Shown: piece by piece, positions 1-64,000 of the stretch
Numbering within the stretch: position 1 is the stretch's first letter
Layout: each line of letters begins with the position of its first letter
DNA from: Klenkia marina
GTDB taxonomy: Bacteria > Actinomycetota > Actinomycetes > Mycobacteriales > Geodermatophilaceae
Length of the DNA stretch: 64,000 bases
NCBI RefSeq assembly: GCF_900101025.1
Contig: NZ_FMUH01000001.1
Location: 124,001 to 188,000 of the forward strand
Direction: 5' to 3'
Made by a program: the position numbers and the translations under genes
The notes under the pieces: generated by a model
Seen by the model: only the letters and a program-made list of their open reading frames with translations
The model's database searches: none
What the model was told of the DNA's origin: nothing

Positions 1-2
1 AC

Positions 3-524
3 GTCGTCCGCGCCGAGATCGCCGACCTGTTCGCCGCCGGTGCGGACATCGTGCAGCTCGACGAGCCGTGGCTGCAGGCCCGCCCCGACGTCGCCCGGCA
101 GTACGGCGTCGAGGCGCTGAACCGGGCCCTCGAGGGCGCAGCCGGCACCACGCACGTGCACCTGTGCTTCGGCTACGCCGCGATGGTCGCCGAGCGGCCC
201 GACGGCTACTCGTTCCTTCCCGAGCTGGCCGACGTCGCGTGCGACGCCGTCTCGGTCGAGACCGCCCAGTCGCACCTGGACCCGACCACGCTGGAGCCCC
301 TGCGCGGCAAGGGCATCGCGCTGGGCGTGCTCGACCTCTCGACGCCCGAGGTCGAGACGCCCGTGCAGATCGCCGACCGCGTGCGCCGGGCGCTGGACCA
401 CGTCGACGTCGAGAAGCTGGTGCTCTCCAGCGACTGCGGCCTGAAGTACCTGCCGCGCGAGGCGGCCGCGGGCAAGATGCGGGCCCTGACGACGGCGGCC
501 GAACTGGTGCGCGGCGAGCTGTAG
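3..524 (+). CDS. Cobalamin-independent methionine synthase II-like protein, 3' part only
   Basis: The gene enters from outside the window and only about 173 C-terminal residues are present. The family (MetE C-terminal/UROD-like TIM barrel) transfers methyl groups to thiols such as homocysteine using a bound zinc. Visible support: the barrel strand DIVQLDEPW, the HVHLCFGY segment holding a likely His/Cys zinc-ligand pair, and SSDCGLKYLP near the end holding the last zinc cysteine. The stop is TAG at 522-524, with the next gene 2 bp further on. Without the N-terminus I cannot say whether this is true MetE or one of the short MetE-like paralogues of about 340-370 residues. Confidence 0.8.
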   Translation, partial: VVRAEIADLFAAGADIVQLDEPWLQARPDVARQYGVEALNRALEGAAGTTHVHLCFGYAAMVAERPDGYSFLPELADVACDAVSVETAQSHLDPTTLEPLRGKGIALGVLDLSTPEVETPVQIADRVRRALDHVDVEKLVLSSDCGLKYLPREAAAGKMRALTTAAELVRGEL

Positions 525-526
525 CG

Positions 527-895
527 GTGGCCCTGCTGACCTTCGCAGGCAGGCTGACCGCCGACCCGGTCGTCGACCGGTCCGACCGGACCCTGTCCGC
601 GGAGTTCGTGGTGGCCGAGTCGACCGGGGCCTACGTCCGGGGTGAGTGGGTGCCGCACGCGGTGCCCACCACCCGGTGGGTGCGCACCCCGCACCAGCTC
701 ACCGACGCGGTGGCCGCCACCCTGCGGTCCGGCGTCCACGTCGTCGTCACCGGCCGCGAGCACACCGAGCTGCGCGGCCGGCACGAGGTGCGGGTGGTCG
801 AGGCGGTCCGGGTCGGCGTGCTGCTCGCCGCGGAGCAGACGGTCACGGTGCACCCGCACCCCGGGCCGGGCAGCTGGTGGCCCACGGACGTCTGA
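527..895 (+). CDS. Single-stranded DNA-binding (OB-fold) family protein
   Basis: A 122-residue protein starting at GTG 527, directly after the stop of the upstream gene. The opening LLTFAGRLTADPVVD and the central segment VVVTGREHTELRGRHEVRVVEAVRVG resemble the SSB OB-fold (strand 1, then strands 4-5). It lacks the acidic-tipped, Gly/Pro-rich tail of replicative SSB, so a secondary or accessory SSB-like protein is more likely than the essential one. Tight spacing suggests co-transcription with the methionine synthase-like gene, but no functional link is evident. Confidence 0.6.
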   Translation: MALLTFAGRLTADPVVDRSDRTLSAEFVVAESTGAYVRGEWVPHAVPTTRWVRTPHQLTDAVAATLRSGVHVVVTGREHTELRGRHEVRVVEAVRVGVLLAAEQTVTVHPHPGPGSWWPTDV

Positions 896-902
896 GCCGT
901 GC

Positions 903-1484
903 TCAGCCGGCCCGGGCCTCGGCGACCTGGGCCAGGGCGACGTCGAGCGAGCGGACGGCACCGTCGGGGTCGACCCGGGCCAGCGCGAACGCGGCCACCA
1001 CCAGCGAGGTGCAGGTGTCGGCGAGCGGCCCGGGATCGCGGGCGGGGAACCGCGCTGCCACACCGCGCTCGAACGCCGTCCGCAGCTCGGCGCGGTAGCC
1101 GGCCACGACGGCGCGCACGGCGGCGTCGGCGCCGATCGGCGCGGTGGCCGCGTTGACCAGCAGGCACCCCTGCCCGGCCCCGGCCGGGTCGGCGGCCGCG
1201 ATCGCCGCCCGCAGCCCGTTCAGGTACCCGACCAGCGCGTCGGGGGCGACGACGTCACCGGTCAGGACGGCGAGGCGCGGGCGGACCACCTCGTCGAGGT
1301 AGCTCTGCACGGCGGCGTCGAAGAGCCCCCGCTTGCTGCCGAACGCGTGGTAGATGCTCGACCGGTTCAGCCCCGTGGCGCGCTCGAGCTCGGGCACGGA
1401 GGCGCTCTCGTACCCGTGGGTCCAGAACACGTCGCGGGCCGCACGGACGGCGGTCTCGGTGTCGTAGGCCTGCGGTCGGGCCAT
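903..1484 (-). CDS. TetR/AcrR family transcriptional regulator
   Basis: A 193-residue repressor. Residues 10-55 hold the TetR helix-turn-helix, with the typical NRSSIYHAFGSKRGLFDAAV recognition helix. The remainder is the variable ligand-binding domain and includes a Cys (GQGCLLVNAA), as in the TetR subgroup that senses electrophiles. It is divergent from a DUF1304/oxidoreductase pair, with a long inverted repeat (1508-1547) in between. It probably represses that pair and itself in response to a reactive or hydrophobic compound (inference). Confidence 0.88.
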   Translation of the reverse strand: MARPQAYDTETAVRAARDVFWTHGYESASVPELERATGLNRSSIYHAFGSKRGLFDAAVQSYLDEVVRPRLAVLTGDVVAPDALVGYLNGLRAAIAAADPAGAGQGCLLVNAATAPIGADAAVRAVVAGYRAELRTAFERGVAARFPARDPGPLADTCTSLVVAAFALARVDPDGAVRSLDVALAQVAEARAG

Positions 1485-1507
1485 GGTTCCTCCTCGTTCT
1501 GGACCTT

Positions 1508-1547
1508 CCGTTGCAGGATAGTCGGCTCGCGCGCTATCGTGCAACGG
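1508..1547. promoter_or_regulatory. Long inverted repeat, probable TetR operator
   Basis: Left arm CCGTTGCAGGATAG (1508-1521) and right arm CTATCGTGCAACGG (1534-1547) are complementary at 13 of 14 positions, separated by 12 bp. An outer GGACC/GGTCC pair (1501-1505, 1550-1554) extends the symmetry. It lies in the intergenic space between the divergent tetR gene and the DUF1304 gene, where a TetR dimer would control both promoters. Confidence 0.7.
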
Positions 1548-1571
1548 TCGGTCCACAACCCGGAGGTCAGC

Positions 1572-1958
1572 ATGGTCGTCGCAGGTCTGGTGCTCGTCGG
1601 CGTCGCTGCCGCGATCCACCTGTACATCTTCGTGCTCGAGTCGCTCGCCTGGACCGGCGAGAAGGCCCGGGCCACCTTCGGCACCACGCCCGCCGAGGCC
1701 GAGGCCACCCGGTCGATGGCCTTCAACCAGGGCTTCTACAACCTGTTCCTGGCCGTCGAGATCGCCGCCGGCATCGTCGTCGTCGCGGCCGGGGCCACCG
1801 CCGTCGGCGCCACGCTGGTGTTCGTCGGCGCCGGCTCGATGGTCGCCGCCGGGCTGGTCCTGCTGACCAGCGACCGCTCCAAGACCCGACCCGCCCTGAT
1901 CCAGCTCACCCCTCCCCTGCTCGGCATCGCGCTCCTCGCGGCCGGGCTCGCCCTCTGA
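1572..1958 (+). CDS. DUF1304 family membrane protein
   Basis: A 128-residue protein with about four hydrophobic helices. The N-terminal helix followed by FVLESLAWTGEKARATFG and the FNQGFYNLFLA segment are typical of DUF1304 (a small inner-membrane family of unknown function). The start ATG 1572 is preceded by CGGAGG. It is the first gene downstream of the TetR operator and probably forms an operon with the oxidoreductase 14 bp downstream. Confidence 0.85.
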   Translation: MVVAGLVLVGVAAAIHLYIFVLESLAWTGEKARATFGTTPAEAEATRSMAFNQGFYNLFLAVEIAAGIVVVAAGATAVGATLVFVGAGSMVAAGLVLLTSDRSKTRPALIQLTPPLLGIALLAAGLAL

Positions 1959-1972
1959 CAAGGAGACACGTC

Positions 1973-2977
1973 ATGACCGAGAGCACCCAGATCCAGCTGG
2001 TCAACCGCCCCCAGGGGTGGCCCACCCCCGAGGACTTCCGCACCGTCACCGTGACCTACGGCGACCTGGCCCCCGGCCAGGTGCGCGTGCGCAACGAGTT
2101 CCTCTCCGTCGACCCCTACATGCGCGGCCGCATGAACGACGTCAAGAGCTACGTGCCGCCCTTCGCCCTCGGCGAGACCCTGACCGGCGGCGCCGTCGGC
2201 CGCGTCGTCGAGTCGACGTCGGAGGCGCACCCCGTCGGGTCGCTCGTGCTGCACAACTTCGGCTGGCGCGACGTCGTCCAGGAGGACGCCCGCGGCTTCC
2301 GGGTGCTGCCCGAGATCCCCGGCGCCCCGGCCTCGCTGCACCTGGGCATCCTCGGTCTCACCGGCATGACCGCCTACGTAGGCCTCACCGCCATCGCGCA
2401 GCTGAAGGAGGGCGACACCGTGTTCGTCTCCGGCGCCGCGGGCGCCGTGGGCTCGGCGGTCGGCCAGATCGCCAAGCTGCTCGGCGCCGGCCGCGTGATC
2501 GGCTCGGCTGGTTCGGCCGAGAAGGTCGCGCTGCTGACCGAGAAGTACGGCTACGACGCCGCGTTCGACTACAAGGCCGGCCCCGTGCTCGACCAGCTGC
2601 GCGACGCTGCCCCCGACGGCATCGACGTCTACTTCGACAACGTCGGCGGCGACCACCTCGAGGCCGCGCTCGCGGTGCTCAACGACGGTGGTCGCGCGGC
2701 CCTGTGCGGCGCGATCAGCGGCTACAACGCCGACGAGGCGCCGGCCGGGCCCCGCAACATGATGAACATCATCAAGGGCGGGCTCACACTGAAGGGTTTC
2801 ACGCTGGGCAACTACTCCCACGTCGCCCCGGAGTTCCGCGAGCACATGACCACCTGGTTCGCCGACGGCGAGATCGCCTACGACGAGACGGTGGTCGAGG
2901 GCGTGGAGAACACCGTCGAGGCGTTCCTGTCGATGATGCGGGGCGCGAACACCGGCAAGATGGTCGTGAAGATCTAG
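1973..2977 (+). CDS. NADP-dependent medium-chain oxidoreductase (CurA / alkenal reductase-like)
   Basis: A 334-residue zinc-free MDR enzyme. The N-terminal GroES-like domain contains the FLSVDPYMRGRMN hallmark of the leukotriene B4 12-hydroxydehydrogenase/CurA/2-alkenal reductase group. The Rossmann domain starts at about residue 150 with VFVSGAAGAVGSAVGQIAK, and IDVYFDNVGG follows. These enzymes reduce alpha,beta-unsaturated carbonyls with NADPH. The start ATG 1973 has AAGGAG 8-13 nt upstream. Placement under a TetR operator suggests induction by an electrophilic enal or enone (inference). Confidence 0.88.
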   Translation: MTESTQIQLVNRPQGWPTPEDFRTVTVTYGDLAPGQVRVRNEFLSVDPYMRGRMNDVKSYVPPFALGETLTGGAVGRVVESTSEAHPVGSLVLHNFGWRDVVQEDARGFRVLPEIPGAPASLHLGILGLTGMTAYVGLTAIAQLKEGDTVFVSGAAGAVGSAVGQIAKLLGAGRVIGSAGSAEKVALLTEKYGYDAAFDYKAGPVLDQLRDAAPDGIDVYFDNVGGDHLEAALAVLNDGGRAALCGAISGYNADEAPAGPRNMMNIIKGGLTLKGFTLGNYSHVAPEFREHMTTWFADGEIAYDETVVEGVENTVEAFLSMMRGANTGKMVVKI

Positions 2978-2979
2978 CC

Positions 2980-3216
2980 TCAGTCCTCCGGCAGCTCGGC
3001 GAAGGCCCGCTGCGCGCCCCGGTACCAGTCCATCGACTTCTTCGGGTGCCGCCAGCGGGCCTTCATCGCGTCCCGGGCCTCCTGGTGGGTGGAGTCGCCG
3101 GCCGCCTCGCGCTCCTTCAGGTGCTGGTCCTGGGCGTTGATGACGGCGTTCGCGTCCTCGCCGCGGTGCGGGTGGTCGCAGGGCCCGCCGAGCTGGGCGC
3201 AGGTCATGGTCTTCAT
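2980..3216 (-). CDS. DUF1059-like small protein
   Basis: A 78-residue soluble protein. The opening MKTMTCAQLGGPCDHPHRGED matches the start of DUF1059 proteins (MKTMTC, then a Gly-Gly-x-Cys segment) and could bind metal through Cys6, Cys13 and nearby His residues. The C-terminal half (KARWRHPKKSMDWYRGAQRAF) is basic. Its ATG overlaps the stop of the upstream sigma-factor gene (ATGA), so the two are translationally coupled. Its role is unknown. Confidence 0.65.
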   Translation of the reverse strand: MKTMTCAQLGGPCDHPHRGEDANAVINAQDQHLKEREAAGDSTHQEARDAMKARWRHPKKSMDWYRGAQRAFAELPED

Positions 3217-4103
3217 CGGTGCTCCTCCGTCGTGGTGGTGTCCTGCTCCTGCGACGACGGCGAGGCCGCCGGTGTGACCGACCTGCGCTCGACGCCGTCG
3301 AGCACCCCCGGCTCGGCCCGGAAGACGATGCCGGCGACCCGCCCGTCGACCACGGTGAAGTCGAAGACGACCTTCGCCTCGCCGCGGTGGTACCAGGCGT
3401 AGCCGGGCCGGTCCTCGACCAGCACGGGCAGCGCGGCGTGCGCACTCCCGTCGAAGAACGCCGCGACGGCCTCCCGGCCGTCGATCCGCTCGGGGGTGCC
3501 GGCCCGCAGGGCGGCCGCGTCGGCGGTGACCCCGGCCCCGGGCGCCAGCAGCTCGAGCAGCCGGGCGAGGTCTCCCCCGCGGGCGGCGGCCATGAACGCG
3601 TCGACCACCACCCAGTCGGCCAGCCGGTCCTCCGCGGCCGGCTGCGCGACGCGCGCCCGGGCCCGCGACGCCAGCTTCCGCGCCGCGGCGGGGGTGGTGT
3701 CCAGGACGGCGGCGACGGTGCCGAACTCGAACCCGAAGCTGTCGTGCAGCACGAAGGCCACCCGCTCCCGGGGCGGCAACCGGTCCAGCACCACCTGCAG
3801 CGCGACCCCCACCGTGTCGGCCAGCGCGACCGCGTCGGCCGGGTCGAGAGCGGTGTCCGGGACGTCGTCGACCTCCTCGACCGGGCTCGGCACCCGGGCC
3901 TTGAGCCGGTCCAGGCACAGCCGGGTGGTGACCGTGGTCAGCCACGCGGGCAGGTCCAGCACCTCGACGTCGGTGCGGTCCAGCCGCAGCCACGCCTGCT
4001 GGACGACGTCCTCGGCCTCCGCCCGGTCGCCCAGCACCCGGGCGGCCAACGCCGTCAGCCGGTGTCGCTCCGCCTCGAACTCCTCGACCATCCCCTCGAC
4101 CAT
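3213..4103 (-). CDS. ECF sigma factor with C-terminal SnoaL-like domain (ECF41/SigJ type)
   Basis: A 296-residue sigma-70 family protein. Sigma region 2 spans about residues 5-75 (LGDRAEAEDVVQQAWLRL). Region 4 spans about 105-155 (LPPRERVAFVLHDSFGFEF, then TPAAARKLASRARARV). A SnoaL-like fold follows at about 175-275, as in ECF41/SigJ factors, where it acts as a fused regulator in place of an anti-sigma factor. I chose ATG 4103 because AGGAGG lies 8 nt upstream. An upstream in-frame start at 4133 lacks a ribosome site. It faces the UvrA-like gene divergently and is coupled to the DUF1059-like gene. Confidence 0.88.
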   Translation of the reverse strand: MVEGMVEEFEAERHRLTALAARVLGDRAEAEDVVQQAWLRLDRTDVEVLDLPAWLTTVTTRLCLDRLKARVPSPVEEVDDVPDTALDPADAVALADTVGVALQVVLDRLPPRERVAFVLHDSFGFEFGTVAAVLDTTPAAARKLASRARARVAQPAAEDRLADWVVVDAFMAAARGGDLARLLELLAPGAGVTADAAALRAGTPERIDGREAVAAFFDGSAHAALPVLVEDRPGYAWYHRGEAKVVFDFTVVDGRVAGIVFRAEPGVLDGVERRSVTPAASPSSQEQDTTTTEEHR

Positions 4104-4117
4104 CTCCACGCCCTCCT

Positions 4118-4144
4118 GACGACCCGGCCCCACCGGGTGTGACC
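4118..4144 (-). promoter_or_regulatory. Possible ECF41-type autoregulatory promoter
   Basis: On the minus strand GGTCACA (4144-4138) is followed after 16 bp by CGTC (4121-4118). ECF41 promoters are described as a TGTCACA-like -35 element and a CGTC -10 element. The position just upstream of the sigma gene fits autoregulation, but the predicted start point would lie very close to the AGGAGG, so the call is tentative. Confidence 0.3.
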
Positions 4145-4183
4145 GGGTCGGAATCGTCGTCAGGATGCGGTAGACAGCACGCC

Positions 4184-6559
<2,376 letters not shown>

Positions 6560-6799
6560 CGCGGTGTCGGTTCTCTGGTTGGCGCGTCGCTGACAACCCA
6601 GGAACCGCCATTGGAAGCAGGTGGTGCACCGCTGAGAGACGAAGGGCGAATTCGATGGAACCCCTCGCCGTGAGCGAGGCTCGGGCATGGAGCGGTGACC
6701 GCCAGCTACCCCGTCAGCACTATGGCTCTCGGCCGCTCGACCCCCTCGCGCCTCACCAGCAGCGTGCGCACCTCGGCGCTGTCCGCGACCACATGCGCA

Positions 6800-7321
6800 T
6801 CACTCGTTGACGTCTGCGACACCGTTCCCGTTCAGGTCCGAGCCAGGCCCGAAGCACTCCTCGACGGTGGCCGTCCCGTCCGAGCATCGGACTTCGAGGT
6901 CGGAGTAGACGTATCCGTCGTCCTCGTCGGCGACCGTCTCAGACCTGGTGCATCCGAGCGCGTCGTCGAAGTACCAGCCTGGTGGGCAGCCGCCCTCGGC
7001 ATCGATGACTGCCTGCGCGGCTGCTTCCTCGGCTGCCTGTTGTGACGCGGCGTCCTCGGCCGCTTGTTGTGCCGCGGCCTCTACCGCTGCGAGCTCAGCA
7101 GCCACCCGCTCGGCCTCCGCACGCTCAGCCTCAGCCCGCTGGGCCACGAGCACAGACCGGGCGTCTGCCTCGGACTCGAGCTCAAGACCCGACGGCCCGA
7201 CCCAGGTCGCGGCGCGCGTCGCGCCCACCGCGGACGTCGTGGACAACTCGGACTCGTTGCCGCAACCGGCAAGGAGGACGACGGCGAACGTCGCGAATGC
7301 CGTAAGGCGCGACTGCTTCAT
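6800..7321 (-). CDS. Secreted lipoprotein with Ala/Glu-rich helical region and Ca-loop-like tail
   Basis: A 173-residue predicted lipoprotein with signal peptide MKQSRLTAFATFAVVLLAGC, where LLAGC is the lipobox. Residues 45-110 form a long Ala/Glu/Gln-rich helical or coiled-coil stretch (repeated AEAERVAAE, QQAAEDAA). The C-terminal third has four cysteines and ends in a dockerin/EF-hand-like loop, DLNGNGVADVNE. It is probably attached to the outer face of the membrane. No named family is recognised. The roughly 230 bp on each side show no gene. Confidence 0.7.
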   Translation of the reverse strand: MKQSRLTAFATFAVVLLAGCGNESELSTTSAVGATRAATWVGPSGLELESEADARSVLVAQRAEAERAEAERVAAELAAVEAAAQQAAEDAASQQAAEEAAAQAVIDAEGGCPPGWYFDDALGCTRSETVADEDDGYVYSDLEVRCSDGTATVEECFGPGSDLNGNGVADVNE

Positions 7322-7548
7322 GTGGACCCCCGTGGATGCGCCGCCGAGTTCCGGACGGCGAAACTGCGGACAGGGTGACATGCCCACGGCGCGCAGGAGA
7401 AGTCGACCGCCCACTCCCGATGGCAAGCCCCTGGCTGACATGTCGTCGTCTGATGCTGACCGCGTTGCTCGATCTCGGTGCGATTGCTGAGCGCTCTGAG
7501 CGCGGAATGCCCAGTAGCCGCGCCCAGCCTTCGAGGGTCGGGGTGTGG

Positions 7549-7902
7549 TCAGGCCTCCGGGGCGTCAGCCGGGTCGGCTGCGAGGTAGCCCGACCAGCCG
7601 TCGTACTCGCCGCCGTGGCGGTCGACGACGTCGAAGATCTGCTGGCTGGAGGCGTCGGCGGTATCGACGTCGGCGGCGTCGATGCGGGAGAACTCGATCC
7701 GCACCCGTCGCAGACCCCGGCCCACACCGTCCACGCGGAAACCGAGGGCGACCAGGTCGGTCTGCACGGCGGCGGCGTGCCGGCGCGGCACCACCACGAG
7801 GTGGTCCAGCGGACGCGGCACGTGCGGCGCGTCCCCCAGCTCCACCCGCTGCGCCACCAGCGCCACGTTCGCCTCGTGCTGGGCCGCCATGTCCGAGGTC
7901 AT
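7549..7902 (-). CDS. RraB-like ribonuclease E inhibitor domain protein
   Basis: A 117-residue acidic protein. The C-terminal segment IFDVVDRHGGEYDGWSGYL and the central HLVVVPRRHAAAVQTDLVALGFRVD fit the RraB/regulator of RNase E activity B fold, which binds RNase E and modulates mRNA decay in proteobacteria. Its actinobacterial role is not established. The start ATG 7902 was chosen because sequence upstream is terminator and tmRNA. Confidence 0.65.
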   Translation of the reverse strand: MTSDMAAQHEANVALVAQRVELGDAPHVPRPLDHLVVVPRRHAAAVQTDLVALGFRVDGVGRGLRRVRIEFSRIDAADVDTADASSQQIFDVVDRHGGEYDGWSGYLAADPADAPEA

Positions 7903-7930
7903 GCCGCCGACGCTAGCTCCCCGCGACGCA

Positions 7931-7968
7931 GCAGAGCCCGGGCGGTCCGAGGACCGTCCGGGCTCTGC
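7931..7968 (-). terminator. Strong stem-loop downstream of tmRNA
   Basis: Two 18-nt arms (7931-7948 and 7951-7968) pair with one mismatch around a 2-nt GA turn. It lies 22 bp beyond the tmRNA 3' end and before the rraB-like gene, both on the minus strand, so it most likely ends the tmRNA transcript. Confidence 0.8.
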
Positions 7969-7990
7969 TCTGCAAGGGGTGGTGCTGTGA

Positions 7991-8366
7991 TGGTGGAGGT
8001 GGCGGGAATCGAACCCGCGTCCTTCGACGCGCGACCAGGGCTTCTCCGAGCGCAGTCCGCTGTGTCCCTGCTCGACCTTCCCGATCCCACGAACAGGTCG
8101 GGACGACAGGCCCAGTCGCTGTGGGGTGTCCCGTGCCGGTCCGCGACCGACCAGCACGGTGAGTCATCTAGCTGATGCCAGGATCCGGGCCGATGACAGA
8201 ACCCGGGCTGACAGACTCACTCTGGCTGCTTACGCAGCGAGAGCGAAGTCGCGCTGACTGGAGTCGGCGCTTGTGTGTTTTCCAACGCGTGGTTAACGAG
8301 CTCATCGTTGGCTTCCTCGGCTCGCTTCCCCTGGTGACCCGACCGAAGTCGAGACCAATCACCCCC
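7991..8366 (-). ncRNA. ssrA: Transfer-messenger RNA (tmRNA)
   Basis: A 376-nt tmRNA. The 5' end GGGGGTGATTGGTCTCGACT pairs its first seven bases with CACCTCC just before the encoded A-CCA 3' end, forming the acceptor stem. The T arm reads GCGGGTTCGATTCCCGCC. The tag reading frame (8268-8230) encodes ADSSQRDFALAA then TAA. It is close to the mycobacterial tag, with the ALAA degradation end. Together with SmpB (encoded at 15.8-16.3 kb) it rescues stalled ribosomes. Only 28 bp separate it from the corA stop codon. Confidence 0.95.
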
Positions 8367-8394
8367 TGTGCAGTTGTACCGGCAGATCCTACGC

Positions 8395-9552
8395 CTAGAT
8401 CCAGTCGCGCCGCTTGAAGATGACGTAGAGCGCCAGGCTGATGCCGAACATCAGCGCCAGCGCGAAGGGGTAGCCGAACACCCAGGTCAGCTCGGGCATG
8501 TGGTCGAAGTTCATGCCGTAGACGCCGCCGACCAGCGAGGGGGCGAACAGGATGGCTGCCCAGGCCGAGATCTTCTTGACCTCCTCGCCCTGGGCGATCG
8601 AGGTCTCCGACAGCGTCTTCATCTCCTCGTTCTGCCGCTGGGCGACCAGGGTCGCGTTCACGGTGAGGATGTCGCGCAGCTGCGACCGGAAGGCGTCGAC
8701 CCGCTCGTTGATGCCGGTGACGTGGTCGGCGACGTCGCGCAGGTTGGCCCGCAGGTCCTCGTCGACGCCGTACTTCTCGAACCCGGCGGTGATCGCCGCG
8801 CAGATGCCGGCCAGCGGCGCGGTGGCCCGCTGGACGTCGAGCACCTCCTGGGACAGCTCGTAGATGCGCCGGGACACCTTCGGGTCACCGCGGAACACCT
8901 CGAGCTCGATCTCGTCGATGTCCTTGTCCAGCCCGGCCAGCACCGGCAGGTACCCGTCGACGACGGCGTCGAGGATGGCGTAGAGCACCGACTCGCTGCC
9001 CTTGGCCAGCAGCTCCGGGTCGCTCTCCAGCCGCCGGCGCACGCGCGCCAGGTCCGGGGACTCCGCGTGCCGGATCGTGATGACGAAGTCGCGCCCGAGG
9101 AACAGGTGCAGCTCGCCGAACTCGACCTCCTCGCGGGCGTCGAGGTACCGGGCGGCCTTGAGGACGACGAAGAGCGTGTCCCCGTAGCGCTCGAACTTCG
9201 GCCGCTGATGGGCGTGGATGGCGTCCTCGACGGCCAGCTCGGGCAGGTCGAACAGCTCGGCCAGCTCACCGACCTGGTGCGGCTCGGGCCGGTAGAGGCC
9301 CAGCCAGGCGAGGCGGTTCTCGGTGAACCCGTCGGTGAGGCGCAGCCAGGTGCGGCTCTCCTCCGGCGACCCGGGGGTGTCCACGCGGCGCCCGTTGCTG
9401 TAGACGGCGTTGTCGACCATCTTCGGCGCGCGTCCGGGCAGCTCCAGGCGGGTGACCGGCTCGGGCGCCAGACCGGTCGGCCGGGGCCGGCGGGTGAGCG
9501 TGCTCAGGGCGGTGAGCGGGGCAGTGAGCTGGGGACGGCGGCGATCGGCCAC
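8395..9552 (-). CDS. corA: CorA family magnesium/divalent cation transporter
   Basis: A 385-residue CorA-type channel. A long soluble alpha/beta and helical N-terminal domain is followed by two C-terminal transmembrane helices, with the YGMNF (GMN) selectivity motif at the end of the first. The conserved periplasmic loop and the basic C-terminus FKRRDWI are present. The start GTG 9552 is preceded by AGGGAG 6 nt upstream. It probably mediates Mg2+ (or Co2+/Ni2+) uptake. The gene lies upstream of ssrA on the same strand. Confidence 0.92.
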   Translation of the reverse strand: MADRRRPQLTAPLTALSTLTRRPRPTGLAPEPVTRLELPGRAPKMVDNAVYSNGRRVDTPGSPEESRTWLRLTDGFTENRLAWLGLYRPEPHQVGELAELFDLPELAVEDAIHAHQRPKFERYGDTLFVVLKAARYLDAREEVEFGELHLFLGRDFVITIRHAESPDLARVRRRLESDPELLAKGSESVLYAILDAVVDGYLPVLAGLDKDIDEIELEVFRGDPKVSRRIYELSQEVLDVQRATAPLAGICAAITAGFEKYGVDEDLRANLRDVADHVTGINERVDAFRSQLRDILTVNATLVAQRQNEEMKTLSETSIAQGEEVKKISAWAAILFAPSLVGGVYGMNFDHMPELTWVFGYPFALALMFGISLALYVIFKRRDWI

Positions 9553-9943
9553 GACGGACTCCCTGGGGTGGTGCGGGCGGGGACGTCGGAGGAGGTCCCG
9601 CGGGCACCGGCCCCGGACGGGGACCGTGGCCGGCCGCGTCAGGCGGCGGGGACCTCGGGACTGTGACTGGGGGGCTCGCTGCGCATGCGTGCCACCTCCC
9701 GTCCGGTCGGGCCCCGGCGTCCGGGCCGTCGTCGATGATCGCACGCCCCGTACCGGCCGGCATGCACGGCAGGCACACGTGCGGTGAAGACCACTCCCCC
9801 GGGGTGCGCCACCGACTGCCGACCGACCCTGGTGCATCACCGGCGCCTGTGGGCAGACTGTGCGCGTCCCGCGGTCGGCTGGTGCCGGCACCGTCAAGAA
9901 CAGGCGCAGGGATCCGGCCCCGTCCGACGAGAGGGATCCTGAC
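9553..9943. other. Intergenic region between divergent corA and cutinase genes
   Basis: These 391 bp separate two divergent genes and must hold both promoters. I see no convincing open frame in either direction, no recognised Mg2+ riboswitch fold, and no clear operator. Confidence 0.5.
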
Positions 9944-10816
9944 GTGACGCGGCTCCTCCGCACCGCCGTCCACCTGCTCACCTCCACCGCCGTCGTCGGC
10001 ACCGCGCTCGCCGCGACCGTCGTCGGCACCGCGGCCCCCGCCGCAGCCGCCTGCGCCGACGTCGACGTCGTCTTCGCCCGCGGCACCGGCGAGACGCCCG
10101 GCCTGGGCATCACCGGCCGGCCGTTCGTGTCGGCCCTGACCAGCCAGCTGGCCGACCGCACGGTCAGCTCCTACGCCGTCGACTACGCGGCCAACAGCAG
10201 CCAGACCAGCGCCGGCCCCGGCTCGGCGGACATGAGCCGGCACGTGAGCGAGGTGGCCGCGGCCTGCCCCGGCACCCGGTTCGTGCTGGGCGGCTACTCG
10301 CAGGGCGCCACGGTCACCGACCTCGCCGTCGGCATCCGCACCGGGGTCAGCACCGGCACGCCGATCCCCGCGGCGCTGGCCGACCGGGTCGTCGCCGTCG
10401 TCGTCTTCGGCAACCCGCTGGGCCTGTCGGGCGGGCGGACCATCGCCACGGCCAGCCCCACGTACGGCCCGCGGTCGGTGGACTACTGCAACAGCTCGGA
10501 CACCGTGTGCGGCAGCCAGCCGAAGAACGGCACGGGTGGGCACCTCAGCTATGCCAGCAACGGGGCGACCACGGCCGGTGCCTCGTTCGCCGCGGCCCGG
10601 GTGCGTGCCGCCGGCACGCCGACCACGCCGACCCCGGGGGCCACCTGCGTGACGGCGACCCCCGGTGAGCACGTCTCCGCCGACCGCGCGGTGTCGGTCT
10701 ACGGCGTGGCCTACGCCCGCGGCAGCCGCGACCGGCTGGGCTACACGGTCAGCCAGACGGCGGTGTCGCTGCGCCAGGACGGCACCGCCTCCTGGTCCCG
10801 GGTCACCGGCTGCTGA
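9944..10816 (+). CDS. Secreted cutinase-family esterase with C-terminal extension
   Basis: A 290-residue serine esterase. The signal peptide ends near AAPAAAA-CADVD. The cutinase fold opens with DVDVVFARGTGETPGLG, the nucleophile elbow is GGYSQGA (about residue 118), a catalytic Asp lies in SVDYCNSSDTVCG and the His in NGTGGHLSY. Disulfide cysteines are placed as in cutinases. After about residue 225 a Thr/Pro linker leads to a roughly 55-residue extra module bounded by cysteines (CVTATPG to VTGC), which is not part of classical cutinases. Actinobacterial members hydrolyse cutin, polyesters or lipids. The gene ends at a perfect terminator. Confidence 0.88.
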   Translation: MTRLLRTAVHLLTSTAVVGTALAATVVGTAAPAAAACADVDVVFARGTGETPGLGITGRPFVSALTSQLADRTVSSYAVDYAANSSQTSAGPGSADMSRHVSEVAAACPGTRFVLGGYSQGATVTDLAVGIRTGVSTGTPIPAALADRVVAVVVFGNPLGLSGGRTIATASPTYGPRSVDYCNSSDTVCGSQPKNGTGGHLSYASNGATTAGASFAAARVRAAGTPTTPTPGATCVTATPGEHVSADRAVSVYGVAYARGSRDRLGYTVSQTAVSLRQDGTASWSRVTGC

Positions 10817-10818
10817 GC

Positions 10819-10858
10819 CCACTCCGGCCGGTGGACTGCTGTCCACCGGCCGGAGTGG
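10819..10858 (+). terminator. Perfect 18-bp hairpin after the cutinase gene
   Basis: Arms 10819-10836 and 10841-10858 are exactly complementary over 18 bp with a TGCT loop, starting 2 bp after the cutinase stop codon. There is no T-tract, as is usual in high-GC actinomycetes. Confidence 0.85.
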
Positions 10859-10898
10859 ACTGGTCCTCCCCCCGGTGGACGGCGTCAGGCTGGTCGAC

Positions 10899-11564
10899 GT
10901 GCCCACTCCCGCGCTGACGCCCCTGCAGCAACTGCGCACCGGTCGCCTCCCCCGCCGGCTGGTGCAGCTGTACGTCGGCCTGGTCCTCTACGGCTTCTCC
11001 ATGGCGCTGGTGCTGCGCGCCGAGCTCGGGCTGGACCCGTGGGACGTGCTGCACCAGGGACTGGCCGAGCAGCTGGGCTGGTCGTTCGGCACCGTGACCA
11101 TCGCCGTCGGGGCGCTGGTGCTGCTGCTGTGGATCCCGCTGCGTCAGTGGCCTGGGCTGGGCACCGTGAGCAACGTGGTGGTGATCGGGCTCGCCGTCGA
11201 CGCCGGGTTGGCCGTGCTGCCGCCGGTGGAGTCGCTGCCGCTGCGCATCGGGCTGCTAGTGGCCGGCGTCGTCCTCAACGGGCTGGCCGGTGCCACCTAC
11301 CTGGCCAGCGCCTTCGGGGCCGGCCCCCGCGACGGCCTGATGACCGGCCTGGTCGCCCGCACCGGCCGCAGCGTGCGGCTGGTGCGCACCTGCCTGGAGC
11401 TGACCGTGCTGGCCGTGGGCCTGCTGCTCGGCGGCTCGGTCGGGGTCGGCACCGTGCTGTACGCGGTCGCCATCGGCCCGTTGGTCCAGCTGTTCCTGCC
11501 GCTGGTCGCGGTCCGGCTGCCCGAGCCGGACCGCGACGCCGACGCCCCCGCCGTCCCCGCCTAG
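10899..11564 (+). CDS. YczE/YitT-like integral membrane protein
   Basis: A protein of about 221 residues with five or six hydrophobic helices. LYGFSMALVLRAELGLDPWDVLHQGLA and the later SAFGAGPRDGLMTGLVARTG are the paired motifs of the YczE/YyaS membrane family, whose role is undefined. Start is uncertain: GTG 10899 or GTG 10875, neither with a strong ribosome site. Its TAG overlaps the TAG of the convergent gene (CTAG at 11561-11564). Confidence 0.75.
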   Translation: MPTPALTPLQQLRTGRLPRRLVQLYVGLVLYGFSMALVLRAELGLDPWDVLHQGLAEQLGWSFGTVTIAVGALVLLLWIPLRQWPGLGTVSNVVVIGLAVDAGLAVLPPVESLPLRIGLLVAGVVLNGLAGATYLASAFGAGPRDGLMTGLVARTGRSVRLVRTCLELTVLAVGLLLGGSVGVGTVLYAVAIGPLVQLFLPLVAVRLPEPDRDADAPAVPA

Positions 11565-12127
11565 ACCGAGGCGACCTCGCCCTCGGGCGGCGGCACCCGC
11601 AGGGCGACCAGGAACCGGCTGACCATCGCGTACCCGCCGATGGTGACCATGAGCTCGACGATCTCGCGCTCGCTGAACTCGGCGCGCACCTGCTGGAAGA
11701 GCAGGTCGGGGATCTCGATCTCCATGGTGGCGGTGTCGGTGAGCTCGAGCACCAGGTTCTGCCGGTAGTCGAAGTGCGCCCGCGGGTCCTGGTCGTAGAG
11801 CGCGTCGATCTGCGCGTCGGTGATCCCGGCCCGGCGGGCGGCGTCCTTGTGCGCCACCCACTCGAAGGCGGCGTTGTTGAGCACCGCCACCCGCAGGATG
11901 GCCAGTTCGCGCAGGTCCGCGCCCAGGGACGACTTGTGCCGCAGCGCTCCGAGCAGCTCGTTCCACCCGTCGGCGACCGGCGGGCTGTGCAGCAGCAGCT
12001 TGTCCAGCGCGGACAGCTCGCCGCCGCGGCGGGCGGCCATGCGGTCGGCGATGGGCCGGGCCTCGGACGTGACCTCGGGGAAGGACAACCGGGCCGGGCC
12101 GGTCGCCTCGTGGTGGGTGCCGCTCAC
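11561..12127 (-). CDS. Carboxymuconolactone decarboxylase / AhpD-like family protein
   Basis: A 188-residue all-helical CMD-fold protein. The middle has LRELAILRVAVLNNAAFEWVAHKDAARRAG, the usual CMD core. The CxxC of AhpD peroxidase reductants is absent (N-N-A-A-F-E-W instead), so disulfide chemistry is unlikely and a decarboxylase-like or unknown role is more plausible. GTG 12127 overlaps the stop of the upstream gene (GTGA), so the two are coupled. Confidence 0.8.
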   Translation of the reverse strand: MSGTHHEATGPARLSFPEVTSEARPIADRMAARRGGELSALDKLLLHSPPVADGWNELLGALRHKSSLGADLRELAILRVAVLNNAAFEWVAHKDAARRAGITDAQIDALYDQDPRAHFDYRQNLVLELTDTATMEIEIPDLLFQQVRAEFSEREIVELMVTIGGYAMVSRFLVALRVPPPEGEVASV

Positions 12128-13008
12128 CTGGAGCCCCCGGCGAGCACACCGGCGGGGTAGGCACCCGCGGCCACGACGGTGCGGGCCATGTTCTTGGCCA
12201 GCTGCACCACCCGCTCGGTGCGCTCGACCCCCAGGTGCTCGAAGGGCTGCACGCTCAGCATGTCCGTCGCCTCCTCCACGGCGGCCCGCCGGGCCACGCC
12301 GTCCTCGGTCAGGCCCTGCTCGTCGAGCAGGCCCCGGGCGGTGAGCCGTTGCACGGCGCCCGCCCACTCCTCGGGGCTCCAGCCCCGCGTGCGCTGCGCC
12401 GCCTCGACGGTGAACCCGCGGCCGGTGACCGTGTGCGTCACCAGGGCCTCGAGACCGGTGAGCCCGTGCAGCTGCAACGCCATCAGGTGCCCGTCGCCGC
12501 GGTGCTCGCGCAGCAGGGTGACCGCGTGCCACAGGCGGGTCACAGGATCGGTGGGCCACTCGAGGTCGGCGTGGCCGGCGTAGAGCGGACGCGCCTCGGG
12601 CGTGAGCACGGTGCAGGCCTCGGCCAGCAGGTCGCCCAGCTCGACGACGTCGGCGGTCGGGGTGTCACCGAGCAGCCGGGTGAGCGAGGCCCGCGCGCTG
12701 GCGAACCGGGCCGCCACCACCGCCTCGGGCGAGGCCAGCGTCCAGCACCGCGGCACGTGCCGGGCCACCAGGCCGGGCGCGAAGTTGTAGAAGGTCGCGG
12801 TCACCACGCCCGGGGACACCGCACCCATCGGCGCCGCCCGGCCGGCGAAGTAGGTCATCCGGCCCGGCCGCAGGCCGGTGGCGGCCAGGTGCTCGTCGAG
12901 CTCGGGCGAGAAGTAGTGGTGGGAGTGCAGCGGTTCGACCGAGCGGTGCGCCCGGGCGGCCAGCCGGACGTCGACGCCCGGGGGTGTGAGCTGATCCACA
13001 GTGACCAT
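12124..13008 (-). CDS. SCO6745/SalK-like helical protein
   Basis: A 294-residue soluble protein. The N-terminal segment AARAHRSVEPLHSHHYFSPE and the later TFYNFAPGLVARHVPRCW are typical of the actinobacterial SCO6745 (SalK-like) family. The C-terminal half (about 205-260) resembles a winged-helix or MarR-like fold (AVQRLTARGLLDEQGLTEDG). Biochemical function is unknown. It forms an overlapping two-gene unit with the CMD protein. Confidence 0.65.
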   Translation of the reverse strand: MVTVDQLTPPGVDVRLAARAHRSVEPLHSHHYFSPELDEHLAATGLRPGRMTYFAGRAAPMGAVSPGVVTATFYNFAPGLVARHVPRCWTLASPEAVVAARFASARASLTRLLGDTPTADVVELGDLLAEACTVLTPEARPLYAGHADLEWPTDPVTRLWHAVTLLREHRGDGHLMALQLHGLTGLEALVTHTVTGRGFTVEAAQRTRGWSPEEWAGAVQRLTARGLLDEQGLTEDGVARRAAVEEATDMLSVQPFEHLGVERTERVVQLAKNMARTVVAAGAYPAGVLAGGSR

Positions 13009-13028
13009 GTGCGGACCCTACTGGTCGT

Positions 13029-14006
13029 TCACCCCAGCGGGGGCAGGTGCACCGACCACGACACCTGGGTGCGGGCCACCGCGAACCCCATCGAGCGGTA
13101 CAGCCCCTGCGCCTCGTCGACGTTGTCGGTGTCCACCTCCAGCGACGCGCTGTCGCAGCCGGCGTCGGCGGCTGCCCGCAGCGCCGCGGCGATCACCGCC
13201 TTGGACAGCCCCCGGCCGCGGGCGGCGGGCACCACGCCGATCTGGCCGTAGTAGGCGTCGACCGTGCCGGTCGCGGCGGTGTCGGCCTCGTGCACGTAGG
13301 CCAGTACGTACCCGACCACCTCGTCGTCCTGGACGGCGAGCACCGAGAGGTCGGCCCGGAACGCCCGCTGCCCGGTGAACATGGTCTGCCAGGACGTGCG
13401 GTCGCGTTCGCTGGAGCCGTAGTGCTCGGTGAAGGCGGCGTTGTGCGCGTGCCGCACCTGCTCGTCGCGCGCCCAGTCGAAGCGCACCAGCTCGACGCCG
13501 TCGACGGTGCGCGGCGCGGGCAGGTCGGTCAACGGGCGGGACATGCTCTGGAACCACCGCGCCGGGGTGAAGCCGCCGCGGCGCAGCAGGCCCTCCTGGC
13601 CGGTGATGGTGGCCTGGTGCAGCACGGTGAGCCGCGCCGGCGCCTCGGGGTGCCGCTCGGCGTGGATCTCGCGCCCGCGCGCGACCTGCCAGTCCAGCAC
13701 CGCCCGCCCGATGCCCTCGCCGCGCCGGTCCGGGCGCACCCGTCCGTCCAGGTGGACACCGTAGGCATCGCGGAAGGTGGGGGCGGCGACGGTCGCCGCC
13801 ACCGCCACGAGGTCGTCCCCGTCGAGCACCGCACGGGTGTCGGCGTCGACCTCGACGAAGGGGGCGAACCACTGCTCGGCCAGGTCCGCGGCGTCGTAGT
13901 GCTCGCCGGTGTCGTCGACCCGCTCCGCGGCCTCGTACAGCGCGGCGGCGGCGGGGAGGTCGTCCCGGGTGAGCGGACGGACGGTCAGCGCAGCGGGGAA
14001 GGACAC
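13029..14006 (-). CDS. Tandem GNAT acetyltransferase
   Basis: A 325-residue protein with two GNAT domains. The first has RVRPDRRGEGIGRAVLDW at about residue 90. The second has GVVPAARGRGLSKAVIAAAL at about 250, followed by LEVDTDNVDEAQGLYRSMGF. The second copy has the better acetyl-CoA loop (R-G-R-G-L). The arrangement resembles mycothiol synthase MshD, which is also a double GNAT protein in actinobacteria, but diagnostic residues cannot be confirmed here, so no symbol is given. Confidence 0.8.
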   Translation of the reverse strand: MSFPAALTVRPLTRDDLPAAAALYEAAERVDDTGEHYDAADLAEQWFAPFVEVDADTRAVLDGDDLVAVAATVAAPTFRDAYGVHLDGRVRPDRRGEGIGRAVLDWQVARGREIHAERHPEAPARLTVLHQATITGQEGLLRRGGFTPARWFQSMSRPLTDLPAPRTVDGVELVRFDWARDEQVRHAHNAAFTEHYGSSERDRTSWQTMFTGQRAFRADLSVLAVQDDEVVGYVLAYVHEADTAATGTVDAYYGQIGVVPAARGRGLSKAVIAAALRAAADAGCDSASLEVDTDNVDEAQGLYRSMGFAVARTQVSWSVHLPPLG

Positions 14007-14019
14007 CCGGCGACCCTAC

Positions 14020-14907
14020 TCAGAGCCCGAACAGGCGGGCCCCGTTGCGCCACAGCACCGCGCGCAGCCACTCCTCCCCCAGCCCGAGCCGGTGCAGCGC
14101 GGCGAGCTGGTGGGCGTAGGGGTACGGGATCGACGGGAAGTCGCTGCCCAGCAGCACCTTGTCCCCGAGCGCGGCCAGCCGGGGCAGCAGCGCCCGGTCG
14201 AAGGGCATGAGCGCCTCGGTGAAGTCGGTGGCGAACATCGTGGTGTCCAGCCGCACGCCCTCGTAGGTCTCGGCCAGGTCGAGGAACTCGGCGTACTCGG
14301 GCATGCCCAGGTGGGCGATCACCAGCTGCAACCCGGGGTGCCGCTGCAGCAGGCCCTGCACCGGCGCCGGCCCGGTGTGCTCGCCGGCCAGCGGCCCGGA
14401 CCCGCAGTGGATGACCACCGGGGTGCCGGTCTGCTCCAGGTGCGCCCACACCGGGGCCAGGTGCGCATCGCGCGGGTCGAACGAGCCGACCTGCACGTGC
14501 ACCTTGAACACCCGGGCCCCGGCCTCGACCGCCGCCGGCACGTAGTCCGCGGCCTCGGGTTCGGGGAAGAAGGTCGCCGACTGCAGCACCTGCGGGTGCT
14601 CGCGGGCGAACGCGGCCGACCAGTCGTTGAGGTCGGCGGCCATGCCCGGCCGGTGCGGGTAGTTCAGCGCCGAGAACGCCCGGACACCGAGGGCGTCGAG
14701 CTGGGCCAGCCGCTGCTCGACGGGCCCGCGGTAGGTGATCGGCCAGGCCGGGCCGTAGTGCTCCTCGGCCCGGTCGAAGTAGGCCCACACCGCGGCCTGC
14801 ACGCGCTCGGGCATGAAGTGCACGTGCACGTCGACGAGCCCGGGCAGCCCCAGCTCGGCGACGTACCGCGGGACGTCGGCGTCGTCGACCGGGGGCTGCA
14901 CCGTCAT
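14020..14907 (-). CDS. Amidohydrolase family protein (ACMSD-like TIM barrel)
   Basis: A 295-residue metal-dependent hydrolase. VDVHVHF near residue 25 supplies the first metal histidines, VIHCGSG (about 170) and VIAHLG (about 200) further ligands, and LLGSDFPSIPY (about 255) the catalytic Asp. This is the amidohydrolase_2 pattern of decarboxylases and hydrolases acting on aromatic or lactone substrates. The substrate is unknown. It lies 10 bp downstream of the oxidoreductase gene on the same strand. Confidence 0.85.
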   Translation of the reverse strand: MTVQPPVDDADVPRYVAELGLPGLVDVHVHFMPERVQAAVWAYFDRAEEHYGPAWPITYRGPVEQRLAQLDALGVRAFSALNYPHRPGMAADLNDWSAAFAREHPQVLQSATFFPEPEAADYVPAAVEAGARVFKVHVQVGSFDPRDAHLAPVWAHLEQTGTPVVIHCGSGPLAGEHTGPAPVQGLLQRHPGLQLVIAHLGMPEYAEFLDLAETYEGVRLDTTMFATDFTEALMPFDRALLPRLAALGDKVLLGSDFPSIPYPYAHQLAALHRLGLGEEWLRAVLWRNGARLFGL

Positions 14908-14917
14908 CGCCGCACCG

Positions 14918-15841
14918 TCATCGCAGGGTGACGACGACCTTGCCGCGCACGTGCCCGGCGGCGACGAGCTCGTGGGCCTCGGCGGTGCGGTCGAGCGGGA
15001 ACGCCTTGGCCACCGGCACCCGCAACTGGCCGTCGTCGGCCAGCCGGGCGAGCTCCTCGAGGTCGTGGGCGTCGGGCCGCACGAACACGTACTGGCCACC
15101 CAGGTCGTTGACGGCCGGGTCGACCACCGACGCGATGCGCGCGACGTCGCGCACCTGGTCGGGTGCGTCGGCCAGGGTCGCCCCACCGACCAGGTCGAGG
15201 ACGGCGTCCGCCGGCTCGGACAGCTGCTCGGAGAGCGGGCCGTCGGCGTAGTCGTACACCTCGGCGCAGCCGGCGTCGCGCAGGAAGCCGTGGTTCTTCG
15301 CGCTCGCCGTGCCGATCACGTGCGCGCCCAGCGCGACGGCGATCTGCACCGCGTTGAACCCCACGCCACCCGAGGCGCGGTGCACCAGCACCCGGTCGCC
15401 CTCGCCGACGTCGAGGGTCTCGGTGAGCGCCTGGTAGGCGGTCAGCCCGGCCAACGGCAGCGACCCGGCCTCGGCGAAGCTCAGCGACTGCGGCTTGTGC
15501 GCCAGGCACCGCTGCGGGGCGGCGACGTACTCGGCGCACGTGCCCAGGCCGACGTCGTCGCGGCGCACGTAGCCGAACACCTCGTCGCCGGGGGCGAAGC
15601 CGGTGACCGCGGGGCCGACCTTCTCGACCACGCCGGCGACGTCCCAGCCCGGCACGACCGGGAAGTGGTGCGGGAACAGCTCGGCCAGCCCGCCCGAGCG
15701 GATCGCCATGTCGACCGGGTTGACCCCGGCGGCGTGCACCCGCACCAGGACGACGTCCGGCCCGACCGGCGGCACCGGCAGGTCGTCGCGCAGCCGGAGC
15801 ACCTCGACGCCGCCGAAGCGGTCGTAGGCGACACCCCTCAT
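14918..15841 (-). CDS. Zinc-free NADP quinone oxidoreductase (MDR family)
   Basis: A 307-residue MDR enzyme. It has a GroES-like N-terminus ([20 protein letters not shown]) and a nucleotide-binding domain with [22 protein letters not shown]. The zinc-binding Cys/His set is absent, as in quinone reductase-like MDRs. The His-Arg-Ala-Ser in the loop is an unusual variant of the usual G-A-A-G-G-V. ATG 15841 overlaps the smpB stop (ATGA), so it is translated as part of the smpB transcript. No functional tie to trans-translation is known. Confidence 0.85.
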
Positions 15842-16320
15842 CGCCGACCCCCGCGCTTGACGTACTGGCCGAACGCGCGCTCCATCTCGCGGCGGCTGTC
15901 CTTCTCGGCGAGGTCCTGGCGCTTGTCGTAGCTCTTCTTGCCCTTGGCGAGGGCGAGCGTGGCCTTGGCGCGGCCGTCCTTGAAGTACAGGTCGAGCGGG
16001 ACCAGGGTGAGCCCGCCCTCCTTGGTCTTGCCGATCAGCTTCTCGATCTCGCTGCGGTGCATGAGGATCTTGCGCTTGCGGCGCGGGGTGTGGTTGGTCC
16101 ACGTGCCCTCGGTGTACTCCGGGATGTGCACGTGGTGCAGCCAGACCTCGCCGTCGTCGATCATGGCGAACCCGTCGACGAGGGAGGCACGACCCATGCG
16201 CAGGCTCTTGACCTCGGTGCCGGTCAGCACGAGGCCGACCTCGTAGGTGTCGAGGATCGAGTAGTCGTGCCGCGCCTTCTTGTTCTGGGCGATGAACTTG
16301 CGCCCCTGTTCTCGCGGCAT
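15838..16320 (-). CDS. smpB: SsrA-binding protein SmpB
   Basis: A 160-residue tmRNA partner. [20 protein letters not shown] and [21 protein letters not shown] form the OB-like core, and [20 protein letters not shown] and the Lys/Arg-rich C-terminal tail are conserved. It delivers tmRNA to stalled ribosomes. Here ssrA lies 7.5 kb away on the same strand. The order prfB-ftsE-ftsX-smpB is the usual actinobacterial cluster. Confidence 0.98.
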
Positions 16321-16359
16321 GGGGCCCAGGTTACCGAGCCCCTGCCACTCGGATCCGGG

Positions 16360-17244
16360 TCAGAGGCGCACGTACAGCCGCAGGGTCACGTACGCCGCGA
16401 TCGCGGCCAGGCCCATGCCGGCGCCGGTGATGACCGGGCTGATGGTCGCGATGACCCCCCAGTCGACCGGCGGGATGATGCCGGCCTTGATCGGCCCGGC
16501 CAGGGTGCGGTCGATGAACAGCACCTTGGTGAGCACCAGGCCGACCGTCGCGAGCAGCCCGCCGAGCAGGCCGGCCAGCGCCGCCTCGAGGATGAACGGC
16601 AGTTGGGTGTACCAGCGCGAGGCGCCGACCAGCCGCATGATGTTGGTCTCGTTGCGCCGGTTGAACGCGGCGAGCTGGATCGTGTTGGAGATCAGCAGCA
16701 ACGCGGCCAGCGCCTGCACGACGGCCACCGCGATGGTGGCGTTGCGGGCGCCGTTGAGCAGGCTGAACAGGCGGTCCAGGAAGTCGCCCTCGTCGCGCAC
16801 CTCGTCGACGCCGTTCTCGCCGTTGGGGAACTCCTGCGCGATGACCGGGTACCGCTCGGGGTTCACCAGCTCGACCCGGAAGCTCTCGGGCAGCGCGTTC
16901 GGGTCGGTGTTCTCCACCAGCGCGGGCTGCTGGGAGAACTGCTCGGTGAACCGCTGGTAGGCCTCGGCCTTGGACTCGTAGATGTAGTTCGCGACGTCGG
17001 GCGAGTCGTCGAGCTGCGTGGCGATGGCCTCGCGCTGCTCCTCGGTGACGTCGTCGGACAGGTAGATCGAGACCTGCACCTTGTCGTAGTAGATCGCCCG
17101 CATGTCGCTGATCATGTTGGCGATGACGAGCCCGGTGCCCATGAGGGCCAGGGAGATCCCGGTGGTCAGGATCATGGCGACCGTCATGGTCAGGTTCCGG
17201 CGCAGCCCGGTGGCCACCTCGGAGAGGACGAAGTTGACGCGCAT
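16360..17244 (-). CDS. ftsX: Cell-division protein FtsX
   Basis: A 294-residue membrane protein: one N-terminal transmembrane helix (TMTVAMILTTGISLALMGTGL), a large extracellular loop (about residues 45-165) and three C-terminal helices. The FtsX segment FNRRNETNIMRLVGASRWYTQLPF is conserved. With FtsE it forms an ABC-type complex that activates peptidoglycan hydrolases such as RipC at the septum. It begins 33 bp after ftsE. Confidence 0.97.
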   Translation of the reverse strand: MRVNFVLSEVATGLRRNLTMTVAMILTTGISLALMGTGLVIANMISDMRAIYYDKVQVSIYLSDDVTEEQREAIATQLDDSPDVANYIYESKAEAYQRFTEQFSQQPALVENTDPNALPESFRVELVNPERYPVIAQEFPNGENGVDEVRDEGDFLDRLFSLLNGARNATIAVAVVQALAALLLISNTIQLAAFNRRNETNIMRLVGASRWYTQLPFILEAALAGLLGGLLATVGLVLTKVLFIDRTLAGPIKAGIIPPVDWGVIATISPVITGAGMGLAAIAAYVTLRLYVRL

Positions 17245-17277
17245 GGGTTCCTTCGAGGATTCGGGGGTCGGCCGCGC

Positions 17278-17967
17278 TCAGCGACCGACGCCGTAGACGC
17301 CGCGGGACTGGTCGCGGGACACCTGGCCGTCGTTGAGCTCGATCACGCGGCGGCGCATCGAGTCGACGATGTGGTAGTCGTGCGTGGCCATGACCACGGT
17401 CGTGCCGGTGCGGTTGATCCGCTCGAGCAGCAGCATGATGCCCTGGCTGGTCTCGGGGTCCAGGTTGCCGGTGGGCTCGTCGGCCAGCAGCACCAGGGGC
17501 CGGTTCACGAACGCGCGGGCGATGGCGACGCGCTGCTGCTCACCACCGGAGAGCTCGTTGGGCAGCCGCTCGGCCTTGCCCTCGAGCCCGACCATCTCCA
17601 GCACCTCGGGCACGACCCGGCGGATCGTGCGCTGGGGCTTGTTGATGACCTCGAGGGCGAAGGCGACGTTCTCGGCGACGGTGCGGTTGCGCAGCAGCCG
17701 GAAGTCCTGGAAGACGCAGCCCATCGTGCGGCGCAGCTTGGGCACCTGCCACTTGCTCATGGTGTTCAGGGTCTTGTCGTTGACCTTGATCGTGCCCGAG
17801 GTCGGGTTGTCCTCCTTGAGCAGCAGCCGCAGGAAGGTGGACTTGCCCGAGCCCGACGACCCGATGAGGAAGACGAACTCGCCCTTGTCGATCTCCATGG
17901 AGACGTCGTCGAGGGCCGGACGAGGACTCGTCGGGTACACCTTGGTGACGTTCTGCAGCTCGATCAC
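17278..17967 (-). CDS. ftsE: Cell-division ATP-binding protein FtsE
   Basis: A 229-residue ABC ATPase with Walker [10 protein letters not shown] (about residue 36), the Q-loop VFQDFRLL, signature LSGGEQQR and Walker [13 protein letters not shown], all intact. It pairs with FtsX. The gene lies between prfB and ftsX on the minus strand with short gaps, consistent with one operon. Confidence 0.97.
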
Positions 17968-18019
17968 GAGGACTGACCGTACCCGCCGGAGCTGGTCATC
18001 CCGACCGGCTCGCCGTGGC

Positions 18020-19135
18020 TCACACAGCCTCGGCGGCCTGCTCCTGCTCCTTGCGCCAGCGGATGCCGGCCTCGACGAAGGCGTCGATGTCGCCGTCGAG
18101 CACGGTGGACGGGTTGCCGCTCTCGACCTCGGTGCGCAGGTCCTTCACCATCTGGTACGGGTGCAGCACGTAGGAGCGCATCTGGTTGCCCCAGCTGCTG
18201 CCCTCGCCCTTCAGCGCGTCCATCTCGGCCTTCTGCTCGCGCTGGCGCACCACGAGCAGGCGGGCCTGCAGCACCCGCAGGGCGGCGGCGCGGTTCTGGA
18301 TCTGGGACTTCTCGTTCTGGCAGGAGACGACGATGCCCGTGGGGATGTGGGTCATGCGGACGGCGGAGTCTGTGGTGTTGACCGACTGGCCGCCGGGGCC
18401 CGACGAGCGGAAGACGTCGACCCGGATCTCGTTGTCGGGGATGTCGACGTGGTCGGTCTGCTCCACCACGGGCAGCACCTCGACCCCGGCGAAGGAGGTC
18501 TGCCGGCGGCCCTGGTTGTCGAAGGGCGAGATGCGCACCAGGCGGTGGGTGCCCTGCTCGACCGACAGCGTGCCGTAGGCGTAGGGCTGCTTCACCGCGA
18601 AGGTGGCCGACTTGATCCCGGCCTCCTCGGCGTAGGAGGTGTCGTAGACCTCGGTGGGGTAGCCCTTGCGCTCGGCCCAGCGCAGGTACATGCGCAGCAG
18701 CATCTCGGCGAAGTCGGCGGCGTCGACGCCCCCGGCCTCCGAGCGGATGGTCACCAGGGCCTCGCGGGCGTCGTACTCCCCCGACAGCAGGGTGCGCACC
18801 TCGAGCTCCTGGATGGACTTCTGCAGGTTCTCGACCTCGCGCTCGGCCTCGGCGCGGGTGGCCTCGTCGTCCTCCTCGGCGGCCATCTCCCAGAGCACGG
18901 CGACGTCGTCGATGCGGCTGCGCAGCTCCTCGACCCGGCGCAGGTCGCCCTGCAGGTAGGACAGCCGCGAGGTGATCTTCTGCGCGGCCTCGACGTCGTC
19001 CCACAGGTCAGGGGCGGCCGACTGCTGCTCGAGGTCGCGGATCTCGTCGCGCAGGTCGTCGAGCTTCATCACGGCCTCGATCGACCCCAGGGTCCCGTTG
19101 AGGTCGTCCAGGCGTGAGGAGAAGTCGGCAGCCAC
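18020..19135 (-). CDS. prfB: Peptide chain release factor 2
   Basis: A 371-residue class I release factor for UGA and UAA. Codon recognition motif SPF lies in [14 protein letters not shown] (about residue 210) and the catalytic GGQ in [17 protein letters not shown] (about 255). The start is GTG 19135. The gene is one continuous frame without the internal UGA frameshift site seen in many proteobacterial prfB genes. It heads the prfB-ftsE-ftsX-smpB cluster. Confidence 0.97.
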
Positions 19136-19285
19136 GTCCGACCACGGTAGTGGCTGCCTGCAAGCCCCAGCCGCGTGCGGTCTCCCCCGGACGAGCGAGG
19201 CGCCGGTGATGGCCTGCAGGGGTGGCCCAGCGGTGCCGATGCCCGGGTCGTGGTGCGGAGCGCAGCACGGAGACAGAGGTGGAGC

Positions 19286-20656
19286 GTGACGAGCAAGCAC
19301 GAACGGGCATCGCGGCCGCAGGGGCACTGGCTGGCGCTGGGCGTCTACGGGTGCGTCGCGGCCGCCGCGCTGCTCACCTGGGGCGTCGACCCCGTGCTCG
19401 GCGTGGTGGCCGGGGCGCTCAACGTGGTCTTCGCCGTGTTCTTCCTGCGGCACCTGGGCTTCGCCGTCGCCGCGGCCCGGTGGGCCGAGCGCGACCTGTT
19501 GGCCGCCGACGTCGACCTGGCCGGCTGGACGCCGTCGGTGGCGGTCCTGGTGGCCTGCAAGAACGAGGCACTGGTCGTCGAGGGCATGCTCACCGCCCTG
19601 CTGGCCCTGGAGTACCCGGCGGACCGGATCACCTTCGTGGTGGTCGACGACGCCTCCGACGACGAGACCGGCGTCCTGCTCGACGCCCGGGCCGCCCTGG
19701 ACCCCCGGCTGCGGGTGCTGCACCGCCCGCCGGGCGCGGGGGGCGGCAAGTCCGGCGCCCTCAACCTCGGCCTGGCCTCCGTGGATGCCGAGATCGCGTT
19801 GGTCTTCGACGCCGACCACGAGCCCGAGCCCAATGCGTTGCTGCGCCTGGTGCGGCACTTCCGCGACCCCCGGGTCGGCGCGGTGATGGGCCGCTGCGTG
19901 ATCCGCAACGGCAAGGAGTCGTCGATGGCCACGACGGTGTTCGTGGACTTCCTCTCGGGCTACCTGGTCAACGAGTACGGGCGGCAGGCCCTGTTCGAGC
20001 TGCCCGCCTACGGCGGGGCCAACTGCGCCGTCCGGGTCAGCACCCTGCGCGAGCTCGGCGGGTGGAACCCCGCCAGCGTCACCGAGGACACCGACCTGAC
20101 CCTGCGCATCCTGCTCAGCGGCCAGCGGGTGCGCTACGACCTCACCGCGATCGACTACGAGGAGGGCGTGGTCTCCGCCCGCCGCTTCTGGACCCAGCGC
20201 TACCGCTGGGCCCGCGGCCACCAGAAGTGCTTCCGGGACTACACGTGGCCCGTGCTGCGCTCGCCCCACCTGCGGGTGGTCGAGAAGGTCGAGTCGGTGC
20301 TGTTCCTGCTGACCTACCACGTGCCGGTGCTGTGCGGGCTGGGTCTGCTGCTCACCGCGCTCCGCGCCGCCGGGCTCGGCGGCGCGCCGGCCGTCGCTCT
20401 GCTCCCCCTGGCCATGCTGCTGTTCGTCGGGCCGATGGCCGAGCTGGCCGTGGGCCTGCTCGTCGGTCGGGTCGAGCGCCGGGCGGCCTGGCGCCTGATC
20501 GGGTTCCTGCCCGCCTTCGCGCTGTCGGTGTGGATCACGACCCGGGCCTACGTGGACGGCATGGTCGGCCGGCCCTACGCGTGGGTCAAGACCTCCCGGA
20601 CCGGCGGCACGTCGACCGTGGCCCCGGCTCCCCTGACCACGGCGGTGTCGCGGTGA
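19286..20656 (+). CDS. Membrane glycosyltransferase family 2 (processive beta-glycan synthase-like)
   Basis: A 456-residue GT2 enzyme. Two N-terminal helices precede the GT-A domain with VVVDDASDD, the metal-binding FDADHE, the acceptor-site TEDTD, and QRYRWARG (the QxxRW motif of processive synthases such as hyaluronan, cellulose or poly-GlcNAc synthase). Three or four C-terminal helices follow. It would polymerise and export a beta-linked polysaccharide. GTG 19286 is preceded by GTGGAG. The next gene (exosortase-like) overlaps by 4 bp, so glycan synthesis and protein sorting are encoded together. Confidence 0.85.
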
Positions 20657-21786
20657 GCGCCGCGGCGCCGGCCCTGCCCCGCCCCGGGCACCTCGGCACC
20701 GACCGGCGGTTGCTCACCATCGCCGGCGAGCTCGCAGTGGCCATCACCATCTGCGTCGTCGGCTACTTCTGGGCGGCCGAGTGGTTCCAGGTGCACGAGG
20801 CCGCCTGGACGGTGCAGGTGCTGCAACTGCTCGGCGTGGACACCTCCGGCGTCGTCCCCGGGTCGATCCTGATCTTCCGCGGGCCCGGCGAGGTGCTCGA
20901 GGGGATCGTCACGCTGTCCTGCTCGTCGGTGCTCAGCGTCGGCGGCCTGGTCGCGCTCACCGCGGTGGTGCTGCGCGGTCGCGGGCTGCACGCCCTGTTC
21001 GGGCTCGTGGTCGCCACGGCGGCCGTGGTGGTCGCCAACATGGTGCGGCTGGTCCTCTCGGCGCTGGCCGGGTGGGCGTGGGGTGGACCCGCCATGACCC
21101 TGTTCCACGACTGGGCCGGCACCCTGTGGGCCCTGGCCAGCACGCTGGGCGGGTTCCTGCTGATGGTCTGCCTCACGCTGCCGGCCGCCGAACGCGCCGA
21201 GCAGGACGTCGCCGGCCGGCACACCGCGCGACGTCCGCAGAGCTGGGCCCGCCCCGGGCTGGGCTACCGCACCGCCGACGTGGTAGCCCCACCCGCGGGC
21301 AGCCGCCCGCGCCTGGCCTCGTTCGTGCACCGCCGGGTGCTCCCCCGGCGGCTGTCCGCCCACCTGGCCGCCCGCCGGGAGTCCGGCCGCATCGACTACC
21401 GGATCGGGCACCAGCCGGTCGACCGCCGCATCGCCACCGTGCAGCGGCTGGCCGCCGACGGCCTCGGCGCCCACTCGGCGTCGCTGGTGGCCGTGGCGAC
21501 CTACGACGACGACGCGCGCGTGCTCGAGGCGCTGGCGCTCGCCGTCGCCGCCCGCCAGTGGGAACCGGTCGTCGACGCCCGCGTGAGCGCCCTGCGGCTG
21601 TGGGCGCGCGGCTGGATGCAGGCCAGCGGGCACCGCGACGACGCGCCCCGACCCCGGCGGCCGCACGGCGCCCACGCCGCTCCCGACGGCGCGGTCACCG
21701 CCCCCCGCACCGCCCCGCCGCCGGCCCGCGGAGCACTGCCGACGCCCCTCGACTTCGCCCGACCCCACCCCGAGGACCTCCCGTGA
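20653..21786 (+). CDS. Exosortase/archaeosortase family protein with C-terminal extension
   Basis: A 377-residue protein. Residues 1-185 hold about six hydrophobic segments with the exosortase triad: Cys in [10 protein letters not shown] (about 98), Arg in [10 protein letters not shown] (about 138) and His in [10 protein letters not shown] (about 158). Known exosortases/archaeosortases cut C-terminal sorting tails (PEP-CTERM, PGF-CTERM) from surface proteins. Here the Cys motif is CSS rather than the common CSG. The last 190 residues form a soluble Pro/Arg-rich region ([19 protein letters not shown] and onward) not found in standard exosortases. It sits between a glycan synthase and, 3 kb downstream, two anchor-tailed surface proteins. 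Confidence 0.75.
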
Positions 21787-22922
21787 CGCTCGCCCCGCCG
21801 CCCGTGCCCCCCACCGACCGCGCTGCCCCGCGCCCGGCCCCGCCGAGCGAGACCACGGTCCGGATCCGGGTGCCGGTCCCGGTGCCGCCGCCGGCGCGCA
21901 CCGGTGGGCGGCACACCCCACCCGCCGTCCTGGTCACCGGCGCCGGCGGGCCGGCCGGCGTCGCCGTCGTGCGGCACCTGGTGGCCTCGGGCCACCGCGT
22001 GGTGGCCGTCGACGCCGACCCGCACGCCGCCGGCGGCGCGCTCGCCGATGCCTCGGCCACGGTGCCGCGCGGGGACCACCCGGGCTACGCCTCCGCCCTG
22101 CTGGCCGTGGCCGTGCGGCACGGGTGCGACGCGCTCGTGCCGACCGTCGCCGAGGAGCTGCCCGCGCTGCGCACCGCCGCGCCGTGGCTGTCGGCCCACG
22201 GGCTGGCCAGCTGGCTGCCCGACGAGGAGGCCGTGCAGCTGTGCTGCGACAAGGACCTGTTCGCCCGCCGCATGGTCGCCGCGGGCGTGGCGCACCCGGC
22301 GACGTCGGCCCACCGCGACGGCGTCGCCGACGTGCCCGGCCCCTGGGTGGTCAAGCCCCGCACGGGCCGCGGCAGCCGCGGCGTCCAGCTGCTCGACGAC
22401 CCGACCGCCGTGCGCGCCGCCCTGGCGGCCGACCCCGACCTGGTCGTGCAGACCCGGCTGACCGGCCGCGAGTTCACCGCCGACGCCCTGGTCGACCGGG
22501 ACGGCGAGCTGCTCACCGTGGTGCCGCGCTGGCGCACCGAGACCCGGGCCGGCATCTCCGTGAAGGGCACGACGTTCGCCTCGGTGCCGGTCACCGAGCT
22601 GGTGCAGGCCACGCTGGCCGCGGTCGGGCTGACCGGGCCGGCCAACGTGCAGGGCTTCGTGGCCGAGGACGGGACGGCGACGGTCATGGAGGTCAACCCG
22701 CGGTTCTCCGGCGGGCTCCCCCTGACCCTCGCCGCCGGCGCCGACGTCGTCGGGACCTACCTCACCGGGGTGCGCACCCCCGGCACCGCCCTGCCCCGGC
22801 TCTGGTTCACCCCCGGGGTGCGCATGAGCCGCTACTTCGCCGAGACGTTCACCGGCCCCGACGGGGTCGCGCTGCCGGCGCTGCCCGCCTCGGCCCCGGC
22901 GCGCTCCGGCGTGCGGTCGTGA
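21783..22922 (+). CDS. ATP-grasp ligase with N-terminal Rossmann-like domain
   Basis: A 379-residue CarB-like ATP-grasp protein. After a Pro-rich N-terminus of about 45 residues comes VLVTGAGGPAGVAVVRHL (Rossmann-like), then the ATP-grasp domain with PWVVKPRTGRGSRGVQLL and the metal-binding MEVNPRFSGGLPL. It should couple a carboxylate to an amine or similar nucleophile using ATP. Overlapping starts and stops on both sides (GTGA) place it in the exosortase/epimerase operon, so it probably makes a surface-glycan precursor or modification (inference). Confidence 0.75.
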   Translation: MTLAPPPVPPTDRAAPRPAPPSETTVRIRVPVPVPPPARTGGRHTPPAVLVTGAGGPAGVAVVRHLVASGHRVVAVDADPHAAGGALADASATVPRGDHPGYASALLAVAVRHGCDALVPTVAEELPALRTAAPWLSAHGLASWLPDEEAVQLCCDKDLFARRMVAAGVAHPATSAHRDGVADVPGPWVVKPRTGRGSRGVQLLDDPTAVRAALAADPDLVVQTRLTGREFTADALVDRDGELLTVVPRWRTETRAGISVKGTTFASVPVTELVQATLAAVGLTGPANVQGFVAEDGTATVMEVNPRFSGGLPLTLAAGADVVGTYLTGVRTPGTALPRLWFTPGVRMSRYFAETFTGPDGVALPALPASAPARSGVRS

Positions 22923-24073
22923 CCGGGATCCGCGCCCGGCACGTGCTGGTGCCGTTCGGCACCCGCCCCGAGGTGGTCAAGCTGGCGCCGGTCGTGCGGG
23001 CCCTGCGCGCGGCCGGGCACACGGTGACCGTCGTGGACACCGGCCAGCACGCCGACCCGGCCATGGGGTCGGGCGTGCAGGCCAGCCTCGGGCTGCACCC
23101 CACCCACCGGTTCGAGCTGCCGGCCGGGCAGCCGGCCCGCACCGGTGCGGTGCACGCCGACGCCGCGGCCGCGGTGGCCCGGTTCGCCCCCGACCTCGTG
23201 CTGGCCCTCGGCGACACCGCCACCGTGCCCGCCTACGCCCTGGCCGCCCGCGCCGCCGGGGTGCCCTTCGCGCACGTGGAGGCCGGGCTGCGCAGCTTCA
23301 ACGGGCGCAGCGTCGAGGAGGTCAACCGGCGGGTGGCGGCCGCGGTCGCCCAGCTGCACTTCGCCCCGACCACCCGCGCGGCGCAGTTCCTGGCCGCCGA
23401 GGGCGTGCCGGCCGAGCGGGTGTTCGTCGTCGGCAACCCGGTCGTGGACACCCTCGTCGAGCGCGGCACGACCCCCCGTCCGGTCGCGGACCGGGCCGGG
23501 GTGCTGGTGACCGCGCACCGGCCGACCAACGTCGACGACCCCACCCGGCTGGCCCGGCTGGTGGACGTCGTGCGCGGGCTGGCCGACGAGGTCGGCCCGG
23601 TCACCTTCCCGGTGCACCCCCGCACCGCGGCCCGGCTGGCGAGCACGGGGCTGGACCGGCGACTGGACCACCCCGGGGTCAGGTGCACCGGTCCGCTGGA
23701 CTACGACGACCTGCTCGCCGTCCTGGCGGGCTCCGTCCTGGCCGTCACCGACTCCGGCGGGATCCAGGAGGAGGCCGCCTACCTCGGCGTCCCGGTGGTC
23801 GTGCTGCGCTCGTCGACCCCGCGCTGGGAGGGGGTCGAGGCCGGGACGACGACGCTCGCCGGGCTGGCCACCGACCAGGCGGCCGGCGACGTGCTGGCCG
23901 CCGCCCGGGCGCACGCCGCCGCCGAGGGCCAGGCGCGCGCCGCCGCACTGCCCTGCCCCTACGGCGACGGGACGGCGGGCGCCCAGGTCGCCGCGGTGCT
24001 GGCCGACCCCCGCACCGACCAGCTGCTGGCGCTGACCGAGCCCGACTTCACCGGCGGGCGGCTCCCGTGGTGA
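22919..24073 (+). CDS. UDP-N-acetylglucosamine 2-epimerase family protein
   Basis: A 384-residue WecB-type enzyme of GT-B fold. GTRPEVVKLAPVVRAL, HVEAGLRSFN and TDSGGIQEEA match the family. Deviations: LGDTAT replaces the usual HGDT motif and AHRPTNVDD replaces HRxEN, so the substrate or activity may differ from UDP-GlcNAc epimerisation. It would supply a ManNAc-type sugar or a derivative to the linked glycan synthase. Confidence 0.78.
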   Translation: MTGIRARHVLVPFGTRPEVVKLAPVVRALRAAGHTVTVVDTGQHADPAMGSGVQASLGLHPTHRFELPAGQPARTGAVHADAAAAVARFAPDLVLALGDTATVPAYALAARAAGVPFAHVEAGLRSFNGRSVEEVNRRVAAAVAQLHFAPTTRAAQFLAAEGVPAERVFVVGNPVVDTLVERGTTPRPVADRAGVLVTAHRPTNVDDPTRLARLVDVVRGLADEVGPVTFPVHPRTAARLASTGLDRRLDHPGVRCTGPLDYDDLLAVLAGSVLAVTDSGGIQEEAAYLGVPVVVLRSSTPRWEGVEAGTTTLAGLATDQAAGDVLAAARAHAAAEGQARAAALPCPYGDGTAGAQVAAVLADPRTDQLLALTEPDFTGGRLPW

Positions 24074-24801
24074 GCCACCTCCACCGCGCGCCGTGGGCGG
24101 TGGTGGTCGACCTCGACGACACGCTGTACCCGCAGTCGGCCTACCTGGCGGGGGCGGCGGCGGCGGTGGGCGCCGCCGCCGCCGCCGCGGGCCTGGACGG
24201 CCCCGCCGTGCACCGGGCGCTGGACGCCGAGCTGGCAGCCGGCTCCGACACGGGGGGCACCATCGACCGCGCCCTGCTGGCCGCCGGCGTCGTGGCCGAG
24301 GACGTCGGGGAGCACGTGCCGGCGCTGGTGGCCGCCTTCGTGGCCCACCGGCCCGCGTCGCTGCCGCTGCACCCCGGGGTGGTCGAGGCGCTGCACGCCC
24401 TGCGCGCCGTCGCACCGCTGGGCTGCCTCACCGACGGCGACCCCCGCACCCAGGACGCCAAGCTGGCCGCGACGGGGGTGCTCCCCCTCCTCCACGAGGT
24501 GGTCGTCACCGACGCCCTGGGCAGCCGGGCGGTGCGCAAGCCGCACCCCGCCGGACTGCTCGAGCTCGCGCGCCGGCTGGGGGTGCCCGCCGACCGCGTG
24601 CTGGTGATCGGCGACCGGCCCGACAAGGACGTCGCCGTGGCAGCTGCGGTCGGGGCGCCGGCCATCCGCGTGCGGCAGGGCGAGCACGCGCACCGGGTGG
24701 ACGGTCCGACGCCCTGGCGGACGGTCGACTCGTTCCCCGAGGCGGCCGCAGCGGCGTTGGGGGCGCTGCACGCGGCGGGTGGTCTCACCCCTTCGGCGTA
24801 G
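24070..24801 (+). CDS. HAD-superfamily hydrolase
   Basis: A 243-residue HAD phosphatase: motif I DLDDTLYPQ (nucleophile Asp plus DxD), motif II LTDGDPRTQ, motif III Lys in RKPHPAG and motif IV GDRPDKDV. The cap domain is helical and Ala-rich. Its GTG overlaps the epimerase stop by 4 bp. It probably dephosphorylates a sugar phosphate or pathway intermediate. Confidence 0.82.
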   Translation: MSHLHRAPWAVVVDLDDTLYPQSAYLAGAAAAVGAAAAAAGLDGPAVHRALDAELAAGSDTGGTIDRALLAAGVVAEDVGEHVPALVAAFVAHRPASLPLHPGVVEALHALRAVAPLGCLTDGDPRTQDAKLAATGVLPLLHEVVVTDALGSRAVRKPHPAGLLELARRLGVPADRVLVIGDRPDKDVAVAAAVGAPAIRVRQGEHAHRVDGPTPWRTVDSFPEAAAAALGALHAAGGLTPSA

Positions 24802-24884
24802 ACCGCGTCGATCAGCTGTACGTACGCCCAGAGCTGCCCCAGGGTAAGCCTGCGATCACGCACCGTCATTCGAGGAGACCCGCC

Positions 24885-25448
24885 TTGTCCAGCACCACCC
24901 GCACGTCGAGCCCGACCCGGAAGGGCGCCCGGCTCGTCGTGGTCGTCCTCCTCTCGCTGCTCGCGATGGCCATCGCCCCGGGCAGCGCCTCGGCCGCCAG
25001 CGGCACGGTCCGCCCCATCGCCGACTGCTACCGCGACAACGGCGACGGCACGTACACCGGCGTGCTGGGCTACGTGAGCGACGAGTCGGTGACCCGCGAC
25101 ATCCCGGTCGGCCCGGACAACCGGACCGAGCCCGAGGCGTGGCAGTCGCAGGTGCCCACCCGGTTCGAGCCGGGCACCCACCACGGTGTGGCCTCGGTCG
25201 TGCTGACCCAGCGCCAGCTGGAGGGGCTGGACCCGGCCTCGTGGAGCCTGGACGGCACCACCCTGTCCGCCGGCACCGTGGGCCAGGTGTCCGCGTGCGA
25301 CGGCTCGGAGATGCCGCAGCTGGCCAACGGGGCCGTCGTGGTCGGCTCGCTCGCCGCCGCCGCGCTGGTCGGCCTCGTGCTGCTGCGCCGCAACGACCGC
25401 CGCAACGACCGCCGCTCCGGCGCACGCGCCGCGCAGTCCGGCGTGTGA
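24885..25448 (+). CDS. Secreted surface protein with P-x-LANGA/TM/Arg C-terminal tail (candidate exosortase substrate)
   Basis: A 187-residue protein. The start is TTG 24885, supported by GAGGAG 7-9 nt upstream, as no ATG or GTG fits. The signal peptide ends near GSASAAS. Residues 45-145 form a domain shared with the next gene (ADCY, DGTYT, LGY, GPDN, PTRFEPGTHHGV, WSLDG). The C-terminus reads MPQLANGA, a hydrophobic helix of about 17 residues, then LLRRNDRRNDRR. This motif-helix-Arg layout is the architecture of sortase and exosortase sorting tails. It lies 84 bp beyond the HAD gene. Confidence 0.72.
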   Translation: MSSTTRTSSPTRKGARLVVVVLLSLLAMAIAPGSASAASGTVRPIADCYRDNGDGTYTGVLGYVSDESVTRDIPVGPDNRTEPEAWQSQVPTRFEPGTHHGVASVVLTQRQLEGLDPASWSLDGTTLSAGTVGQVSACDGSEMPQLANGAVVVGSLAAAALVGLVLLRRNDRRNDRRSGARAAQSGV

Positions 25449-25599
25449 GGCCCTCTCCCCCACCACCACCTGCCCTGCGGGGCCGGTGACCTCCCCCCTC
25501 CGAGCGATGCCGGGGCGGTCGGGCTACGCCCGGCCGACCACGGGCCGAACAGCAGACAGTGCGGCGGAACCACCGCCGTCGGTACGAGAAGGACCACCC

Positions 25600-26649
25600 A
25601 TGCCGCACCGCACCGCAGGACCCCGGACCCCCGGTCGTCGACGCACCGCGTACTCCCTCGCCGCCGTCCTCGGTGTCGTCGGCCTGGCACTGGCACCCGG
25701 GGTGGCCTGGGCCGCGCCCGGTGCGGACGCGACCGACCTCGCGGCCGGTGCGACCGTGTCGGCGAGCTCCTCGTACGAGAACAACTCCGACGGGTGGTCG
25801 GCGGCCCACGCGGTCGACGGCAGCACCGACTCGACGCCCGGCTCCCGGGGGTGGAGCAGCGTCGACCGGTACGACACCGCCCACACCGAGTGGTTCCAGG
25901 TGGACCTCGGCGAGCAGTCGTCCGTCGACGAGATCGTCCTGTGGCCCCGCAACGACGGCGCCGAGGCCGGCTACGGCTTCCCGACCACGGCGACCGTGGC
26001 GACGTCGACGGACGGCAGCACCTGGACCACCGTGTGGGAGCTCGACGACCCCACGTTGTCCGCCGCTCCGCGGTCGAGCGCGTTCTCCGACCTCACCGCC
26101 CGCTACGTGCGCATCACCGGTCAGACGCGCTACGTGGACAGCGACGGCAGCGGCTACCGCATGCAGTTCGCCGAGGTGCAGGTGTACGGCGCGACGGCGA
26201 CGCAGCCGCCGCCCAGCACGACCCGGGGCGGTCTGACGCCGCTGGCCGACTGCTACACGCAGAACGAGGACGGCACGTACACGGTGGTGTTCGGCTACGC
26301 CAACGACTCGGACACCCCGGTGGACCTCGCCCCCGGGCCGGACAACACCTTCACCCCGTCGACCTACAACTCGGTCCTGCCGACGACCTTCCAGCCGGGC
26401 ACGCAGCACGGGGTGTTCCAGCTGACCCTCACGCAGGCCGACCTGGACGCGAACCCGTCGTGGCAGCTGGACGGCAAGCGGCTGGACAGCTCCGCGGACC
26501 TGCCGCCGTCCTGCGCGAGCTCGCAGCTGCCGGCGTTGGCCAACGGTGCCGTGCTGGCCGGCGCCGTCGTGCTGGCCGGCGCGGTCGGTGCGGTCGCCGT
26601 CCGCCGTCAGCGGGGCACCCGGGACGCCGAGGCGGCCGGCCGTGGCTGA
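25600..26649 (+). CDS. Secreted discoidin (F5/8 type C) surface protein with the same anchor-like tail
   Basis: A 349-residue protein. A signal peptide (VVGLALAPGVAWAAPG) is followed by an F5/8 type C carbohydrate-binding domain at about residues 45-205 (SSYENNSDGWSAAHAVDGS, WFQVDLGEQSSVDEIVLWPR, ARYVRITGQ). A Pro/Thr linker then leads to a C-terminal domain homologous to the preceding protein (ADCYTQNEDGTYTVVFGY, GPDNTF, TTFQPGTQHGVF, WQLDG). It ends LPALANGA, a hydrophobic helix, then VRRQRGTRD. It probably binds glycan outside the cell and is anchored or released by the nearby exosortase-like enzyme (inference). Confidence 0.8.
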   Translation: MPHRTAGPRTPGRRRTAYSLAAVLGVVGLALAPGVAWAAPGADATDLAAGATVSASSSYENNSDGWSAAHAVDGSTDSTPGSRGWSSVDRYDTAHTEWFQVDLGEQSSVDEIVLWPRNDGAEAGYGFPTTATVATSTDGSTWTTVWELDDPTLSAAPRSSAFSDLTARYVRITGQTRYVDSDGSGYRMQFAEVQVYGATATQPPPSTTRGGLTPLADCYTQNEDGTYTVVFGYANDSDTPVDLAPGPDNTFTPSTYNSVLPTTFQPGTQHGVFQLTLTQADLDANPSWQLDGKRLDSSADLPPSCASSQLPALANGAVLAGAVVLAGAVGAVAVRRQRGTRDAEAAGRG

Positions 26650-27346
26650 CGTCCTCGCGATCGGCGCGCACCCCGACGACGTCGAGCTGGGCTGCGGGGG
26701 TGCGCTCCTGGCCCACGTGGCCGCCGGGGACACCGTCACCGTCCTGGTCCTCACCGGCGGTGAGGCCGGACCCGGGACCGCGAACCGCCACCAGGAGCAG
26801 CGGGCCGCGGCGGAGACGCTCGGCGTCAGCCTCCGCTGGGGCGGGCTGCTGGACTGCAGCCTCACCCCGGACGCGGCGACGGTGCGGTTGGTCGAGGGGG
26901 TGCTCGAGGAGACCGGGGCGGACCTGGTGTACGTCCACGCCCCGGACGACAGCCACCAGGACCACCGGGCCGCGGCGGCCGCCACCCGGTCGGCCGCCCG
27001 CCGACTGCCCCGGGTGCTGCACTACCAGAGCCCGTCGACGCTGACGTTCAACCCCACGGTGTTCGTGGACGTCACCGGGTTCCTCAGCGGGAAGCTGGTG
27101 GCCCTCAAGGCGCACGCCTCCCAGGTCGAGCTCTCCCCGATGGTGGAGCCCGACGCCGTCGTCGCCGCTGCCCGCTACTGGGGGTCGCAGGCCCGGATCG
27201 GCTACGCCGAGGCCTTCGTGCCGACCAGGATGGTGCTGGACCTGGCGCCCACCCCCCGCGCTGCTCCCGCCGCCCGGCGGGAGCAGGCCCAGGTCGTGGC
27301 CGAGCGGCGAGCCGTGCCGCGCGACCTGGCCGCCCTGCTCGACTGA
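26642..27346 (+). CDS. PIG-L / LmbE family zinc deacetylase
   Basis: A 234-residue PIG-L family protein. The zinc motif GAHPDDVELG opens the protein and the third ligand is in PDDSHQDHRA (about 100). Relatives (MshB, BshB, PIG-L) remove N-acetyl groups from GlcNAc-containing molecules. GTG 26642 overlaps the upstream stop by 8 bp, so it belongs to the surface locus and could N-deacetylate the linked glycan or its precursor. The last 30 residues are Ala/Arg-rich. Confidence 0.85.
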   Translation: MADVLAIGAHPDDVELGCGGALLAHVAAGDTVTVLVLTGGEAGPGTANRHQEQRAAAETLGVSLRWGGLLDCSLTPDAATVRLVEGVLEETGADLVYVHAPDDSHQDHRAAAAATRSAARRLPRVLHYQSPSTLTFNPTVFVDVTGFLSGKLVALKAHASQVELSPMVEPDAVVAAARYWGSQARIGYAEAFVPTRMVLDLAPTPRAAPAARREQAQVVAERRAVPRDLAALLD

Positions 27347-27370
27347 GCGCCGCCCCGGGGTCCGGGAGCC

Positions 27371-30300
27371 TCAGCCGGCCAGGTGCCCCCACTCGGCAGC
27401 CAGGTCTGACCAGCGGCCACGGTCGACCACCCGTCCGGCGTCGAGGACCACCACCTGGTCGGCCAGCGCGAGCGCGGCGCGCTTGGACGACGCCCCGACG
27501 ACGGTGGACCCCCGCTCGCGCAGCGCGGCCCACAGCTCGAGCTCGGTGCGGGCGTCCAGCGCCGAGCTGACGTCGTCGGCGAGCACCAGCTCCGCGCCGG
27601 TGGCCAGCGCACGGGCCAGGGCCAGGCGCTGCACCTGCCCGCCGGACAGCCGCACGCCGCGGTGCCCGACGAGGGCGCCCACTCCCCCGGCGTCGGCGAC
27701 GTCGGGCTGCATGCGGGCGGTGTGCAGGGCGGCGTCCACCCCGCGCCGGTGCGAGAGCGCCACGTTCTCGGCGATGCTGCCCGAGAGCACCCGGGGCACC
27801 TGGGCCACGTGGGCCACCTGGCCCGGGCGCAGGAACAGCTGCGGGTCGGTGACGTCGACCCCGTTCCAGCGGATGGCGCCCTCGTGGTCGACCAGGCCGG
27901 CCAGGGCGGCCAGCAGGCTGGACTTGCCGGCGCCCACCCGCCCGACCAGCAGGGTCAGCGAGCCGGCCGGGACCCGCAGGTCGACGTCGGCCACCCCCAC
28001 CGTGCCGTCGTCGTGCACCGCGGTGACCCCCTGCAGCTCGAGGGTGCGCAGCGGCACGCGGTCGGGGTCGGCCGGGGCCGGCGCGCTGCCGGTGACCAGG
28101 TCGACGCCGTCGGGCAACGACACCAGGTCCGAGCGGCCGGCCAGCGTGCTGGCCTCGCGCAGCCACACCCCGGCGATGGGCCGCTCGACCACGGCCAGGC
28201 CGGCGGTGATGCCGTACCAGCCGAAGCCGGCGACGGCGGTGCTCACGGTGAGGGCGGTGGCGAGGTCCCAGGCACCGGTGAGGAACAGGGCCCACGACGC
28301 CACGATCGCGGTCTGCACCAGCACCACGGGCCCGCCCTCGAGCAGCGTGCGGATGCGGGTCTCGCGGACCGTCGCGGCCACCCGGCGGGCGTCGACGGCC
28401 TCGAGGTGGCGCTGCACGGTGCCGGTGGCGGCGGCCAGCTTCACGGTGCGCACCGCCTCGAGCGCCGAGACCAGCTGCCGGCCGAACACCGCACGCAGGT
28501 CGCCGGCCACCCGGCCCGCCCGACCGGCGGCGGGAGCACCGAGCGCGGCGAGCACCACCGCCCCGACGATCACGCTGCCGGCCACCAGGCCGGCGACCGG
28601 CTGGCCGGTGACCAGCACGGTGGCCACGGTGGCCGCGGCGCCGAAGGAGACGTCGATCCAGCGGTCGGCGAGGTTGAGCAGGCGGTCGGAGTCCAGCGCC
28701 CGGGCGGTGACCTCGCCGGGCGGGGTGCGGGCCAGGCGGTGCTGCTCGGTCTGCCCGCGCAGCACGGCCAGCCGCAGGCGCAGGGTCACCGCCGTCCACC
28801 ACACGGGGAACCAGCGGAACGCGACGGCGACGCACACCGAGGACACGAGCAACCCGGCCGCGAGCAGGGCGGCGGTGAGCACCGGGGTGCGGCCGTCCTC
28901 CAGGCCCTCGACCAGCCGGCCCCACAGGGCGCCGGTGAGGATGCCGTAGGTGCCGGTGACCGACCCCATCCAGAACGCCACGCACGAGGTGATGCCCCAG
29001 GCCGGGTGGGCGACGATCGCCCGCACCACCGACCGGGCCAGGCGCACCCGCGGGGGCCGGGGGGCCGGTCGCACGGGCCGCCGGTCGGCCGGCGCGCCCA
29101 TCCCGCGGTCGGCCCCGGGCCCTATTACGGGCTCGGTCGCGGGCTGGGTCACGCGCTCGGTCACGGCGGGCTCGGGCGCCGGGACGTCGACGGCCCCGTC
29201 GGCCCCCGCCGCCACCAGCAGGTCGCGGAAGGGCCCGAGCGTGGTGGCCAGCTCGGCGCGCGGGCCCTGCTGCACGATGCGCCCGCCGTCGAGCACGGCG
29301 ACCGCGTCGCACCACCGGGTGGTGCCCAGCCGGTGCGCGACGACGACGCCGGTGCGCCCCTGCAGCAGCCGCTGGGCGGCGCGGGTGACCAGCTGTTCTG
29401 TCACCGGGTCCATGCGGGCGGTGGCCTCGTCGAGCACGACCACCTGCACGTCGCGGACCAGCAGCCTGGCGAAGGCGACGAGCTGCTCCTGGCCGGCCGA
29501 CAGCGTGACCCCGCGCGGGCCGAGCTGGGTGTCCAGACCGTCGGGCAGGCCGGCGACCCACTCGGTGAGGCCGAGCTCGGCGACGGCGGCCTCGACCCGG
29601 GCGCGGGGGACGTCGGCGAACAGGGTGAGGTTCTCGGCGAGGGTGGCGGCCAGCAGCTCGGTGCGCTGGGTGACGACCCCGACGCCGGCGCGCAGCGCCT
29701 GCAGGTCGGTGGCGGTGACGTCCTGGCCGCCCACGTGCACGGTGCCCGGCGGCGGCTCGACCGCCCGCGACAGCAGCTTGGCCAGCGTCGACTTGCCCGC
29801 GCCGCTGCGGCCCACGAGCGCGCAGGTGGTGCCGGCCGGCACCGACCAGCTCGGCACGCGCAGGTGGAAGGGCTCGGCGTGGCCGTCGGTGCGGTACGTG
29901 AAGTCGAGGTCGTGCACCTCGACGGCGCCGCCGGTGGCCGGCAGCGGGCGCCCGCCCTGCGGCTCGGGCGCGGCGGCCATGAGCGCCCGGATGCGGGCCA
30001 GGGCGCCGAGGCCCTCGTGCATCTCGGGCAGGTGGTGGTTCACCTCGTCGAGCCGGCCGACGAAGGTGGTGACCAGCAGCCAGAGGGTGACCAGGGTGCC
30101 GACGTCGAGGGTGCCGCCGTCGACCAGCGCCACGGCCCCGACGGCCAGCGCCGCGAGCAGGCCGTGCAGCACGAGCCCGCTGCGCAGGGCGACCCGGGAG
30201 GCCACCCGCGAGGTGCGCCCGTTGCGGCGCAGGATCTCCGCCGCCCGGGCGGCGAACTGGGCGAGGACGTAGGGCTGGCCCAGGGAGGTGCGCACGTCGT

Positions 30301-30919
30301 CCCGGCCGGCGACGGCCTCCTCGAGCTGGGCGGCGCCGTCGGACCAGGCCTCCTCCTCCAGCGTCTTGGACCGGGCCAGCAGCGGCGTGAGCCGGCGCAC
30401 CGCGGCCAGCACCAGGACGGCGACCAGCGGGAACGCGATCCACGCCGGCCACCACACCAGGCCCGCGGCCACCCAGGCCAGCACCGAGCGCAGCACCGCG
30501 CGGCCCATGGCCCAGCCGCTGATGCGCAGCAGGACGGCGAGCTGGCGGGTGTCGTCGTCGACCCGGTCGAGCAGCTCGCCGACGCCCTGCTCCTCCAGCC
30601 GGGTCAGCGGCTGGTGCAGCGCGGCGTCGAGCAGGTCGGCGCGCAGCACGCCCTCGGCCCGGCCGACCGCGGTGGCGAACAGGGTGCGCCCGACGACCTC
30701 GCACAGCGCGGACCCCACGAGGAACACGGCCAACGCGGCCAGCAGCGCTGCGGTGGGGCCCTCGGCGATGCGGCCGGTGACCACGGTGCCGAAGGTCTCG
30801 GCGACGGCGGCCAGCACGGCGAGCAGCACGGCGGCCCGGGCGCCCGGACCGGAGAGCCGACGCCGGCCCAGCGGCGCCCGCGCCGTCCTGCCCTCCACCT
30901 CCGCACCAGCACCGTCCAC
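27371..30919 (-). CDS. Fused ABC exporter, TMD-NBD-TMD-NBD in one chain
   Basis: An 1,182-residue exporter made of two half-transporters. Half 1 has a membrane domain (about 20-310) and an NBD with Walker A GRSGAGKST, signature LSAGQEQ (not LSGGQ) and Walker B VVLDEATARMD. Half 2 has a membrane domain (about 620-890) and an NBD with Walker A GRVGAGKSS, signature LSGGQVQR and Walker B LVLADDVSSALD, where the catalytic Glu is Asp. One composite ATP site therefore looks degenerate, as in heterodimeric exporters, which are normally two proteins. A Pro/Arg-rich linker (about 590-615) joins the halves. GTG 30919 is chosen as start. The cargo is unknown. The gene is convergent with the surface locus. 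Confidence 0.82.
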   Translation of the reverse strand: MDGAGAEVEGRTARAPLGRRRLSGPGARAAVLLAVLAAVAETFGTVVTGRIAEGPTAALLAALAVFLVGSALCEVVGRTLFATAVGRAEGVLRADLLDAALHQPLTRLEEQGVGELLDRVDDDTRQLAVLLRISGWAMGRAVLRSVLAWVAAGLVWWPAWIAFPLVAVLVLAAVRRLTPLLARSKTLEEEAWSDGAAQLEEAVAGRDDVRTSLGQPYVLAQFAARAAEILRRNGRTSRVASRVALRSGLVLHGLLAALAVGAVALVDGGTLDVGTLVTLWLLVTTFVGRLDEVNHHLPEMHEGLGALARIRALMAAAPEPQGGRPLPATGGAVEVHDLDFTYRTDGHAEPFHLRVPSWSVPAGTTCALVGRSGAGKSTLAKLLSRAVEPPPGTVHVGGQDVTATDLQALRAGVGVVTQRTELLAATLAENLTLFADVPRARVEAAVAELGLTEWVAGLPDGLDTQLGPRGVTLSAGQEQLVAFARLLVRDVQVVVLDEATARMDPVTEQLVTRAAQRLLQGRTGVVVAHRLGTTRWCDAVAVLDGGRIVQQGPRAELATTLGPFRDLLVAAGADGAVDVPAPEPAVTERVTQPATEPVIGPGADRGMGAPADRRPVRPAPRPPRVRLARSVVRAIVAHPAWGITSCVAFWMGSVTGTYGILTGALWGRLVEGLEDGRTPVLTAALLAAGLLVSSVCVAVAFRWFPVWWTAVTLRLRLAVLRGQTEQHRLARTPPGEVTARALDSDRLLNLADRWIDVSFGAAATVATVLVTGQPVAGLVAGSVIVGAVVLAALGAPAAGRAGRVAGDLRAVFGRQLVSALEAVRTVKLAAATGTVQRHLEAVDARRVAATVRETRIRTLLEGGPVVLVQTAIVASWALFLTGAWDLATALTVSTAVAGFGWYGITAGLAVVERPIAGVWLREASTLAGRSDLVSLPDGVDLVTGSAPAPADPDRVPLRTLELQGVTAVHDDGTVGVADVDLRVPAGSLTLLVGRVGAGKSSLLAALAGLVDHEGAIRWNGVDVTDPQLFLRPGQVAHVAQVPRVLSGSIAENVALSHRRGVDAALHTARMQPDVADAGGVGALVGHRGVRLSGGQVQRLALARALATGAELVLADDVSSALDARTELELWAALRERGSTVVGASSKRAALALADQVVVLDAGRVVDRGRWSDLAAEWGHLAG

Positions 30920-30975
30920 ACCGGCACCGTACGGACCGGGTACGACGCTGCGCGCCCGGTTTTCGCCGCGGGTGG

Positions 30976-32748
30976 TCAGCCCGCGAGCGCGGCCCGGCGG
31001 CGGCTGCGGGCACCCAGCCAGCGCGGGAGGTCCTCGGCCGGCATCGGCCGGGCGATGACGAACCCCTGGGCGTAGGTGCAGCCCAGCGCGGCGACGGTGG
31101 CCAGCTGCTCGGGGGTCTCGACGCCCTCGGCGACGCTGCGCATGCCGCAGGCCTTGGCCAGGCTGACCACGGTCTCGACCGCGGCCGCGGACTGACTGGC
31201 CTGCTTGTGGCCCGATCCGGCGATGCCCTGCACCAGCGACTTGTCGATCTTGAGGATGCCGGCCGGCATCGACACGATCTGGCCCAGGCAGGAGAAGCCG
31301 CTGCCGAAGTCGTCGATGGAGACCTCGATGCCCGACACCCGCAGCTCGGCGAACTGCTCGGCGGCGCGCTCGGGGTCCTCGGCGACGCTGGTCTCGGTCA
31401 GCTCCAGCACGAGCCGCTCGGGCCGCAGCCCGCTGCTGGCCAGGGCCGCGGTGACGTCGGAGACGAGCGTGCCCGACCCCATGTGGGTGGCGCTGATGTT
31501 GACCGCGGCGGTGAGCGGCAGGCCCATGGCGTCCCACTCGGCGGCGTCGCGGGAGACGGTGGCCAGCACCCAGCGGGTGAGCTCGTCGACCAGTCCGCTG
31601 GCCTCGGCGACCGGCACGAACTCCGCGGGCGGCAGCAGGCCGCGCTCGGGGTGCTGCCAGCGCACCAGTGCCTCGACACCGGTGACCGTGCGGGTGCGCA
31701 GGTGCAGCAACGGCTGGTAGTGGACGACCAGCTGGCCGGCCGCGATGGCGTCGCGCAGCTCGGTGGTGACGTGCAGGCGGCGCTGGGCGGCCGCGCGCAG
31801 CTCACCGGAGAACAGGGTGACGGTGTCGCGACCGGCGGCCTTCGCGGCGTACTTGGCGAGGTCGGCGTCGCGGATGAGGTCCGTGGCCGTGCGGCGCTCA
31901 CCGCCGCTGACCGCCACCCCCACGCTGACGGTCAACGGCACGGTGGCCCCGGCGACGCTGAACGGGTCGGCGAAGACCGCACGGCAGCGCTGGGCCAACT
32001 GCACGGCCTCCTCGGCGTCGACGTCCCGGCCGAGGACGACGAACTCGTCGCCGCCGAGCCGGCCGACGGTGTCGCGCTCGCGGGTGGCGCGGGCCAGCCG
32101 GGCGGCCACCTGGCGCAGCAGCAGGTCGCCGGTGTCGTGACCCAGGGTGTCGTTGACCGCCTTGAACTCGTCGACGTCGAGCACCAGGACGGCGACCGAA
32201 CCGCCGTCGGCGCCGCCCAGCTCGGCCTCGACCAGCTCCTGCAGGTGCACCCGGTTGGGCAGGTCGGTGAGGTGGTCGTAGAGCGCGCGGCGGGCGCTGT
32301 CGCGCACGGCCTCGACGCTGGCGGTGATGTCGGTGTGGGTGACCACGAGCTGACCGGACTCGTCGACCCGGGCGGCCTGCACGTGCACCCAGCGGCCCAC
32401 CGGGGCCGCGCCGAGCGCGACGTCGACCGACACCGGGGCGCCGCCGTGCTCGATGAGCGCGCCCAGGCCCTCGATGAGCTGGCGGACGTCGTCGTCGTCG
32501 CGGGCGGTGAGCACGGCCTCGGCGTAGTCGTCGCCGACCTCCAGCGGGAGCCCGGCGCCCTCGGCGAGCTGGTCGGCCCAGGCGGCGTTCAGCAGCAGCA
32601 CGGTGCCGTCGGTGTCCAGCAGCGCGGTCGGCGCGGGCAGGGCGTCGAGCACCGACCCGGGCAGCGCCGGCGTGGCGGGGTGGCGACGGCGGGACCGGTG
32701 GCCGCCCGGACGCCCGCCGTCCTCGACGGGGACGGCAGGTGTCGGCAC
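30976..32748 (-). CDS. PAS-GGDEF-EAL cyclic-di-GMP signalling protein
   Basis: A 590-residue cytoplasmic protein. The PAS-like region is at about 35-140. The GGDEF domain (about 150-310) has an intact active site, VGRLGGDEFVVL. The EAL domain (about 330-580) has EALVRWQHP, then LELTETS, SIDDFGSGFS and KIDKSLV, so both diguanylate cyclase and phosphodiesterase activities are possible. No transmembrane helix is seen. It is 123 bp downstream of the Tad pilus operon on the same strand, so c-di-GMP control of adhesion or motility is plausible (inference). Confidence 0.92.
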   Translation of the reverse strand: MPTPAVPVEDGGRPGGHRSRRRHPATPALPGSVLDALPAPTALLDTDGTVLLLNAAWADQLAEGAGLPLEVGDDYAEAVLTARDDDDVRQLIEGLGALIEHGGAPVSVDVALGAAPVGRWVHVQAARVDESGQLVVTHTDITASVEAVRDSARRALYDHLTDLPNRVHLQELVEAELGGADGGSVAVLVLDVDEFKAVNDTLGHDTGDLLLRQVAARLARATRERDTVGRLGGDEFVVLGRDVDAEEAVQLAQRCRAVFADPFSVAGATVPLTVSVGVAVSGGERRTATDLIRDADLAKYAAKAAGRDTVTLFSGELRAAAQRRLHVTTELRDAIAAGQLVVHYQPLLHLRTRTVTGVEALVRWQHPERGLLPPAEFVPVAEASGLVDELTRWVLATVSRDAAEWDAMGLPLTAAVNISATHMGSGTLVSDVTAALASSGLRPERLVLELTETSVAEDPERAAEQFAELRVSGIEVSIDDFGSGFSCLGQIVSMPAGILKIDKSLVQGIAGSGHKQASQSAAAVETVVSLAKACGMRSVAEGVETPEQLATVAALGCTYAQGFVIARPMPAEDLPRWLGARSRRRAALAG

Positions 32749-32871
32749 GGGGACAGCCTAGGTTCTGCTCGGGCCCCGGTGACCGCCGACCGCACCGGGT
32801 CCGCGTGACTTCCGCGCGTCCTGCGCGACTGCCCGTCGCAGGAGCCCCACCGACCCCATCCGTCCCCCGGT

Positions 32872-33327
32872 TCAGGGGTCGACGTAGCGGTCGCGCTCGA
32901 CGACGAACTGGCCGGTGGCGGTGTTGGCGTCGACGAAGTCGGGCAGCAGCGGCACCCGCACGGTCACCGTGACGCAGACGCCGAACTCCTCCCCCGGCGC
33001 CAGCGCGGGCCGGTACCCGCCGTTGGTCGCCGTGCAGGTCACCCCCGGGGGCACGAAGGCCACCCGGACGTCGGTGGCGTCCACCGACTGGTCCTGCACC
33101 GCCAGCGCCGCCGCGGCCAGGGCGCGGGTCTCGCCGGTGGCCGGGTCGGGCGCCGACCCCATCGCCCGGCCGGCCTCACGAGCGGCGGCGTCGGCGGCGA
33201 AGACCCCCCGCTGGACGGCGGAGAACCCGGCCACCAGGTAGACCAGCGGCAGGAACACGACCACCGCGATGAACACGAACTCGACGATGGCCGACCCGCG
33301 CTCGCCGTCCTCGCCCTCGCGGCTCAC
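32872..33327 (-). CDS. TadE-like pseudopilin (Tad pilus)
   Basis: A 151-residue protein with the TadE-like opening GERGSAIVEFVFIAVVVFLPLVYLVAGF: a Gly/Glu cleavage-type region followed by one helix, as in minor pseudopilins processed by a prepilin peptidase. The exported part has two cysteines (TCTATNGG, GVCVTV). ATG 33327 overlaps the stop of the previous tadE-like gene (ATGA). It is the last gene of the Tad operon. Confidence 0.78.
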   Translation of the reverse strand: MSREGEDGERGSAIVEFVFIAVVVFLPLVYLVAGFSAVQRGVFAADAAAREAGRAMGSAPDPATGETRALAAAALAVQDQSVDATDVRVAFVPPGVTCTATNGGYRPALAPGEEFGVCVTVTVRVPLLPDFVDANTATGQFVVERDRYVDP

Positions 33328-33743
33328 GGCGCCTCCTCCACGGCGCGCCCGGTGACCGACAGCGGGAGCAGGTCGCCGAGGGCGGCCAGCAGGCTGGGCA
33401 CCGCCCCCTCGCAGCGGACGACGACCAGCACCAGACCGCTGGGGTCGGTCTCCTGGTCGCTGGTGCAGGTCAGCCCGGCGGCCGTGGCAGGGCTGGTGGC
33501 GCGGGCGACGACGTCGAGGGTCCGCTGCGCGCCGGCCGCGGCGGGCACGTCGGCGTTGGCGGCGTAGCGGGCGCCGTCCTGGGCGCTGCTGGTGACCACG
33601 TTGCGCACGTGCACGTAGACGGCGACCTGCAGCACCGCCAGCAGGAGGACGACGACGAGCACCGAGACCAGGGCGAAGTCGACGACTGCGCTGCCCCGCT
33701 CCCGGTCGTCGGTCACGCCGTCGGTCACGCGGTCAGCCGGCAC
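33324..33743 (-). CDS. TadE-like pseudopilin (Tad pilus)
   Basis: A 139-residue protein with the TadE core RGSAVVDFALVSVLVVVLLLAVLQVAVYVHVRN and an exported domain with two cysteines (LTCTSD, VRCEG). Start is ambiguous: GTG 33743 overlaps the flp-like gene by 11 bp, while GTG 33728 or 33716 would shorten the N-terminus. It is coupled to the downstream tadE-like gene. The pair would act as minor pilins in the Flp pilus. Confidence 0.78.
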   Translation of the reverse strand: MPADRVTDGVTDDRERGSAVVDFALVSVLVVVLLLAVLQVAVYVHVRNVVTSSAQDGARYAANADVPAAAGAQRTLDVVARATSPATAAGLTCTSDQETDPSGLVLVVVRCEGAVPSLLAALGDLLPLSVTGRAVEEAP

Positions 33744-33933
33744 CGCTGGTGACCGAGGAGAGCGCGTTCTGGATGGCCGCGACGATCGCCTCGCGGAACG
33801 GGATGAGGATCGCCAGCACCAGCGCGGCGGTCATCACCGTGATCATGACCCAGCCCGGGACGTCGCCCCGTTCGGGGTCCTCGCCCCGCAGCCGGTCGAG
33901 CGCGCCGGTGATCATCAGGGTCAGGAACAACAT
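33733..33933 (-). CDS. Flp-type pilin-like small membrane protein
   Basis: A 66-residue protein. A short charged N-terminus ending ERGDVPGW is followed by one long hydrophobic helix (VMITVMTAALVLAILIPF) and a Ser/Gly tail. Size and position between tadC and tadE suggest the major Flp/Fap-like pilin or a pilin-like subunit. The usual Gly-Glu-Tyr processing site of Flp is not seen. Confidence 0.65.
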   Translation of the reverse strand: MLFLTLMITGALDRLRGEDPERGDVPGWVMITVMTAALVLAILIPFREAIVAAIQNALSSVTSGAG

Positions 33934-33943
33934 GCAGGTCTCC

Positions 33944-34885
33944 TCATTGGGCCAGCGTCACGATGCTGATCAGTCCGGGGAACAGGGCGAAGAGGACCGT
34001 CACGGGGAGCACCAGGAAGACGACGGGGACCATCATCTGGATCTCCTTGGCACCCCCGGCCTCCAGCAGCCGGCGCTTGCCGGCCTCCCGGACGTCGGCG
34101 GCCTGGGCGCGCAGCACCTCGGCGAGCGGGGTGCCGCGCTCGATCGCGACGACGAGGCCGTCGACGAAGCGGGCCAGCGCCTCCACCGAGGTGCGGTCGG
34201 CGACCTCCTGCAGCGCGGTGACGAGCGGCACGCCGGCCCGGGCGCGACCGAGCGCGCCGCCGAGCTCGCGGGCCAGCTCTCCGCCGGAGAGCCGGGTGAC
34301 CCGGGCGATCGCCGAGGTCGGGCTCTCCCCGGCCGTGACGGCCAGGGCGAGCAGTTCGGCCACGACGGGGAACTCCGCCAGCAGCAGCTCCTCGCGCCTG
34401 CGCACCTGCTGGGTGAGCCACCAGTCCCGGCCGAGCACCCCGCTGACCAGGCCGCCGAGGCAGACCAACGCGGCGCTGAGCAGGTTGAGGCTCCCGCTGA
34501 GCCCGGCCACGACGATGGTGGCCACACCGCCGCCGAGCAGGCCGAGCCCGCCCCACACGACCTGCTCGACGCGGAACTCCTCGACCCCGCCGGCCGCACC
34601 GAGGGCGTCGAGCCGGCGGCGGACGGCGACCCGGCCGCCGAGCACGCGGTCGACCAGGCGGGCGCCGTCGGAGAGCACCGGGCCGAAGACGCGGCGGGTC
34701 GCCGACAGCATCCCCGGTTCGGTGGCGGTGCCCAGCAGGCGCGAGGGCGGCGGGGTGTCGGCGACGTAGGGCGCCAGCCGGTCGACCAGCCGCACGGCCC
34801 GGAAGGGCGGGGCGTAGCGGAGCACGAGCAGCACCCCGGCCGACAGGGTGAGCCCGAGCAGGACGCCCAGCACGCCGCCGCTCAC
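33944..34885 (-). CDS. tadC: Tad pilus platform protein TadC (type II secretion F domain)
   Basis: A 313-residue inner-membrane protein with a GspF/T2SSF domain: RREELLLAEFPVVAELLALAVTAGESPTSAI (about 165-195), the repeat-like FVDGLVVAIERGTPLAEVLRAQAADVREAGKRRLLEAGGAKEIQMMVPVVFLVLP (about 235-290), and C-terminal helices. Its GTG start overlaps the tadB stop. TadB and TadC form the platform on which the CpaF ATPase works. Confidence 0.88.
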   Translation of the reverse strand: MSGGVLGVLLGLTLSAGVLLVLRYAPPFRAVRLVDRLAPYVADTPPPSRLLGTATEPGMLSATRRVFGPVLSDGARLVDRVLGGRVAVRRRLDALGAAGGVEEFRVEQVVWGGLGLLGGGVATIVVAGLSGSLNLLSAALVCLGGLVSGVLGRDWWLTQQVRRREELLLAEFPVVAELLALAVTAGESPTSAIARVTRLSGGELARELGGALGRARAGVPLVTALQEVADRTSVEALARFVDGLVVAIERGTPLAEVLRAQAADVREAGKRRLLEAGGAKEIQMMVPVVFLVLPVTVLFALFPGLISIVTLAQ

Positions 34886-35745
34886 TGCAGCACCCGGACG
34901 TCCTCGGGCAGCCGCCCGATGTGCAGCATCAGCCGGTAGGCGAGGAAGCAGACGCCGCCCCCGCCGAGCAGGATCGCGGTGCCCACCGGGCTGTCGTAGG
35001 CGGCCAGCGTCTGTTTCTGGGTGGCCAGCAGGAGCAGGACGACCCAGGGTGCGGCCACCGCGAGCCGCGCGGCCTGCACGATCCAGCCCTGCCGGGTCTC
35101 AAGCTCGGCGCGGGCCCGGGCGTCCTCGCGCAGGAAGGTGGCCAGGGTGCGCAGCACGCGGCCCAGGTCGCTGCCACCCACCTCGCGGGCCACGCGCAGG
35201 GTCTCGACGATGCGGTCCCCGACCGGGTCGGCCAGCTCGTCCTTGAGGCGGTCGAGGCTGTCGGCGAAGCGGCCGGTGGCCCGGTGGTCGGCGGCGAACC
35301 GGGCGAACGGCTCGCGCAGCACCTCGGGCCCGCGGACGGCCAGCGCGGCCAGCGACTCCGGCAGCGACAAGCCGGCCCGCACGGCCGACGCGAGGTTGTC
35401 GACGACCTCGGGCCACACCTCGCGCAGGTCGGCCCGCCGCTTGTGCGCCAGCCGACGCACGAGCAGGTAGGGCGTCGCGGCACCGAAGGCACCGAAGACC
35501 AGGGAGATGGTGACGGTCGCGGTGGTGACGAGCACGAGGACGGCGACCACGAGCCCGAGCACCACCTGCAGGGCGGTGAGCTGGGCAGGGTTGATCCCGG
35601 TGAGCCCGGCCGCGGCCAGCAGCCGGCGCCGGCGGCCGTCGTCGCGGGGTGCGCTGCGGCGCTGCGGGGCGCGGGGACCGCTGCGCCAGACGAGCAGCAG
35701 CCCGACCCCGAGCGCCAGCCCCAGCAGCGCGCCGGGGACGGTCAC
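34882..35745 (-). CDS. tadB: Tad pilus platform protein TadB (type II secretion F domain)
   Basis: A 287-residue inner-membrane protein with two N-terminal helices, a cytoplasmic T2SSF domain (LREVWPEVVDNLASAVRAGLSLPESLAAL, about 115-230) and two C-terminal helices. GTG 35745 overlaps the cpaF stop codon (GTGA), confirming that cpaF and tadB were once one transcript. The element in cpaF now separates tadB and tadC from the original operon promoter. Confidence 0.88.
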   Translation of the reverse strand: MTVPGALLGLALGVGLLLVWRSGPRAPQRRSAPRDDGRRRRLLAAAGLTGINPAQLTALQVVLGLVVAVLVLVTTATVTISLVFGAFGAATPYLLVRRLAHKRRADLREVWPEVVDNLASAVRAGLSLPESLAALAVRGPEVLREPFARFAADHRATGRFADSLDRLKDELADPVGDRIVETLRVAREVGGSDLGRVLRTLATFLREDARARAELETRQGWIVQAARLAVAAPWVVLLLLATQKQTLAAYDSPVGTAILLGGGGVCFLAYRLMLHIGRLPEDVRVLQ

Positions 35746-36279
35746 CGGCGGTCGCCCAGCAGTGCGGGGAGGTCGAGGCCCAGGGCGGCGTAGCGCTCGG
35801 GGTGCGGCGGGTAGCCGTCGGCGCGCACCAGCCGCCCGTCGCGGGTGGTGAAGATGTCCGCCGTCTCGACGACGGCGCCCTCGGCGCGGCCGGGCAGCGC
35901 GACGACCTCGCGCAGCCGTCGCTGCCCCGAGGGGTCGGTGCCCACGTGCACGACGAGGTCGACGCTGCTGGCCACCGTCGGGACGACGAAGCCGTGGCCC
36001 ACGTTCTCCCCGGCCAGCAGCGGCAGCGTGCACATCTTGACCACGGCCTCGCGGGCGCTGTTGGCGTGCAGCGTGCACATGCCCGGCAGCCCTGAGTTGA
36101 GCGCGATGAGCAGGTCGAGGCACTCCTCCTGGCGCACCTCGCCGACCACGATGCGGGAGGGGCGCATGCGCAGCGCCTCCTTGACCAGCCGGCGCAGCGG
36201 GATCTCACCGGCGCCCTCGAGGTTGGGCTGGCGGGTCTGCATGGCGACGACGTCGGGCAGGGGCACGCGGAGCTCGAAG
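35742..36279 (-). pseudogene. cpaF: cpaF (tadA) 3' part, cut off by an integrated element
   Basis: The C-terminal half of a CpaF/TadA secretion ATPase, about 179 codons. It begins FELRVPLPDVVAMQTRQPNLEG and contains the conserved LRMRPSRIVVGEVR (Walker B region) and LPGMCTLHANSAREAVVK, then the usual C-terminal domain. It lacks the N-terminal domain and Walker A, which lie at 53472-54190. A TTG at 36311 inside the element could start a short fragment, but that would not be an active ATPase. The join at AGCTCGAAG restores the frame exactly. Confidence 0.93.
36271..36279. repeat. Attachment-site core, left end
   Basis: AGCTCGAAG, identical to 53472-53480 at the right end. The flank to the left (cpaF 3' part) is host and the flank to the right is element DNA. 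The short core is typical of large serine integrases. Confidence 0.85.
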
Positions 36280-36328
36280 CTAGAGCTGTTGCACAAGTAG
36301 CCGCCAACCAAAGCAGGAGACCGCCACC

Positions 36329-36814
36329 ATGCTGAGCACCACTTGGACCGAGACGATGCTGCGCCTCGAGCTCACGACCTACGAGTACGACCCGACCGAG
36401 TTTGACCTGCCGGCGATGCTGACCCGCCTCAACAACGACAACGACGTCAGCTGGTTTGACCTCGTTCACGACCACCACGTCGCCCGTCAGACCAGCGTTG
36501 CCTGCCCTGACTGGTGCACTCGAGAGCAGGGCCACCTGTTCATGGCCGGGGACGAGCCGGGCGCGCAGCAGAGCCGAGAGCACACCGTGGACATGGCCCC
36601 CGCCGGCGTCGCGGCTCGGGAGGACTACGTCGGCCAGATGTCCATCACCGTCACGGTCCCCGAACTACGAGACGACAGCAACGACAGCACCATCAGCCAG
36701 GGCAACCCCTCCGTGTGGTTGCACATCGAGGGCAGCTTCGACCCGGACGACGTGCACAAGCTGTCGGCAGCGTTGCTGGCCGCCGCCGACAAGGCCCGCG
36801 AGGTGTCGCAGTGA
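36329..36814 (+). CDS. DUF6907-like protein
   Basis: A 161-residue acidic protein. The central ACPDWCTREQGH (about 58-69), then WLHIEGSFDPDDVHKLSAALLAAADKA near the end, match the DUF6907 type found beside integrases in actinobacterial elements. ATG 36329 has AGGAGA 8 nt upstream. It begins a three-gene operon ending in a tyrosine recombinase, with 4-bp overlaps. Function is unknown; the Cys-x-x-x-Cys could bind metal. Confidence 0.6.
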   Translation: MLSTTWTETMLRLELTTYEYDPTEFDLPAMLTRLNNDNDVSWFDLVHDHHVARQTSVACPDWCTREQGHLFMAGDEPGAQQSREHTVDMAPAGVAAREDYVGQMSITVTVPELRDDSNDSTISQGNPSVWLHIEGSFDPDDVHKLSAALLAAADKAREVSQ

Positions 36815-37131
36815 CCGACAGCGTGCACTTCCTCCGCGATGACCACGGGGGGCCGCTCGGGGTGGTCAGCGTCAACGCCGTCAACGAGCGGGGCGCGATC
36901 CTCGCGTTCGCTGCCGCGGTCGCGAGCAACCGCCCACGAGATCTAGAGCAGCTCACGCAGGAGCTGGTCGAGGAGGTCGGCCCTCGTGAGGCTGGATACG
37001 TGTTCGCCGCAGCGCTGGGCACGTTGGTACAGGACGTGTTGGACCCGCTGTTGGACGTCGTGGAAGCAACCGGCCACCCGGTTCGGACCAAGCTGGCTCA
37101 GACCCTCCAGGGAATGAAGGCCGGACGGTGA
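36811..37131 (+). CDS. Hypothetical protein between DUF6907 gene and tyrosine recombinase
   Basis: A 106-residue protein starting at GTG 36811, which overlaps the previous stop (GTGA), and ending in the same way on the recombinase start. Mostly helical (LTQELVEEVGPREAGYVFAAALGTLVQDVLDPLL). No family is recognised. Tight coupling suggests an accessory role to recombination or maintenance. Confidence 0.6.
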   Translation: MTDSVHFLRDDHGGPLGVVSVNAVNERGAILAFAAAVASNRPRDLEQLTQELVEEVGPREAGYVFAAALGTLVQDVLDPLLDVVEATGHPVRTKLAQTLQGMKAGR

Positions 37132-38024
37132 CCGCCAACCTGCGCCTCATCCCTCCGGCCCGCGAGGATCACGACCCGCAGATCGACGCTTACATCACCT
37201 GGGCTCGCGAGCTACGCGGCCTATCGAAGAACACCCTTCGGGTGCGTCGGGGGTTCCTCATCGGACTGGCCCTCTACCTCGGCAAGCCCCTGGTGGAGGC
37301 CACCGAACGAGACCTCCTCTACTGGGAGCGGGACAAGGTGTCCGGGCGAGCCCCAGAGAGCCGCAACGCCTACGTCTCTCACGCTCGAGCGTTCTATGTC
37401 TGGGCCGTCAAGACCAAGCTGCTCGATGACGACCCGAGTCAGTGCCTGACGCGACCCAAGCTGACCCGGGGACTCCCCCGACCCATCAGCGACGAGGACT
37501 TCCGGCTGGCAGTGGGTGCGGCCAGTCCCAAGATGCGGGCATGGCTGCTGCTCGGCGGGTTCTGCGGGCTTCGCTGTCAAGAGATTGCCGGGCTGAACTG
37601 GTCGGACCTGCACACGGCCGGCCATGAACCGACCTTGCTGGTTCGGGACGGCAAGGGCGGCAAGGAACGCGTGGTGCCAGTCCCCCAGCCTGTCATTGAT
37701 GCACTGGTCGCCCATGGCAGGCAGAGGTCGGGGCCGATGTTTTACGGCCTGGATGCTCGACAGATCGAGGCACGCTCGGTGTCGTCGGGACTGAACGCGT
37801 TCTTCAAGCGCGTCGGCATCGACGCCACGGCACACCAATTACGTCACAGGTACGCAACGACCGCCTATCGACTGACGAAAGACATCCGGTTGGTCCAGGA
37901 GTTGCTGGGTCACTCGTCACCCAACACGACCGCTGTGTACGCGGCGTTCGATCAGAGCCAGGCCGCCGGGATGGTCGCCGCAATGGAAGAACAGTGGGCC
38001 GCCGACGTCGCCGAGACGGCCTAG
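37128..38024 (+). CDS. Tyrosine recombinase (XerC/phage integrase family)
   Basis: A 298-residue site-specific recombinase. The N-terminal SAM-like domain spans about 15-105 (AYITWARELRGLSKNTLRVRR) and the catalytic domain about 115-290. Catalytic residues: Arg in GGFCGLRCQEIAGL, Lys in GKGGKERVVPV, HxxR in HQLRHRYAT, His in LLGHSSPNTT and the nucleophile Tyr in AVYAAFD. All appear intact. It is small, without an arm-binding domain, so a Xer-like or dimer-resolution role is as likely as integration. It lies at the opposite end of the element from the serine integrase. Confidence 0.9.
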   Translation: MTANLRLIPPAREDHDPQIDAYITWARELRGLSKNTLRVRRGFLIGLALYLGKPLVEATERDLLYWERDKVSGRAPESRNAYVSHARAFYVWAVKTKLLDDDPSQCLTRPKLTRGLPRPISDEDFRLAVGAASPKMRAWLLLGGFCGLRCQEIAGLNWSDLHTAGHEPTLLVRDGKGGKERVVPVPQPVIDALVAHGRQRSGPMFYGLDARQIEARSVSSGLNAFFKRVGIDATAHQLRHRYATTAYRLTKDIRLVQELLGHSSPNTTAVYAAFDQSQAAGMVAAMEEQWAADVAETA

Positions 38025-38031
38025 GCTGGCA

Positions 38032-38067
38032 GGGCTCCGCCGGTTACCCCCGTGGCCGGCGGAGCCC
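38032..38067. terminator. Perfect 12-bp hairpin between convergent genes
   Basis: GGGCTCCGCCGG (38032-38043) and CCGGCGGAGCCC (38056-38067) pair completely around a 12-nt loop. It sits between the tyrosine recombinase (plus) and a small minus-strand gene, so it can serve both directions. Confidence 0.8.
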
Positions 38068-38075
38068 TACCGCCG

Positions 38076-38243
38076 CTAGATCAGCGGATAGACCCGCTCG
38101 AACCGCTCGATGGTCCGGGCGTCGAGTTGCATCGCCCCCGCCAGTCCGATCTGCCGCACATACCAGTCGACGCCAGCAGCGGTCTCGTCCAGCGGCCATG
38201 CGTACGCAGCCGCGATGCGCCGAGCAATTTCATTCGTGCTCAT
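38076..38243 (-). CDS. Small element protein, 55 residues
   Basis: Read directly from the minus strand: ATG 38243 (MSTNEIARRIAAAYAWPLDE) to TAG 38076. It is mainly helical, with Trp and Tyr residues (GVDWYVRQIGLAGAMQ), ending FERVYPLI. No family is recognised. It is bounded by the terminator on one side and a divergent small gene on the other. Confidence 0.5.
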   Translation of the reverse strand: MSTNEIARRIAAAYAWPLDETAAGVDWYVRQIGLAGAMQLDARTIERFERVYPLI

Positions 38244-38330
38244 GGGTGCTCCAAGTTGATTAGCCGTGCAATACCCCTCAAGGGTGCACCCATGTCGGCC
38301 TGCGGCGAAAGCCCAACTAGCGTCGCCCGC

Positions 38331-38540
38331 GTGACAGAGCTCCGCGCCGAGGTGTCGTTGCCCTTCCGGGACGACGAGCGGGCCACCATGGCCCTGCGTG
38401 GGGACCTCCGCTTGCGGGCTGTGGCGAGCTTTGGTGGGCCTTTGGGGCAGGTGACAGTCACGGGACCGGTCGAGGAGGTCGACGACCAGGGGCGCACCTG
38501 GTGGCGATGGACGGCAACAGTTGATCGACCCGCCAACTAG
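38331..38540 (+). CDS. Small hypothetical protein, 69 residues
   Basis: GTG 38331 to TAG 38540: VTELRAEVSLPFRDDERATM and onward to WWRWTATVDRPAN. The pattern suggests a small beta-barrel-like fold (alternating strands, WWRW near the end). No ribosome site stands out and the start is uncertain. It is divergent from the 55-residue gene and convergent with a small membrane protein. Confidence 0.4.
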   Translation: MTELRAEVSLPFRDDERATMALRGDLRLRAVASFGGPLGQVTVTGPVEEVDDQGRTWWRWTATVDRPAN

Positions 38541-38553
38541 CCCTGAGGTAACC

Positions 38554-38700
38554 CTACCCGCGGCCCTTCATCTTGTTCCACAGAATCCAGCCGCCGACGA
38601 GAACGAAGACGATGGCAAAAGTGATAAACACCGGCCAGTCCATCGGTCCGCCGGGGCTGTTCGTGGGGGTATGGGTAAAGGCCAGCGGGTCGACACTCAT
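38554..38700 (-). CDS. Small single-helix membrane protein, 48 residues
   Basis: ATG 38700 (MSVDPLAFTHTPTNSPGGP) to TAG 38554. A polar N-terminus, one hydrophobic helix (VFITFAIVFVLVGGWILW) and a basic tail NKMKGRG give an N-out/C-in membrane peptide. The size and topology fit a phage-type membrane peptide, but no function can be assigned. Confidence 0.5.
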   Translation of the reverse strand: MSVDPLAFTHTPTNSPGGPMDWPVFITFAIVFVLVGGWILWNKMKGRG

Positions 38701-38744
38701 GTGGGAATGTTGACGTGCGGGTGATCGCCCCGCGACCTGGCCAC

Positions 38745-39086
38745 CTAGGTCGGTGAATCACCCTGCTTGAGTCGGTAGTGCACCGACGACGCAGCTACCC
38801 CAGCAGCCCTAGCGATGTCCGCGATGGGGTGGCCGTCGGCGTAGGCGGCTCGGATGAGCCGGGTCCACTCGTCGGTGGCCTCGGCATAGGCCTGCTTCTG
38901 CGGCAGTCGCAGCGGCGACCCCTGGCCGTGCTCGGCGGTGGCGTCTGCCAAGAGCCGCCTCGCGGACCGTCTGGTGGTAGCAGATGCTCGCAGCTCCACC
39001 AGACGGTCTTTCACGCTGAGTCCGGCGAGCAGGTCATGCCCTCGATTGGCGGAGACATCAGTAAGGCGAGCTCCCCAAGAGTTCAC
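38745..39086 (-). CDS. Helix-turn-helix protein of the element
   Basis: Up to 113 residues. The C-terminal part (LIRAAYADGHPIADIARAAGVAASSVHYRLKQ) is a clear resolvase/Trp-repressor-type helix-turn-helix. The rest is basic and helical. Start is uncertain: ATG 39086 overlaps the DUF3037 gene by 29 bp, while GTG 39014 gives an 89-residue protein. It may regulate the HipA-like/DUF3037 cassette upstream or the element itself. Confidence 0.6.
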   Translation of the reverse strand: MNSWGARLTDVSANRGHDLLAGLSVKDRLVELRASATTRRSARRLLADATAEHGQGSPLRLPQKQAYAEATDEWTRLIRAAYADGHPIADIARAAGVAASSVHYRLKQGDSPT

Positions 39087-39939
39087 GAGCGCGGATACCG
39101 ACCTCTTCGACTCGGTCCAAGGGAACTACATGGGCCCTGAGGTCCATGAATATGTCCATTGCCACATCGAAGACCCTATTTTGCGCATCATTCTCCGGTT
39201 GCGCAATCACGACCTCGAGAGGCACATCGGGGGATACGACGACGAACTCATCCCGTCCCGTAATTATGCGAGCTTCGTCATTGTTGCGAAGACGCATCAT
39301 CGCATAGCCCCACGCCTTGATGTCCGTGTTTAGGGCATCAACACTGGCCCGCTGAAATGACCACGCTTGGGTCAGTTGAACTGCCCGCCGATGCCCCAGG
39401 ACGATGTCAAGCCTGGTGTCGACTTTGTCCCCTACGAACATCTCCACCCGCGACTGCAACATACGCTCATCCACGCCCGCAGAAACGTATGAATCTCTAA
39501 CCTGCTTGAGTACTCTTGCTTTCGAGAGTCCCCCGCGCTTCTGCCGAGCGGGATCGATCAGCATCCGCGAAAAAACCAGGTCAAGTGCGGCTTCTGCATC
39601 CGCTGCGATCACGGGTCGAGGACGGGACAATTGCACGACATTGTTGAGCTCGCCATGCCAAAGTGCCAGTGCAGCTTCGCTAAGATGCTCACCGTCATTG
39701 AACCCATCGACAGCTAGCATTTCCTGGTCTTCCGCTCGAGAACTCAGCGTTGCGAGAAAATGCATCGTCGCGTCGATAGCCGAGACATCGGCGATCTTCT
39801 GCACCCTACTGAAGTTCTCGACATGCCGAACACCCCAGTCGCCCGTCGTGGGGTCACCAGCGATTGCGCCGACGTTGATGAATTCGCCAGTGATCGGTTC
39901 GGGCACGCATCGAACTAGCGCGTAGATGTACTTGGCCAC
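39058..39939 (-). CDS. DUF3037 family protein
   Basis: A 293-residue protein. The opening AKYIYALVRCVPEPITGEFINVGAI is the DUF3037 signature, and a helical second half follows (SKARVLKQVRDSYVSAGVDER). GTG 39939 has AGGAGG 4 nt upstream. It begins 8 bp after the HipA-like kinase gene. DUF3037 proteins are often encoded next to HipA-like kinases (recalled from databases, not checked here), which suggests a two-component toxin/antitoxin or defence pair. Base composition is more AT-rich than the host genes. Confidence 0.75.
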   Translation of the reverse strand: MAKYIYALVRCVPEPITGEFINVGAIAGDPTTGDWGVRHVENFSRVQKIADVSAIDATMHFLATLSSRAEDQEMLAVDGFNDGEHLSEAALALWHGELNNVVQLSRPRPVIAADAEAALDLVFSRMLIDPARQKRGGLSKARVLKQVRDSYVSAGVDERMLQSRVEMFVGDKVDTRLDIVLGHRRAVQLTQAWSFQRASVDALNTDIKAWGYAMMRLRNNDEARIITGRDEFVVVSPDVPLEVVIAQPENDAQNRVFDVAMDIFMDLRAHVVPLDRVEEVGIRARELLGSSPY

Positions 39940-39947
39940 CGAACCTC

Positions 39948-40748
39948 CTACACCCGACTCGTCAATTGCATCAACCGCTGCGCCACGCCCTCGCGGCGCT
40001 CGAACAGGAACCATCCTAGCGCGCCCAAAGTCTCATCATCCACGGGCCAAGAAGCCGGGACGCCCTTGAGAATGGTCAACAGGTCATTCTCGGACACCTT
40101 CAACAAATCCGAGGCAACGTCCATCAACTCATTCGCATTCAGGCCAACCGGCGAATCGGTCAGTGAGTTGTCCCGGCCCACCTCAGCCTCCAAGGCAGCT
40201 CGGGTCAGAAAGCCAGTGTCCATGGGAGGCAGGTAGCGACCATGGTCGTGGGAATAGATCGACAGGTTGTCGTCAATGTCATAGAGCCATTGAGCATCCG
40301 ACCCGCAGCACCAGTCGAAGAGTGCGTAGATGCGGGCGTGGCGGCGAACATTGTCATCGCTTTTGCGTTCTACTAAATAAGGCCGACCGCGCTCGTCGGC
40401 CCGCTCCACTGCCAGACTGCCGTGCGCAAGCCCGGCCTTCAGGAACATCCCGTCGCGCAGCTCCTCGCCGTCGAGATCGGGTGGGATCCGGATCAAAGTG
40501 CTGCGGCACACCGGAGCTCCGATCAAAGCCCCCGCTCTGGCCACCACGTATTCCTTAACTAGGGCTGCGGGCTCGGCGGGAGGTAACAGCGAGCTACTTT
40601 TTACCCAATACAGATTCTCGTCGTCCGCTTGCACCTCAAAGGGCGCGAGCAGGCTTCCGGCCACTTTGTCAGTCAGCAACACGACAGACGGATACGAGCC
40701 GGCGTCAGTTCGTCCGGCTATAGCTTCGGCCCACTGGTCGACGTCCAA
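39948..40748 (-). CDS. HipA-like kinase domain protein
   Basis: A protein of about 266 residues resembling the short HipA-like kinase family (HipA_2 type) rather than full HipA toxin. Visible pieces: a Lys-containing strand (NLYWVKSSS), FDWCCGSDAQWLYDIDDNLS and the metal-binding-like YSHDHGRYLPP (about 150-160). HipA kinases phosphorylate translation factors or tRNA synthetases. TTG 40748 is chosen because GGGAGG lies 5 nt upstream and no ATG or GTG fits the conserved start. It precedes the DUF3037 gene by 8 bp. A LexA box lies 380 bp upstream. Confidence 0.72.
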   Translation of the reverse strand: MDVDQWAEAIAGRTDAGSYPSVVLLTDKVAGSLLAPFEVQADDENLYWVKSSSLLPPAEPAALVKEYVVARAGALIGAPVCRSTLIRIPPDLDGEELRDGMFLKAGLAHGSLAVERADERGRPYLVERKSDDNVRRHARIYALFDWCCGSDAQWLYDIDDNLSIYSHDHGRYLPPMDTGFLTRAALEAEVGRDNSLTDSPVGLNANELMDVASDLLKVSENDLLTILKGVPASWPVDDETLGALGWFLFERREGVAQRLMQLTSRV

Positions 40749-40846
40749 AGCTGCCTCCCATGGTCGAGCACCGAACCGGAAGCCTAACCGGGCGATGAGC
40801 GGAAAGGATGCAACGTGGCCATGACGGAGGCGGCAGTCGCCCCGGC

Positions 40847-41107
40847 TTAGTGCGGGTTCCGCCGTCGCTCTAGCGCTGGCGGCTTGGGCGCCGGCCGCAA
40901 CGCCTCGAGGTATCGGCCCTCGACCCAGGCGTGCACGAGGTTCTGCTCGAAGTAGCCGGGCACGGTGTAGGCGACGCGGCCCCACCAGGTGCCGTCGTCA
41001 GCCTGTCGCCAGTCGAGCAGGACGGCGGGAAACGGCTCGACCTGGTGGGGCATCCCGGTGACCCAGCAGTGGCGCGGCTGCGAGCGGGGGTGCTCGGCAG
41101 CAGTCAC
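40847..41107 (-). CDS. Small protein directly downstream of a LexA box
   Basis: An 86-residue protein: MTAAEHPRSQPRHCWVTGMP (initiated at GTG 41107), DGTWWGRVAYTVPGY, VHAWVEGRYLEALRP and a basic Pro-rich tail. Aromatic-rich beta structure is likely. No family can be named. The start lies 21 bp from a perfect SOS box, so it is probably DNA-damage induced and may be co-transcribed with the HipA-like and DUF3037 genes (98-bp gap). Confidence 0.65.
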   Translation of the reverse strand: MTAAEHPRSQPRHCWVTGMPHQVEPFPAVLLDWRQADDGTWWGRVAYTVPGYFEQNLVHAWVEGRYLEALRPAPKPPALERRRNPH

Positions 41108-41128
41108 CCAGCCAGGATGACACGCTCA

Positions 41129-41144
41129 TCGAACACATGTTCGA
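41129..41144. promoter_or_regulatory. LexA-binding site (SOS box)
   Basis: TCGAACACATGTTCGA is a perfect 16-bp palindrome in its arms (TCGAACA/TGTTCGA) and matches the Gram-positive/mycobacterial SOS box consensus CGAACRNRYGTTYG at every position. It lies 21 bp upstream of the minus-strand gene at 40847-41107 and just after the stop of the gene at 41147. Confidence 0.85.
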
Positions 41145-41146
41145 TT

Positions 41147-41674
41147 CTAGGAGGCGAGCTCCTGCGCCATCACCGCAGCCAGCGCTCGGCGCGCCGTTGC
41201 CTCGTCCTTGGCCCGGTCACCCATGAGCTCGACGTCTGCGACTGCGGGAGCCTGAAACGGGTCGCCGCCGTCGTTGTCACGGTTCCAGAACGCGATGTCC
41301 CTCTGGCGCTCGTACTCCCCTACCGACTTCGACCACGCTCGGAACGCGTCCTGGCAGGCCGTGGACCCAAGCACACCCAGTAGCGCCGCCGCGGACGCAC
41401 GGCGGTCGATTGATGGCCTGTCAACGTGCGCTCGAGTGAACGCTTCGTACTCATCCTCGATGGCCAACTTGAGGTTGCGATGACTGTGGTAGACCCACGA
41501 CCCCTCAAGTTGGGCGAATTGCAGTACCTCGAGGTACGCCTTCTCTAGCCTCAGCTGTGTGCGCTGCTCACGGGCCAGCTTGGCCGCCTGCTGCTGAGTC
41601 CGGAACGACAAGCCAAGACCACCGAGACCGACCAGCCCCGAACTCACAACCGCCGCTAGGGCGACACCGTCCAT
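41147..41674 (-). CDS. Membrane-anchored hypothetical protein
   Basis: A 175-residue protein. One N-terminal helix (VALAAVVSSGLVGLGGLGLSF) is followed by a soluble helical domain rich in charged residues (RTQQQAAKLAREQRTQLRLEKAYLEVLQFAQLEGSW). The layout, one membrane helix followed by TQQQAAKLAREQR, is common in uncharacterised actinobacterial proteins near mobile DNA. Start ATG 41674. Function unknown. Confidence 0.6.
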   Translation of the reverse strand: MDGVALAAVVSSGLVGLGGLGLSFRTQQQAAKLAREQRTQLRLEKAYLEVLQFAQLEGSWVYHSHRNLKLAIEDEYEAFTRAHVDRPSIDRRASAAALLGVLGSTACQDAFRAWSKSVGEYERQRDIAFWNRDNDGGDPFQAPAVADVELMGDRAKDEATARRALAAVMAQELAS

Positions 41675-41746
41675 TGCCGCATCTTGGCACGCGTGGAGGG
41701 TTCGAAACGGTACGGTTCCGTCAACCGCACGACCACGGGGGATCAC

Positions 41747-42316
41747 ATGCGCCGCACCGCTCTTGCCTGCCTGCCCTTCGCCCTACTGCTGACGGCCTGC
41801 GGGTCTGACCCAGCGCCCGTGACCAGCGCCCAGCAGTCCACCGCGCCGGCCTCCACCTCGGAGGCTTCTGCGGCACCGACCACGACCGCTGCCCCGACCA
41901 CCGAGGACCCTCTACTCGCCGACCAGGCCCTGGTGCGGACCCTGTTCTATGGCCTGTCGCAGTCCAGCATGGACGGGCTGCAAGGCTTCGCGGAGTACAT
42001 GGCTGGCAACAACCATCCAGAGTTCAGCTACTCGGTAGACGAATGCCTCACAGGGATAGAGCGGTCCGGCGCCACCGACAACTACCGCGTCGACTACGTC
42101 CCCGACGTCGCCAGCATGGCCATCGATCCGGGGTGGGCGCTGGGGGCAACCTCAGGTCGCTACGCCGGCCTGGTTCCGTCGGGCCGCAACTACATCCTGC
42201 CCGTGGCCATCAATGAGTCGGATCTGTCGTTCAGCAACAGCACTACGGCTCAGATGCACGCGTCGGTGCTTGACGGTCGCGCCTACTTCTTCTTCGGCTG
42301 CAACGAGACCACCTGA
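41747..42316 (+). CDS. Lipoprotein carried by the element
   Basis: A 189-residue predicted lipoprotein. Signal peptide MRRTALACLPFALLLTAC has lipobox LLTAC, followed by a Ser/Thr/Ala-rich linker and a domain of about 130 residues with two cysteines (DECLTGIERS, FFGCNETT). ATG 41747 follows CGGGGGATCAC. It is the only plus-strand gene in the middle of the element, so it may have its own promoter and act as a lysogenic-conversion or surface-exclusion factor (inference). Confidence 0.68.
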   Translation: MRRTALACLPFALLLTACGSDPAPVTSAQQSTAPASTSEASAAPTTTAAPTTEDPLLADQALVRTLFYGLSQSSMDGLQGFAEYMAGNNHPEFSYSVDECLTGIERSGATDNYRVDYVPDVASMAIDPGWALGATSGRYAGLVPSGRNYILPVAINESDLSFSNSTTAQMHASVLDGRAYFFFGCNETT

Positions 42317-42318
42317 GG

Positions 42319-42633
42319 TTACTCGCCCTGACCGCTCTCGACCTGGCCGACGACCCACGACATCCCGGTGTGCCCCAGAGGCACCCGCTCGAGCCAATCT
42401 CGGTACGCCTGCATGTGCGCATCGGGGTCGTTCAGTGTCGCCCGCAGGTCGTGGATCAGGCGGTCGCCCTGGGTCTGCTGCGCCGAGAGCATGAGCGCGG
42501 TGAACGTGATGGCCTTGACCGCCGCCTCATGCAGCTCTTCTGCGTCAAGGCCTTGCAGTGCCGCGTCGACCCCCGACGGATCTTCGAGCGCCTGCCCGAA
42601 CCATGCCAGGACATCGCTGTTCTCGACGCTCAT
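42319..42633 (-). CDS. Small acidic protein downstream of WhiB gene
   Basis: A 104-residue helical acidic protein (MSVENSDVLAWFGQALEDPS, AVKAITFTALMLSAQQTQGDRLIHDL). ATG overlaps the whiB-like stop (ATGA). It is the last gene of the tape-measure/WhiB operon. No family is recognised. Confidence 0.6.
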   Translation of the reverse strand: MSVENSDVLAWFGQALEDPSGVDAALQGLDAEELHEAAVKAITFTALMLSAQQTQGDRLIHDLRATLNDPDAHMQAYRDWLERVPLGHTGMSWVVGQVESGQGE

Positions 42634-42893
42634 GCCGTCCCCCGTCGCTCGTTAGGTGCTCGTCCGCCCCAGATGCCGAACCGTTCGTCGGCGGCGAGGG
42701 CGTAATCCAGGCAAGCTTCCCGCGCCCGGCACTGCCTGCACAGCCCCTTCGCCTCCTCGTGCTTGGCCCGCCACCACAGCTCCGGGGGCTTCCGCCGACA
42801 CGGCACCGGCTCACCGACGGACAGTTCCTCGACGAGGGCGAGGAACTGCGGCACGGCCTGCGACGGGATCAACCCGTCAGGTGTGCCGCTCAC
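42630..42893 (-). CDS. WhiB-family iron-sulfur regulator (phage type)
   Basis: An 87-residue WhiB-like protein. Four cysteines are in the family pattern: one at PCRRK, then CRQCRAREAC (C-x2-C-x5-C) for a [4Fe-4S] cluster. The GIWGG turn and a basic tail (RAPNERRG) follow. WhiB proteins act with the primary sigma factor, and phage members such as that of TM4 can repress host whiB genes. GTG 42893 overlaps the preceding stop by 4 bp. It lies within a tail-gene operon rather than a regulatory locus. Confidence 0.9.
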   Translation of the reverse strand: MSGTPDGLIPSQAVPQFLALVEELSVGEPVPCRRKPPELWWRAKHEEAKGLCRQCRAREACLDYALAADERFGIWGGRAPNERRGTA

Positions 42894-43147
42894 GGATGGA
42901 CGACCCGGCCCAGGATGATCGGGAGGTTTGCGTCGTACTTCGCACAGATCACCCGGTGCCCAACTGTTGGGGTGTAGGACGACAGGTAGGCACTCGGCAA
43001 CTCGGCCAGGCGGTACCCGATGGTCACGTTCGGCGGGTTGTCGGCGCTGACACTCAGCACGGTCGCCACCCAGAAGTTGCTGTTCTCGTACTTGCCGGCG
43101 CCGATGATGTAATCGGCGAGCTGACCCGCCTCGTCTGCGGGGGGCAT
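42890..43147 (-). CDS. Small phage-structure-like protein after the tape measure
   Basis: An 85-residue protein (GQLADYIIGAGKYENSNFWVATVLSVS, GHRVICAKYDANLPIILGRVV), probably beta-rich. ATG 43147 overlaps the tape-measure stop by one base (TGATG). The position suggests a tail-tip or accessory protein, but no family is recognised. Confidence 0.55.
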   Translation of the reverse strand: MPPADEAGQLADYIIGAGKYENSNFWVATVLSVSADNPPNVTIGYRLAELPSAYLSSYTPTVGHRVICAKYDANLPIILGRVVHP

Positions 43148-46074
43148 CAGGCGCGGACCCCTCGGTTCATCATGTTCCGCTTGAGCGACCCGAAGCCCTC
43201 GTTGACCGCCTGGTCGGCGACCACTCGGGCGATGCCGCGGAACTCCTGGCCGTCGATGAACACCTGCACGTTGGTGTCGCCGCCCTGGAACACCGCCGAC
43301 CCGCCACCGACCGACGACCCTGAGAACTCCCGCGACCTCATCCCGGCCGCTGACGTCTCCTGCGACGACCACGACGAGCTCGAGAGCATTGAGACCTCGC
43401 GGCTTGTGGACGTGAAGCCAGTGGAGGGTGCTGCGAAACCGGCCGCAAACCCGGTGCCGCCACCTGCCAGCAGCGCCCGGGTCTTCGGTGCGTTGAACAC
43501 CATCCCGGCCTGAGCGAACCGCACCAGCTCGGGGCCTTCCTCCCCCACCAGGTACGTCCGCCCGGCGCTCACAGGCCCACCAGAGGCCCTCCCCGGCACG
43601 TCCGGCACCCCGACCAGCCCCGAGGACCCCAGCCCCGCCTCGGACGACGGGGACGCCCCCAGGATTCGGTTAATGGTCTGCGTGACCACGGTGTTCACGT
43701 AGGTCGTCGCCGTCCGCCCGTTGATCTGGTCGAGCGCAGCGTTCACCGCGTTGATCCCCGGCGTGGCGTTGTCCACCAGCGCCGCCGCCGACTGCACATC
43801 CGACGGCACCCGGAACAGCTCGTTGATGAGGTTGGTGACCTCATCGCGGTTGAACCCGGTCGCCACCGCGTTGTTGATGAGCGCGTCCCGCAGCTCAGCC
43901 AGCTTCGCCCGCCCCGCCTCAGGGCCCGACACGTCCCCCACCGCCGCCGCCCAGTCTCGGGCCTGCGTGGCGGCGTTGATGAACTGCTCCGCGTTGTCCG
44001 CGCCGGCCGCGCTGTTCAGGTCCAGCGACGTCGACCCGTTCTCGGCGGCGATCGACAGGTCTGCCATTGCCTGCGTCCACTGCACATTGGCCTCAGCGGC
44101 GGTCAGGTAGATCCCGTTGAGCGCGTCGAACGACTGCTTGAGCAGGTCCGAGGCTGACTTTGCCTCACCCATCGCCCCAGTGATCGCCCCGGTCTCGTCA
44201 ACGACCGTCGTGGACGTCTCGACGTAGCCCTCCATCGCGGCCACCGCGTCGGGGAACCGGCGACGGAACTCCCCGATCTCCCCACCCGACCGCACCCACG
44301 CGTTGTACAGCTGCATCGTGGCGTTCGCGGCGGCCTCGGCGTTCCCGTTCCCCACCATCGCCGCCAGCGCGTCATCGAGGTCGGCCACGTTCTGCTGAGC
44401 CTGCGCAAACTCATCCCGCATCGCCTGCAAGTTGTCACCGCGGTCCTCGAACGTGAACAGCTGCCCCAGGTCGAACGACCCGCGATCATCCAGCAGCTCG
44501 AACTGGTAGAGCATCGAGTCGATGCCGCTGGTCACCTGCGGCAGCGTGGCGTTCATGTCGTCCACCAGCCCGCGCAGGCCAGCGCCGAAGATGTCCCGCA
44601 GCGCCCCATCGGCCACCCCGGTCTGCGCCAGGCCCTCCAGCGCCCGCTGTAGTTCCTCGGTGTCGGCGATGACCAGCTCAGCTGGCGGGTGCATCGCGTC
44701 GTAGGCAGCCGACAGCAGCCCGATAGCCACCCCAGCGGCACCGGCCTTCGCCGCGAACCGACCGAACGCACCCAGGCCCCGGTCAACCCTGATCCCAGCG
44801 TCGCCCATGTCCCGCAGCGTGTCCCGAGCCTCCGCGACCCGAGGGATCAGGGACCCCACCACGCCCAGCGCCAGCGTCCCAGCACCAGCCACACCCAGGA
44901 CGCCCGTCGCGGCCCCCTGTAGCGGCCCAGGAAGCTCCGAGAACGTGTCGACGGCACCGGTGGCGGTCTGCACCAGGAACCGCAGCACACCGTTCGCTGA
45001 GGACCCCGACTGGATGAGCGCGGTGTCGAACGCTCCCCCGAGCCGTTCGATATCCCCGGCCAGGTTGTCCGTCAGCTTCGCGGCCTGCTCAGCCGCATAA
45101 CCCTGATCGTTGACGTTCCTCGTCCACTCGGCGACGCCCTGCGAGCCGGCGTCGTAGAGGATCGTTGCCGCCCGGATCGCGTCGGTGCCGAAGATGGTCT
45201 GCAACGCGCTGTTGCGCTGCTCCTGCGACAGCCCCGACAGCCCGGTCTGGAGCTGGCCGGCGTACTCCTGCAACCCGACGAACTGACCCTGCGCGTCGTA
45301 AGCCCGCAGCCCAAGCTGATCCATGAGGTCGGCAGCTTCCTGCGACCGCGGGTTCAACGACATCAGCATTGTCTTGAACGACGTCCCGGCGTCCGACCCC
45401 AGCAGGCCCTGCGAGGCGAACAGCGCCAGCGCACCGGTCGTCTGGTCGATGCTCAACCCGGCGTTCTTCGCGACCAACGCCGACTGGTTCATCGCCTGGG
45501 ACAGGTCATCTACCGACCCCTGCGCCTTCCCAGCACCAGCGGCCAGCAGATCCGCGACGTGGTTCATCTGCGAGCCCGACAACCCGAACACGCTCAGCGC
45601 CGTCGCCGCGATCTCCGCAGCGTCCGCCACCTCCAGCTGGCCAGCAGCTGCCAACGACAACGCGCCATCGAGGCCACCCGACAGGATGTCGCTGGTGCTG
45701 ACGCCGGCCTTCGACAGCTCGGTCATCGCGTTCGCGGCCTCAGTTGCCGAGTACGCCGTGTCTGCACCCGCATCGAGCGCTGCCTGCCTCAGCTGCCCCA
45801 GCTGAACGGCCGAAGCCATCGACGCAGCACCCACCGCCGACATCGCCTTGTCGAACTCCGCGGCCTTCGCCACTGCCAGCCCAAACCCGGCCACCATCGC
45901 GCCGCCGACCAGGGTCGCGCCCATGCCAATCGTCTCGAGCCCAGCCCGGGACTTCTTCGAGTGCAGATCGACCAGCGACCCGAACTGCGTCGTCTGCGCC
46001 GCAGCCGCCCGCATACCGGCCATGTATTGGGCGATGTCCGCCCGGATTGCTACCGAGACAGTTCTGTTCGCCAT
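43147..46074 (-). CDS. Phage tail tape measure protein
   Basis: A 975-residue protein of the PhageMin_Tail type. The N-terminal helix VAIRADIAQYMAGMRAAAAQ is followed by KKSRAGLETIGMGATLVGG, then a long Ala/Gly-rich region with LSKAGVSTSDILSGGLDGALSLAAAG and NAGLSIDQTTGALALFASQG typical of the conserved core (about 60-330). Hydrophobic segments lie near 40-65 and 380-410. It would set tail length (roughly 1.5 A per residue, so about 150 nm). No other large virion gene accompanies it in the element. Confidence 0.93.
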   Translation of the reverse strand: MANRTVSVAIRADIAQYMAGMRAAAAQTTQFGSLVDLHSKKSRAGLETIGMGATLVGGAMVAGFGLAVAKAAEFDKAMSAVGAASMASAVQLGQLRQAALDAGADTAYSATEAANAMTELSKAGVSTSDILSGGLDGALSLAAAGQLEVADAAEIAATALSVFGLSGSQMNHVADLLAAGAGKAQGSVDDLSQAMNQSALVAKNAGLSIDQTTGALALFASQGLLGSDAGTSFKTMLMSLNPRSQEAADLMDQLGLRAYDAQGQFVGLQEYAGQLQTGLSGLSQEQRNSALQTIFGTDAIRAATILYDAGSQGVAEWTRNVNDQGYAAEQAAKLTDNLAGDIERLGGAFDTALIQSGSSANGVLRFLVQTATGAVDTFSELPGPLQGAATGVLGVAGAGTLALGVVGSLIPRVAEARDTLRDMGDAGIRVDRGLGAFGRFAAKAGAAGVAIGLLSAAYDAMHPPAELVIADTEELQRALEGLAQTGVADGALRDIFGAGLRGLVDDMNATLPQVTSGIDSMLYQFELLDDRGSFDLGQLFTFEDRGDNLQAMRDEFAQAQQNVADLDDALAAMVGNGNAEAAANATMQLYNAWVRSGGEIGEFRRRFPDAVAAMEGYVETSTTVVDETGAITGAMGEAKSASDLLKQSFDALNGIYLTAAEANVQWTQAMADLSIAAENGSTSLDLNSAAGADNAEQFINAATQARDWAAAVGDVSGPEAGRAKLAELRDALINNAVATGFNRDEVTNLINELFRVPSDVQSAAALVDNATPGINAVNAALDQINGRTATTYVNTVVTQTINRILGASPSSEAGLGSSGLVGVPDVPGRASGGPVSAGRTYLVGEEGPELVRFAQAGMVFNAPKTRALLAGGGTGFAAGFAAPSTGFTSTSREVSMLSSSSWSSQETSAAGMRSREFSGSSVGGGSAVFQGGDTNVQVFIDGQEFRGIARVVADQAVNEGFGSLKRNMMNRGVRA

Positions 46075-46089
46075 GATCCGACGGTCGAG

Positions 46090-46134
46090 CTAGTTCCCCC
46101 TTCAACGCGCACTGACTACCTAGTCAGGAACTAG
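46090..46134. promoter_or_regulatory. Nested inverted repeats upstream of the tape-measure operon
   Basis: CTAGTTCC (46090-46097) pairs with GGAACTAG (46127-46134), and inside it CTGACTA (46112-46118) pairs with TAGTCAG (46121-46127). They lie 16-60 bp before the tape-measure ATG and could be an operator or a terminator of the upstream minus-strand gene. Confidence 0.45.
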
Positions 46135-47177
46135 AGGTGCGGCCCCCGCAAGTGGACGCGGGGACGACTGCGCCGACGACTACGCGCCCAAAGGACCACC
46201 CGACCCACGATTGGCTTCCCGAAGCGGTTCCGCTCGAGGCGGGTCGCGACCCGCCTGCGCACCAGGAAAAACCGCGGCGGCAAAAGCGCGTACGACCGAC
46301 AAAAGGCAAGGGCGCATCGCACACGCCAAAGGCCTACCCGAACGCACTTCCAATCGGTTCGACCGACGCCAAACCCGGACCCGTCCTGCCAGAACGCCGA
46401 AACTTTGAGGAACTCTGCAGCGAGCAGTTCTCGCTGCAGAGTGACGCCGAGCAACCGGCCACCCGCCCGTCTGCTCAACAGACGGACCCGTCTCCGACAG
46501 AAGGCACCACTCACGTACCTCTTGTGGACCGCACAGGCCATGAGCACGTGGGGATAGTGGTCCCCAGCGTCTGCGCTTCTGGCCCAGAGCAGGTCCACCA
46601 AAGCAAGGACGCGATTTTGCTGAGCTCGGAAGGCATCCCGCTGCACCTCATGGAGCCACATACTGCGGTCCTCACCATGGGGAACGGAGTCCGGCCTCCA
46701 TGCGCCCGTCTTTACGCCAATCATCCAGCGAATCGCCGCGCCATGCCGCGTGATCTCGGGACCTAATACATTGTAAACATCTCCACTGCGCAGTCGCCCT
46801 TGTAGAACCAATCCTGCGCAGAAATCAAGGAACGTGACCACATTCTGAACGGGACCAACAAACGCATTCTTCACAGCACGCGTATCATCCCAATCGAGCC
46901 CATCGATCTCGTCGGCGATGTGGCGGACGCGGTCGCGGGTTTCTCGACTGGCATAGCTGTAGTAGTCCTCTGGACCTCGAGCCAGCACTAAGCTCAGAGA
47001 CCAATCGGGTGCGAGCTTGACCCACTCAGTCCTCACCTGGGCCACGAGGGCGATCCGACTCTGTTGAAGCGCCTTGCGACCGGTCAGCGATGAGGCGGCC
47101 GAGGCAAGAAGAGCGAGACCGGAGATGACAATCGGTAGCACTTGAACCCACGTCAGGCCTGCAGCTTCTGGTTGCAC
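46131..47177 (-). CDS. Membrane-anchored protein with suspicious C-terminal third
   Basis: A 348-codon frame starting at GTG 47177. Residues 1-225 look genuine: one N-terminal helix (VLPIVISGLALLASAASS), then a DUF4760-like soluble part (RDRVRHIADEIDGLDWDDTRAVKNAFVGP, FLDFCAGLVLQGRL). After about residue 230 the sequence turns Arg/Leu/Val-rich and low in information, and the DNA there holds two perfect hairpins (46413-46441, 46467-46485). The original gene probably ended or shifted frame near 46.45 kb. Confidence 0.5.
   Translation of the reverse strand: MQPEAAGLTWVQVLPIVISGLALLASAASSLTGRKALQQSRIALVAQVRTEWVKLAPDWSLSLVLARGPEDYYSYASRETRDRVRHIADEIDGLDWDDTRAVKNAFVGPVQNVVTFLDFCAGLVLQGRLRSGDVYNVLGPEITRHGAAIRWMIGVKTGAWRPDSVPHGEDRSMWLHEVQRDAFRAQQNRVLALVDLLWARSADAGDHYPHVLMACAVHKRYVSGAFCRRRVRLLSRRAGGRLLGVTLQRELLAAEFLKVSAFWQDGSGFGVGRTDWKCVRVGLWRVRCALAFCRSYALLPPRFFLVRRRVATRLERNRFGKPIVGRVVLWARSRRRSRPRVHLRGPHL
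46413..46441. terminator. Perfect 12-bp hairpin inside the C-terminal part of the 46131-47177 frame
   Basis: CTCTGCAGCGAG (46413-46424) and CTCGCTGCAGAG (46430-46441) pair fully around a 5-nt loop. A second hairpin (CCGTCTG/CAGACGG, 46467-46485) is 25 bp away. Both lie where the overlapping minus-strand frame loses protein-like character. Confidence 0.5.
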
Positions 47178-47331
47178 AAGGGAGAGAGTGGCTTACGGCT
47201 CCGACAAGACCATTCGGACACCCGTCAGGACCCGTGGGGGGTGACCCCCTGACCAAGATCATCCGGCCCACCGCCGGGAGGTGTCCGATCCCCCTCCGAG
47301 GGTCGGTTCCACACCGTCCCCCCGCAGCAAC

Positions 47332-47362
47332 GAACCCCCGTCACGCCCGGTGACGGGGGTTC
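47332..47362 (-). terminator. Perfect 13-bp hairpin closing the early operon
   Basis: GAACCCCCGTCAC (47332-47344) and GTGACGGGGGTTC (47350-47362) pair fully around GCCCG. It lies about 100 bp beyond the last gene (47465-48124) of an eight-gene minus-strand operon. Confidence 0.8.
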
Positions 47363-47464
47363 GCGTGCGCGTGACCCTAGCGGGGTCCGGACAGCGAGAT
47401 GCCTCCCGACGGTGGCTCGTTGATCTTGAGGGCGGGCGTCACCCCCCACCCCCGTCACGCTGGG

Positions 47465-48124
47465 TTACAGCGCCACCGCGGCGCCGGCGAGGGCATTGAC
47501 CTCCCACTCGCTGAGGCCCGCGACCTCCGCAGGCGGCTCGAGGGCGAACGCCATCTCCTCGTTCATGACGTCGCGGGCACGAGTGTGGGTGTGTGCGATG
47601 GCCCAGTAACGGTCGACCGCGGGCTCGATGGCGGGACGCGCAGCGCTGAACGCGTTGACCACGTCGGCGCATGACCGGTCGATAGCCGCCTCGGCGACTG
47701 CTCGTGCCATGAACTCGTCACCGGCGCGCTCAGCGCGCTTGAGGAGCTCGGCCAGCACGGGCTCGGGGTGCTGCTTGAGGATGTCGGAGCTGTTCGCTGC
47801 GTCGAGGGCGGACCTGACCCTGTCCTGCGCATCTCGCATGGCGACCGACGCGGTGGCACGGGTCGAGGCGTCAGCCCTCCAGCCCACGATGCCGTCAAGG
47901 CCGAACAGGTCGGACTCCAGCTTGCGGCGTTCGTCAGCCGCGTTGGTGTTGAGCCGCTCGCGCAGGGCCTTGGCCGCGTCGCGGTGGGCCACCCACGACC
48001 GGGCGATCTGCCGCTGCCGGGCCTCGAAGGTGAGGTCGCGGTTCGCTCGGATGTGGGTGGCCTCGGCGTCGATGGTCTTGCGGAGCTGGTCGAGGGCCTG
48101 GGTGGTGGTGGGGTCGAGTCGCAT
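47465..48124 (-). CDS. Helical element protein, paralogue 1
   Basis: A 219-residue strongly helical protein. ADERRKLESDLFGLDGIVG and the preceding Arg/Ala-rich helices (RQRQIARSWVAHRDAAKALRERL) match the neighbouring gene at 48139-48741 in layout (a helical stretch, then L-E-x-x-L-F-G-L, then an Asp/Arg-rich helix), so the two are tandem paralogues. The start is ATG 48124. No named family; the heptad-like composition suggests coiled-coil assembly, possibly a scaffold. Confidence 0.6.
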   Translation of the reverse strand: MRLDPTTTQALDQLRKTIDAEATHIRANRDLTFEARQRQIARSWVAHRDAAKALRERLNTNAADERRKLESDLFGLDGIVGWRADASTRATASVAMRDAQDRVRSALDAANSSDILKQHPEPVLAELLKRAERAGDEFMARAVAEAAIDRSCADVVNAFSAARPAIEPAVDRYWAIAHTHTRARDVMNEEMAFALEPPAEVAGLSEWEVNALAGAAVAL

Positions 48125-48138
48125 GGTGTCTCCGTTGG

Positions 48139-48741
48139 TCAGGCGGCCGGGGCCGGGGTCTTGAGCTGTCCGCTGGCGTCGACGTGGCCGGCGAGCTCGG
48201 CGGGCATCTGCATGCGCAGCTGCATCTGGGTGTCGAGGATCGAGTCGGCGTGGCTGACGCGGGACAGCTCGTCGACGTCGGCCTGCAGGTCCGGGCGGGC
48301 CTGGAGGTAGGCGGTGACGAGTTCGTTCCACGGGGCTGCCGACGGGCCGGCCATCTCGTAGGCGTGGGCGAACACGGCCCGCTCGAGCACCTTGTCGCCG
48401 GACCCGCGGGCCATGCTCAGCAGCTCGTTGGCCTGGTCGGCGTTCTGGATGCGTGAGGCGCGGTCGAGGGCGTCGCGGTAGCTGATGACGTCGGCGCCGA
48501 GGGCGTGTGGGGTGAGCCCGAACAGGCGGCGTTCGAGGTCGGCCTTGTGCTTGGTGTCGCGCTCCCGGATGCGGTCGTGCTCGGCGCGCAGCTGCTTGCT
48601 CGCGGCCTGGTGGACGCTGAGCAGATTGGCTCGCTTGCCTTCATCGCTGAGGTTGCGGTCGGCGCGGATGCGGTCGAACGCCTCTGCGGCCCGGGCGCGG
48701 ATGCCTGCGGCGATCTCGCGGTCCTTGTCGGTCATCGGCAT
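48139..48741 (-). CDS. Helical element protein, paralogue 2
   Basis: A 200-residue helical protein with DRIRADRNLSDEGKRANLLSV, then HKADLERRLFGLTPHALGAD, matching its downstream neighbour. A Pro/Ala tail ends the protein. The start is ATG 48741. It lies 14 bp upstream of its paralogue and 11 bp downstream of the excisionase-like gene in the same operon. Confidence 0.6.
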   Translation of the reverse strand: MPMTDKDREIAAGIRARAAEAFDRIRADRNLSDEGKRANLLSVHQAASKQLRAEHDRIRERDTKHKADLERRLFGLTPHALGADVISYRDALDRASRIQNADQANELLSMARGSGDKVLERAVFAHAYEMAGPSAAPWNELVTAYLQARPDLQADVDELSRVSHADSILDTQMQLRMQMPAELAGHVDASGQLKTPAPAA

Positions 48742-48752
48742 GGTGGTCTCCT

Positions 48753-49181
48753 TCACGCGGCCCGCTGCCGGCGGACGGTCTTGAAGTGCTCGAACTCCTC
48801 GCGGGTGACAAACCAGCGGCCGTGCTGTCGCTCGGCCCGCAGTCGGCCGGTCTCGATTGCCACCCGCACACCGCGGACGGTCATGTTGAGCCGGTCGGCT
48901 ACGTCGCTGGTCGTCATCCACTGCGAGGGTGGCGCCTGTTCCTCGCGCTTCCCGGGCGCGCTTCCTGTCGCGGAATCGAGCCAAATGGCTCCCGACGTGG
49001 CGATGGCTAGGAGCACGTTGTCGACCTCGGGGTCAGCGCCTCGGTGGGCAACTCGTAGGTCGGTGAGGTTGGCGCGGGATGTCAGCCAGGCAGCCACCCG
49101 GCCGGGGACGATGACGAACGAGCCAGCGCCGAGGCCGTGCACGTAGTGCTGAGGGGGCCTCACGGGCAGGTCGGCGCTCAT
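48753..49181 (-). CDS. Excisionase-like helix-turn-helix protein
   Basis: A 142-residue protein. The C-terminal domain (about 88-135) reads MTTSDVADRLNMTVRGVRVA then GRWFVTREEFEHF, the MerR/excisionase winged-helix signature used by Xis proteins. The N-terminal 85 residues are of unknown type. It could direct excision of the element or act as a transcription factor. ATG overlaps the upstream stop (ATGA). Confidence 0.72.
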   Translation of the reverse strand: MSADLPVRPPQHYVHGLGAGSFVIVPGRVAAWLTSRANLTDLRVAHRGADPEVDNVLLAIATSGAIWLDSATGSAPGKREEQAPPSQWMTTSDVADRLNMTVRGVRVAIETGRLRAERQHGRWFVTREEFEHFKTVRRQRAA

Positions 49182-49750
49182 GCGCTGGCCCGTCCCGTCC
49201 CTGTGGTGGTCACGCTGGGTCGGGCCTCGATCGGCGTCGGCCGCCGTGTGGTGGCGGTGTCAATGCCGAGGGACGTGAGTCCACGGTCAGGTGACACCCG
49301 GTCATGCACGGGGTGCGTGCCGTTGTCGGGGTTTGTCTTACTGACGCGCACGCGTATGGGTGCCTTCTCAGAGCACCCATCGCCATCTTCCGGACCTGCT
49401 GAAGGGTGTCGCGGAAGGGTGCTCTCTGCCCGATACCTTCCGAGTCGAAAGGTTGCGCTCTCGGGGCACCCTTCAACGACCTGCGCGGCGTACTTGGAGA
49501 CCTGCCCGTTGTGCCCGCCGGCCACCTTCACCAACAGGCCAGCCTTCGTCGCCTGACCAACGAGCACGGTCACCCGGTGGGGGCTAATGCCGAGCTCGTC
49601 GGCGAGCTGGTCTCGAGGGACCTTGACGTATCCGCGGTCCTCCATGTGCATGACCGCCATGAGCGCGAGCAGCTCACGGCAGGGTCCGGTCACGAGGCGG
49701 GTCCTCAAGACCTCGGCGTACCAGCGGTCACGAACCGTCCGCCGGCTCAC
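49178..49750 (-). CDS. Winged-helix replication/regulatory protein
   Basis: A 190-residue protein starting at GTG 49750. Residues 20-85 form a winged helix (LLALMAVMHMEDRGYVKVPR, QLADELGISPHRVTVLVGQ, GLLVKVAGG) as in phage replication initiators and MarR-like regulators. The C-terminal 100 residues are polar and low-complexity. It is within the primase-polymerase operon with 4-bp overlaps on both sides. Confidence 0.6.
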   Translation of the reverse strand: MSRRTVRDRWYAEVLRTRLVTGPCRELLALMAVMHMEDRGYVKVPRDQLADELGISPHRVTVLVGQATKAGLLVKVAGGHNGQVSKYAAQVVEGCPESATFRLGRYRAESTLPRHPSAGPEDGDGCSEKAPIRVRVSKTNPDNGTHPVHDRVSPDRGLTSLGIDTATTRRPTPIEARPSVTTTGTGRASA

Positions 49751-49989
49751 CGGTCGACCGCCACAACCTCCACGAGGCGCCGGTTGCGGTGCTCGAGGAT
49801 GGCGAGGAGGTCGTCAACGCGGTTGGTGGGGCAGCACCACTGCTTGCGAATGGGGCACCGCATCCGTGGGATGCCTGCGTCATCGAGCGCCCGGAGCAGG
49901 CCCTTTCCGCGCAGCCAGGCGGTTCGCCGCCCAACCTCGATAAGCACTGGGCTGGGGTCGCGCCCGAACAGGGCCATCTGGTCGCTCAT
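49747..49989 (-). CDS. Small element protein, 80 residues
   Basis: An 80-residue basic protein (MSDQMALFGRDPSPVLIEVG, AGIPRMRCPIRKQWCCPTNR). RTAWLRGKGLLRALDDAGIP followed by VDDLLAILEHRNRRL suggests a helical, possibly HTH-like fold. The CPIRKQWCC cysteines could bind zinc. It is coupled on both sides in the early operon. Confidence 0.55.
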   Translation of the reverse strand: MSDQMALFGRDPSPVLIEVGRRTAWLRGKGLLRALDDAGIPRMRCPIRKQWCCPTNRVDDLLAILEHRNRRLVEVVAVDR

Positions 49990-50909
49990 GCCGCGACCCG
50001 CCCCAGGAGCGTCTTCGCGGCTGCGGACATGTCCCCGTGGTGGGTCAGCAGCGCGTAGGCCCGGAACCGCGTCAAACCGACTGGGTTGCCGCTCTCGGTG
50101 ACCGGTAGCGGGGTGTTTGGGCTGTAGACGAACAGCAGCCCGTGCCGCACGGTCGCGGACACCGAGGACGTCGCCGCCGGGTGCAGCCACCTCGAGCCGT
50201 CGCTGTCCCCATCGCCCCCTGCGCATCGCCAGCCGTGGGCGCCCAGCACGTCGTTCCAGGAAGCCTCGGCGCTGTACCGGTCTGCGATCCCCGGTCCGGC
50301 GCCGATGGTCACCACCTTGGCGGGAGGCCGCTGGGGGGGCGCCTGTGGCGTCAGGAGCGTCAGTAGCCAGTCGGGCATCCGCTCAGGCCGACGAGGGCCG
50401 TCCTGCATCCGGTAGGGGTGGCCTGTGTCGGGGTGGATGCTGGGGGGGAGCACGCAGTAGCCGGCGTGGGTCTTGAGGTCGAGCCCGGACCCCAGGCCGG
50501 CCCCGGACAGCGGCCGGTCGGGGCAGCGCAGGTAGAAGTGCCTACCGCCGTCACCGCGGCCGGAGATGACCGTGAGGGTTGAGGGCAGGCGACCGTGCTC
50601 GCGAACGAGCGCAGTCATGTTGTCCGCTCCCCCAGACCGGGGGTCGACGTCGAGCACAGCGACGCCCTTGGGGACGCGGCCCCCGATGTTCGCGGTGGGG
50701 TTCTGCCGCCACCACTGACGGACCGTCTCAGCGTCGCTGGTGGCGTCGAGGACCCCGTGCCCGATGCGTCCGCAGGTGCCCTTGCAGACGCCCCAGAGCG
50801 GGTCGCCCTGCGGGTGGGCCGTCTTGAACAGGGGGGCCTTGCCGCGCAGCGGGAAGATCTCCCAGCCGGCCGCTGCGAGCTGCTGGGCGTGGTTGGCGAT
50901 AGCGGTCAC
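49986..50909 (-). CDS. Bifunctional DNA primase/polymerase (prim-pol domain)
   Basis: A 307-residue protein with an archaeo-eukaryotic-type prim-pol N-terminal domain (about 1-185): YAL-like opening AAAGWEIFPLRGKAPLFKT, the metal-binding GVAVLDVDPRSGG (D-x-D) and GRHFYLRCP. The C-terminal 110 residues are a separate small domain. No helicase domain is attached. Such proteins replicate phages, plasmids and actinomycete integrative elements. Start GTG 50909, overlapping the previous stop by 4 bp. Confidence 0.85.
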   Translation of the reverse strand: MTAIANHAQQLAAAGWEIFPLRGKAPLFKTAHPQGDPLWGVCKGTCGRIGHGVLDATSDAETVRQWWRQNPTANIGGRVPKGVAVLDVDPRSGGADNMTALVREHGRLPSTLTVISGRGDGGRHFYLRCPDRPLSGAGLGSGLDLKTHAGYCVLPPSIHPDTGHPYRMQDGPRRPERMPDWLLTLLTPQAPPQRPPAKVVTIGAGPGIADRYSAEASWNDVLGAHGWRCAGGDGDSDGSRWLHPAATSSVSATVRHGLLFVYSPNTPLPVTESGNPVGLTRFRAYALLTHHGDMSAAAKTLLGRVAA

Positions 50910-51334
50910 GCGGCGTCACCGCCGACCCACTGACGCAGCCACGCGCCGTGGCGCGATGGCCTGCGGGACTGCACGAAGCCCATGGGTCGGATGAGGCCAG
51001 CCCGAGCGGCTGCCATGAACTGCGCGCCGACCGCATTCGGGTTCGCGGGGTCGGGCACGCCCAGGGCCCGCACCTCGTCGGCCGTGAATTCCCAACCAGT
51101 CGACGCCCAGTAGGCGATGCCGGTCTGCCAACAGCTGCGCGTCCAGCCGTCGAGCGACTCGTCGGCCCGCGCAATGCCCTCATCGCGCAGCAGGCGGTTC
51201 AACTGCTGCAATGTGAGGAGTGCCGGGAGGGCTGGCGTTGCGGTAGTCTCGGCGGTGAGATTCTGCAGCTTGGCGGCGGCGTTCTCGGAGGGGTCGGTCC
51301 CTGTGGCGGGGGCCGACCTTTCGTTTGCGCTCAC
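50906..51334 (-). CDS. Actinophage-type accessory replication protein
   Basis: A 142-residue protein. The core WTRSCWQTGIAYWASTGWEF, FTADEVRALGVPDPANPNAVG and RRPSRHGAWLRQWVG is of a type often seen in actinobacterial phages next to primases (recalled, not checked). It may have a winged-helix fold. The exact role is unknown. Confidence 0.55.
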   Translation of the reverse strand: MSANERSAPATGTDPSENAAAKLQNLTAETTATPALPALLTLQQLNRLLRDEGIARADESLDGWTRSCWQTGIAYWASTGWEFTADEVRALGVPDPANPNAVGAQFMAAARAGLIRPMGFVQSRRPSRHGAWLRQWVGGDAA

Positions 51335-51558
51335 GCAGCCGCACCCCCGCTGGGGATGGAGCCGTGAAGCAGCAGCGCCAACTTCTCGCGTTGCTCATTC
51401 GTCAGCGGGGGTGCGCTGGCTAACGTCTTCTGGAGGTACTCGGAGATGCGCTGAGCTGCGAGTTCACGTCGAACGTCGTCAGCATTGGCCTTACCCCAGC
51501 GCACGGCCGCGCCGGCTCGAGCGGCGCTTGAACGAAGATCGGGACTACTTGCGGGCAT
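51331..51558 (-). CDS. Small protein heading the early operon
   Basis: A 75-residue protein (RSSAARAGAAVRWGKANADD, LTNEQREKLALLLHGS). It is helical with an Arg/Ala-rich start. It is the first gene of the eight-gene operon running to 47465; its stop overlaps the next start (ATGA). The 100 bp upstream must contain the operon promoter. Confidence 0.55.
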   Translation of the reverse strand: MPASSPDLRSSAARAGAAVRWGKANADDVRRELAAQRISEYLQKTLASAPPLTNEQREKLALLLHGSIPSGGAAA

Positions 51559-51658
51559 GCGGGAACCCCTTGGGTTCCGGTCGCCCTACTTCATCCGGTT
51601 CGGCATTCCATGCCGGGCTCTACGTGCTGCTGTGACGATAGCAAAGAATCCGGGTTAG

Positions 51659-52087
51659 TCACACCCGCACTACGTAGGGCCGTCCGGGTTTTCCAGCCGA
51701 GAGATCTGCGAGCAAGGACCGCCCAGTCAGAAATCGATCGAGGTGGTCACACTTCAACATCGCCCCCATCTGATCGGGCAGCGCCGGATCGGCAACGTCA
51801 TCGATCGACACGACGCGGGGCTTCCACCGCCGGGCACCGTCCAGAGTGCGGCTTGCGCGAGCAGTTGCTGCGGAACTCTTCGCATTTTTCTCGGGCGATG
51901 TGCGGTACTGGGGTAGCCAGACGAACAAGCCGTTAGGCGTCTGAAAGCACGTGAGAAGCGCACATCCACGCTGTCGGCAGTAGTACTCGAGGACGGCTGC
52001 CGGCCGACGCTGTGCGCGAGTCATGCTCGACCAGGCGGCCCCGAGCGCCTCGATCTCCTGCTGGCGAGCGAGGAGGGGGTCCGTCAT
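51659..52087 (-). CDS. Hypothetical protein coupled to the serine integrase
   Basis: A 142-residue protein (RPAAVLEYYCRQRGCALLTC, GLFVWLPQYRTSPEKNAKSS, SLLADLSAGKPGRPYVVRV). ATG 52087 overlaps the integrase stop (ATGA). Genes in this position can encode recombination directionality factors or accessory proteins, but there is no sequence evidence for that here. No family is recognised. Confidence 0.55.
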   Translation of the reverse strand: MTDPLLARQQEIEALGAAWSSMTRAQRRPAAVLEYYCRQRGCALLTCFQTPNGLFVWLPQYRTSPEKNAKSSAATARASRTLDGARRWKPRVVSIDDVADPALPDQMGAMLKCDHLDRFLTGRSLLADLSAGKPGRPYVVRV

Positions 52088-53447
52088 GAGTGCCTCCAGT
52101 CGATGCCCACCGATTCGGGCTTGAAGGTGCGGGCACCCCGGCCCGGCGAGAACAGCGTCACGACCATGAGAGCGTCGATGACGGCGCGCTTTCGATCGAG
52201 GTCCAAAGCGTCCCAGACCGACGCCACGTCCCCGCCCGCAACGAGCTCTCCAAAGACCGACACCCTGCCTGCGTCCGCAAGGCGCTCCTCCGCCACCCGG
52301 AGAGCTTGACGGGCTCGTTCGCTACCGCGGGTCAGCTGGGCCTTGCTGATCGCCCCGTCCGCGAACAGGTCAGTTAGCTCGCCCAGGCGCGTCCTAAGCG
52401 CCGCCGCCTTCTCGCGCAGTGCGTTCAGGTCTGGAAGCGTCTCGTCGGTCAACATCAAGTCTGCGGCGTCTGGTTGCGACAGCCGGCCGATGACGAGCGC
52501 GGAGACAAGGTTGTCGACCGGTTCGGCCGCCCGAGACATGTGACCGCGGGTCTCGCTGCACCGGTAGGTACGCGGCCCTCGAGACGACCGGCCAGTGATG
52601 ACGGGGCTGCCGCACCGGCAGAGAGCGAGGCCCGCCAGTAGGTACTTTCGCGCCGTGTCCGGCGTCGTCCGTCGCGTCGGATCCTCCAGCAGCGCCACGG
52701 CTGCTCGGTAGGTGTGCTCGGGGACGATGGCTGGCCAAGAGCCGGTTCCTACCTCCTCGCCGAGATGGACCACGAGTCCCGCGTTGCGAGGGTTCTTCAG
52801 CGTGTATCGGACCGCATCCGGTCGCCAGGCACCCCCGCGGGTGGTCGGAATGCTGCTGGCGTTCCACTGTGAAGCCAGTCCGCGAAGGCTGCCGCCGCCG
52901 AGGAGCTGCCGGTAGCCGTCTCGCAGCAGGGCTGCCTCGCTCTCGCGGACTTCGTGGCCGCCCGGTTCGTACCCGAAGGTTCGGTTTCCTCCTGCTCGCG
53001 GTGCCCCCATCTGGGCCCGTTGCAGGTTGGCGCGCTTCTGTCGCGCCGACTTCCGCTCGATCTCTCCACGGGCCACTGCGCCCTTGATCCGCGCAAACAG
53101 GCGGCCACCGTCGGTGGACAGATCGGCGTCACGCCGATGGTGGCGAGAGCAAGGCGGTTTTTGTCGGCCAAAGCAATGAAGTGCTCGAGCTCGATGGGCT
53201 GCCGGTGCAGGCGGTCAAGATCCCAGGCAACTACGGCCTGGATAGCCCCGCGTTCGATGTCGGCGAGCATCCGCGTGTAGCCCGGCCGCGCCTTGCTCGA
53301 CGTCGCGCTCGTGTCGTTGTCGACGTATTCGACCGGCGTCCAGCCGCGGTCGGCGCAGAGCCGTAGGCAGTCCTCGCGCTGGCGTGCGACTGCGAGTCCC
53401 GACCCGTCTCGGTCGAGTGACTGTCGTAGGTAGACGCCGGCTTGCAC
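52084..53447 (-). pseudogene. Large serine recombinase (integrase) with an apparent -1 frameshift
   Basis: The integrase starts at GTG 53447, 25 bp inside the right end. The resolvase domain begins AGVYLRQSLDRDGSG (catalytic Ser about residue 10) and continues through YVDNDTSATSSKARPGYTRML and VVAWDLDRLHRQP. Near 53128-53135 the frame breaks: GGCGTGACGCCGAT lacks one G relative to a sequence giving the expected GGDADLSTDGG. The other frame then continues RGEIERKSARQKRAN, the recombinase domain, a zinc ribbon (CRCGSPVITG, YRCSETRGH) and a coiled coil. Restoring one base gives 454 residues, normal for the family. It is a mutation, programmed shift or sequencing error. Confidence 0.85.
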
Positions 53448-53471
53448 GTGTGCAATGGTATCGGCACCGGC

Positions 53472-53480
53472 AGCTCGAAG
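53472..53480. repeat. Attachment-site core, right end
   Basis: AGCTCGAAG, identical to 36271-36279. Host cpaF lies to the right and the element with its integrase to the left. Confidence 0.85.
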
Positions 53481-54190
53481 ACCTCCTCGGCGGTGACCAC
53501 CCGCTCCCGGGCGGGGATGGCGGCGCAGAGGCAGTTGAGCATCGTGGTCTTGCCGGCCTGGGTGCCTCCGCTGACCAGGATGTTCAGCCCGGCCGCCACG
53601 GAGGCCTCGAGGAAGCGGGCGACCTGCGGGGTCAGCGTGCCCAAGGCCACCAGCTCGTCGAGGCTGTGCGCCTGCAGCACGAACTTGCGGATGTTCACCG
53701 CCATGTGCCGGCGGGTGATGTCGGGGATGACGACGTGCAGCCGCGAGCCGTCGGGCAGCGAGGCGTCGACGAAGGGGGTCGACATGTCGACACGTCGACC
53801 CGAGGTGCGCAGCATCCGCTCGACGAGGTCGGCCAGCTCGCCGGCGCCCAGGATCGTGGTGGTCAGCTCGCTGCGCCCGCGCCGGGCGACGAACACCCGA
53901 CCGGGCTCGTTGACCCAGATCTCCTCGACCTCGGGGTCGTCGAGCCAGCGCTGCAGCGGCCCGAAGCCGGCCACCCGGTCGAGCACGTCGCGCAGCACGC
54001 CCTCGGGGTCCGCGATCGGCGGCAGCGAGGAGGACGACGCCCGGTCGGCGTAGTCGGCCACCACCTCGCGCACCAGCGCCCGCACCGGGCCCGGGTCGAC
54101 GGCGGGGTCCAGGCCCCGGCGACGCACCAGCTCGCGCACCTCGGCGTCCACCAGGTCCAGCGCGGTCGCCGCAGCGGGCAGCACGGGCAC
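53472..54190 (-). pseudogene. cpaF: cpaF (tadA) 5' part, cut off by an integrated element
   Basis: About 240 codons of CpaF/TadA from GTG 54190. It holds the N-terminal helical region, EEIWVNEPGRVFVARRG, the VDMSTPFVDASLPDGSRLH region and Walker A SGGTQAGKTT (about 206), and ends ERVVTAEEVFEL at the core repeat. The frame then runs into element DNA for about 80 unrelated residues (to 53231). Added to 35742-36270 the host parts total 1,248 bp, exactly 416 codons in one frame, so excision would restore the Tad motor ATPase. It was the first gene of the tad operon. Confidence 0.93.
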
Positions 54191-54380
54191 GCACGACTCC
54201 CCGAGGTCGGACGACAGGACGCCCGGAACCTACGAGACCCACCGGGTCCGCGGAACCCGGATCACCCCCCCTGTGGATGAGGTGCGACCAGCCGTACCTG
54301 ATCGGGTGACCCCCGCGTCAGCGCGCCGTGGCGCCCCCGACACGTAGCGTCAACGCACGGCACACCGAGCGGAGGTCCCC

Positions 54381-54722
54381 ATGAGCGCGCAGACCGGCAG
54401 CCCCTCGCTGCTCGACACCGCGGTCGAGCGCTTCTACGCGCTGGTCGTCGCCGACCCGCAGCTGGCGCCGTGGTTCACCGGCGTCGACGTGGACCGGCTG
54501 CGCCGGCACCAGGCCGAGTTCCTCGGCGCCGCCCTGGACGGCGGCAGCACCCGGTTCGACCTGCGCCGCACGCACGCCGGTCTGGGCATCGACGACGCGG
54601 CCTACGACCGGCTGGTCGCCCACCTCGCCGCCGCGCTCGCGGAGGTGGGCGTCGACGAGGGCCACGTCCGCGAGCTCGCGGCCCTCGTCGACGGCCTCCG
54701 CGACCAGGTCGTGGAGGCCTGA
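54381..54722 (+). CDS. Truncated hemoglobin, group I-like
   Basis: A 113-residue globin with a shortened helical fold: LLDTAVERFYALVVADPQLAPWFTG (helices A-B/E), RHQAEFLGAAL with the family's distal-side Gln/Phe pattern, and RRTHAGLGIDDAAYDRLVAHL containing the proximal His in THAGLGI. Group I trHbs bind O2 and detoxify NO. ATG 54381 has GGAG 8 nt upstream. It is divergent from cpaF, with 190 bp between holding both promoters. Confidence 0.85.
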   Translation: MSAQTGSPSLLDTAVERFYALVVADPQLAPWFTGVDVDRLRRHQAEFLGAALDGGSTRFDLRRTHAGLGIDDAAYDRLVAHLAAALAEVGVDEGHVRELAALVDGLRDQVVEA

Positions 54723-54729
54723 CCCCGGC

Positions 54730-55542
54730 TCAGTTCCTGTTGAGTCCGTGCCGGCGGGTGTCGAGCGCGGTCTTGAAGTGGCCCTCCGCGGCGTCGATCA
54801 CCGTCCTGGGCGTTGCCGGGTCGAACACCCGGAGCAAGGAGAAGCTGAAGCTGGTCGGGTCCAGGTTCCGCAGCTCCACGTTCCCGCCGTGGCCGTTGGT
54901 CGCGTAGGCGCCCCAGCGCTGGCGAACACTCTCGGCACCGTCGGCCTTGCCGACGTAGTGACGCCCGTCCCGCGTGTCGGTGATCAGGTAGACACCGACC
55001 ACGGACGACAGCGCGGTCCGCCATGCGGCGTACCGGTGCTCCCGCATGACCGCCTGGAGCTGTGCGTGGTCGAGCACGAGCCGGTCGAAGCCCGGGAACG
55101 GCACCGGTTGGGCGTCGGCGATCTCCAGGACCGGGTAACCGGCCGCCGTGGCGCCGGTCAGCCGCCACGTCCGCGGCGACCGCCACCCGACCACGAGGCG
55201 GTCCCTGAGGTCGGCGAGGTGGTCCGACACGGCCAGGTCGAAGGTGCGCTCCACCCCGTCCGTGGACAGCTCGCCGCGGTTCTCCAGCACGGACCACAGC
55301 CGGGCGCGGTCGCCCCCCTCCCGCATGAAGACCACCCAGAACCGCGGCGGGCTGGCCGGGAAGATGCGCGGCTGCGCAGATTGGCGCCGGGTGTACTCCA
55401 GGATCTCCTCGTGCGTCGAGTCGGCGTGCAGGCCCGGGAGCCCGGTGTCCTCGTGCTCGCGCACGAAGGCGTGCCGGATGGCCTGGGTCTCCTCGGGGTC
55501 GATGCCCGCGCTCCGCAGGACGTCGCCGACGACCAAGGGCAT
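54730..55542 (-). CDS. GIY-YIG nuclease-family protein with long N-terminal domain
   Basis: A 270-residue protein. The C-terminal 85 residues carry the GIY-YIG fold: GVYLITD and HYVGKADG (the two Tyr motifs), an Arg in VRQRWGAY and Glu in AAEGHFKTAL, then the Asn-rich end LNRN. The N-terminal 180 residues (EETQAIRHAFVREHEDTG, PRFWVVFMREGGDRARLWSV) are of unknown type and may bind a substrate. It is a standalone enzyme, probably a DNA nuclease; a defence or repair role is only inference. Confidence 0.78.
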   Translation of the reverse strand: MPLVVGDVLRSAGIDPEETQAIRHAFVREHEDTGLPGLHADSTHEEILEYTRRQSAQPRIFPASPPRFWVVFMREGGDRARLWSVLENRGELSTDGVERTFDLAVSDHLADLRDRLVVGWRSPRTWRLTGATAAGYPVLEIADAQPVPFPGFDRLVLDHAQLQAVMREHRYAAWRTALSSVVGVYLITDTRDGRHYVGKADGAESVRQRWGAYATNGHGGNVELRNLDPTSFSFSLLRVFDPATPRTVIDAAEGHFKTALDTRRHGLNRN

Positions 55543-55543
55543 C

Positions 55544-56494
55544 TCAGAACACGAGGACGAGGCGGCCGCGGACGCCGCCGGCCTCCAGGCGGGCGTGGGC
55601 TGCGGCGGCATCGGCGACCGGCACCTCGTCGGCCACCCGCAGGGTCACCTCGCCCCGCTCGGCCTGCTGGCGCAGCAGGTCCAGCGCCGCGGTGTTCTGC
55701 CCGTAGTCACGGACGAAGACCGGCTCGAAGCGGACGCCCCGCGCCAGCGCGTCGTCCTCACCCCGGTAGCCGCGCACGGTGGTGACCACGCCGCCGTCGC
55801 GCACCACGCGCGCGCCCTCGGCGCCGAGCAGGGCGCCGTCGGCCAGGCCGTCGACCCCGCCCGGGTAGCGGTCGAGCACCGCGTCGGCCCATCCCGCGCC
55901 GCGCTCGAGCACGACGTCGGCGCCGAAGGATCGCACCAGCTCGCGGTCGGCCTCGGACGCATCGGCCACCACGACCAGCCCGTCGACCTTCGCCAGCTGC
56001 ACGACGTAGCCGCCGAACGCGCCGGCCGCGCCGGTCACCGCGAGCACCTGACCGGGCGCGAGGCCCATGCGGTCCAGCGCCAGCCGGGCGGTCAGCCCGT
56101 TCATCGGCAACGAGGCGGCCTCGGCGTCGGAGACCCCGGCGGGCACCGGGACGACGGAGGCGGCCGGCAGCACGATCTGCTCGCGGTAGCCGCCGTGCGC
56201 GCCGCTGGGCACCACGATCGCCATCACCCGGTCACCCACCTGCAGGGGCGTGTCCGTAGCGGGCCCGACCTCGTCGACCACGCCGGCGACGTCCATGCCG
56301 GGGATCCACGGCATCTCCTTCGGCGCCTTCGGGTGCTGGGCGTAGGTGCCGTTGCGGGCGTAGGTGTCGGTCGGGTTCACCGCGGCGGCACGCACGGCCA
56401 GCCGCACCTCCCCCTCACCGGCGTGCACCTCGGGCACGTCGAGCAGGTGCAGGGCCTCGGGCCCGCCGAACTCGGTCACTCCGACAGCTCTCAT
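55544..56494 (-). CDS. NADPH:quinone oxidoreductase (MDR family)
   Basis: A 316-residue zinc-free MDR enzyme. The GroES-like domain has RAAAVNPTDTYARNGTYAQ, and the nucleotide site is LAVTGAAGAFGGYVVQLAK. ATG 56494 is chosen because MRAVGVTEFGGPE is the family start. A TTG at 56506 with GGGAGGGGG upstream is an alternative. It is upstream of and nearly touching the GIY-YIG gene. Confidence 0.85.
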   Translation of the reverse strand: MRAVGVTEFGGPEALHLLDVPEVHAGEGEVRLAVRAAAVNPTDTYARNGTYAQHPKAPKEMPWIPGMDVAGVVDEVGPATDTPLQVGDRVMAIVVPSGAHGGYREQIVLPAASVVPVPAGVSDAEAASLPMNGLTARLALDRMGLAPGQVLAVTGAAGAFGGYVVQLAKVDGLVVVADASEADRELVRSFGADVVLERGAGWADAVLDRYPGGVDGLADGALLGAEGARVVRDGGVVTTVRGYRGEDDALARGVRFEPVFVRDYGQNTAALDLLRQQAERGEVTLRVADEVPVADAAAAHARLEAGGVRGRLVLVF

Positions 56495-56592
56495 GTCCGT
56501 GGCCAAGGCGGGGCACCCCCTCCCGGATTCCCACAGCAGGCCTGCAGCAACTCCTCTGCCCGCCGTCAGGCAACGAGCACACAGTCCCCGCC

Positions 56593-57882
56593 ATGCCCCC
56601 GCTGACGGAGTCCTCCGGCGCCCCCCTGGCCGTCTCCCCCGTGCTCGACGTCGTCGTGCCGGTGCACGACGAGGAGGCCGACCTCGAGCAGTGCGTGCGC
56701 CGCCTGCACGCCCACCTGGCGACGCTGCCGTTCAGCCACCGCATCACGATCGCGGAGAACGCCAGCACCGACGGCACCGTCGCCGTCGCCCACCGGTTGG
56801 CCGCCGAGCTGCCCGGGGTCGTCGTCCGCATCGAGACCGAACCCGGCCGCGGCCGGGCGCTGAACCGGGCCTGGGCCGCCAGCGACGCCGCCGTGCTGGT
56901 CTACATGGACGTCGACCTGTCCACCGACCTCAACGCCCTGCTCCCGCTGGTCGCCCCGCTGATCAGCGGGCACTCCGACCTGGCCATCGGCACCCGGCTG
57001 GCCGGGTCGTCGCGGGTGGTGCGCGGGGCCAAGCGCGAGTTCATCTCCCGCAGCTACAACCTGCTGCTGCGCGGCACCTTGGCCACCCACGTCTCCGACG
57101 CCCAGTGCGGGTTCAAGGCCATCCGCGCCGACGTCGCCGCCCGCCTGCTCCCCCTCGTCGAGGACACCGGCTGGTTCTTCGACACCGAGCTGCTGGTGCT
57201 CGCCGAGCGGGCCGGGCTGCGCATCGCCGAGGTGCCCGTCGACTGGGTCGACGACCCCGACAGCCGCGTGCACATCGTCTCCACCGCCAAGGCCGACCTG
57301 GCCGGCATCGTGCGCATGTGGCGCGCCTTCACCACCGGCCGGCTGCCCGTCGCCGACCTGCGGGCCCAGATCGGCCGCGGCCCGCTGGTCGACCCCGACC
57401 TGGACGGCGTCCCCGCCGGGCTGGTCGGCCAGCTGGTGCGCTTCGCCGCCATCGGCGTCGTCTCCACGCTGGCCTACCTGGCCCTGTTCGTCGCGCTGCG
57501 GCACGGGATGGACCCCCAGCCGGCCAACTTCGTGGCCCTCGCGGTCACCGCGGTGGCCAACACCGCCGCCAACCGTCGCATCACCTTCGGCGTCCGCGGC
57601 CGCGGCGGTGCGGCCACCGCCCAGTTCCAGGGCCTGTTCGTGTTCGCGCTCGGGCTGGCCCTGACCAGCGGCACCCTCGCCGGGCTGAACAGCTGGGACC
57701 CGCACGCCCACCGCCTGGTCGAGCTGGGCTTCCTGGTCGCGGCCAACCTGGCGGCCACCCTGCTGCGCTTCGTGCTCTTCCGGGCCTGGGTCTTCCGCAG
57801 CCGCGCGCCGCACGAGCACCGCCCGCTGCCCGCGACGCTGGCCGACCTGCGGCCCGCCGTCCTCGCCGACACCGCTCGGTGA
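56593..57882 (+). CDS. Glycosyltransferase family 2 fused to GtrA-like membrane domain
   Basis: A 429-residue protein. The N-terminal GT2/dolichyl-phosphate mannose synthase-like domain spans about 15-265 (VVVPVHDEEADLEQCVRRL, ENASTDGT, MDVDLSTDL, QCGFKA). The C-terminal GtrA domain has four helices (about 285-410; VRFAAIGVVSTLAYLALFV). It should transfer a sugar from a nucleotide donor to polyprenyl phosphate and help flip the product. It overlaps a GT39 gene that would use that lipid-linked sugar. Confidence 0.88.
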   Translation: MPPLTESSGAPLAVSPVLDVVVPVHDEEADLEQCVRRLHAHLATLPFSHRITIAENASTDGTVAVAHRLAAELPGVVVRIETEPGRGRALNRAWAASDAAVLVYMDVDLSTDLNALLPLVAPLISGHSDLAIGTRLAGSSRVVRGAKREFISRSYNLLLRGTLATHVSDAQCGFKAIRADVAARLLPLVEDTGWFFDTELLVLAERAGLRIAEVPVDWVDDPDSRVHIVSTAKADLAGIVRMWRAFTTGRLPVADLRAQIGRGPLVDPDLDGVPAGLVGQLVRFAAIGVVSTLAYLALFVALRHGMDPQPANFVALAVTAVANTAANRRITFGVRGRGGAATAQFQGLFVFALGLALTSGTLAGLNSWDPHAHRLVELGFLVAANLAATLLRFVLFRAWVFRSRAPHEHRPLPATLADLRPAVLADTAR

Positions 57883-59789
57883 GCGCCGTCCTGGACCGGC
57901 CCGTGGCCGGGCTGCAGCCGGACCAGGCCGAGCTCCCCCCGCCGGCTCCCGACCGCGACCCGGGGTGGGTGCGGCCATGCCTGCTCGTGCTGCTCGGCGC
58001 CTCCGCCGCCCTGCAGCTGTGGGACCTGGCCGCCTCCGGCTGGGCCAACGCCTTCTACGCCGCCGCCGCCCAGGCGGGCTCGCAGAGCTGGACGGCGTTC
58101 TTCTACGGCTCCTCCGACGCCGCGAACGCCATCACCGTCGACAAGCCACCCGCCTCGCTGTGGGTCATGGGCCTCTCGGTGCGGCTGTTCGGGCTGAACC
58201 CGTGGTCGCTGCTGGTGCCCCAGGCGCTCATGGGCGTGGCCACCACCGGCCTGGTCTTCCTCGCCGTGCGCCGGGTCGCCGGCCCCGGCGCCGGGCTGCT
58301 GGCCGGGGCGGTCATGGCGACGACGCCGGTCGCCGTCCTCATGTTCCGGTTCGACAACCCCGACGCGCTGCTGGTCCTGCTGCTCACGGCGGCGGCGTAC
58401 CTGATGACGCGCGCGCTGCAGTCGGGGCGTCGGGCCACCCTGGTCGGCGTCGGCGTGCTGATCGGTGCGGCGTTCCTGACCAAGACGCTGCAGGCCTTCC
58501 TCGTCGTCCCTGGCTTCGCCCTGGTGTGGCTGGTCTGCGCCCCGGTGTCGTTCCGACGGCGGCTGGTCGACCTGCTGTGGGCCGGGCTGGCCGTGGTCGC
58601 CGCCGGCGGCTGGTGGGTGGCGGTCGTGGAGCTCGTGCCGGCCGACTGGCGGCCCTACGTCGGCGGCTCGCAGGACGACTCGGTCTGGCAGCTCATCTGG
58701 GGGTACAACGGACTGGGCCGGCTGACCGGTGCGGAGACCGGCTCGGTCGGCGGCGGTGCGGGCTGGGGCGAGACCGGTCTCGGGCGGCTGTTCGACGTCG
58801 AGATCGGCGGCCAGATCGCCTGGCTGCTGCCGGCCGCCCTCGTGCTCGGCGTCGCCGGGCTGGTCGTGCTGGGCCGGGCCCGGCGCACCGACGTGCGGCG
58901 CAGCGCACTGCTGGTCTGGCTGGCCTGGCTGCTGGTCACCGGCCTGGTCTTCAGCCTGATGGCCGGCATCTTCCACGCCTACTACACCGTCGCGCTGGCA
59001 CCGGCGGTCGCCGCGGTCACCGGCATCGGCGGCGGGCTGCTGTGGGCCCTGCGGGACGCGTGGTGGGCCCGCGGCGTGCTGGCCGTCGTCCTGGCCGGCA
59101 CCGGTGCCTGGTCGTGGGTGCTGCTCGGGCGCACGCCGGAGTTCGTGCCGTGGCTGGCCCCCGCCGTCCTCGCGGTGGCGCTGGTCGCCGCGCTCGGCCT
59201 GCTCGTGGTCCACCTGCACCGCACCGTCGCCGTCCTCGTCCTGACCGCGGCCGCAGCGGCCGCGCTCGGGGGGCCGACCGCCTACGCGGTGCAGACGGCC
59301 GGCACCGCCTACGCCGGGTCGATCGTCACCGCCGGACCCGACGGCGTCACCGGCACCGGCCGCAACGGGCACGCCCCGGGTGCGCCGCGCCCGGACACCG
59401 GCCACCCCCCGATCAGCGCCCACGGCACCCTCATCGGCGCGAGCGACCCCGGCCCGCAGGTGGTCGAGGCGCTGCACCAGAACGCCTCGACCTACACCTG
59501 GGTGGCCGCCGCCGTCGGCTCGCAGGTCGCCGCGGGCTACCAGCTGGCCAGCGGCGACCCGGTGATGGCCCTCGGCGGGTTCAACGGCAGCGACCCGACT
59601 CCGACCCTCGCCCAGTTCCAGCGCGACGTCGCCGAGGGCGACGTCCACTGGTTCGTCGCCGGCAGCATCGGGCGCAGCGGCAGCGGTTCGGACGACGCCG
59701 AGCAGATCGCCGCCTGGGTCGAGCGCTCGTTCCCCGCCACCACGGTGGACGGCATCGAGCTCTACGACCTCACCCGGGCGGTCCGCTGA
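57879..59789 (+). CDS. GT39-type membrane mannosyl/aminoarabinosyl transferase-like protein
   Basis: A 636-residue integral membrane protein with about 11-12 helices. AITVDKPPASLWVMGLSVRLFG has the Asp/Lys-Pro-Pro motif of PMT/ArnT-like GT39 enzymes, and FRFDNPDALLVLLL is the second conserved loop. The C-terminal 170 residues form a soluble exported domain. It would transfer a sugar from a polyprenyl-phosphate donor, likely made by the coupled GT2-GtrA protein, to cell-wall glycan or protein. GTG 57879 overlaps the previous stop. Confidence 0.86.
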   Translation: MSAVLDRPVAGLQPDQAELPPPAPDRDPGWVRPCLLVLLGASAALQLWDLAASGWANAFYAAAAQAGSQSWTAFFYGSSDAANAITVDKPPASLWVMGLSVRLFGLNPWSLLVPQALMGVATTGLVFLAVRRVAGPGAGLLAGAVMATTPVAVLMFRFDNPDALLVLLLTAAAYLMTRALQSGRRATLVGVGVLIGAAFLTKTLQAFLVVPGFALVWLVCAPVSFRRRLVDLLWAGLAVVAAGGWWVAVVELVPADWRPYVGGSQDDSVWQLIWGYNGLGRLTGAETGSVGGGAGWGETGLGRLFDVEIGGQIAWLLPAALVLGVAGLVVLGRARRTDVRRSALLVWLAWLLVTGLVFSLMAGIFHAYYTVALAPAVAAVTGIGGGLLWALRDAWWARGVLAVVLAGTGAWSWVLLGRTPEFVPWLAPAVLAVALVAALGLLVVHLHRTVAVLVLTAAAAAALGGPTAYAVQTAGTAYAGSIVTAGPDGVTGTGRNGHAPGAPRPDTGHPPISAHGTLIGASDPGPQVVEALHQNASTYTWVAAAVGSQVAAGYQLASGDPVMALGGFNGSDPTPTLAQFQRDVAEGDVHWFVAGSIGRSGSGSDDAEQIAAWVERSFPATTVDGIELYDLTRAVR

Positions 59790-60258
59790 CGCTGCCCCAC
59801 GGCGCGAACAGCCGGCGCGCCGTGGCGTCGGGGGTGCGGTAGGTCAGCGTCGACCCGTCGTGCAGCAGCACCGACACCACCAGCGGCTCGGCCGGGCCGG
59901 GGTGCTCGGGGCCGGTCAGCACGACCGCGCTGATCTGCTCGCCCCGGACCCGGCGGCCCGGGTGCTGCCGGCCCCGGGCGCGGAACCGGGCGATCCGCAC
60001 GGCCGAGAACAGCAGCAGGCACAGGCCCACGACGGCGAGCACCAGACCCGACACGCCCCCCACCCCGTCGAGCCGGCCGGCGGCCAACGACAGCAGCACC
60101 AGGACCCCGAACCCGCCGAGCAGGAACAGCAGCTGGGGGCGCGGGTCGGCGGAGTCACCGATCGGCTGGGGTTGCTCGACCCAGCCGTCGTCGTCGACCG
60201 CCAGCCGCCACCGGTCGCCCGCGGCGTCCTCGGCCGAGACCCACCCCCGTCTGCTCAC
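59770..60258 (-). CDS. Small membrane protein coupled to acyl-CoA dehydrogenase
   Basis: A 162-residue protein with two central hydrophobic helices (LLFLLGGFGVLVLLSLAAG, VSGLVLAVVGLCLLLFSAV) flanked by a short cytoplasmic start and a beta-rich tail (SVLLHDGSTLTYRTPDATA), as in PH-like or two-helix membrane proteins. GTG 60258 overlaps the dehydrogenase stop (GTGA). The last 20 bp overlap the convergent GT39 gene. No function assigned. Confidence 0.6.
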   Translation of the reverse strand: MSRRGWVSAEDAAGDRWRLAVDDDGWVEQPQPIGDSADPRPQLLFLLGGFGVLVLLSLAAGRLDGVGGVSGLVLAVVGLCLLLFSAVRIARFRARGRQHPGRRVRGEQISAVVLTGPEHPGPAEPLVVSVLLHDGSTLTYRTPDATARRLFAPWGSVSGPPG

Positions 60259-61454
60259 CCCTTGAGCATGTACTCCTTGAGCAGGCCGCGGCTGATGATG
60301 GTCTTCTGGATCTCGCTCGTGCCCTCGCCGATCAGCAGGAACGGGGCCTCGCGCATGAGGCGCTCGATCTCGTACTCCTTGGAGTACCCGTAGCCGCCGT
60401 GGATGCGGAAGGACTGCGTGGTCACCTCGGCGCAGTACTCGCTGGCCAGCAGCTTGGCCATGCCGGCCTCGACGTCGTTGCGCTTGCCGCTGTCCTTGAG
60501 CTTGGCCGCGTTGACCATCATCAGGTGGGCGGCCTCGACCTTGGTGGCCATCTCGGCCAGCTGGAAGGCGATCGCCTGGTGCTGGGCGATCTTCTTGCCG
60601 AAGGTCTCGCGCTGCTGGGCGTAGGCCACGGCCAGCTCGAAGGCCCGGATCGAGATGCCGCAGGCCCGGGCCGCGACGTTGACCCGGCCGACCTCGACGC
60701 CGTCCATCATGTGCGCGAAGCCCTTGCCGGGCACGCCGCCGAGGATGTCCTCGGCCTTGGCCCGGTAGCCGTCGAACACCAGGCTGGTGGTGTCCACGCC
60801 CTTGTAGCCCATCTTGTCGATCTTGCCGGGGATGGACAGCCCCGGCACGACCTCGCCGAAGCCGGTGGGCTTCTCGACCAGGAAGGTCGTGAGGTTCTGG
60901 TAGGGCTTCTCGGCGCCCTCGTCGGTGCGCACCAGCGCGGCGACCAGCGTCGAGCTGCCGCCGTTGGTCAGCCACATCTTCTCGCCGTCGATCACGTAGT
61001 CGCCGTCGGCGTCCTTCTTGGCCCGGGTGCGGATCGCCGCGACGTCGGACCCCAGGCCGGGCTCGCTCATCGAGAACGCACCGCGCACCTCGCCGGTGGC
61101 CATGCGCGGGAGGTAGCGCTGCTTCTGCTCGTCGGTGCCGTGCTGGATGAGCATGTAGGCGACGATGAAGTGGGTGTTGATGACGCCCGAGACGCTCATC
61201 CAGCCGCGGGCGATCTCCTCGACCACCAACACGTAGGTCAGCAGGCTCTCGCCCAGGCCGCCGTACTCCTCCGGGATCATGAGCCCGAACAGGCCCATCT
61301 CCTTCATCCCGTCGACGATCTCCTGCGGGTAGGTGTCGGCGTGCTCGAGCTCCTGGGCGCGCGGGATGATCTCCCGGTCGACGAACCGGCGGACCGTGGA
61401 GAGGATCTCGGTCTGGATCTCGGTCAGGTCGGCGGTCTGGGCCAGGCGGGTCAT
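60255..61454 (-). CDS. Acyl-CoA dehydrogenase (methylsuccinyl-CoA dehydrogenase candidate)
   Basis: A 399-residue flavoenzyme. Conserved pieces: YGGLGESLLTYVLVVEEIARG, AFSMSEPGLGSD, KMWLTNGG, RVNVAARACGISIRAFELAV, RIHGGYGYSKEYEIERLMREA (FAD-binding end) and IGEGTSEIQK. The catalytic-base position lies near the GEGT segment as in short-chain ACADs. The sequence resembles, from memory, the Streptomyces ACAD in the ethylmalonyl-CoA cluster. With the CitE-like lyase nearby this suggests methylsuccinyl-CoA oxidation, but generic branched acyl-CoA oxidation is also possible. Confidence 0.85.
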   Translation of the reverse strand: MTRLAQTADLTEIQTEILSTVRRFVDREIIPRAQELEHADTYPQEIVDGMKEMGLFGLMIPEEYGGLGESLLTYVLVVEEIARGWMSVSGVINTHFIVAYMLIQHGTDEQKQRYLPRMATGEVRGAFSMSEPGLGSDVAAIRTRAKKDADGDYVIDGEKMWLTNGGSSTLVAALVRTDEGAEKPYQNLTTFLVEKPTGFGEVVPGLSIPGKIDKMGYKGVDTTSLVFDGYRAKAEDILGGVPGKGFAHMMDGVEVGRVNVAARACGISIRAFELAVAYAQQRETFGKKIAQHQAIAFQLAEMATKVEAAHLMMVNAAKLKDSGKRNDVEAGMAKLLASEYCAEVTTQSFRIHGGYGYSKEYEIERLMREAPFLLIGEGTSEIQKTIISRGLLKEYMLKG

Positions 61455-61576
61455 GGGTGCTCCTCGCGGGGACGACGGTGTCCGGGGTTACCGGTGAGTA
61501 TGGCCCAGCGACCGTCGCCTCCCCGGTGGGCTGCATCACCTCTGCCAGGCTGTGCGGCGAACCCCAGGAGGACCCC

Positions 61577-61999
61577 ATGAGCCAGGACGACGGCTTCTAC
61601 CGCGGCGACCCGCCGGTGCAGTCCACCCAGGGCGCCGTGCCCCCGCCGGCGTACGGGCCACCCCCGGCCTACGGCCCGCCGCCCGGCTACGGACCCCCGC
61701 CCGGCTACGGACCCCCGCCGGGCTACGGCCCACCCCCGGGCTACGGGCAGCCGGTCTTCGTGGTGCGGCGGCCGACGAACACCACCGCCATCCTGGCGCT
61801 GGTGTTCGCGTTCGTGTTCCCGCCGGTCGGGCTGGCCCTGGGCATCTCCGCCCGGCGCACGGTGCGGCACACCGGCGAGGAGGGCGACGGCCTGGCGCTG
61901 GCCGGCATCGTCGTCGGCTCGATCGGGACGGCGATGTACGCGCTGCTGCTCATCACCTGGGTCTGGGCCGTGGTGACCGTGGCCAGCTTCGGCCCCTGA
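61577..61999 (+). CDS. DUF4190-type membrane protein with Pro/Gly/Tyr repeats
   Basis: A 140-residue protein. The N-terminal half is a low-complexity cytoplasmic stretch with six copies of PPP-x-YG (GYGPPP units, about residues 20-60). The C-terminal half has two helices (LALVFAFVFPPVGLALGISA, LAGIVVGSIGTAMYALLLIT) around R-R-T-V-R, the DUF4190 layout. ATG 61577 has AGGAGG 7 nt upstream. Function unknown. Confidence 0.82.
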   Translation: MSQDDGFYRGDPPVQSTQGAVPPPAYGPPPAYGPPPGYGPPPGYGPPPGYGPPPGYGQPVFVVRRPTNTTAILALVFAFVFPPVGLALGISARRTVRHTGEEGDGLALAGIVVGSIGTAMYALLLITWVWAVVTVASFGP

Positions 62000-62037
62000 G
62001 CACCGAGGTCGGGACAGGGGCCGAAGCCGGCGGGGCC

Positions 62038-62991
62038 TCAGTCCTCGGGCGGGGTGAAGCTCGAGGTGCGGCCCATGCCGGCGGCACGGCCCTTGCCGGC
62101 GATGACCAGGGCCATCTTGCGACTGGCCTCGTCGATCATCTCGTCGCCGAGCATCGCCGAGCCCTTCTTGCCACCGGCCTCGCTGGTCGCCCACTCGTAG
62201 GCGTCGAGGATCAGCTCGGCGTGGTCGTAGTCCTCCTGCGAGGGGGCGTAGATCTCGTTGGCCGCGTCGATCTGGCCCGGGTGCAGCACCCACTTGCCGT
62301 CGAACCCGAGCATCGCCGAGCGCTTGGCGACCTCCTCGAACGCGGGCACGTCGCGCACCTGCAGGAACGGCCCGTCGATGGCCTGCACGCCGCGGGCGCG
62401 GGCGGCCATGAGGATCTGCATGAGGATGTAGTGGAACGGGTCGCCCGGGTAGTCCGGGTGCAGCGCGCCCACGACCAGCGACTTCATGTTGATCGAGGCC
62501 ATGAAGTCGGCCGGGCCGTAGATGATCGTCTCGATGCGCGGGCTGGCGAACGCGATCTGGTTGACGTTGATCAACCCCTGCGCGGTCTCGATCTGCGCCT
62601 CGATGCCGATCTTGCCGACCTCGAGGCCGTTGGCCTTCTCGATCTGGGTCAGCAGCATGTCCAGCGCCTGCACCTGACCGGCGTCCTGGACCTTCGGCAG
62701 CATGATGCAGTCGAGGTTCGCGCCGGCGCCGCCGACGACCTCGATGACGTCCTGGAAGGTCCACTCCGTCGTCCAGTCGTTCACCCGGACGGTGCGGATC
62801 TTCTCGCCCCAGCCGCCCTCGTTCAGGGCCGCGACGATGTTCTTGCGGGCGCCGGGCTTGGCCAGCGGCGCGCAGGCGTCCTCCAGGTCCAGGAACACCT
62901 GGTCCGCCGGGAGGCCCTTGGCCTTCTCCAGGAACCGGGGGTTGCTGCCCGGGACGGCGAGGTTGGAACGGCGGGATCGGAGCTCGGCCAC
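62038..62991 (-). CDS. CitE-like CoA-ester lyase (malyl/beta-methylmalyl-CoA lyase candidate)
   Basis: A 317-residue HpcH/HpaI (CitE-like) protein. The opening RRSNLAVPGSNPRFLEKA, FLDLEDACAPLAK (metal-binding Glu/Asp), GIEAQIETAQGLINV and GPADFMASINM are typical, and the end KKGSAMLGDEMIDEASRKMA matches the Streptomyces ethylmalonyl-CoA cluster lyase as I recall it. It would split beta-methylmalyl-CoA to glyoxylate and propionyl-CoA. Start GTG 62991. Confidence 0.86.
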   Translation of the reverse strand: MAELRSRRSNLAVPGSNPRFLEKAKGLPADQVFLDLEDACAPLAKPGARKNIVAALNEGGWGEKIRTVRVNDWTTEWTFQDVIEVVGGAGANLDCIMLPKVQDAGQVQALDMLLTQIEKANGLEVGKIGIEAQIETAQGLINVNQIAFASPRIETIIYGPADFMASINMKSLVVGALHPDYPGDPFHYILMQILMAARARGVQAIDGPFLQVRDVPAFEEVAKRSAMLGFDGKWVLHPGQIDAANEIYAPSQEDYDHAELILDAYEWATSEAGGKKGSAMLGDEMIDEASRKMALVIAGKGRAAGMGRTSSFTPPED

Positions 62992-63038
62992 GGTGCCTCC
63001 ACGATCGACGATGGTTACCGGAGAGTAACCAAGGCTCG

Positions 63039-63956
63039 TCAGGTCAGCGGCTCGACCACCGTCGGGGGCCGCGACGCCCGGACGACGAGGGCCACCCCGA
63101 CCACCACCAGCGCCATCCCCGGCAGTGCGAGCAGCGGCGGCAGCTGCTGCAGCAGCACCAGGGCGACCAGCAGGGCGCCGGGCACCTCGAGCAGGATGGC
63201 CAGCCCCACCACGGTCGGCCCCACCGTAGAGAGCACCAGGTTGAACAGGGTGTGGCCCAGCAGCTGCGCCACGACGGTGATGCCGGCGATCAGCCACCAG
63301 TCGCGGGCGCTGAACCCGGTCAGCGGCACCCCGACCGCCAGCGCGGCGACCGCCACCACGACCGCGCACGTCGAGTAGCAGACCACCGCGTAGGCCGACG
63401 TCGACAGCGTCTGCCGCGCCTTCGCCCCGGCCAGCACGTACCCGGCCGCCGCGATGGCCCCGAGCAGCGCCAGGCCGTCACCGGCCAGGGCGGTCCACGA
63501 CACGGTGACGTCGACCCCAGCGATGAGCGCCACCCCGCCGACGGCGAGCACCAGCCCCCACCAGACCTGGGCGGGCAGCCGCACCCCCGACAGCCGCGCG
63601 GCCAGCGCCGTCCAGATCGGGGTCGTGGTGACCAGCGCGATCGACGCCGCGACCGTCGTCATCGACAGGCTCGGCAGCCAGGCCGCGAAGTGCCCGGCCA
63701 GGAAGAGCCCGCCGACCACCGAGCTGAGCAGGTCGCGCCAGCGCAGGCCGCGCGTGGCCGCCCGCTCCCGGGTGAGCAGCACCGGCAGCAGGGCCGCGGC
63801 GCCGGCGGCGTTGCGCCAGAAGGCGATGGCCAGCGCCGGGGCGGCGACCAGCGCGGTCATCGGCCCCGACAGCGAGACGCCGACGACCGCCACGGCCATG
63901 ATCGCGACGTCCCGGCCGCCGGGCCGGTGCAGGGCCCATGCGTCGGTGGAGCTCAT
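63039..63956 (-). CDS. EamA/DMT-family transporter
   Basis: A 305-residue membrane protein with ten predicted helices and two EamA repeats (AIAFWRNAAGAAALLPVLL in the first, GLALLGAIAAAGYVLAGAKARQ at the start of the second). Members export amino acids or metabolites. Its ATG overlaps the stop of the upstream gene (ATGA), so it is in an operon that begins outside the window. The tail (VVRASRPPTVVEPLT) is short and polar. Confidence 0.85.
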   Translation of the reverse strand: MSSTDAWALHRPGGRDVAIMAVAVVGVSLSGPMTALVAAPALAIAFWRNAAGAAALLPVLLTRERAATRGLRWRDLLSSVVGGLFLAGHFAAWLPSLSMTTVAASIALVTTTPIWTALAARLSGVRLPAQVWWGLVLAVGGVALIAGVDVTVSWTALAGDGLALLGAIAAAGYVLAGAKARQTLSTSAYAVVCYSTCAVVVAVAALAVGVPLTGFSARDWWLIAGITVVAQLLGHTLFNLVLSTVGPTVVGLAILLEVPGALLVALVLLQQLPPLLALPGMALVVVGVALVVRASRPPTVVEPLT

Positions 63957-64000
63957 GCGGGCACGGCGATCGTGCCGCGCGAGACCGGGTGCACGTCGCC
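63953..64000 (-). CDS. 3' end of an upstream gene, partial
   Basis: The last 15 codons of a gene running off the window: GDVHPVSRGTIAVPA then TGA at 63955-63953. The stop overlaps the ATG of the EamA gene. Too little remains to name a family. Confidence 0.55.
   Translation of the reverse strand, partial: GDVHPVSRGTIAVPA

Follow-up and report, generated by a model that had tools for sequence, protein, structure and literature searches.

An operon of Klenkia marina (Geodermatophilaceae) likely encodes, with a probability which we put at roughly 0.7 from sequence evidence, a dedicated exosortase sorting system possessing its own signal, in which the most likely acceptor of the processed proteins would be a glycan or glycolipid with an amino sugar, synthesized by enzymes of this operon. 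It appears to be a version of surface-protein sorting, carried by some soil actinobacteria, that lacks a name among the family models searched. The gene set, the conservation of the catalytic triad and of the C-terminal tail, and the near-exact co-occurrence of enzyme and tail, unlinked substrates included, are directly supported by the findings presented below. The operon lies in the window, i.e., the whole 64,000-nt stretch of DNA analysed (contig NZ_FMUH01000001.1, positions 124,001–188,000, forward strand).

The operon and its exosortase-type protein

The operon comprises the genes of a GT2 glycosyltransferase, the exosortase-type protein, an ATP-grasp ligase, a UDP-GlcNAc 2-epimerase, a probable HAD phosphatase, two tailed substrates (A and B) and a PIG-L deacetylase (Table 1).

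Table 1. Features of the exosortase operon; positions are those of the window.
Feature	Position	Strand	Basis or remark
GT2 family membrane glycosyltransferase	19286..20656	+	operon gene 1; start picked by analyst
Exosortase-type membrane protein with C-terminal cytosolic domain	20653..21786	+	GTG start; 4-base overlap with GT2
Cys90 codon, predicted catalytic triad (SCSS)	20920..20922	+	alignment
Arg132 codon, predicted catalytic triad	21046..21048	+	alignment
His152 codon, predicted catalytic triad (FHDW)	21106..21108	+	alignment
HEAT-like helical domain fused to exosortase	21382..21627	+	helical model, homologous ATP-grasp region
ATP-grasp carboxylate-amine ligase, PylC-like N-terminal domain	21783..22922	+	Pfam
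Non-hydrolysing UDP-GlcNAc 2-epimerase (WecB)	22919..24073	+	TIGR00236, 248.3 bits (cut-off 210.15)
HAD-family hydrolase, probable phosphatase	24070..24801	+	PF00702, 71.4 bits (cut-off 26.4)
Substrate A: signal peptide, ~100-residue domain, sorting tail	24885..25448	+	TTG start picked by analyst; domain profile E 1.0e-28
Tail of substrate A: MPQLANGA, hydrophobic helix, Arg cluster	25311..25448	+	tail profile 51.4 bits (tail in model)
Substrate B: signal peptide, discoidin (F5/8 type C) domain, ~100-residue domain, sorting tail	25600..26649	+	
Tail of substrate B: LPALANGA, hydrophobic helix, Arg	26527..26649	+	tail profile 44.2 bits (tail in model)
PIG-L/LmbE-type N-deacetylase	26642..27346	+	8-base overlap with substrate B

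The translation of the exosortase gene is hydrophobic and matches the exosortase/archaeosortase family model TIGR04178 with 27.4 bits (cut-off 23), which places it in this superfamily; its relatives from three loci of other families (L123, L130 and L131) score 36.9–46.8 bits. The Cys-Arg-His triad, recognized in this protein by an earlier sequence-only reading of the same DNA, is borne out by the alignments: in 16 aligned exosortases of the family, retained from 36 sequences after a frame-shifted one and near-duplicates were dropped, as well as in a nine-row alignment with two distant members, no exchange is seen at Cys90, Arg132 or His152 (window numbering).

No named exosortase subtype model reaches its cut-off with the window protein. 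The best named match, exosortase S (XrtS, NF033767), gives 43.9 bits against a cut-off of 145; exosortase P (XrtP, NF012139) does not match at E ≤ 1, and TIGR02602 and PF09721 are absent among the matches listed. The exosortase fold with its C/R/H residues is common to XrtS, XrtP and the window protein, and XrtP systems, judging by the model name NF053846, also carry a GT2, but the HEAT-like domain and the ATP-grasp and PIG-L genes distinguish the Klenkia operon from both. The best reading of the sequence is that the protein represents a new exosortase subtype with a signal of its own. AlphaFold (input of three sequences) models the catalytic core poorly, with a mean pLDDT of 55, and Foldseek found no PDB match at E ≤ 1e-3 for the exosortase model. 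The HEAT-like region is helical, showing a mean pLDDT of 77–93 in blocks of residues 251–320. A similar domain is located on the N-terminus of the ATP-grasp protein in L123, L124 and L131 and forms a separate protein in L130 (the last two loci inspected with tblastn); the Pfam model HEAT_2 (PF13646, cut-off 27.7) gives 35.1 bits for the ATP-grasp region of L124, 23.6 bits for that of L123, and no HEAT match for the window region.

The GT2 matches PF00535 (82.5 bits, cut-off 23.3); its matches to PgaC/IcaA-like enzymes (110.4 bits) and to the XrtP-associated glycosyltransferase NF053846 (98.7 bits) are both far under their own cut-offs. In all 36 family loci that were fetched, and also in L123, L124, L130 and L131, its gene adjoins that of the exosortase. 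The ligase is recognized by PF02655 (49 bits, cut-off 23.2), PF15632 (63.3 bits, cut-off 29.1) and PF21360 (35.1 bits, cut-off 27). The deacetylase, kept in the operon across the family loci, matches PF02585 (81.7 bits, cut-off 28.2), its BshB1 score of 106.7 bits being under the cut-off of 182.5. All six enzymes are present in 33 of the 36 family loci, and the other three loci run into contig ends.

The tailed proteins and their signal

Both substrates, encoded 3–4 kb downstream of the exosortase, start with a Sec-type signal peptide (judged by eye from the sequence) and terminate, exactly as read earlier, in MPQLANGA or LPALANGA followed by a helix and Arg residues. They share about 100 residues ahead of the tail (39% identity, E 2.6e-31) and are therefore paralogues rather than unrelated proteins with a common tail. 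In substrate A, this domain is modeled by AlphaFold as a beta-rich fold (mean pLDDT ~86 over residues 41–140) for which Foldseek found nothing in the PDB at E ≤ 1e-3 (best match 8tib_A, 1.8e-2); PDB sequence searches with two alignments, one of them the shared-domain profile, yielded chance-level matches only. Substrate B additionally harbors a discoidin domain (PF00754, 69.6 bits, cut-off 28.2).

The recognition motif proposed initially, P-x-LANGA, holds as the form found in Klenkia but turned out to be too narrow: it is ruled out as a general motif by the relatives, which display [LM]PxxGNG, and distant carriers differ further. In 42 tails from relatives, the signal reads [LM]P-x-x-[GA]-N-G; its Pro and Asn never vary, and Gly reaches 90% or more at four positions. 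Of the window's 409 stop-to-stop frames spanning 80 codons or more, substrates A and B alone carry P-x-x-[AG]-N-G within their last 60 residues. A DNA pattern for P-x-L-A-N-G was uninformative over the genome (three matches vs. seven for the reversed control; the third match, at window position 49837, is not a tail), and a protein profile was used in its place. Of the 56 strong tails, 42 served to build this profile. Since these 42 match by construction, the informative evidence comes from the 75 genomes without a strong match, the 14 tails outside the model and a held-out test. In the latter, leaving out one genus at a time, 42 of 42 held-out tails scored at least 20.5 bits (the held-out Klenkia-type tails from 20.5 bits, median 22.6), and other frames scored at most 10.4 bits apart from one more true tail. 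A class-wide search with the family tail (394 genomes, best 19 candidates per listed genome) yielded matches at E ≤ 1e-4 in the own genome alone; the exact tail thus seems characteristic of the family.

The layout of the tail and the L-P-x-x-G spacing resemble those of classical sortase substrates. It could thus be supposed that the tails are processed by a sortase and that the exosortase-like protein acts otherwise in glycan export, an explanation which we consider quite improbable. One tail does read LPATG, weak matches of LPXTG_anchor occur on 9 of 42 tails, and five sortase matches are present in the own genome. The LPXTG_anchor model (TIGR01167, cut-off 15.9) passes 3 of the 40 tails scanned singly (16.4, 17.1 and 17.6 bits, one of them over the motif), the two tails omitted being near-duplicates of scanned ones; the other 37 fail, and in the window tail B reaches 13.0 bits and tail A has no listed match. 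Against this stands the composition of the tails: Thr occupies its L-P-x-T-G position in 1 of 42 and in neither window tail, Asp or Glu being found there in 31, whereas the Asn four residues past the Pro is invariant. Furthermore, classical sortases occur in all 112 family genomes, but the tail in 36, always together with the exosortase, which takes the place of a sortase in the operon. With a single sortase query in tblastn, which distant sortases may escape, 2 of the 41 loci showed a sortase within the sequence fetched, and the window showed none. In one genome (G025), about 16 kb separate a sortase gene from that of the exosortase.

The 40 tails scanned singly fit none of the other named sorting models: not one exceeds the cut-off of 35 for CoaP_CTERM (NF053845, best E 0.036 on the tails). 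The Pfam PEP-CTERM model matches 1 of 42 tails with E 0.28, which does not make them PEP-CTERM members. The PEP-CTERM/EpsH system is nevertheless alike in its signal peptide, short motif, helix and Arg cluster as well as in the position of its exosortase amid polysaccharide genes (PMC1569441); it differs in the PEP motif, absent here, in the host, which has no outer membrane here, and in the number of substrates, 1 to 65 per genome (median 8; PMC1569441) compared with one to three in the present system.

Distribution of the enzyme and the tail

The exosortase was found in 37 of 112 Geodermatophilaceae genomes. The tail profile reaches at least 40 bits in 36 genomes, all of them with the exosortase. 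In the 75 genomes lacking the enzyme, the best listed score is 21.7 bits; a diverged tail of ~20 bits in such a genome would be indistinguishable from background, but the domain profile found none there either. These absences rest on the best first-look candidates scored per genome (e.g., the best 66 of ~150 in the tail search). The suggested pairing of enzyme and substrates is thus supported, and a tail without an exosortase was looked for in all 112 genomes and seen in none. A motif with a helix and a basic cluster limited to enzyme-bearing genomes (36/37 vs. 0/75) is the pattern of a CTERM-type signal. The one exosortase genome in which the tail is missing, G038, has a completeness of 84% and a contig that breaks off inside the operon; this genome aside, exosortase and tail go together in each of the five genera with mixed presence. 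The profile of the ~100-residue domain matches the same 36 genomes, with 56 domain matches to 56 tails and equal numbers per genome, so that no tail was seen in the family without this domain.

Because the genes are mostly physically linked and jointly inherited, this co-occurrence shows association, not catalysis. The 14 strong tails outside the model all belong to exosortase genomes, and ten of them, from nine genomes, are either separated from the operon by over 35 kb or placed on a different contig. The confinement of these unlinked tails to exosortase genomes has a hypergeometric probability of 2.3e-5 (ancestry ignored). In one genome (G056), the operon is devoid of a tailed gene and a single unlinked one is present. 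Across 33 loci, the divergence of the tail tracks that of the exosortase best among six operon enzymes (r 0.83 vs. 0.72–0.79), and the partial correlation is 0.33 for the exosortase vs. −0.22 to 0.24 for the other five, though PIG-L likewise attains 0.33 once the exosortase is omitted from the covariates; these distance correlations are modest, and their permutation ignores ancestry.

Alternatively, the tail might be a mere stop-transfer membrane anchor, and the operon a polysaccharide cluster with membrane-anchored carbohydrate-binding proteins; the discoidin domain of substrate B fits glycan binding of this kind. Such an anchor would, however, leave unexplained the invariant Pro and Asn and the four Gly sites, the ten unlinked tailed proteins all residing in exosortase genomes, and the tailed proteins adjoining the same enzymes in G144, G677 and G714, which makes this option quite improbable.

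The gene set recurs in four genomes of other families (loci L123, L124, L130 and L131) along with different tails: PVS[VL]VGS, PVPVSGN, VPVGTIGV and APLAGSIGA are the tails of the distant carriers. One of these carriers, G677, encodes a choice-of-anchor P protein (NF040603, 130.2 bits, cut-off 27). Genome G797, with a weak match of 31 bits and without the gene set, was not counted as a carrier. In the open-licence literature, no actinobacterial exosortase operon was described in the titles and abstract openings among the matches listed, and nothing was found on an exosortase together with Geodermatophil*.

Possible mechanism and acceptor

The steps that follow are inferred from the gene content and the tails; this applies to the cleavage and its position, to the acceptor and to the part played by each glycan enzyme. 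Substrates A and B would cross the membrane via Sec and stay held by the C-terminal helix, with the Arg cluster inside. Cys90, assisted by Arg132 and His152, would cut at [LM]P-x-x-[GA]-N-G with the formation of a thioester, and the exosortase would transfer the C terminus so created to an amine acceptor, in all likelihood the amino-sugar glycan or glycolipid of the operon. In its synthesis, WecB would supply UDP-ManNAc, the GT2 would build the sugar at the membrane, PIG-L would strip an acetyl group to expose the amine, the ATP-grasp ligase may modify this amine with a carboxylate such as an amino acid, and a phosphatase step of the pathway would fall to the HAD enzyme.

The compound thought to be attached by exosortases to their substrates was still called unidentified in 2020 (PMC7468200). 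Two other systems speak for an acceptor made by the operon. In the type IX system, a deacetylase and the transfer of an amino acid to an amino sugar (the Wbp/Vim pathway) were proposed to yield the linking sugar which accepts the protein C terminus (PMC7468200). That system has no exosortase, and here the PIG-L and ATP-grasp families would do the corresponding jobs, i.e., by analogy rather than homology. The archaeosortase ArtA, a Cys enzyme of the same superfamily, requires for processing the genes PssA/PssD of an amine-lipid pathway (PMC7157517), although the candidate acceptor genes in the present operon are amino-sugar enzymes, unlike the phosphatidylserine synthase and decarboxylase homologues.

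The same literature can be read differently. Work on archaeosortases and rhombosortases was taken to point to ethanolamine compounds (PMC7157517, PMC7468200), and the first exosortase paper proposed an association with exopolysaccharide (PMC1569441). The exosortase may accordingly cleave the tail and use an acceptor unrelated to the glycan genes (e.g., water or an ethanolamine lipid); the glycan enzymes would then produce a surface polysaccharide of their own, and the proteins would bind to it once released. We regard this as a serious possibility, albeit the less probable one; the operon enzymes could indeed make a polysaccharide other than the acceptor. It has to be weighed against the fact that the enzymes, including the deacetylase and the amide-forming ligase, stay together in five families (in one of them, with the contig ending there, no HAD enzyme was seen). 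An orthologue of the ATP-grasp ligase is, moreover, present in all 37 exosortase genomes of Geodermatophilaceae and absent from the other 75, a presence/absence pattern which supports the initially suspected link with glycan synthesis.

Carried further, the reading with an operon-made acceptor leads to a tentative and, taken as a whole, rather unlikely extension: the operon might encode everything needed to anchor proteins to a sugar, as a bacterial counterpart in function to GPI anchoring, with the exosortase coupling tailed surface proteins via an amide bond to a deacetylated and ligase-modified amino sugar that the operon itself makes. The HEAT-like domain might then link the exosortase to the ATP-grasp step, and the tail and the enzyme would have diversified by lineage, with the acceptor enzymes remaining more constant.

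Overall, the sorting enzyme, its one to three substrates and apparently the whole acceptor pathway are gathered in a single operon of 7–8 genes, present or absent as a unit in Geodermatophilaceae, and the signal described here lets surface proteins of this family be annotated.

The operon and its exosortase

Translation and family-model scans resolve an eight-gene plus-strand run in this 4.22 Mb genome (see table), with a 4-base overlap at four of the seven junctions and an 8-base overlap at one under the start codons that we chose. The sequence-only reading had placed the exosortase beside glycan synthesis genes, and indeed the GT2 glycosyltransferase, the UDP-GlcNAc 2-epimerase (WecB) and the PIG-L deacetylase share its run. 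In substrate B, a discoidin (F5/8 type C) domain precedes the ~100-residue domain common to both substrates; 13 other substrates, read by eye, appear to be short and to lack the discoidin domain. The convergent genes downstream (27371–33327, minus strand) are present in K. soli (L036), too. Elsewhere in the window, ARAGORN made two overlapping tmRNA calls (7458–8366, minus strand), of which the one tagged ADSSQRDFALAA looks real.

Table. Operon and convergent downstream genes, in window coordinates
Feature	Position	Strand	Remark
Eight-gene run	19286–27346	+	Order: GT2 glycosyltransferase, exosortase, ATP-grasp ligase, UDP-GlcNAc 2-epimerase, HAD hydrolase, two tailed secreted proteins, PIG-L deacetylase
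Exosortase	20653–21786	+	
Substrate A	24885–25448	+	
Substrate B	25600–26649	+	
Long ABC transporter frame	27371–31537	-	Named by sequence reading
GGDEF/EAL-type protein	30976–32748	-	Named by sequence reading
TadE-like protein	32872–33327	-	Named by sequence reading

The exosortase passes model TIGR04178 (27.4 bits, cut-off 23), and its best named-subtype match, XrtS, stays far below the cut-off (43.9 bits vs. 145); by the tests run, it is a member of the exosortase superfamily that no named subtype fits. Its Cys-Arg-His triad, recognized earlier by eye, is conserved, with Cys90, Arg132 and His152 invariant in 16 family sequences. Much of the C-terminal cytosolic part is invariant across these 16 as well, and that part is helical in the predicted structure, the membrane core of which is of low confidence.

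The predicted sorting tail and its distribution in the Geodermatophilaceae

The 42 tails aligned over 40 columns (two from the window, the other 40 from 32 of the 36 family loci retrieved) share the consensus T-[EQ]-[LM]-P-[AE]-[DE]-G-N-G-T-G, followed by a hydrophobic helix and an Arg cluster; Pro and Asn occur in all 42, and 38 to 41 tails have Gly at each of its three positions. The P-x-LANGA motif proposed initially applies to the two Klenkia genomes with the system, which have L-A-N-G; the form that covers the family is [LM]-P-x-x-[GA]-N-G. Scanned singly, 3 of 40 tails passed the LPXTG_anchor cut-off of 15.9 bits (16.4–17.6 bits), and none of the 40 passed any other NCBIfam model. As a group, the predicted tails are captured by no named motif model. 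The preceding domain is modeled as beta-rich and had no Pfam match over the cut-off and no PDB match. In profile searches, the domain and the strong tail (at least 40 bits) gave 56 matches each, equal in number in each of the same 36 genomes, the pairing resting on coordinates for some pairs and on per-genome counts for the remainder.

The exosortase was found in 37 of the 112 genomes of the family, spread over 7 of 12 genera; among the 96 best genomes, 36 have it. The counts by genus include 2/9 genomes in g1, 3/23 in g2, 3/16 in g3 (two with the tail), 20/26 in g4 and 5/23 in g9. Every one of the 36 genomes with a strong tail has the exosortase. The search for tails without the enzyme, suggested with the original proposal, gave 0 of 75 exosortase-free genomes among the candidates scored, the best score there being 21.7 bits among the matches listed; these absences are limited by the scoring, per genome, of the best first-look candidates among the matches listed (up to 17 for the exosortase, 66 for the tail and 44 for the domain). 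The sole exosortase genome without a tail, G038, is 84% complete, and its 9.4-kb contig stops inside the operon. An ATP-grasp orthologue (at least 53% identity) accompanies the exosortase in 37/37 genomes and is present in 0/75 others; a paralogue of ~40% identity is common in g2 genomes without the operon. Classical sortases are present in all 112 genomes.

Since the genes of an operon are inherited jointly, more evidential weight falls on unlinked substrates (over 35 kb away or on another contig). Ten such proteins occur in nine genomes, all with the exosortase (hypergeometric 2.3e-5, ancestry ignored), and the only substrate of G056 is unlinked; tails in G002 and G108 were left out of this count, their contigs resembling broken-off operon ends.

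Of the 36 family loci, 33 contain all six enzymes, and L057, L067 and L071 are cut off by contig ends; PIG-L mostly lies downstream of the substrates and, in five loci (L037, L040, L043, L057, L071), ahead of GT2. Identity to the window proteins is lowest for the exosortase (53–73%) and highest for WecB (75–86%). Over 33 loci, tail divergence correlates with that of the exosortase at r 0.83 and with those of the other five enzymes at 0.72–0.79; the partial correlation given these five is 0.33 (jackknife 0.28–0.35), with GT2 next (0.24), and PIG-L reaches 0.33 once the exosortase is omitted. Such tracking, modest in effect, would follow from recognition of the tail by the exosortase. Overall, the two are very likely paired.

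Carriers outside the family

Searches with the exosortase profile added two carriers from 394 genomes of the class (G144, G151) and another two from 396 genomes of the phylum (G714, G677). PIG-L, GT2 and ATP-grasp are present in all four (52–59% identity; exosortase 31–34%), WecB (51–54%) and HAD (43–51%) in three, the G677 contig stopping within WecB. Their putative substrates, assigned by position, domain or layout and not by a common motif, differ. G144 and G151 keep the ~100-residue domain with tails PVSVVGS, PVSLVGS and PVPVSGN, both tailed proteins of G151 being unlinked. Next to PIG-L, G714 has a 756-residue frame for a secreted protein that ends in APLAGSIGA, helix and Arg, and G677 encodes a choice-of-anchor P protein (130.2 bits against a cut-off of 27) that ends in VPVGTIGV, helix and Arg. 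Since the same enzymes occur with differing tails, the enzyme set is, as judged from these sequences, conserved and the tail lineage-specific.

A region homologous to the exosortase C-terminal part forms the ATP-grasp N terminus in loci L123, L124 and L131 and a separate protein in L130; the L124 copy passes Pfam HEAT_2. The shift of this HEAT-like region between the two enzymes suggests that they may act together.

In L123 (G144) and L124 (G151), from different families, apparent rho and prfA genes, named by sequence reading, flank the operon. The G677 choice-of-anchor P protein (L131, 4159–4926) belongs, as the tailed neighbor, to a copy of this operon from a different family and ties the system to the XrtP/CoaP world. 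The genome of the window harbors a second exosortase cluster outside it (L132, G000:C7:497000-511000, 4110–8442). It comprises an exosortase that resembles XrtP (62.5 bits with NF012139, cut-off 200), a GT2 that comes near the XrtP-associated family (466.7 bits against a cut-off of 520), a WecB-type epimerase and a secreted protein ending in VPAVPISG, helix and Arg.

A putative acceptor pathway

A Cys is the presumed acting residue of exosortases. WecB produces UDP-ManNAc, PIG-L enzymes de-N-acetylate amino sugars, and ATP-grasp enzymes join carboxylates and amines. Jointly, the operon enzymes might produce an amine-bearing sugar accepting the processed C terminus of the substrate. The closest chemistry is that of the type IX secretion system, where, according to PMC7468200, the linking sugar is proposed to be the product of a deacetylase and an amino-acid transferase; the authors of that paper speculate that exosortase loci may work likewise. 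Processing by the Haloferax archaeosortase, according to PMC7157517, needs genes for an amine lipid. Synthesis of the acceptor by the operon is a tentative prediction, somewhat short of even odds. Taken as a whole, the operon would represent an exosortase sorting system with its own tail and, by inference, its own acceptor, a reading to which we assign a probability of about 0.72.
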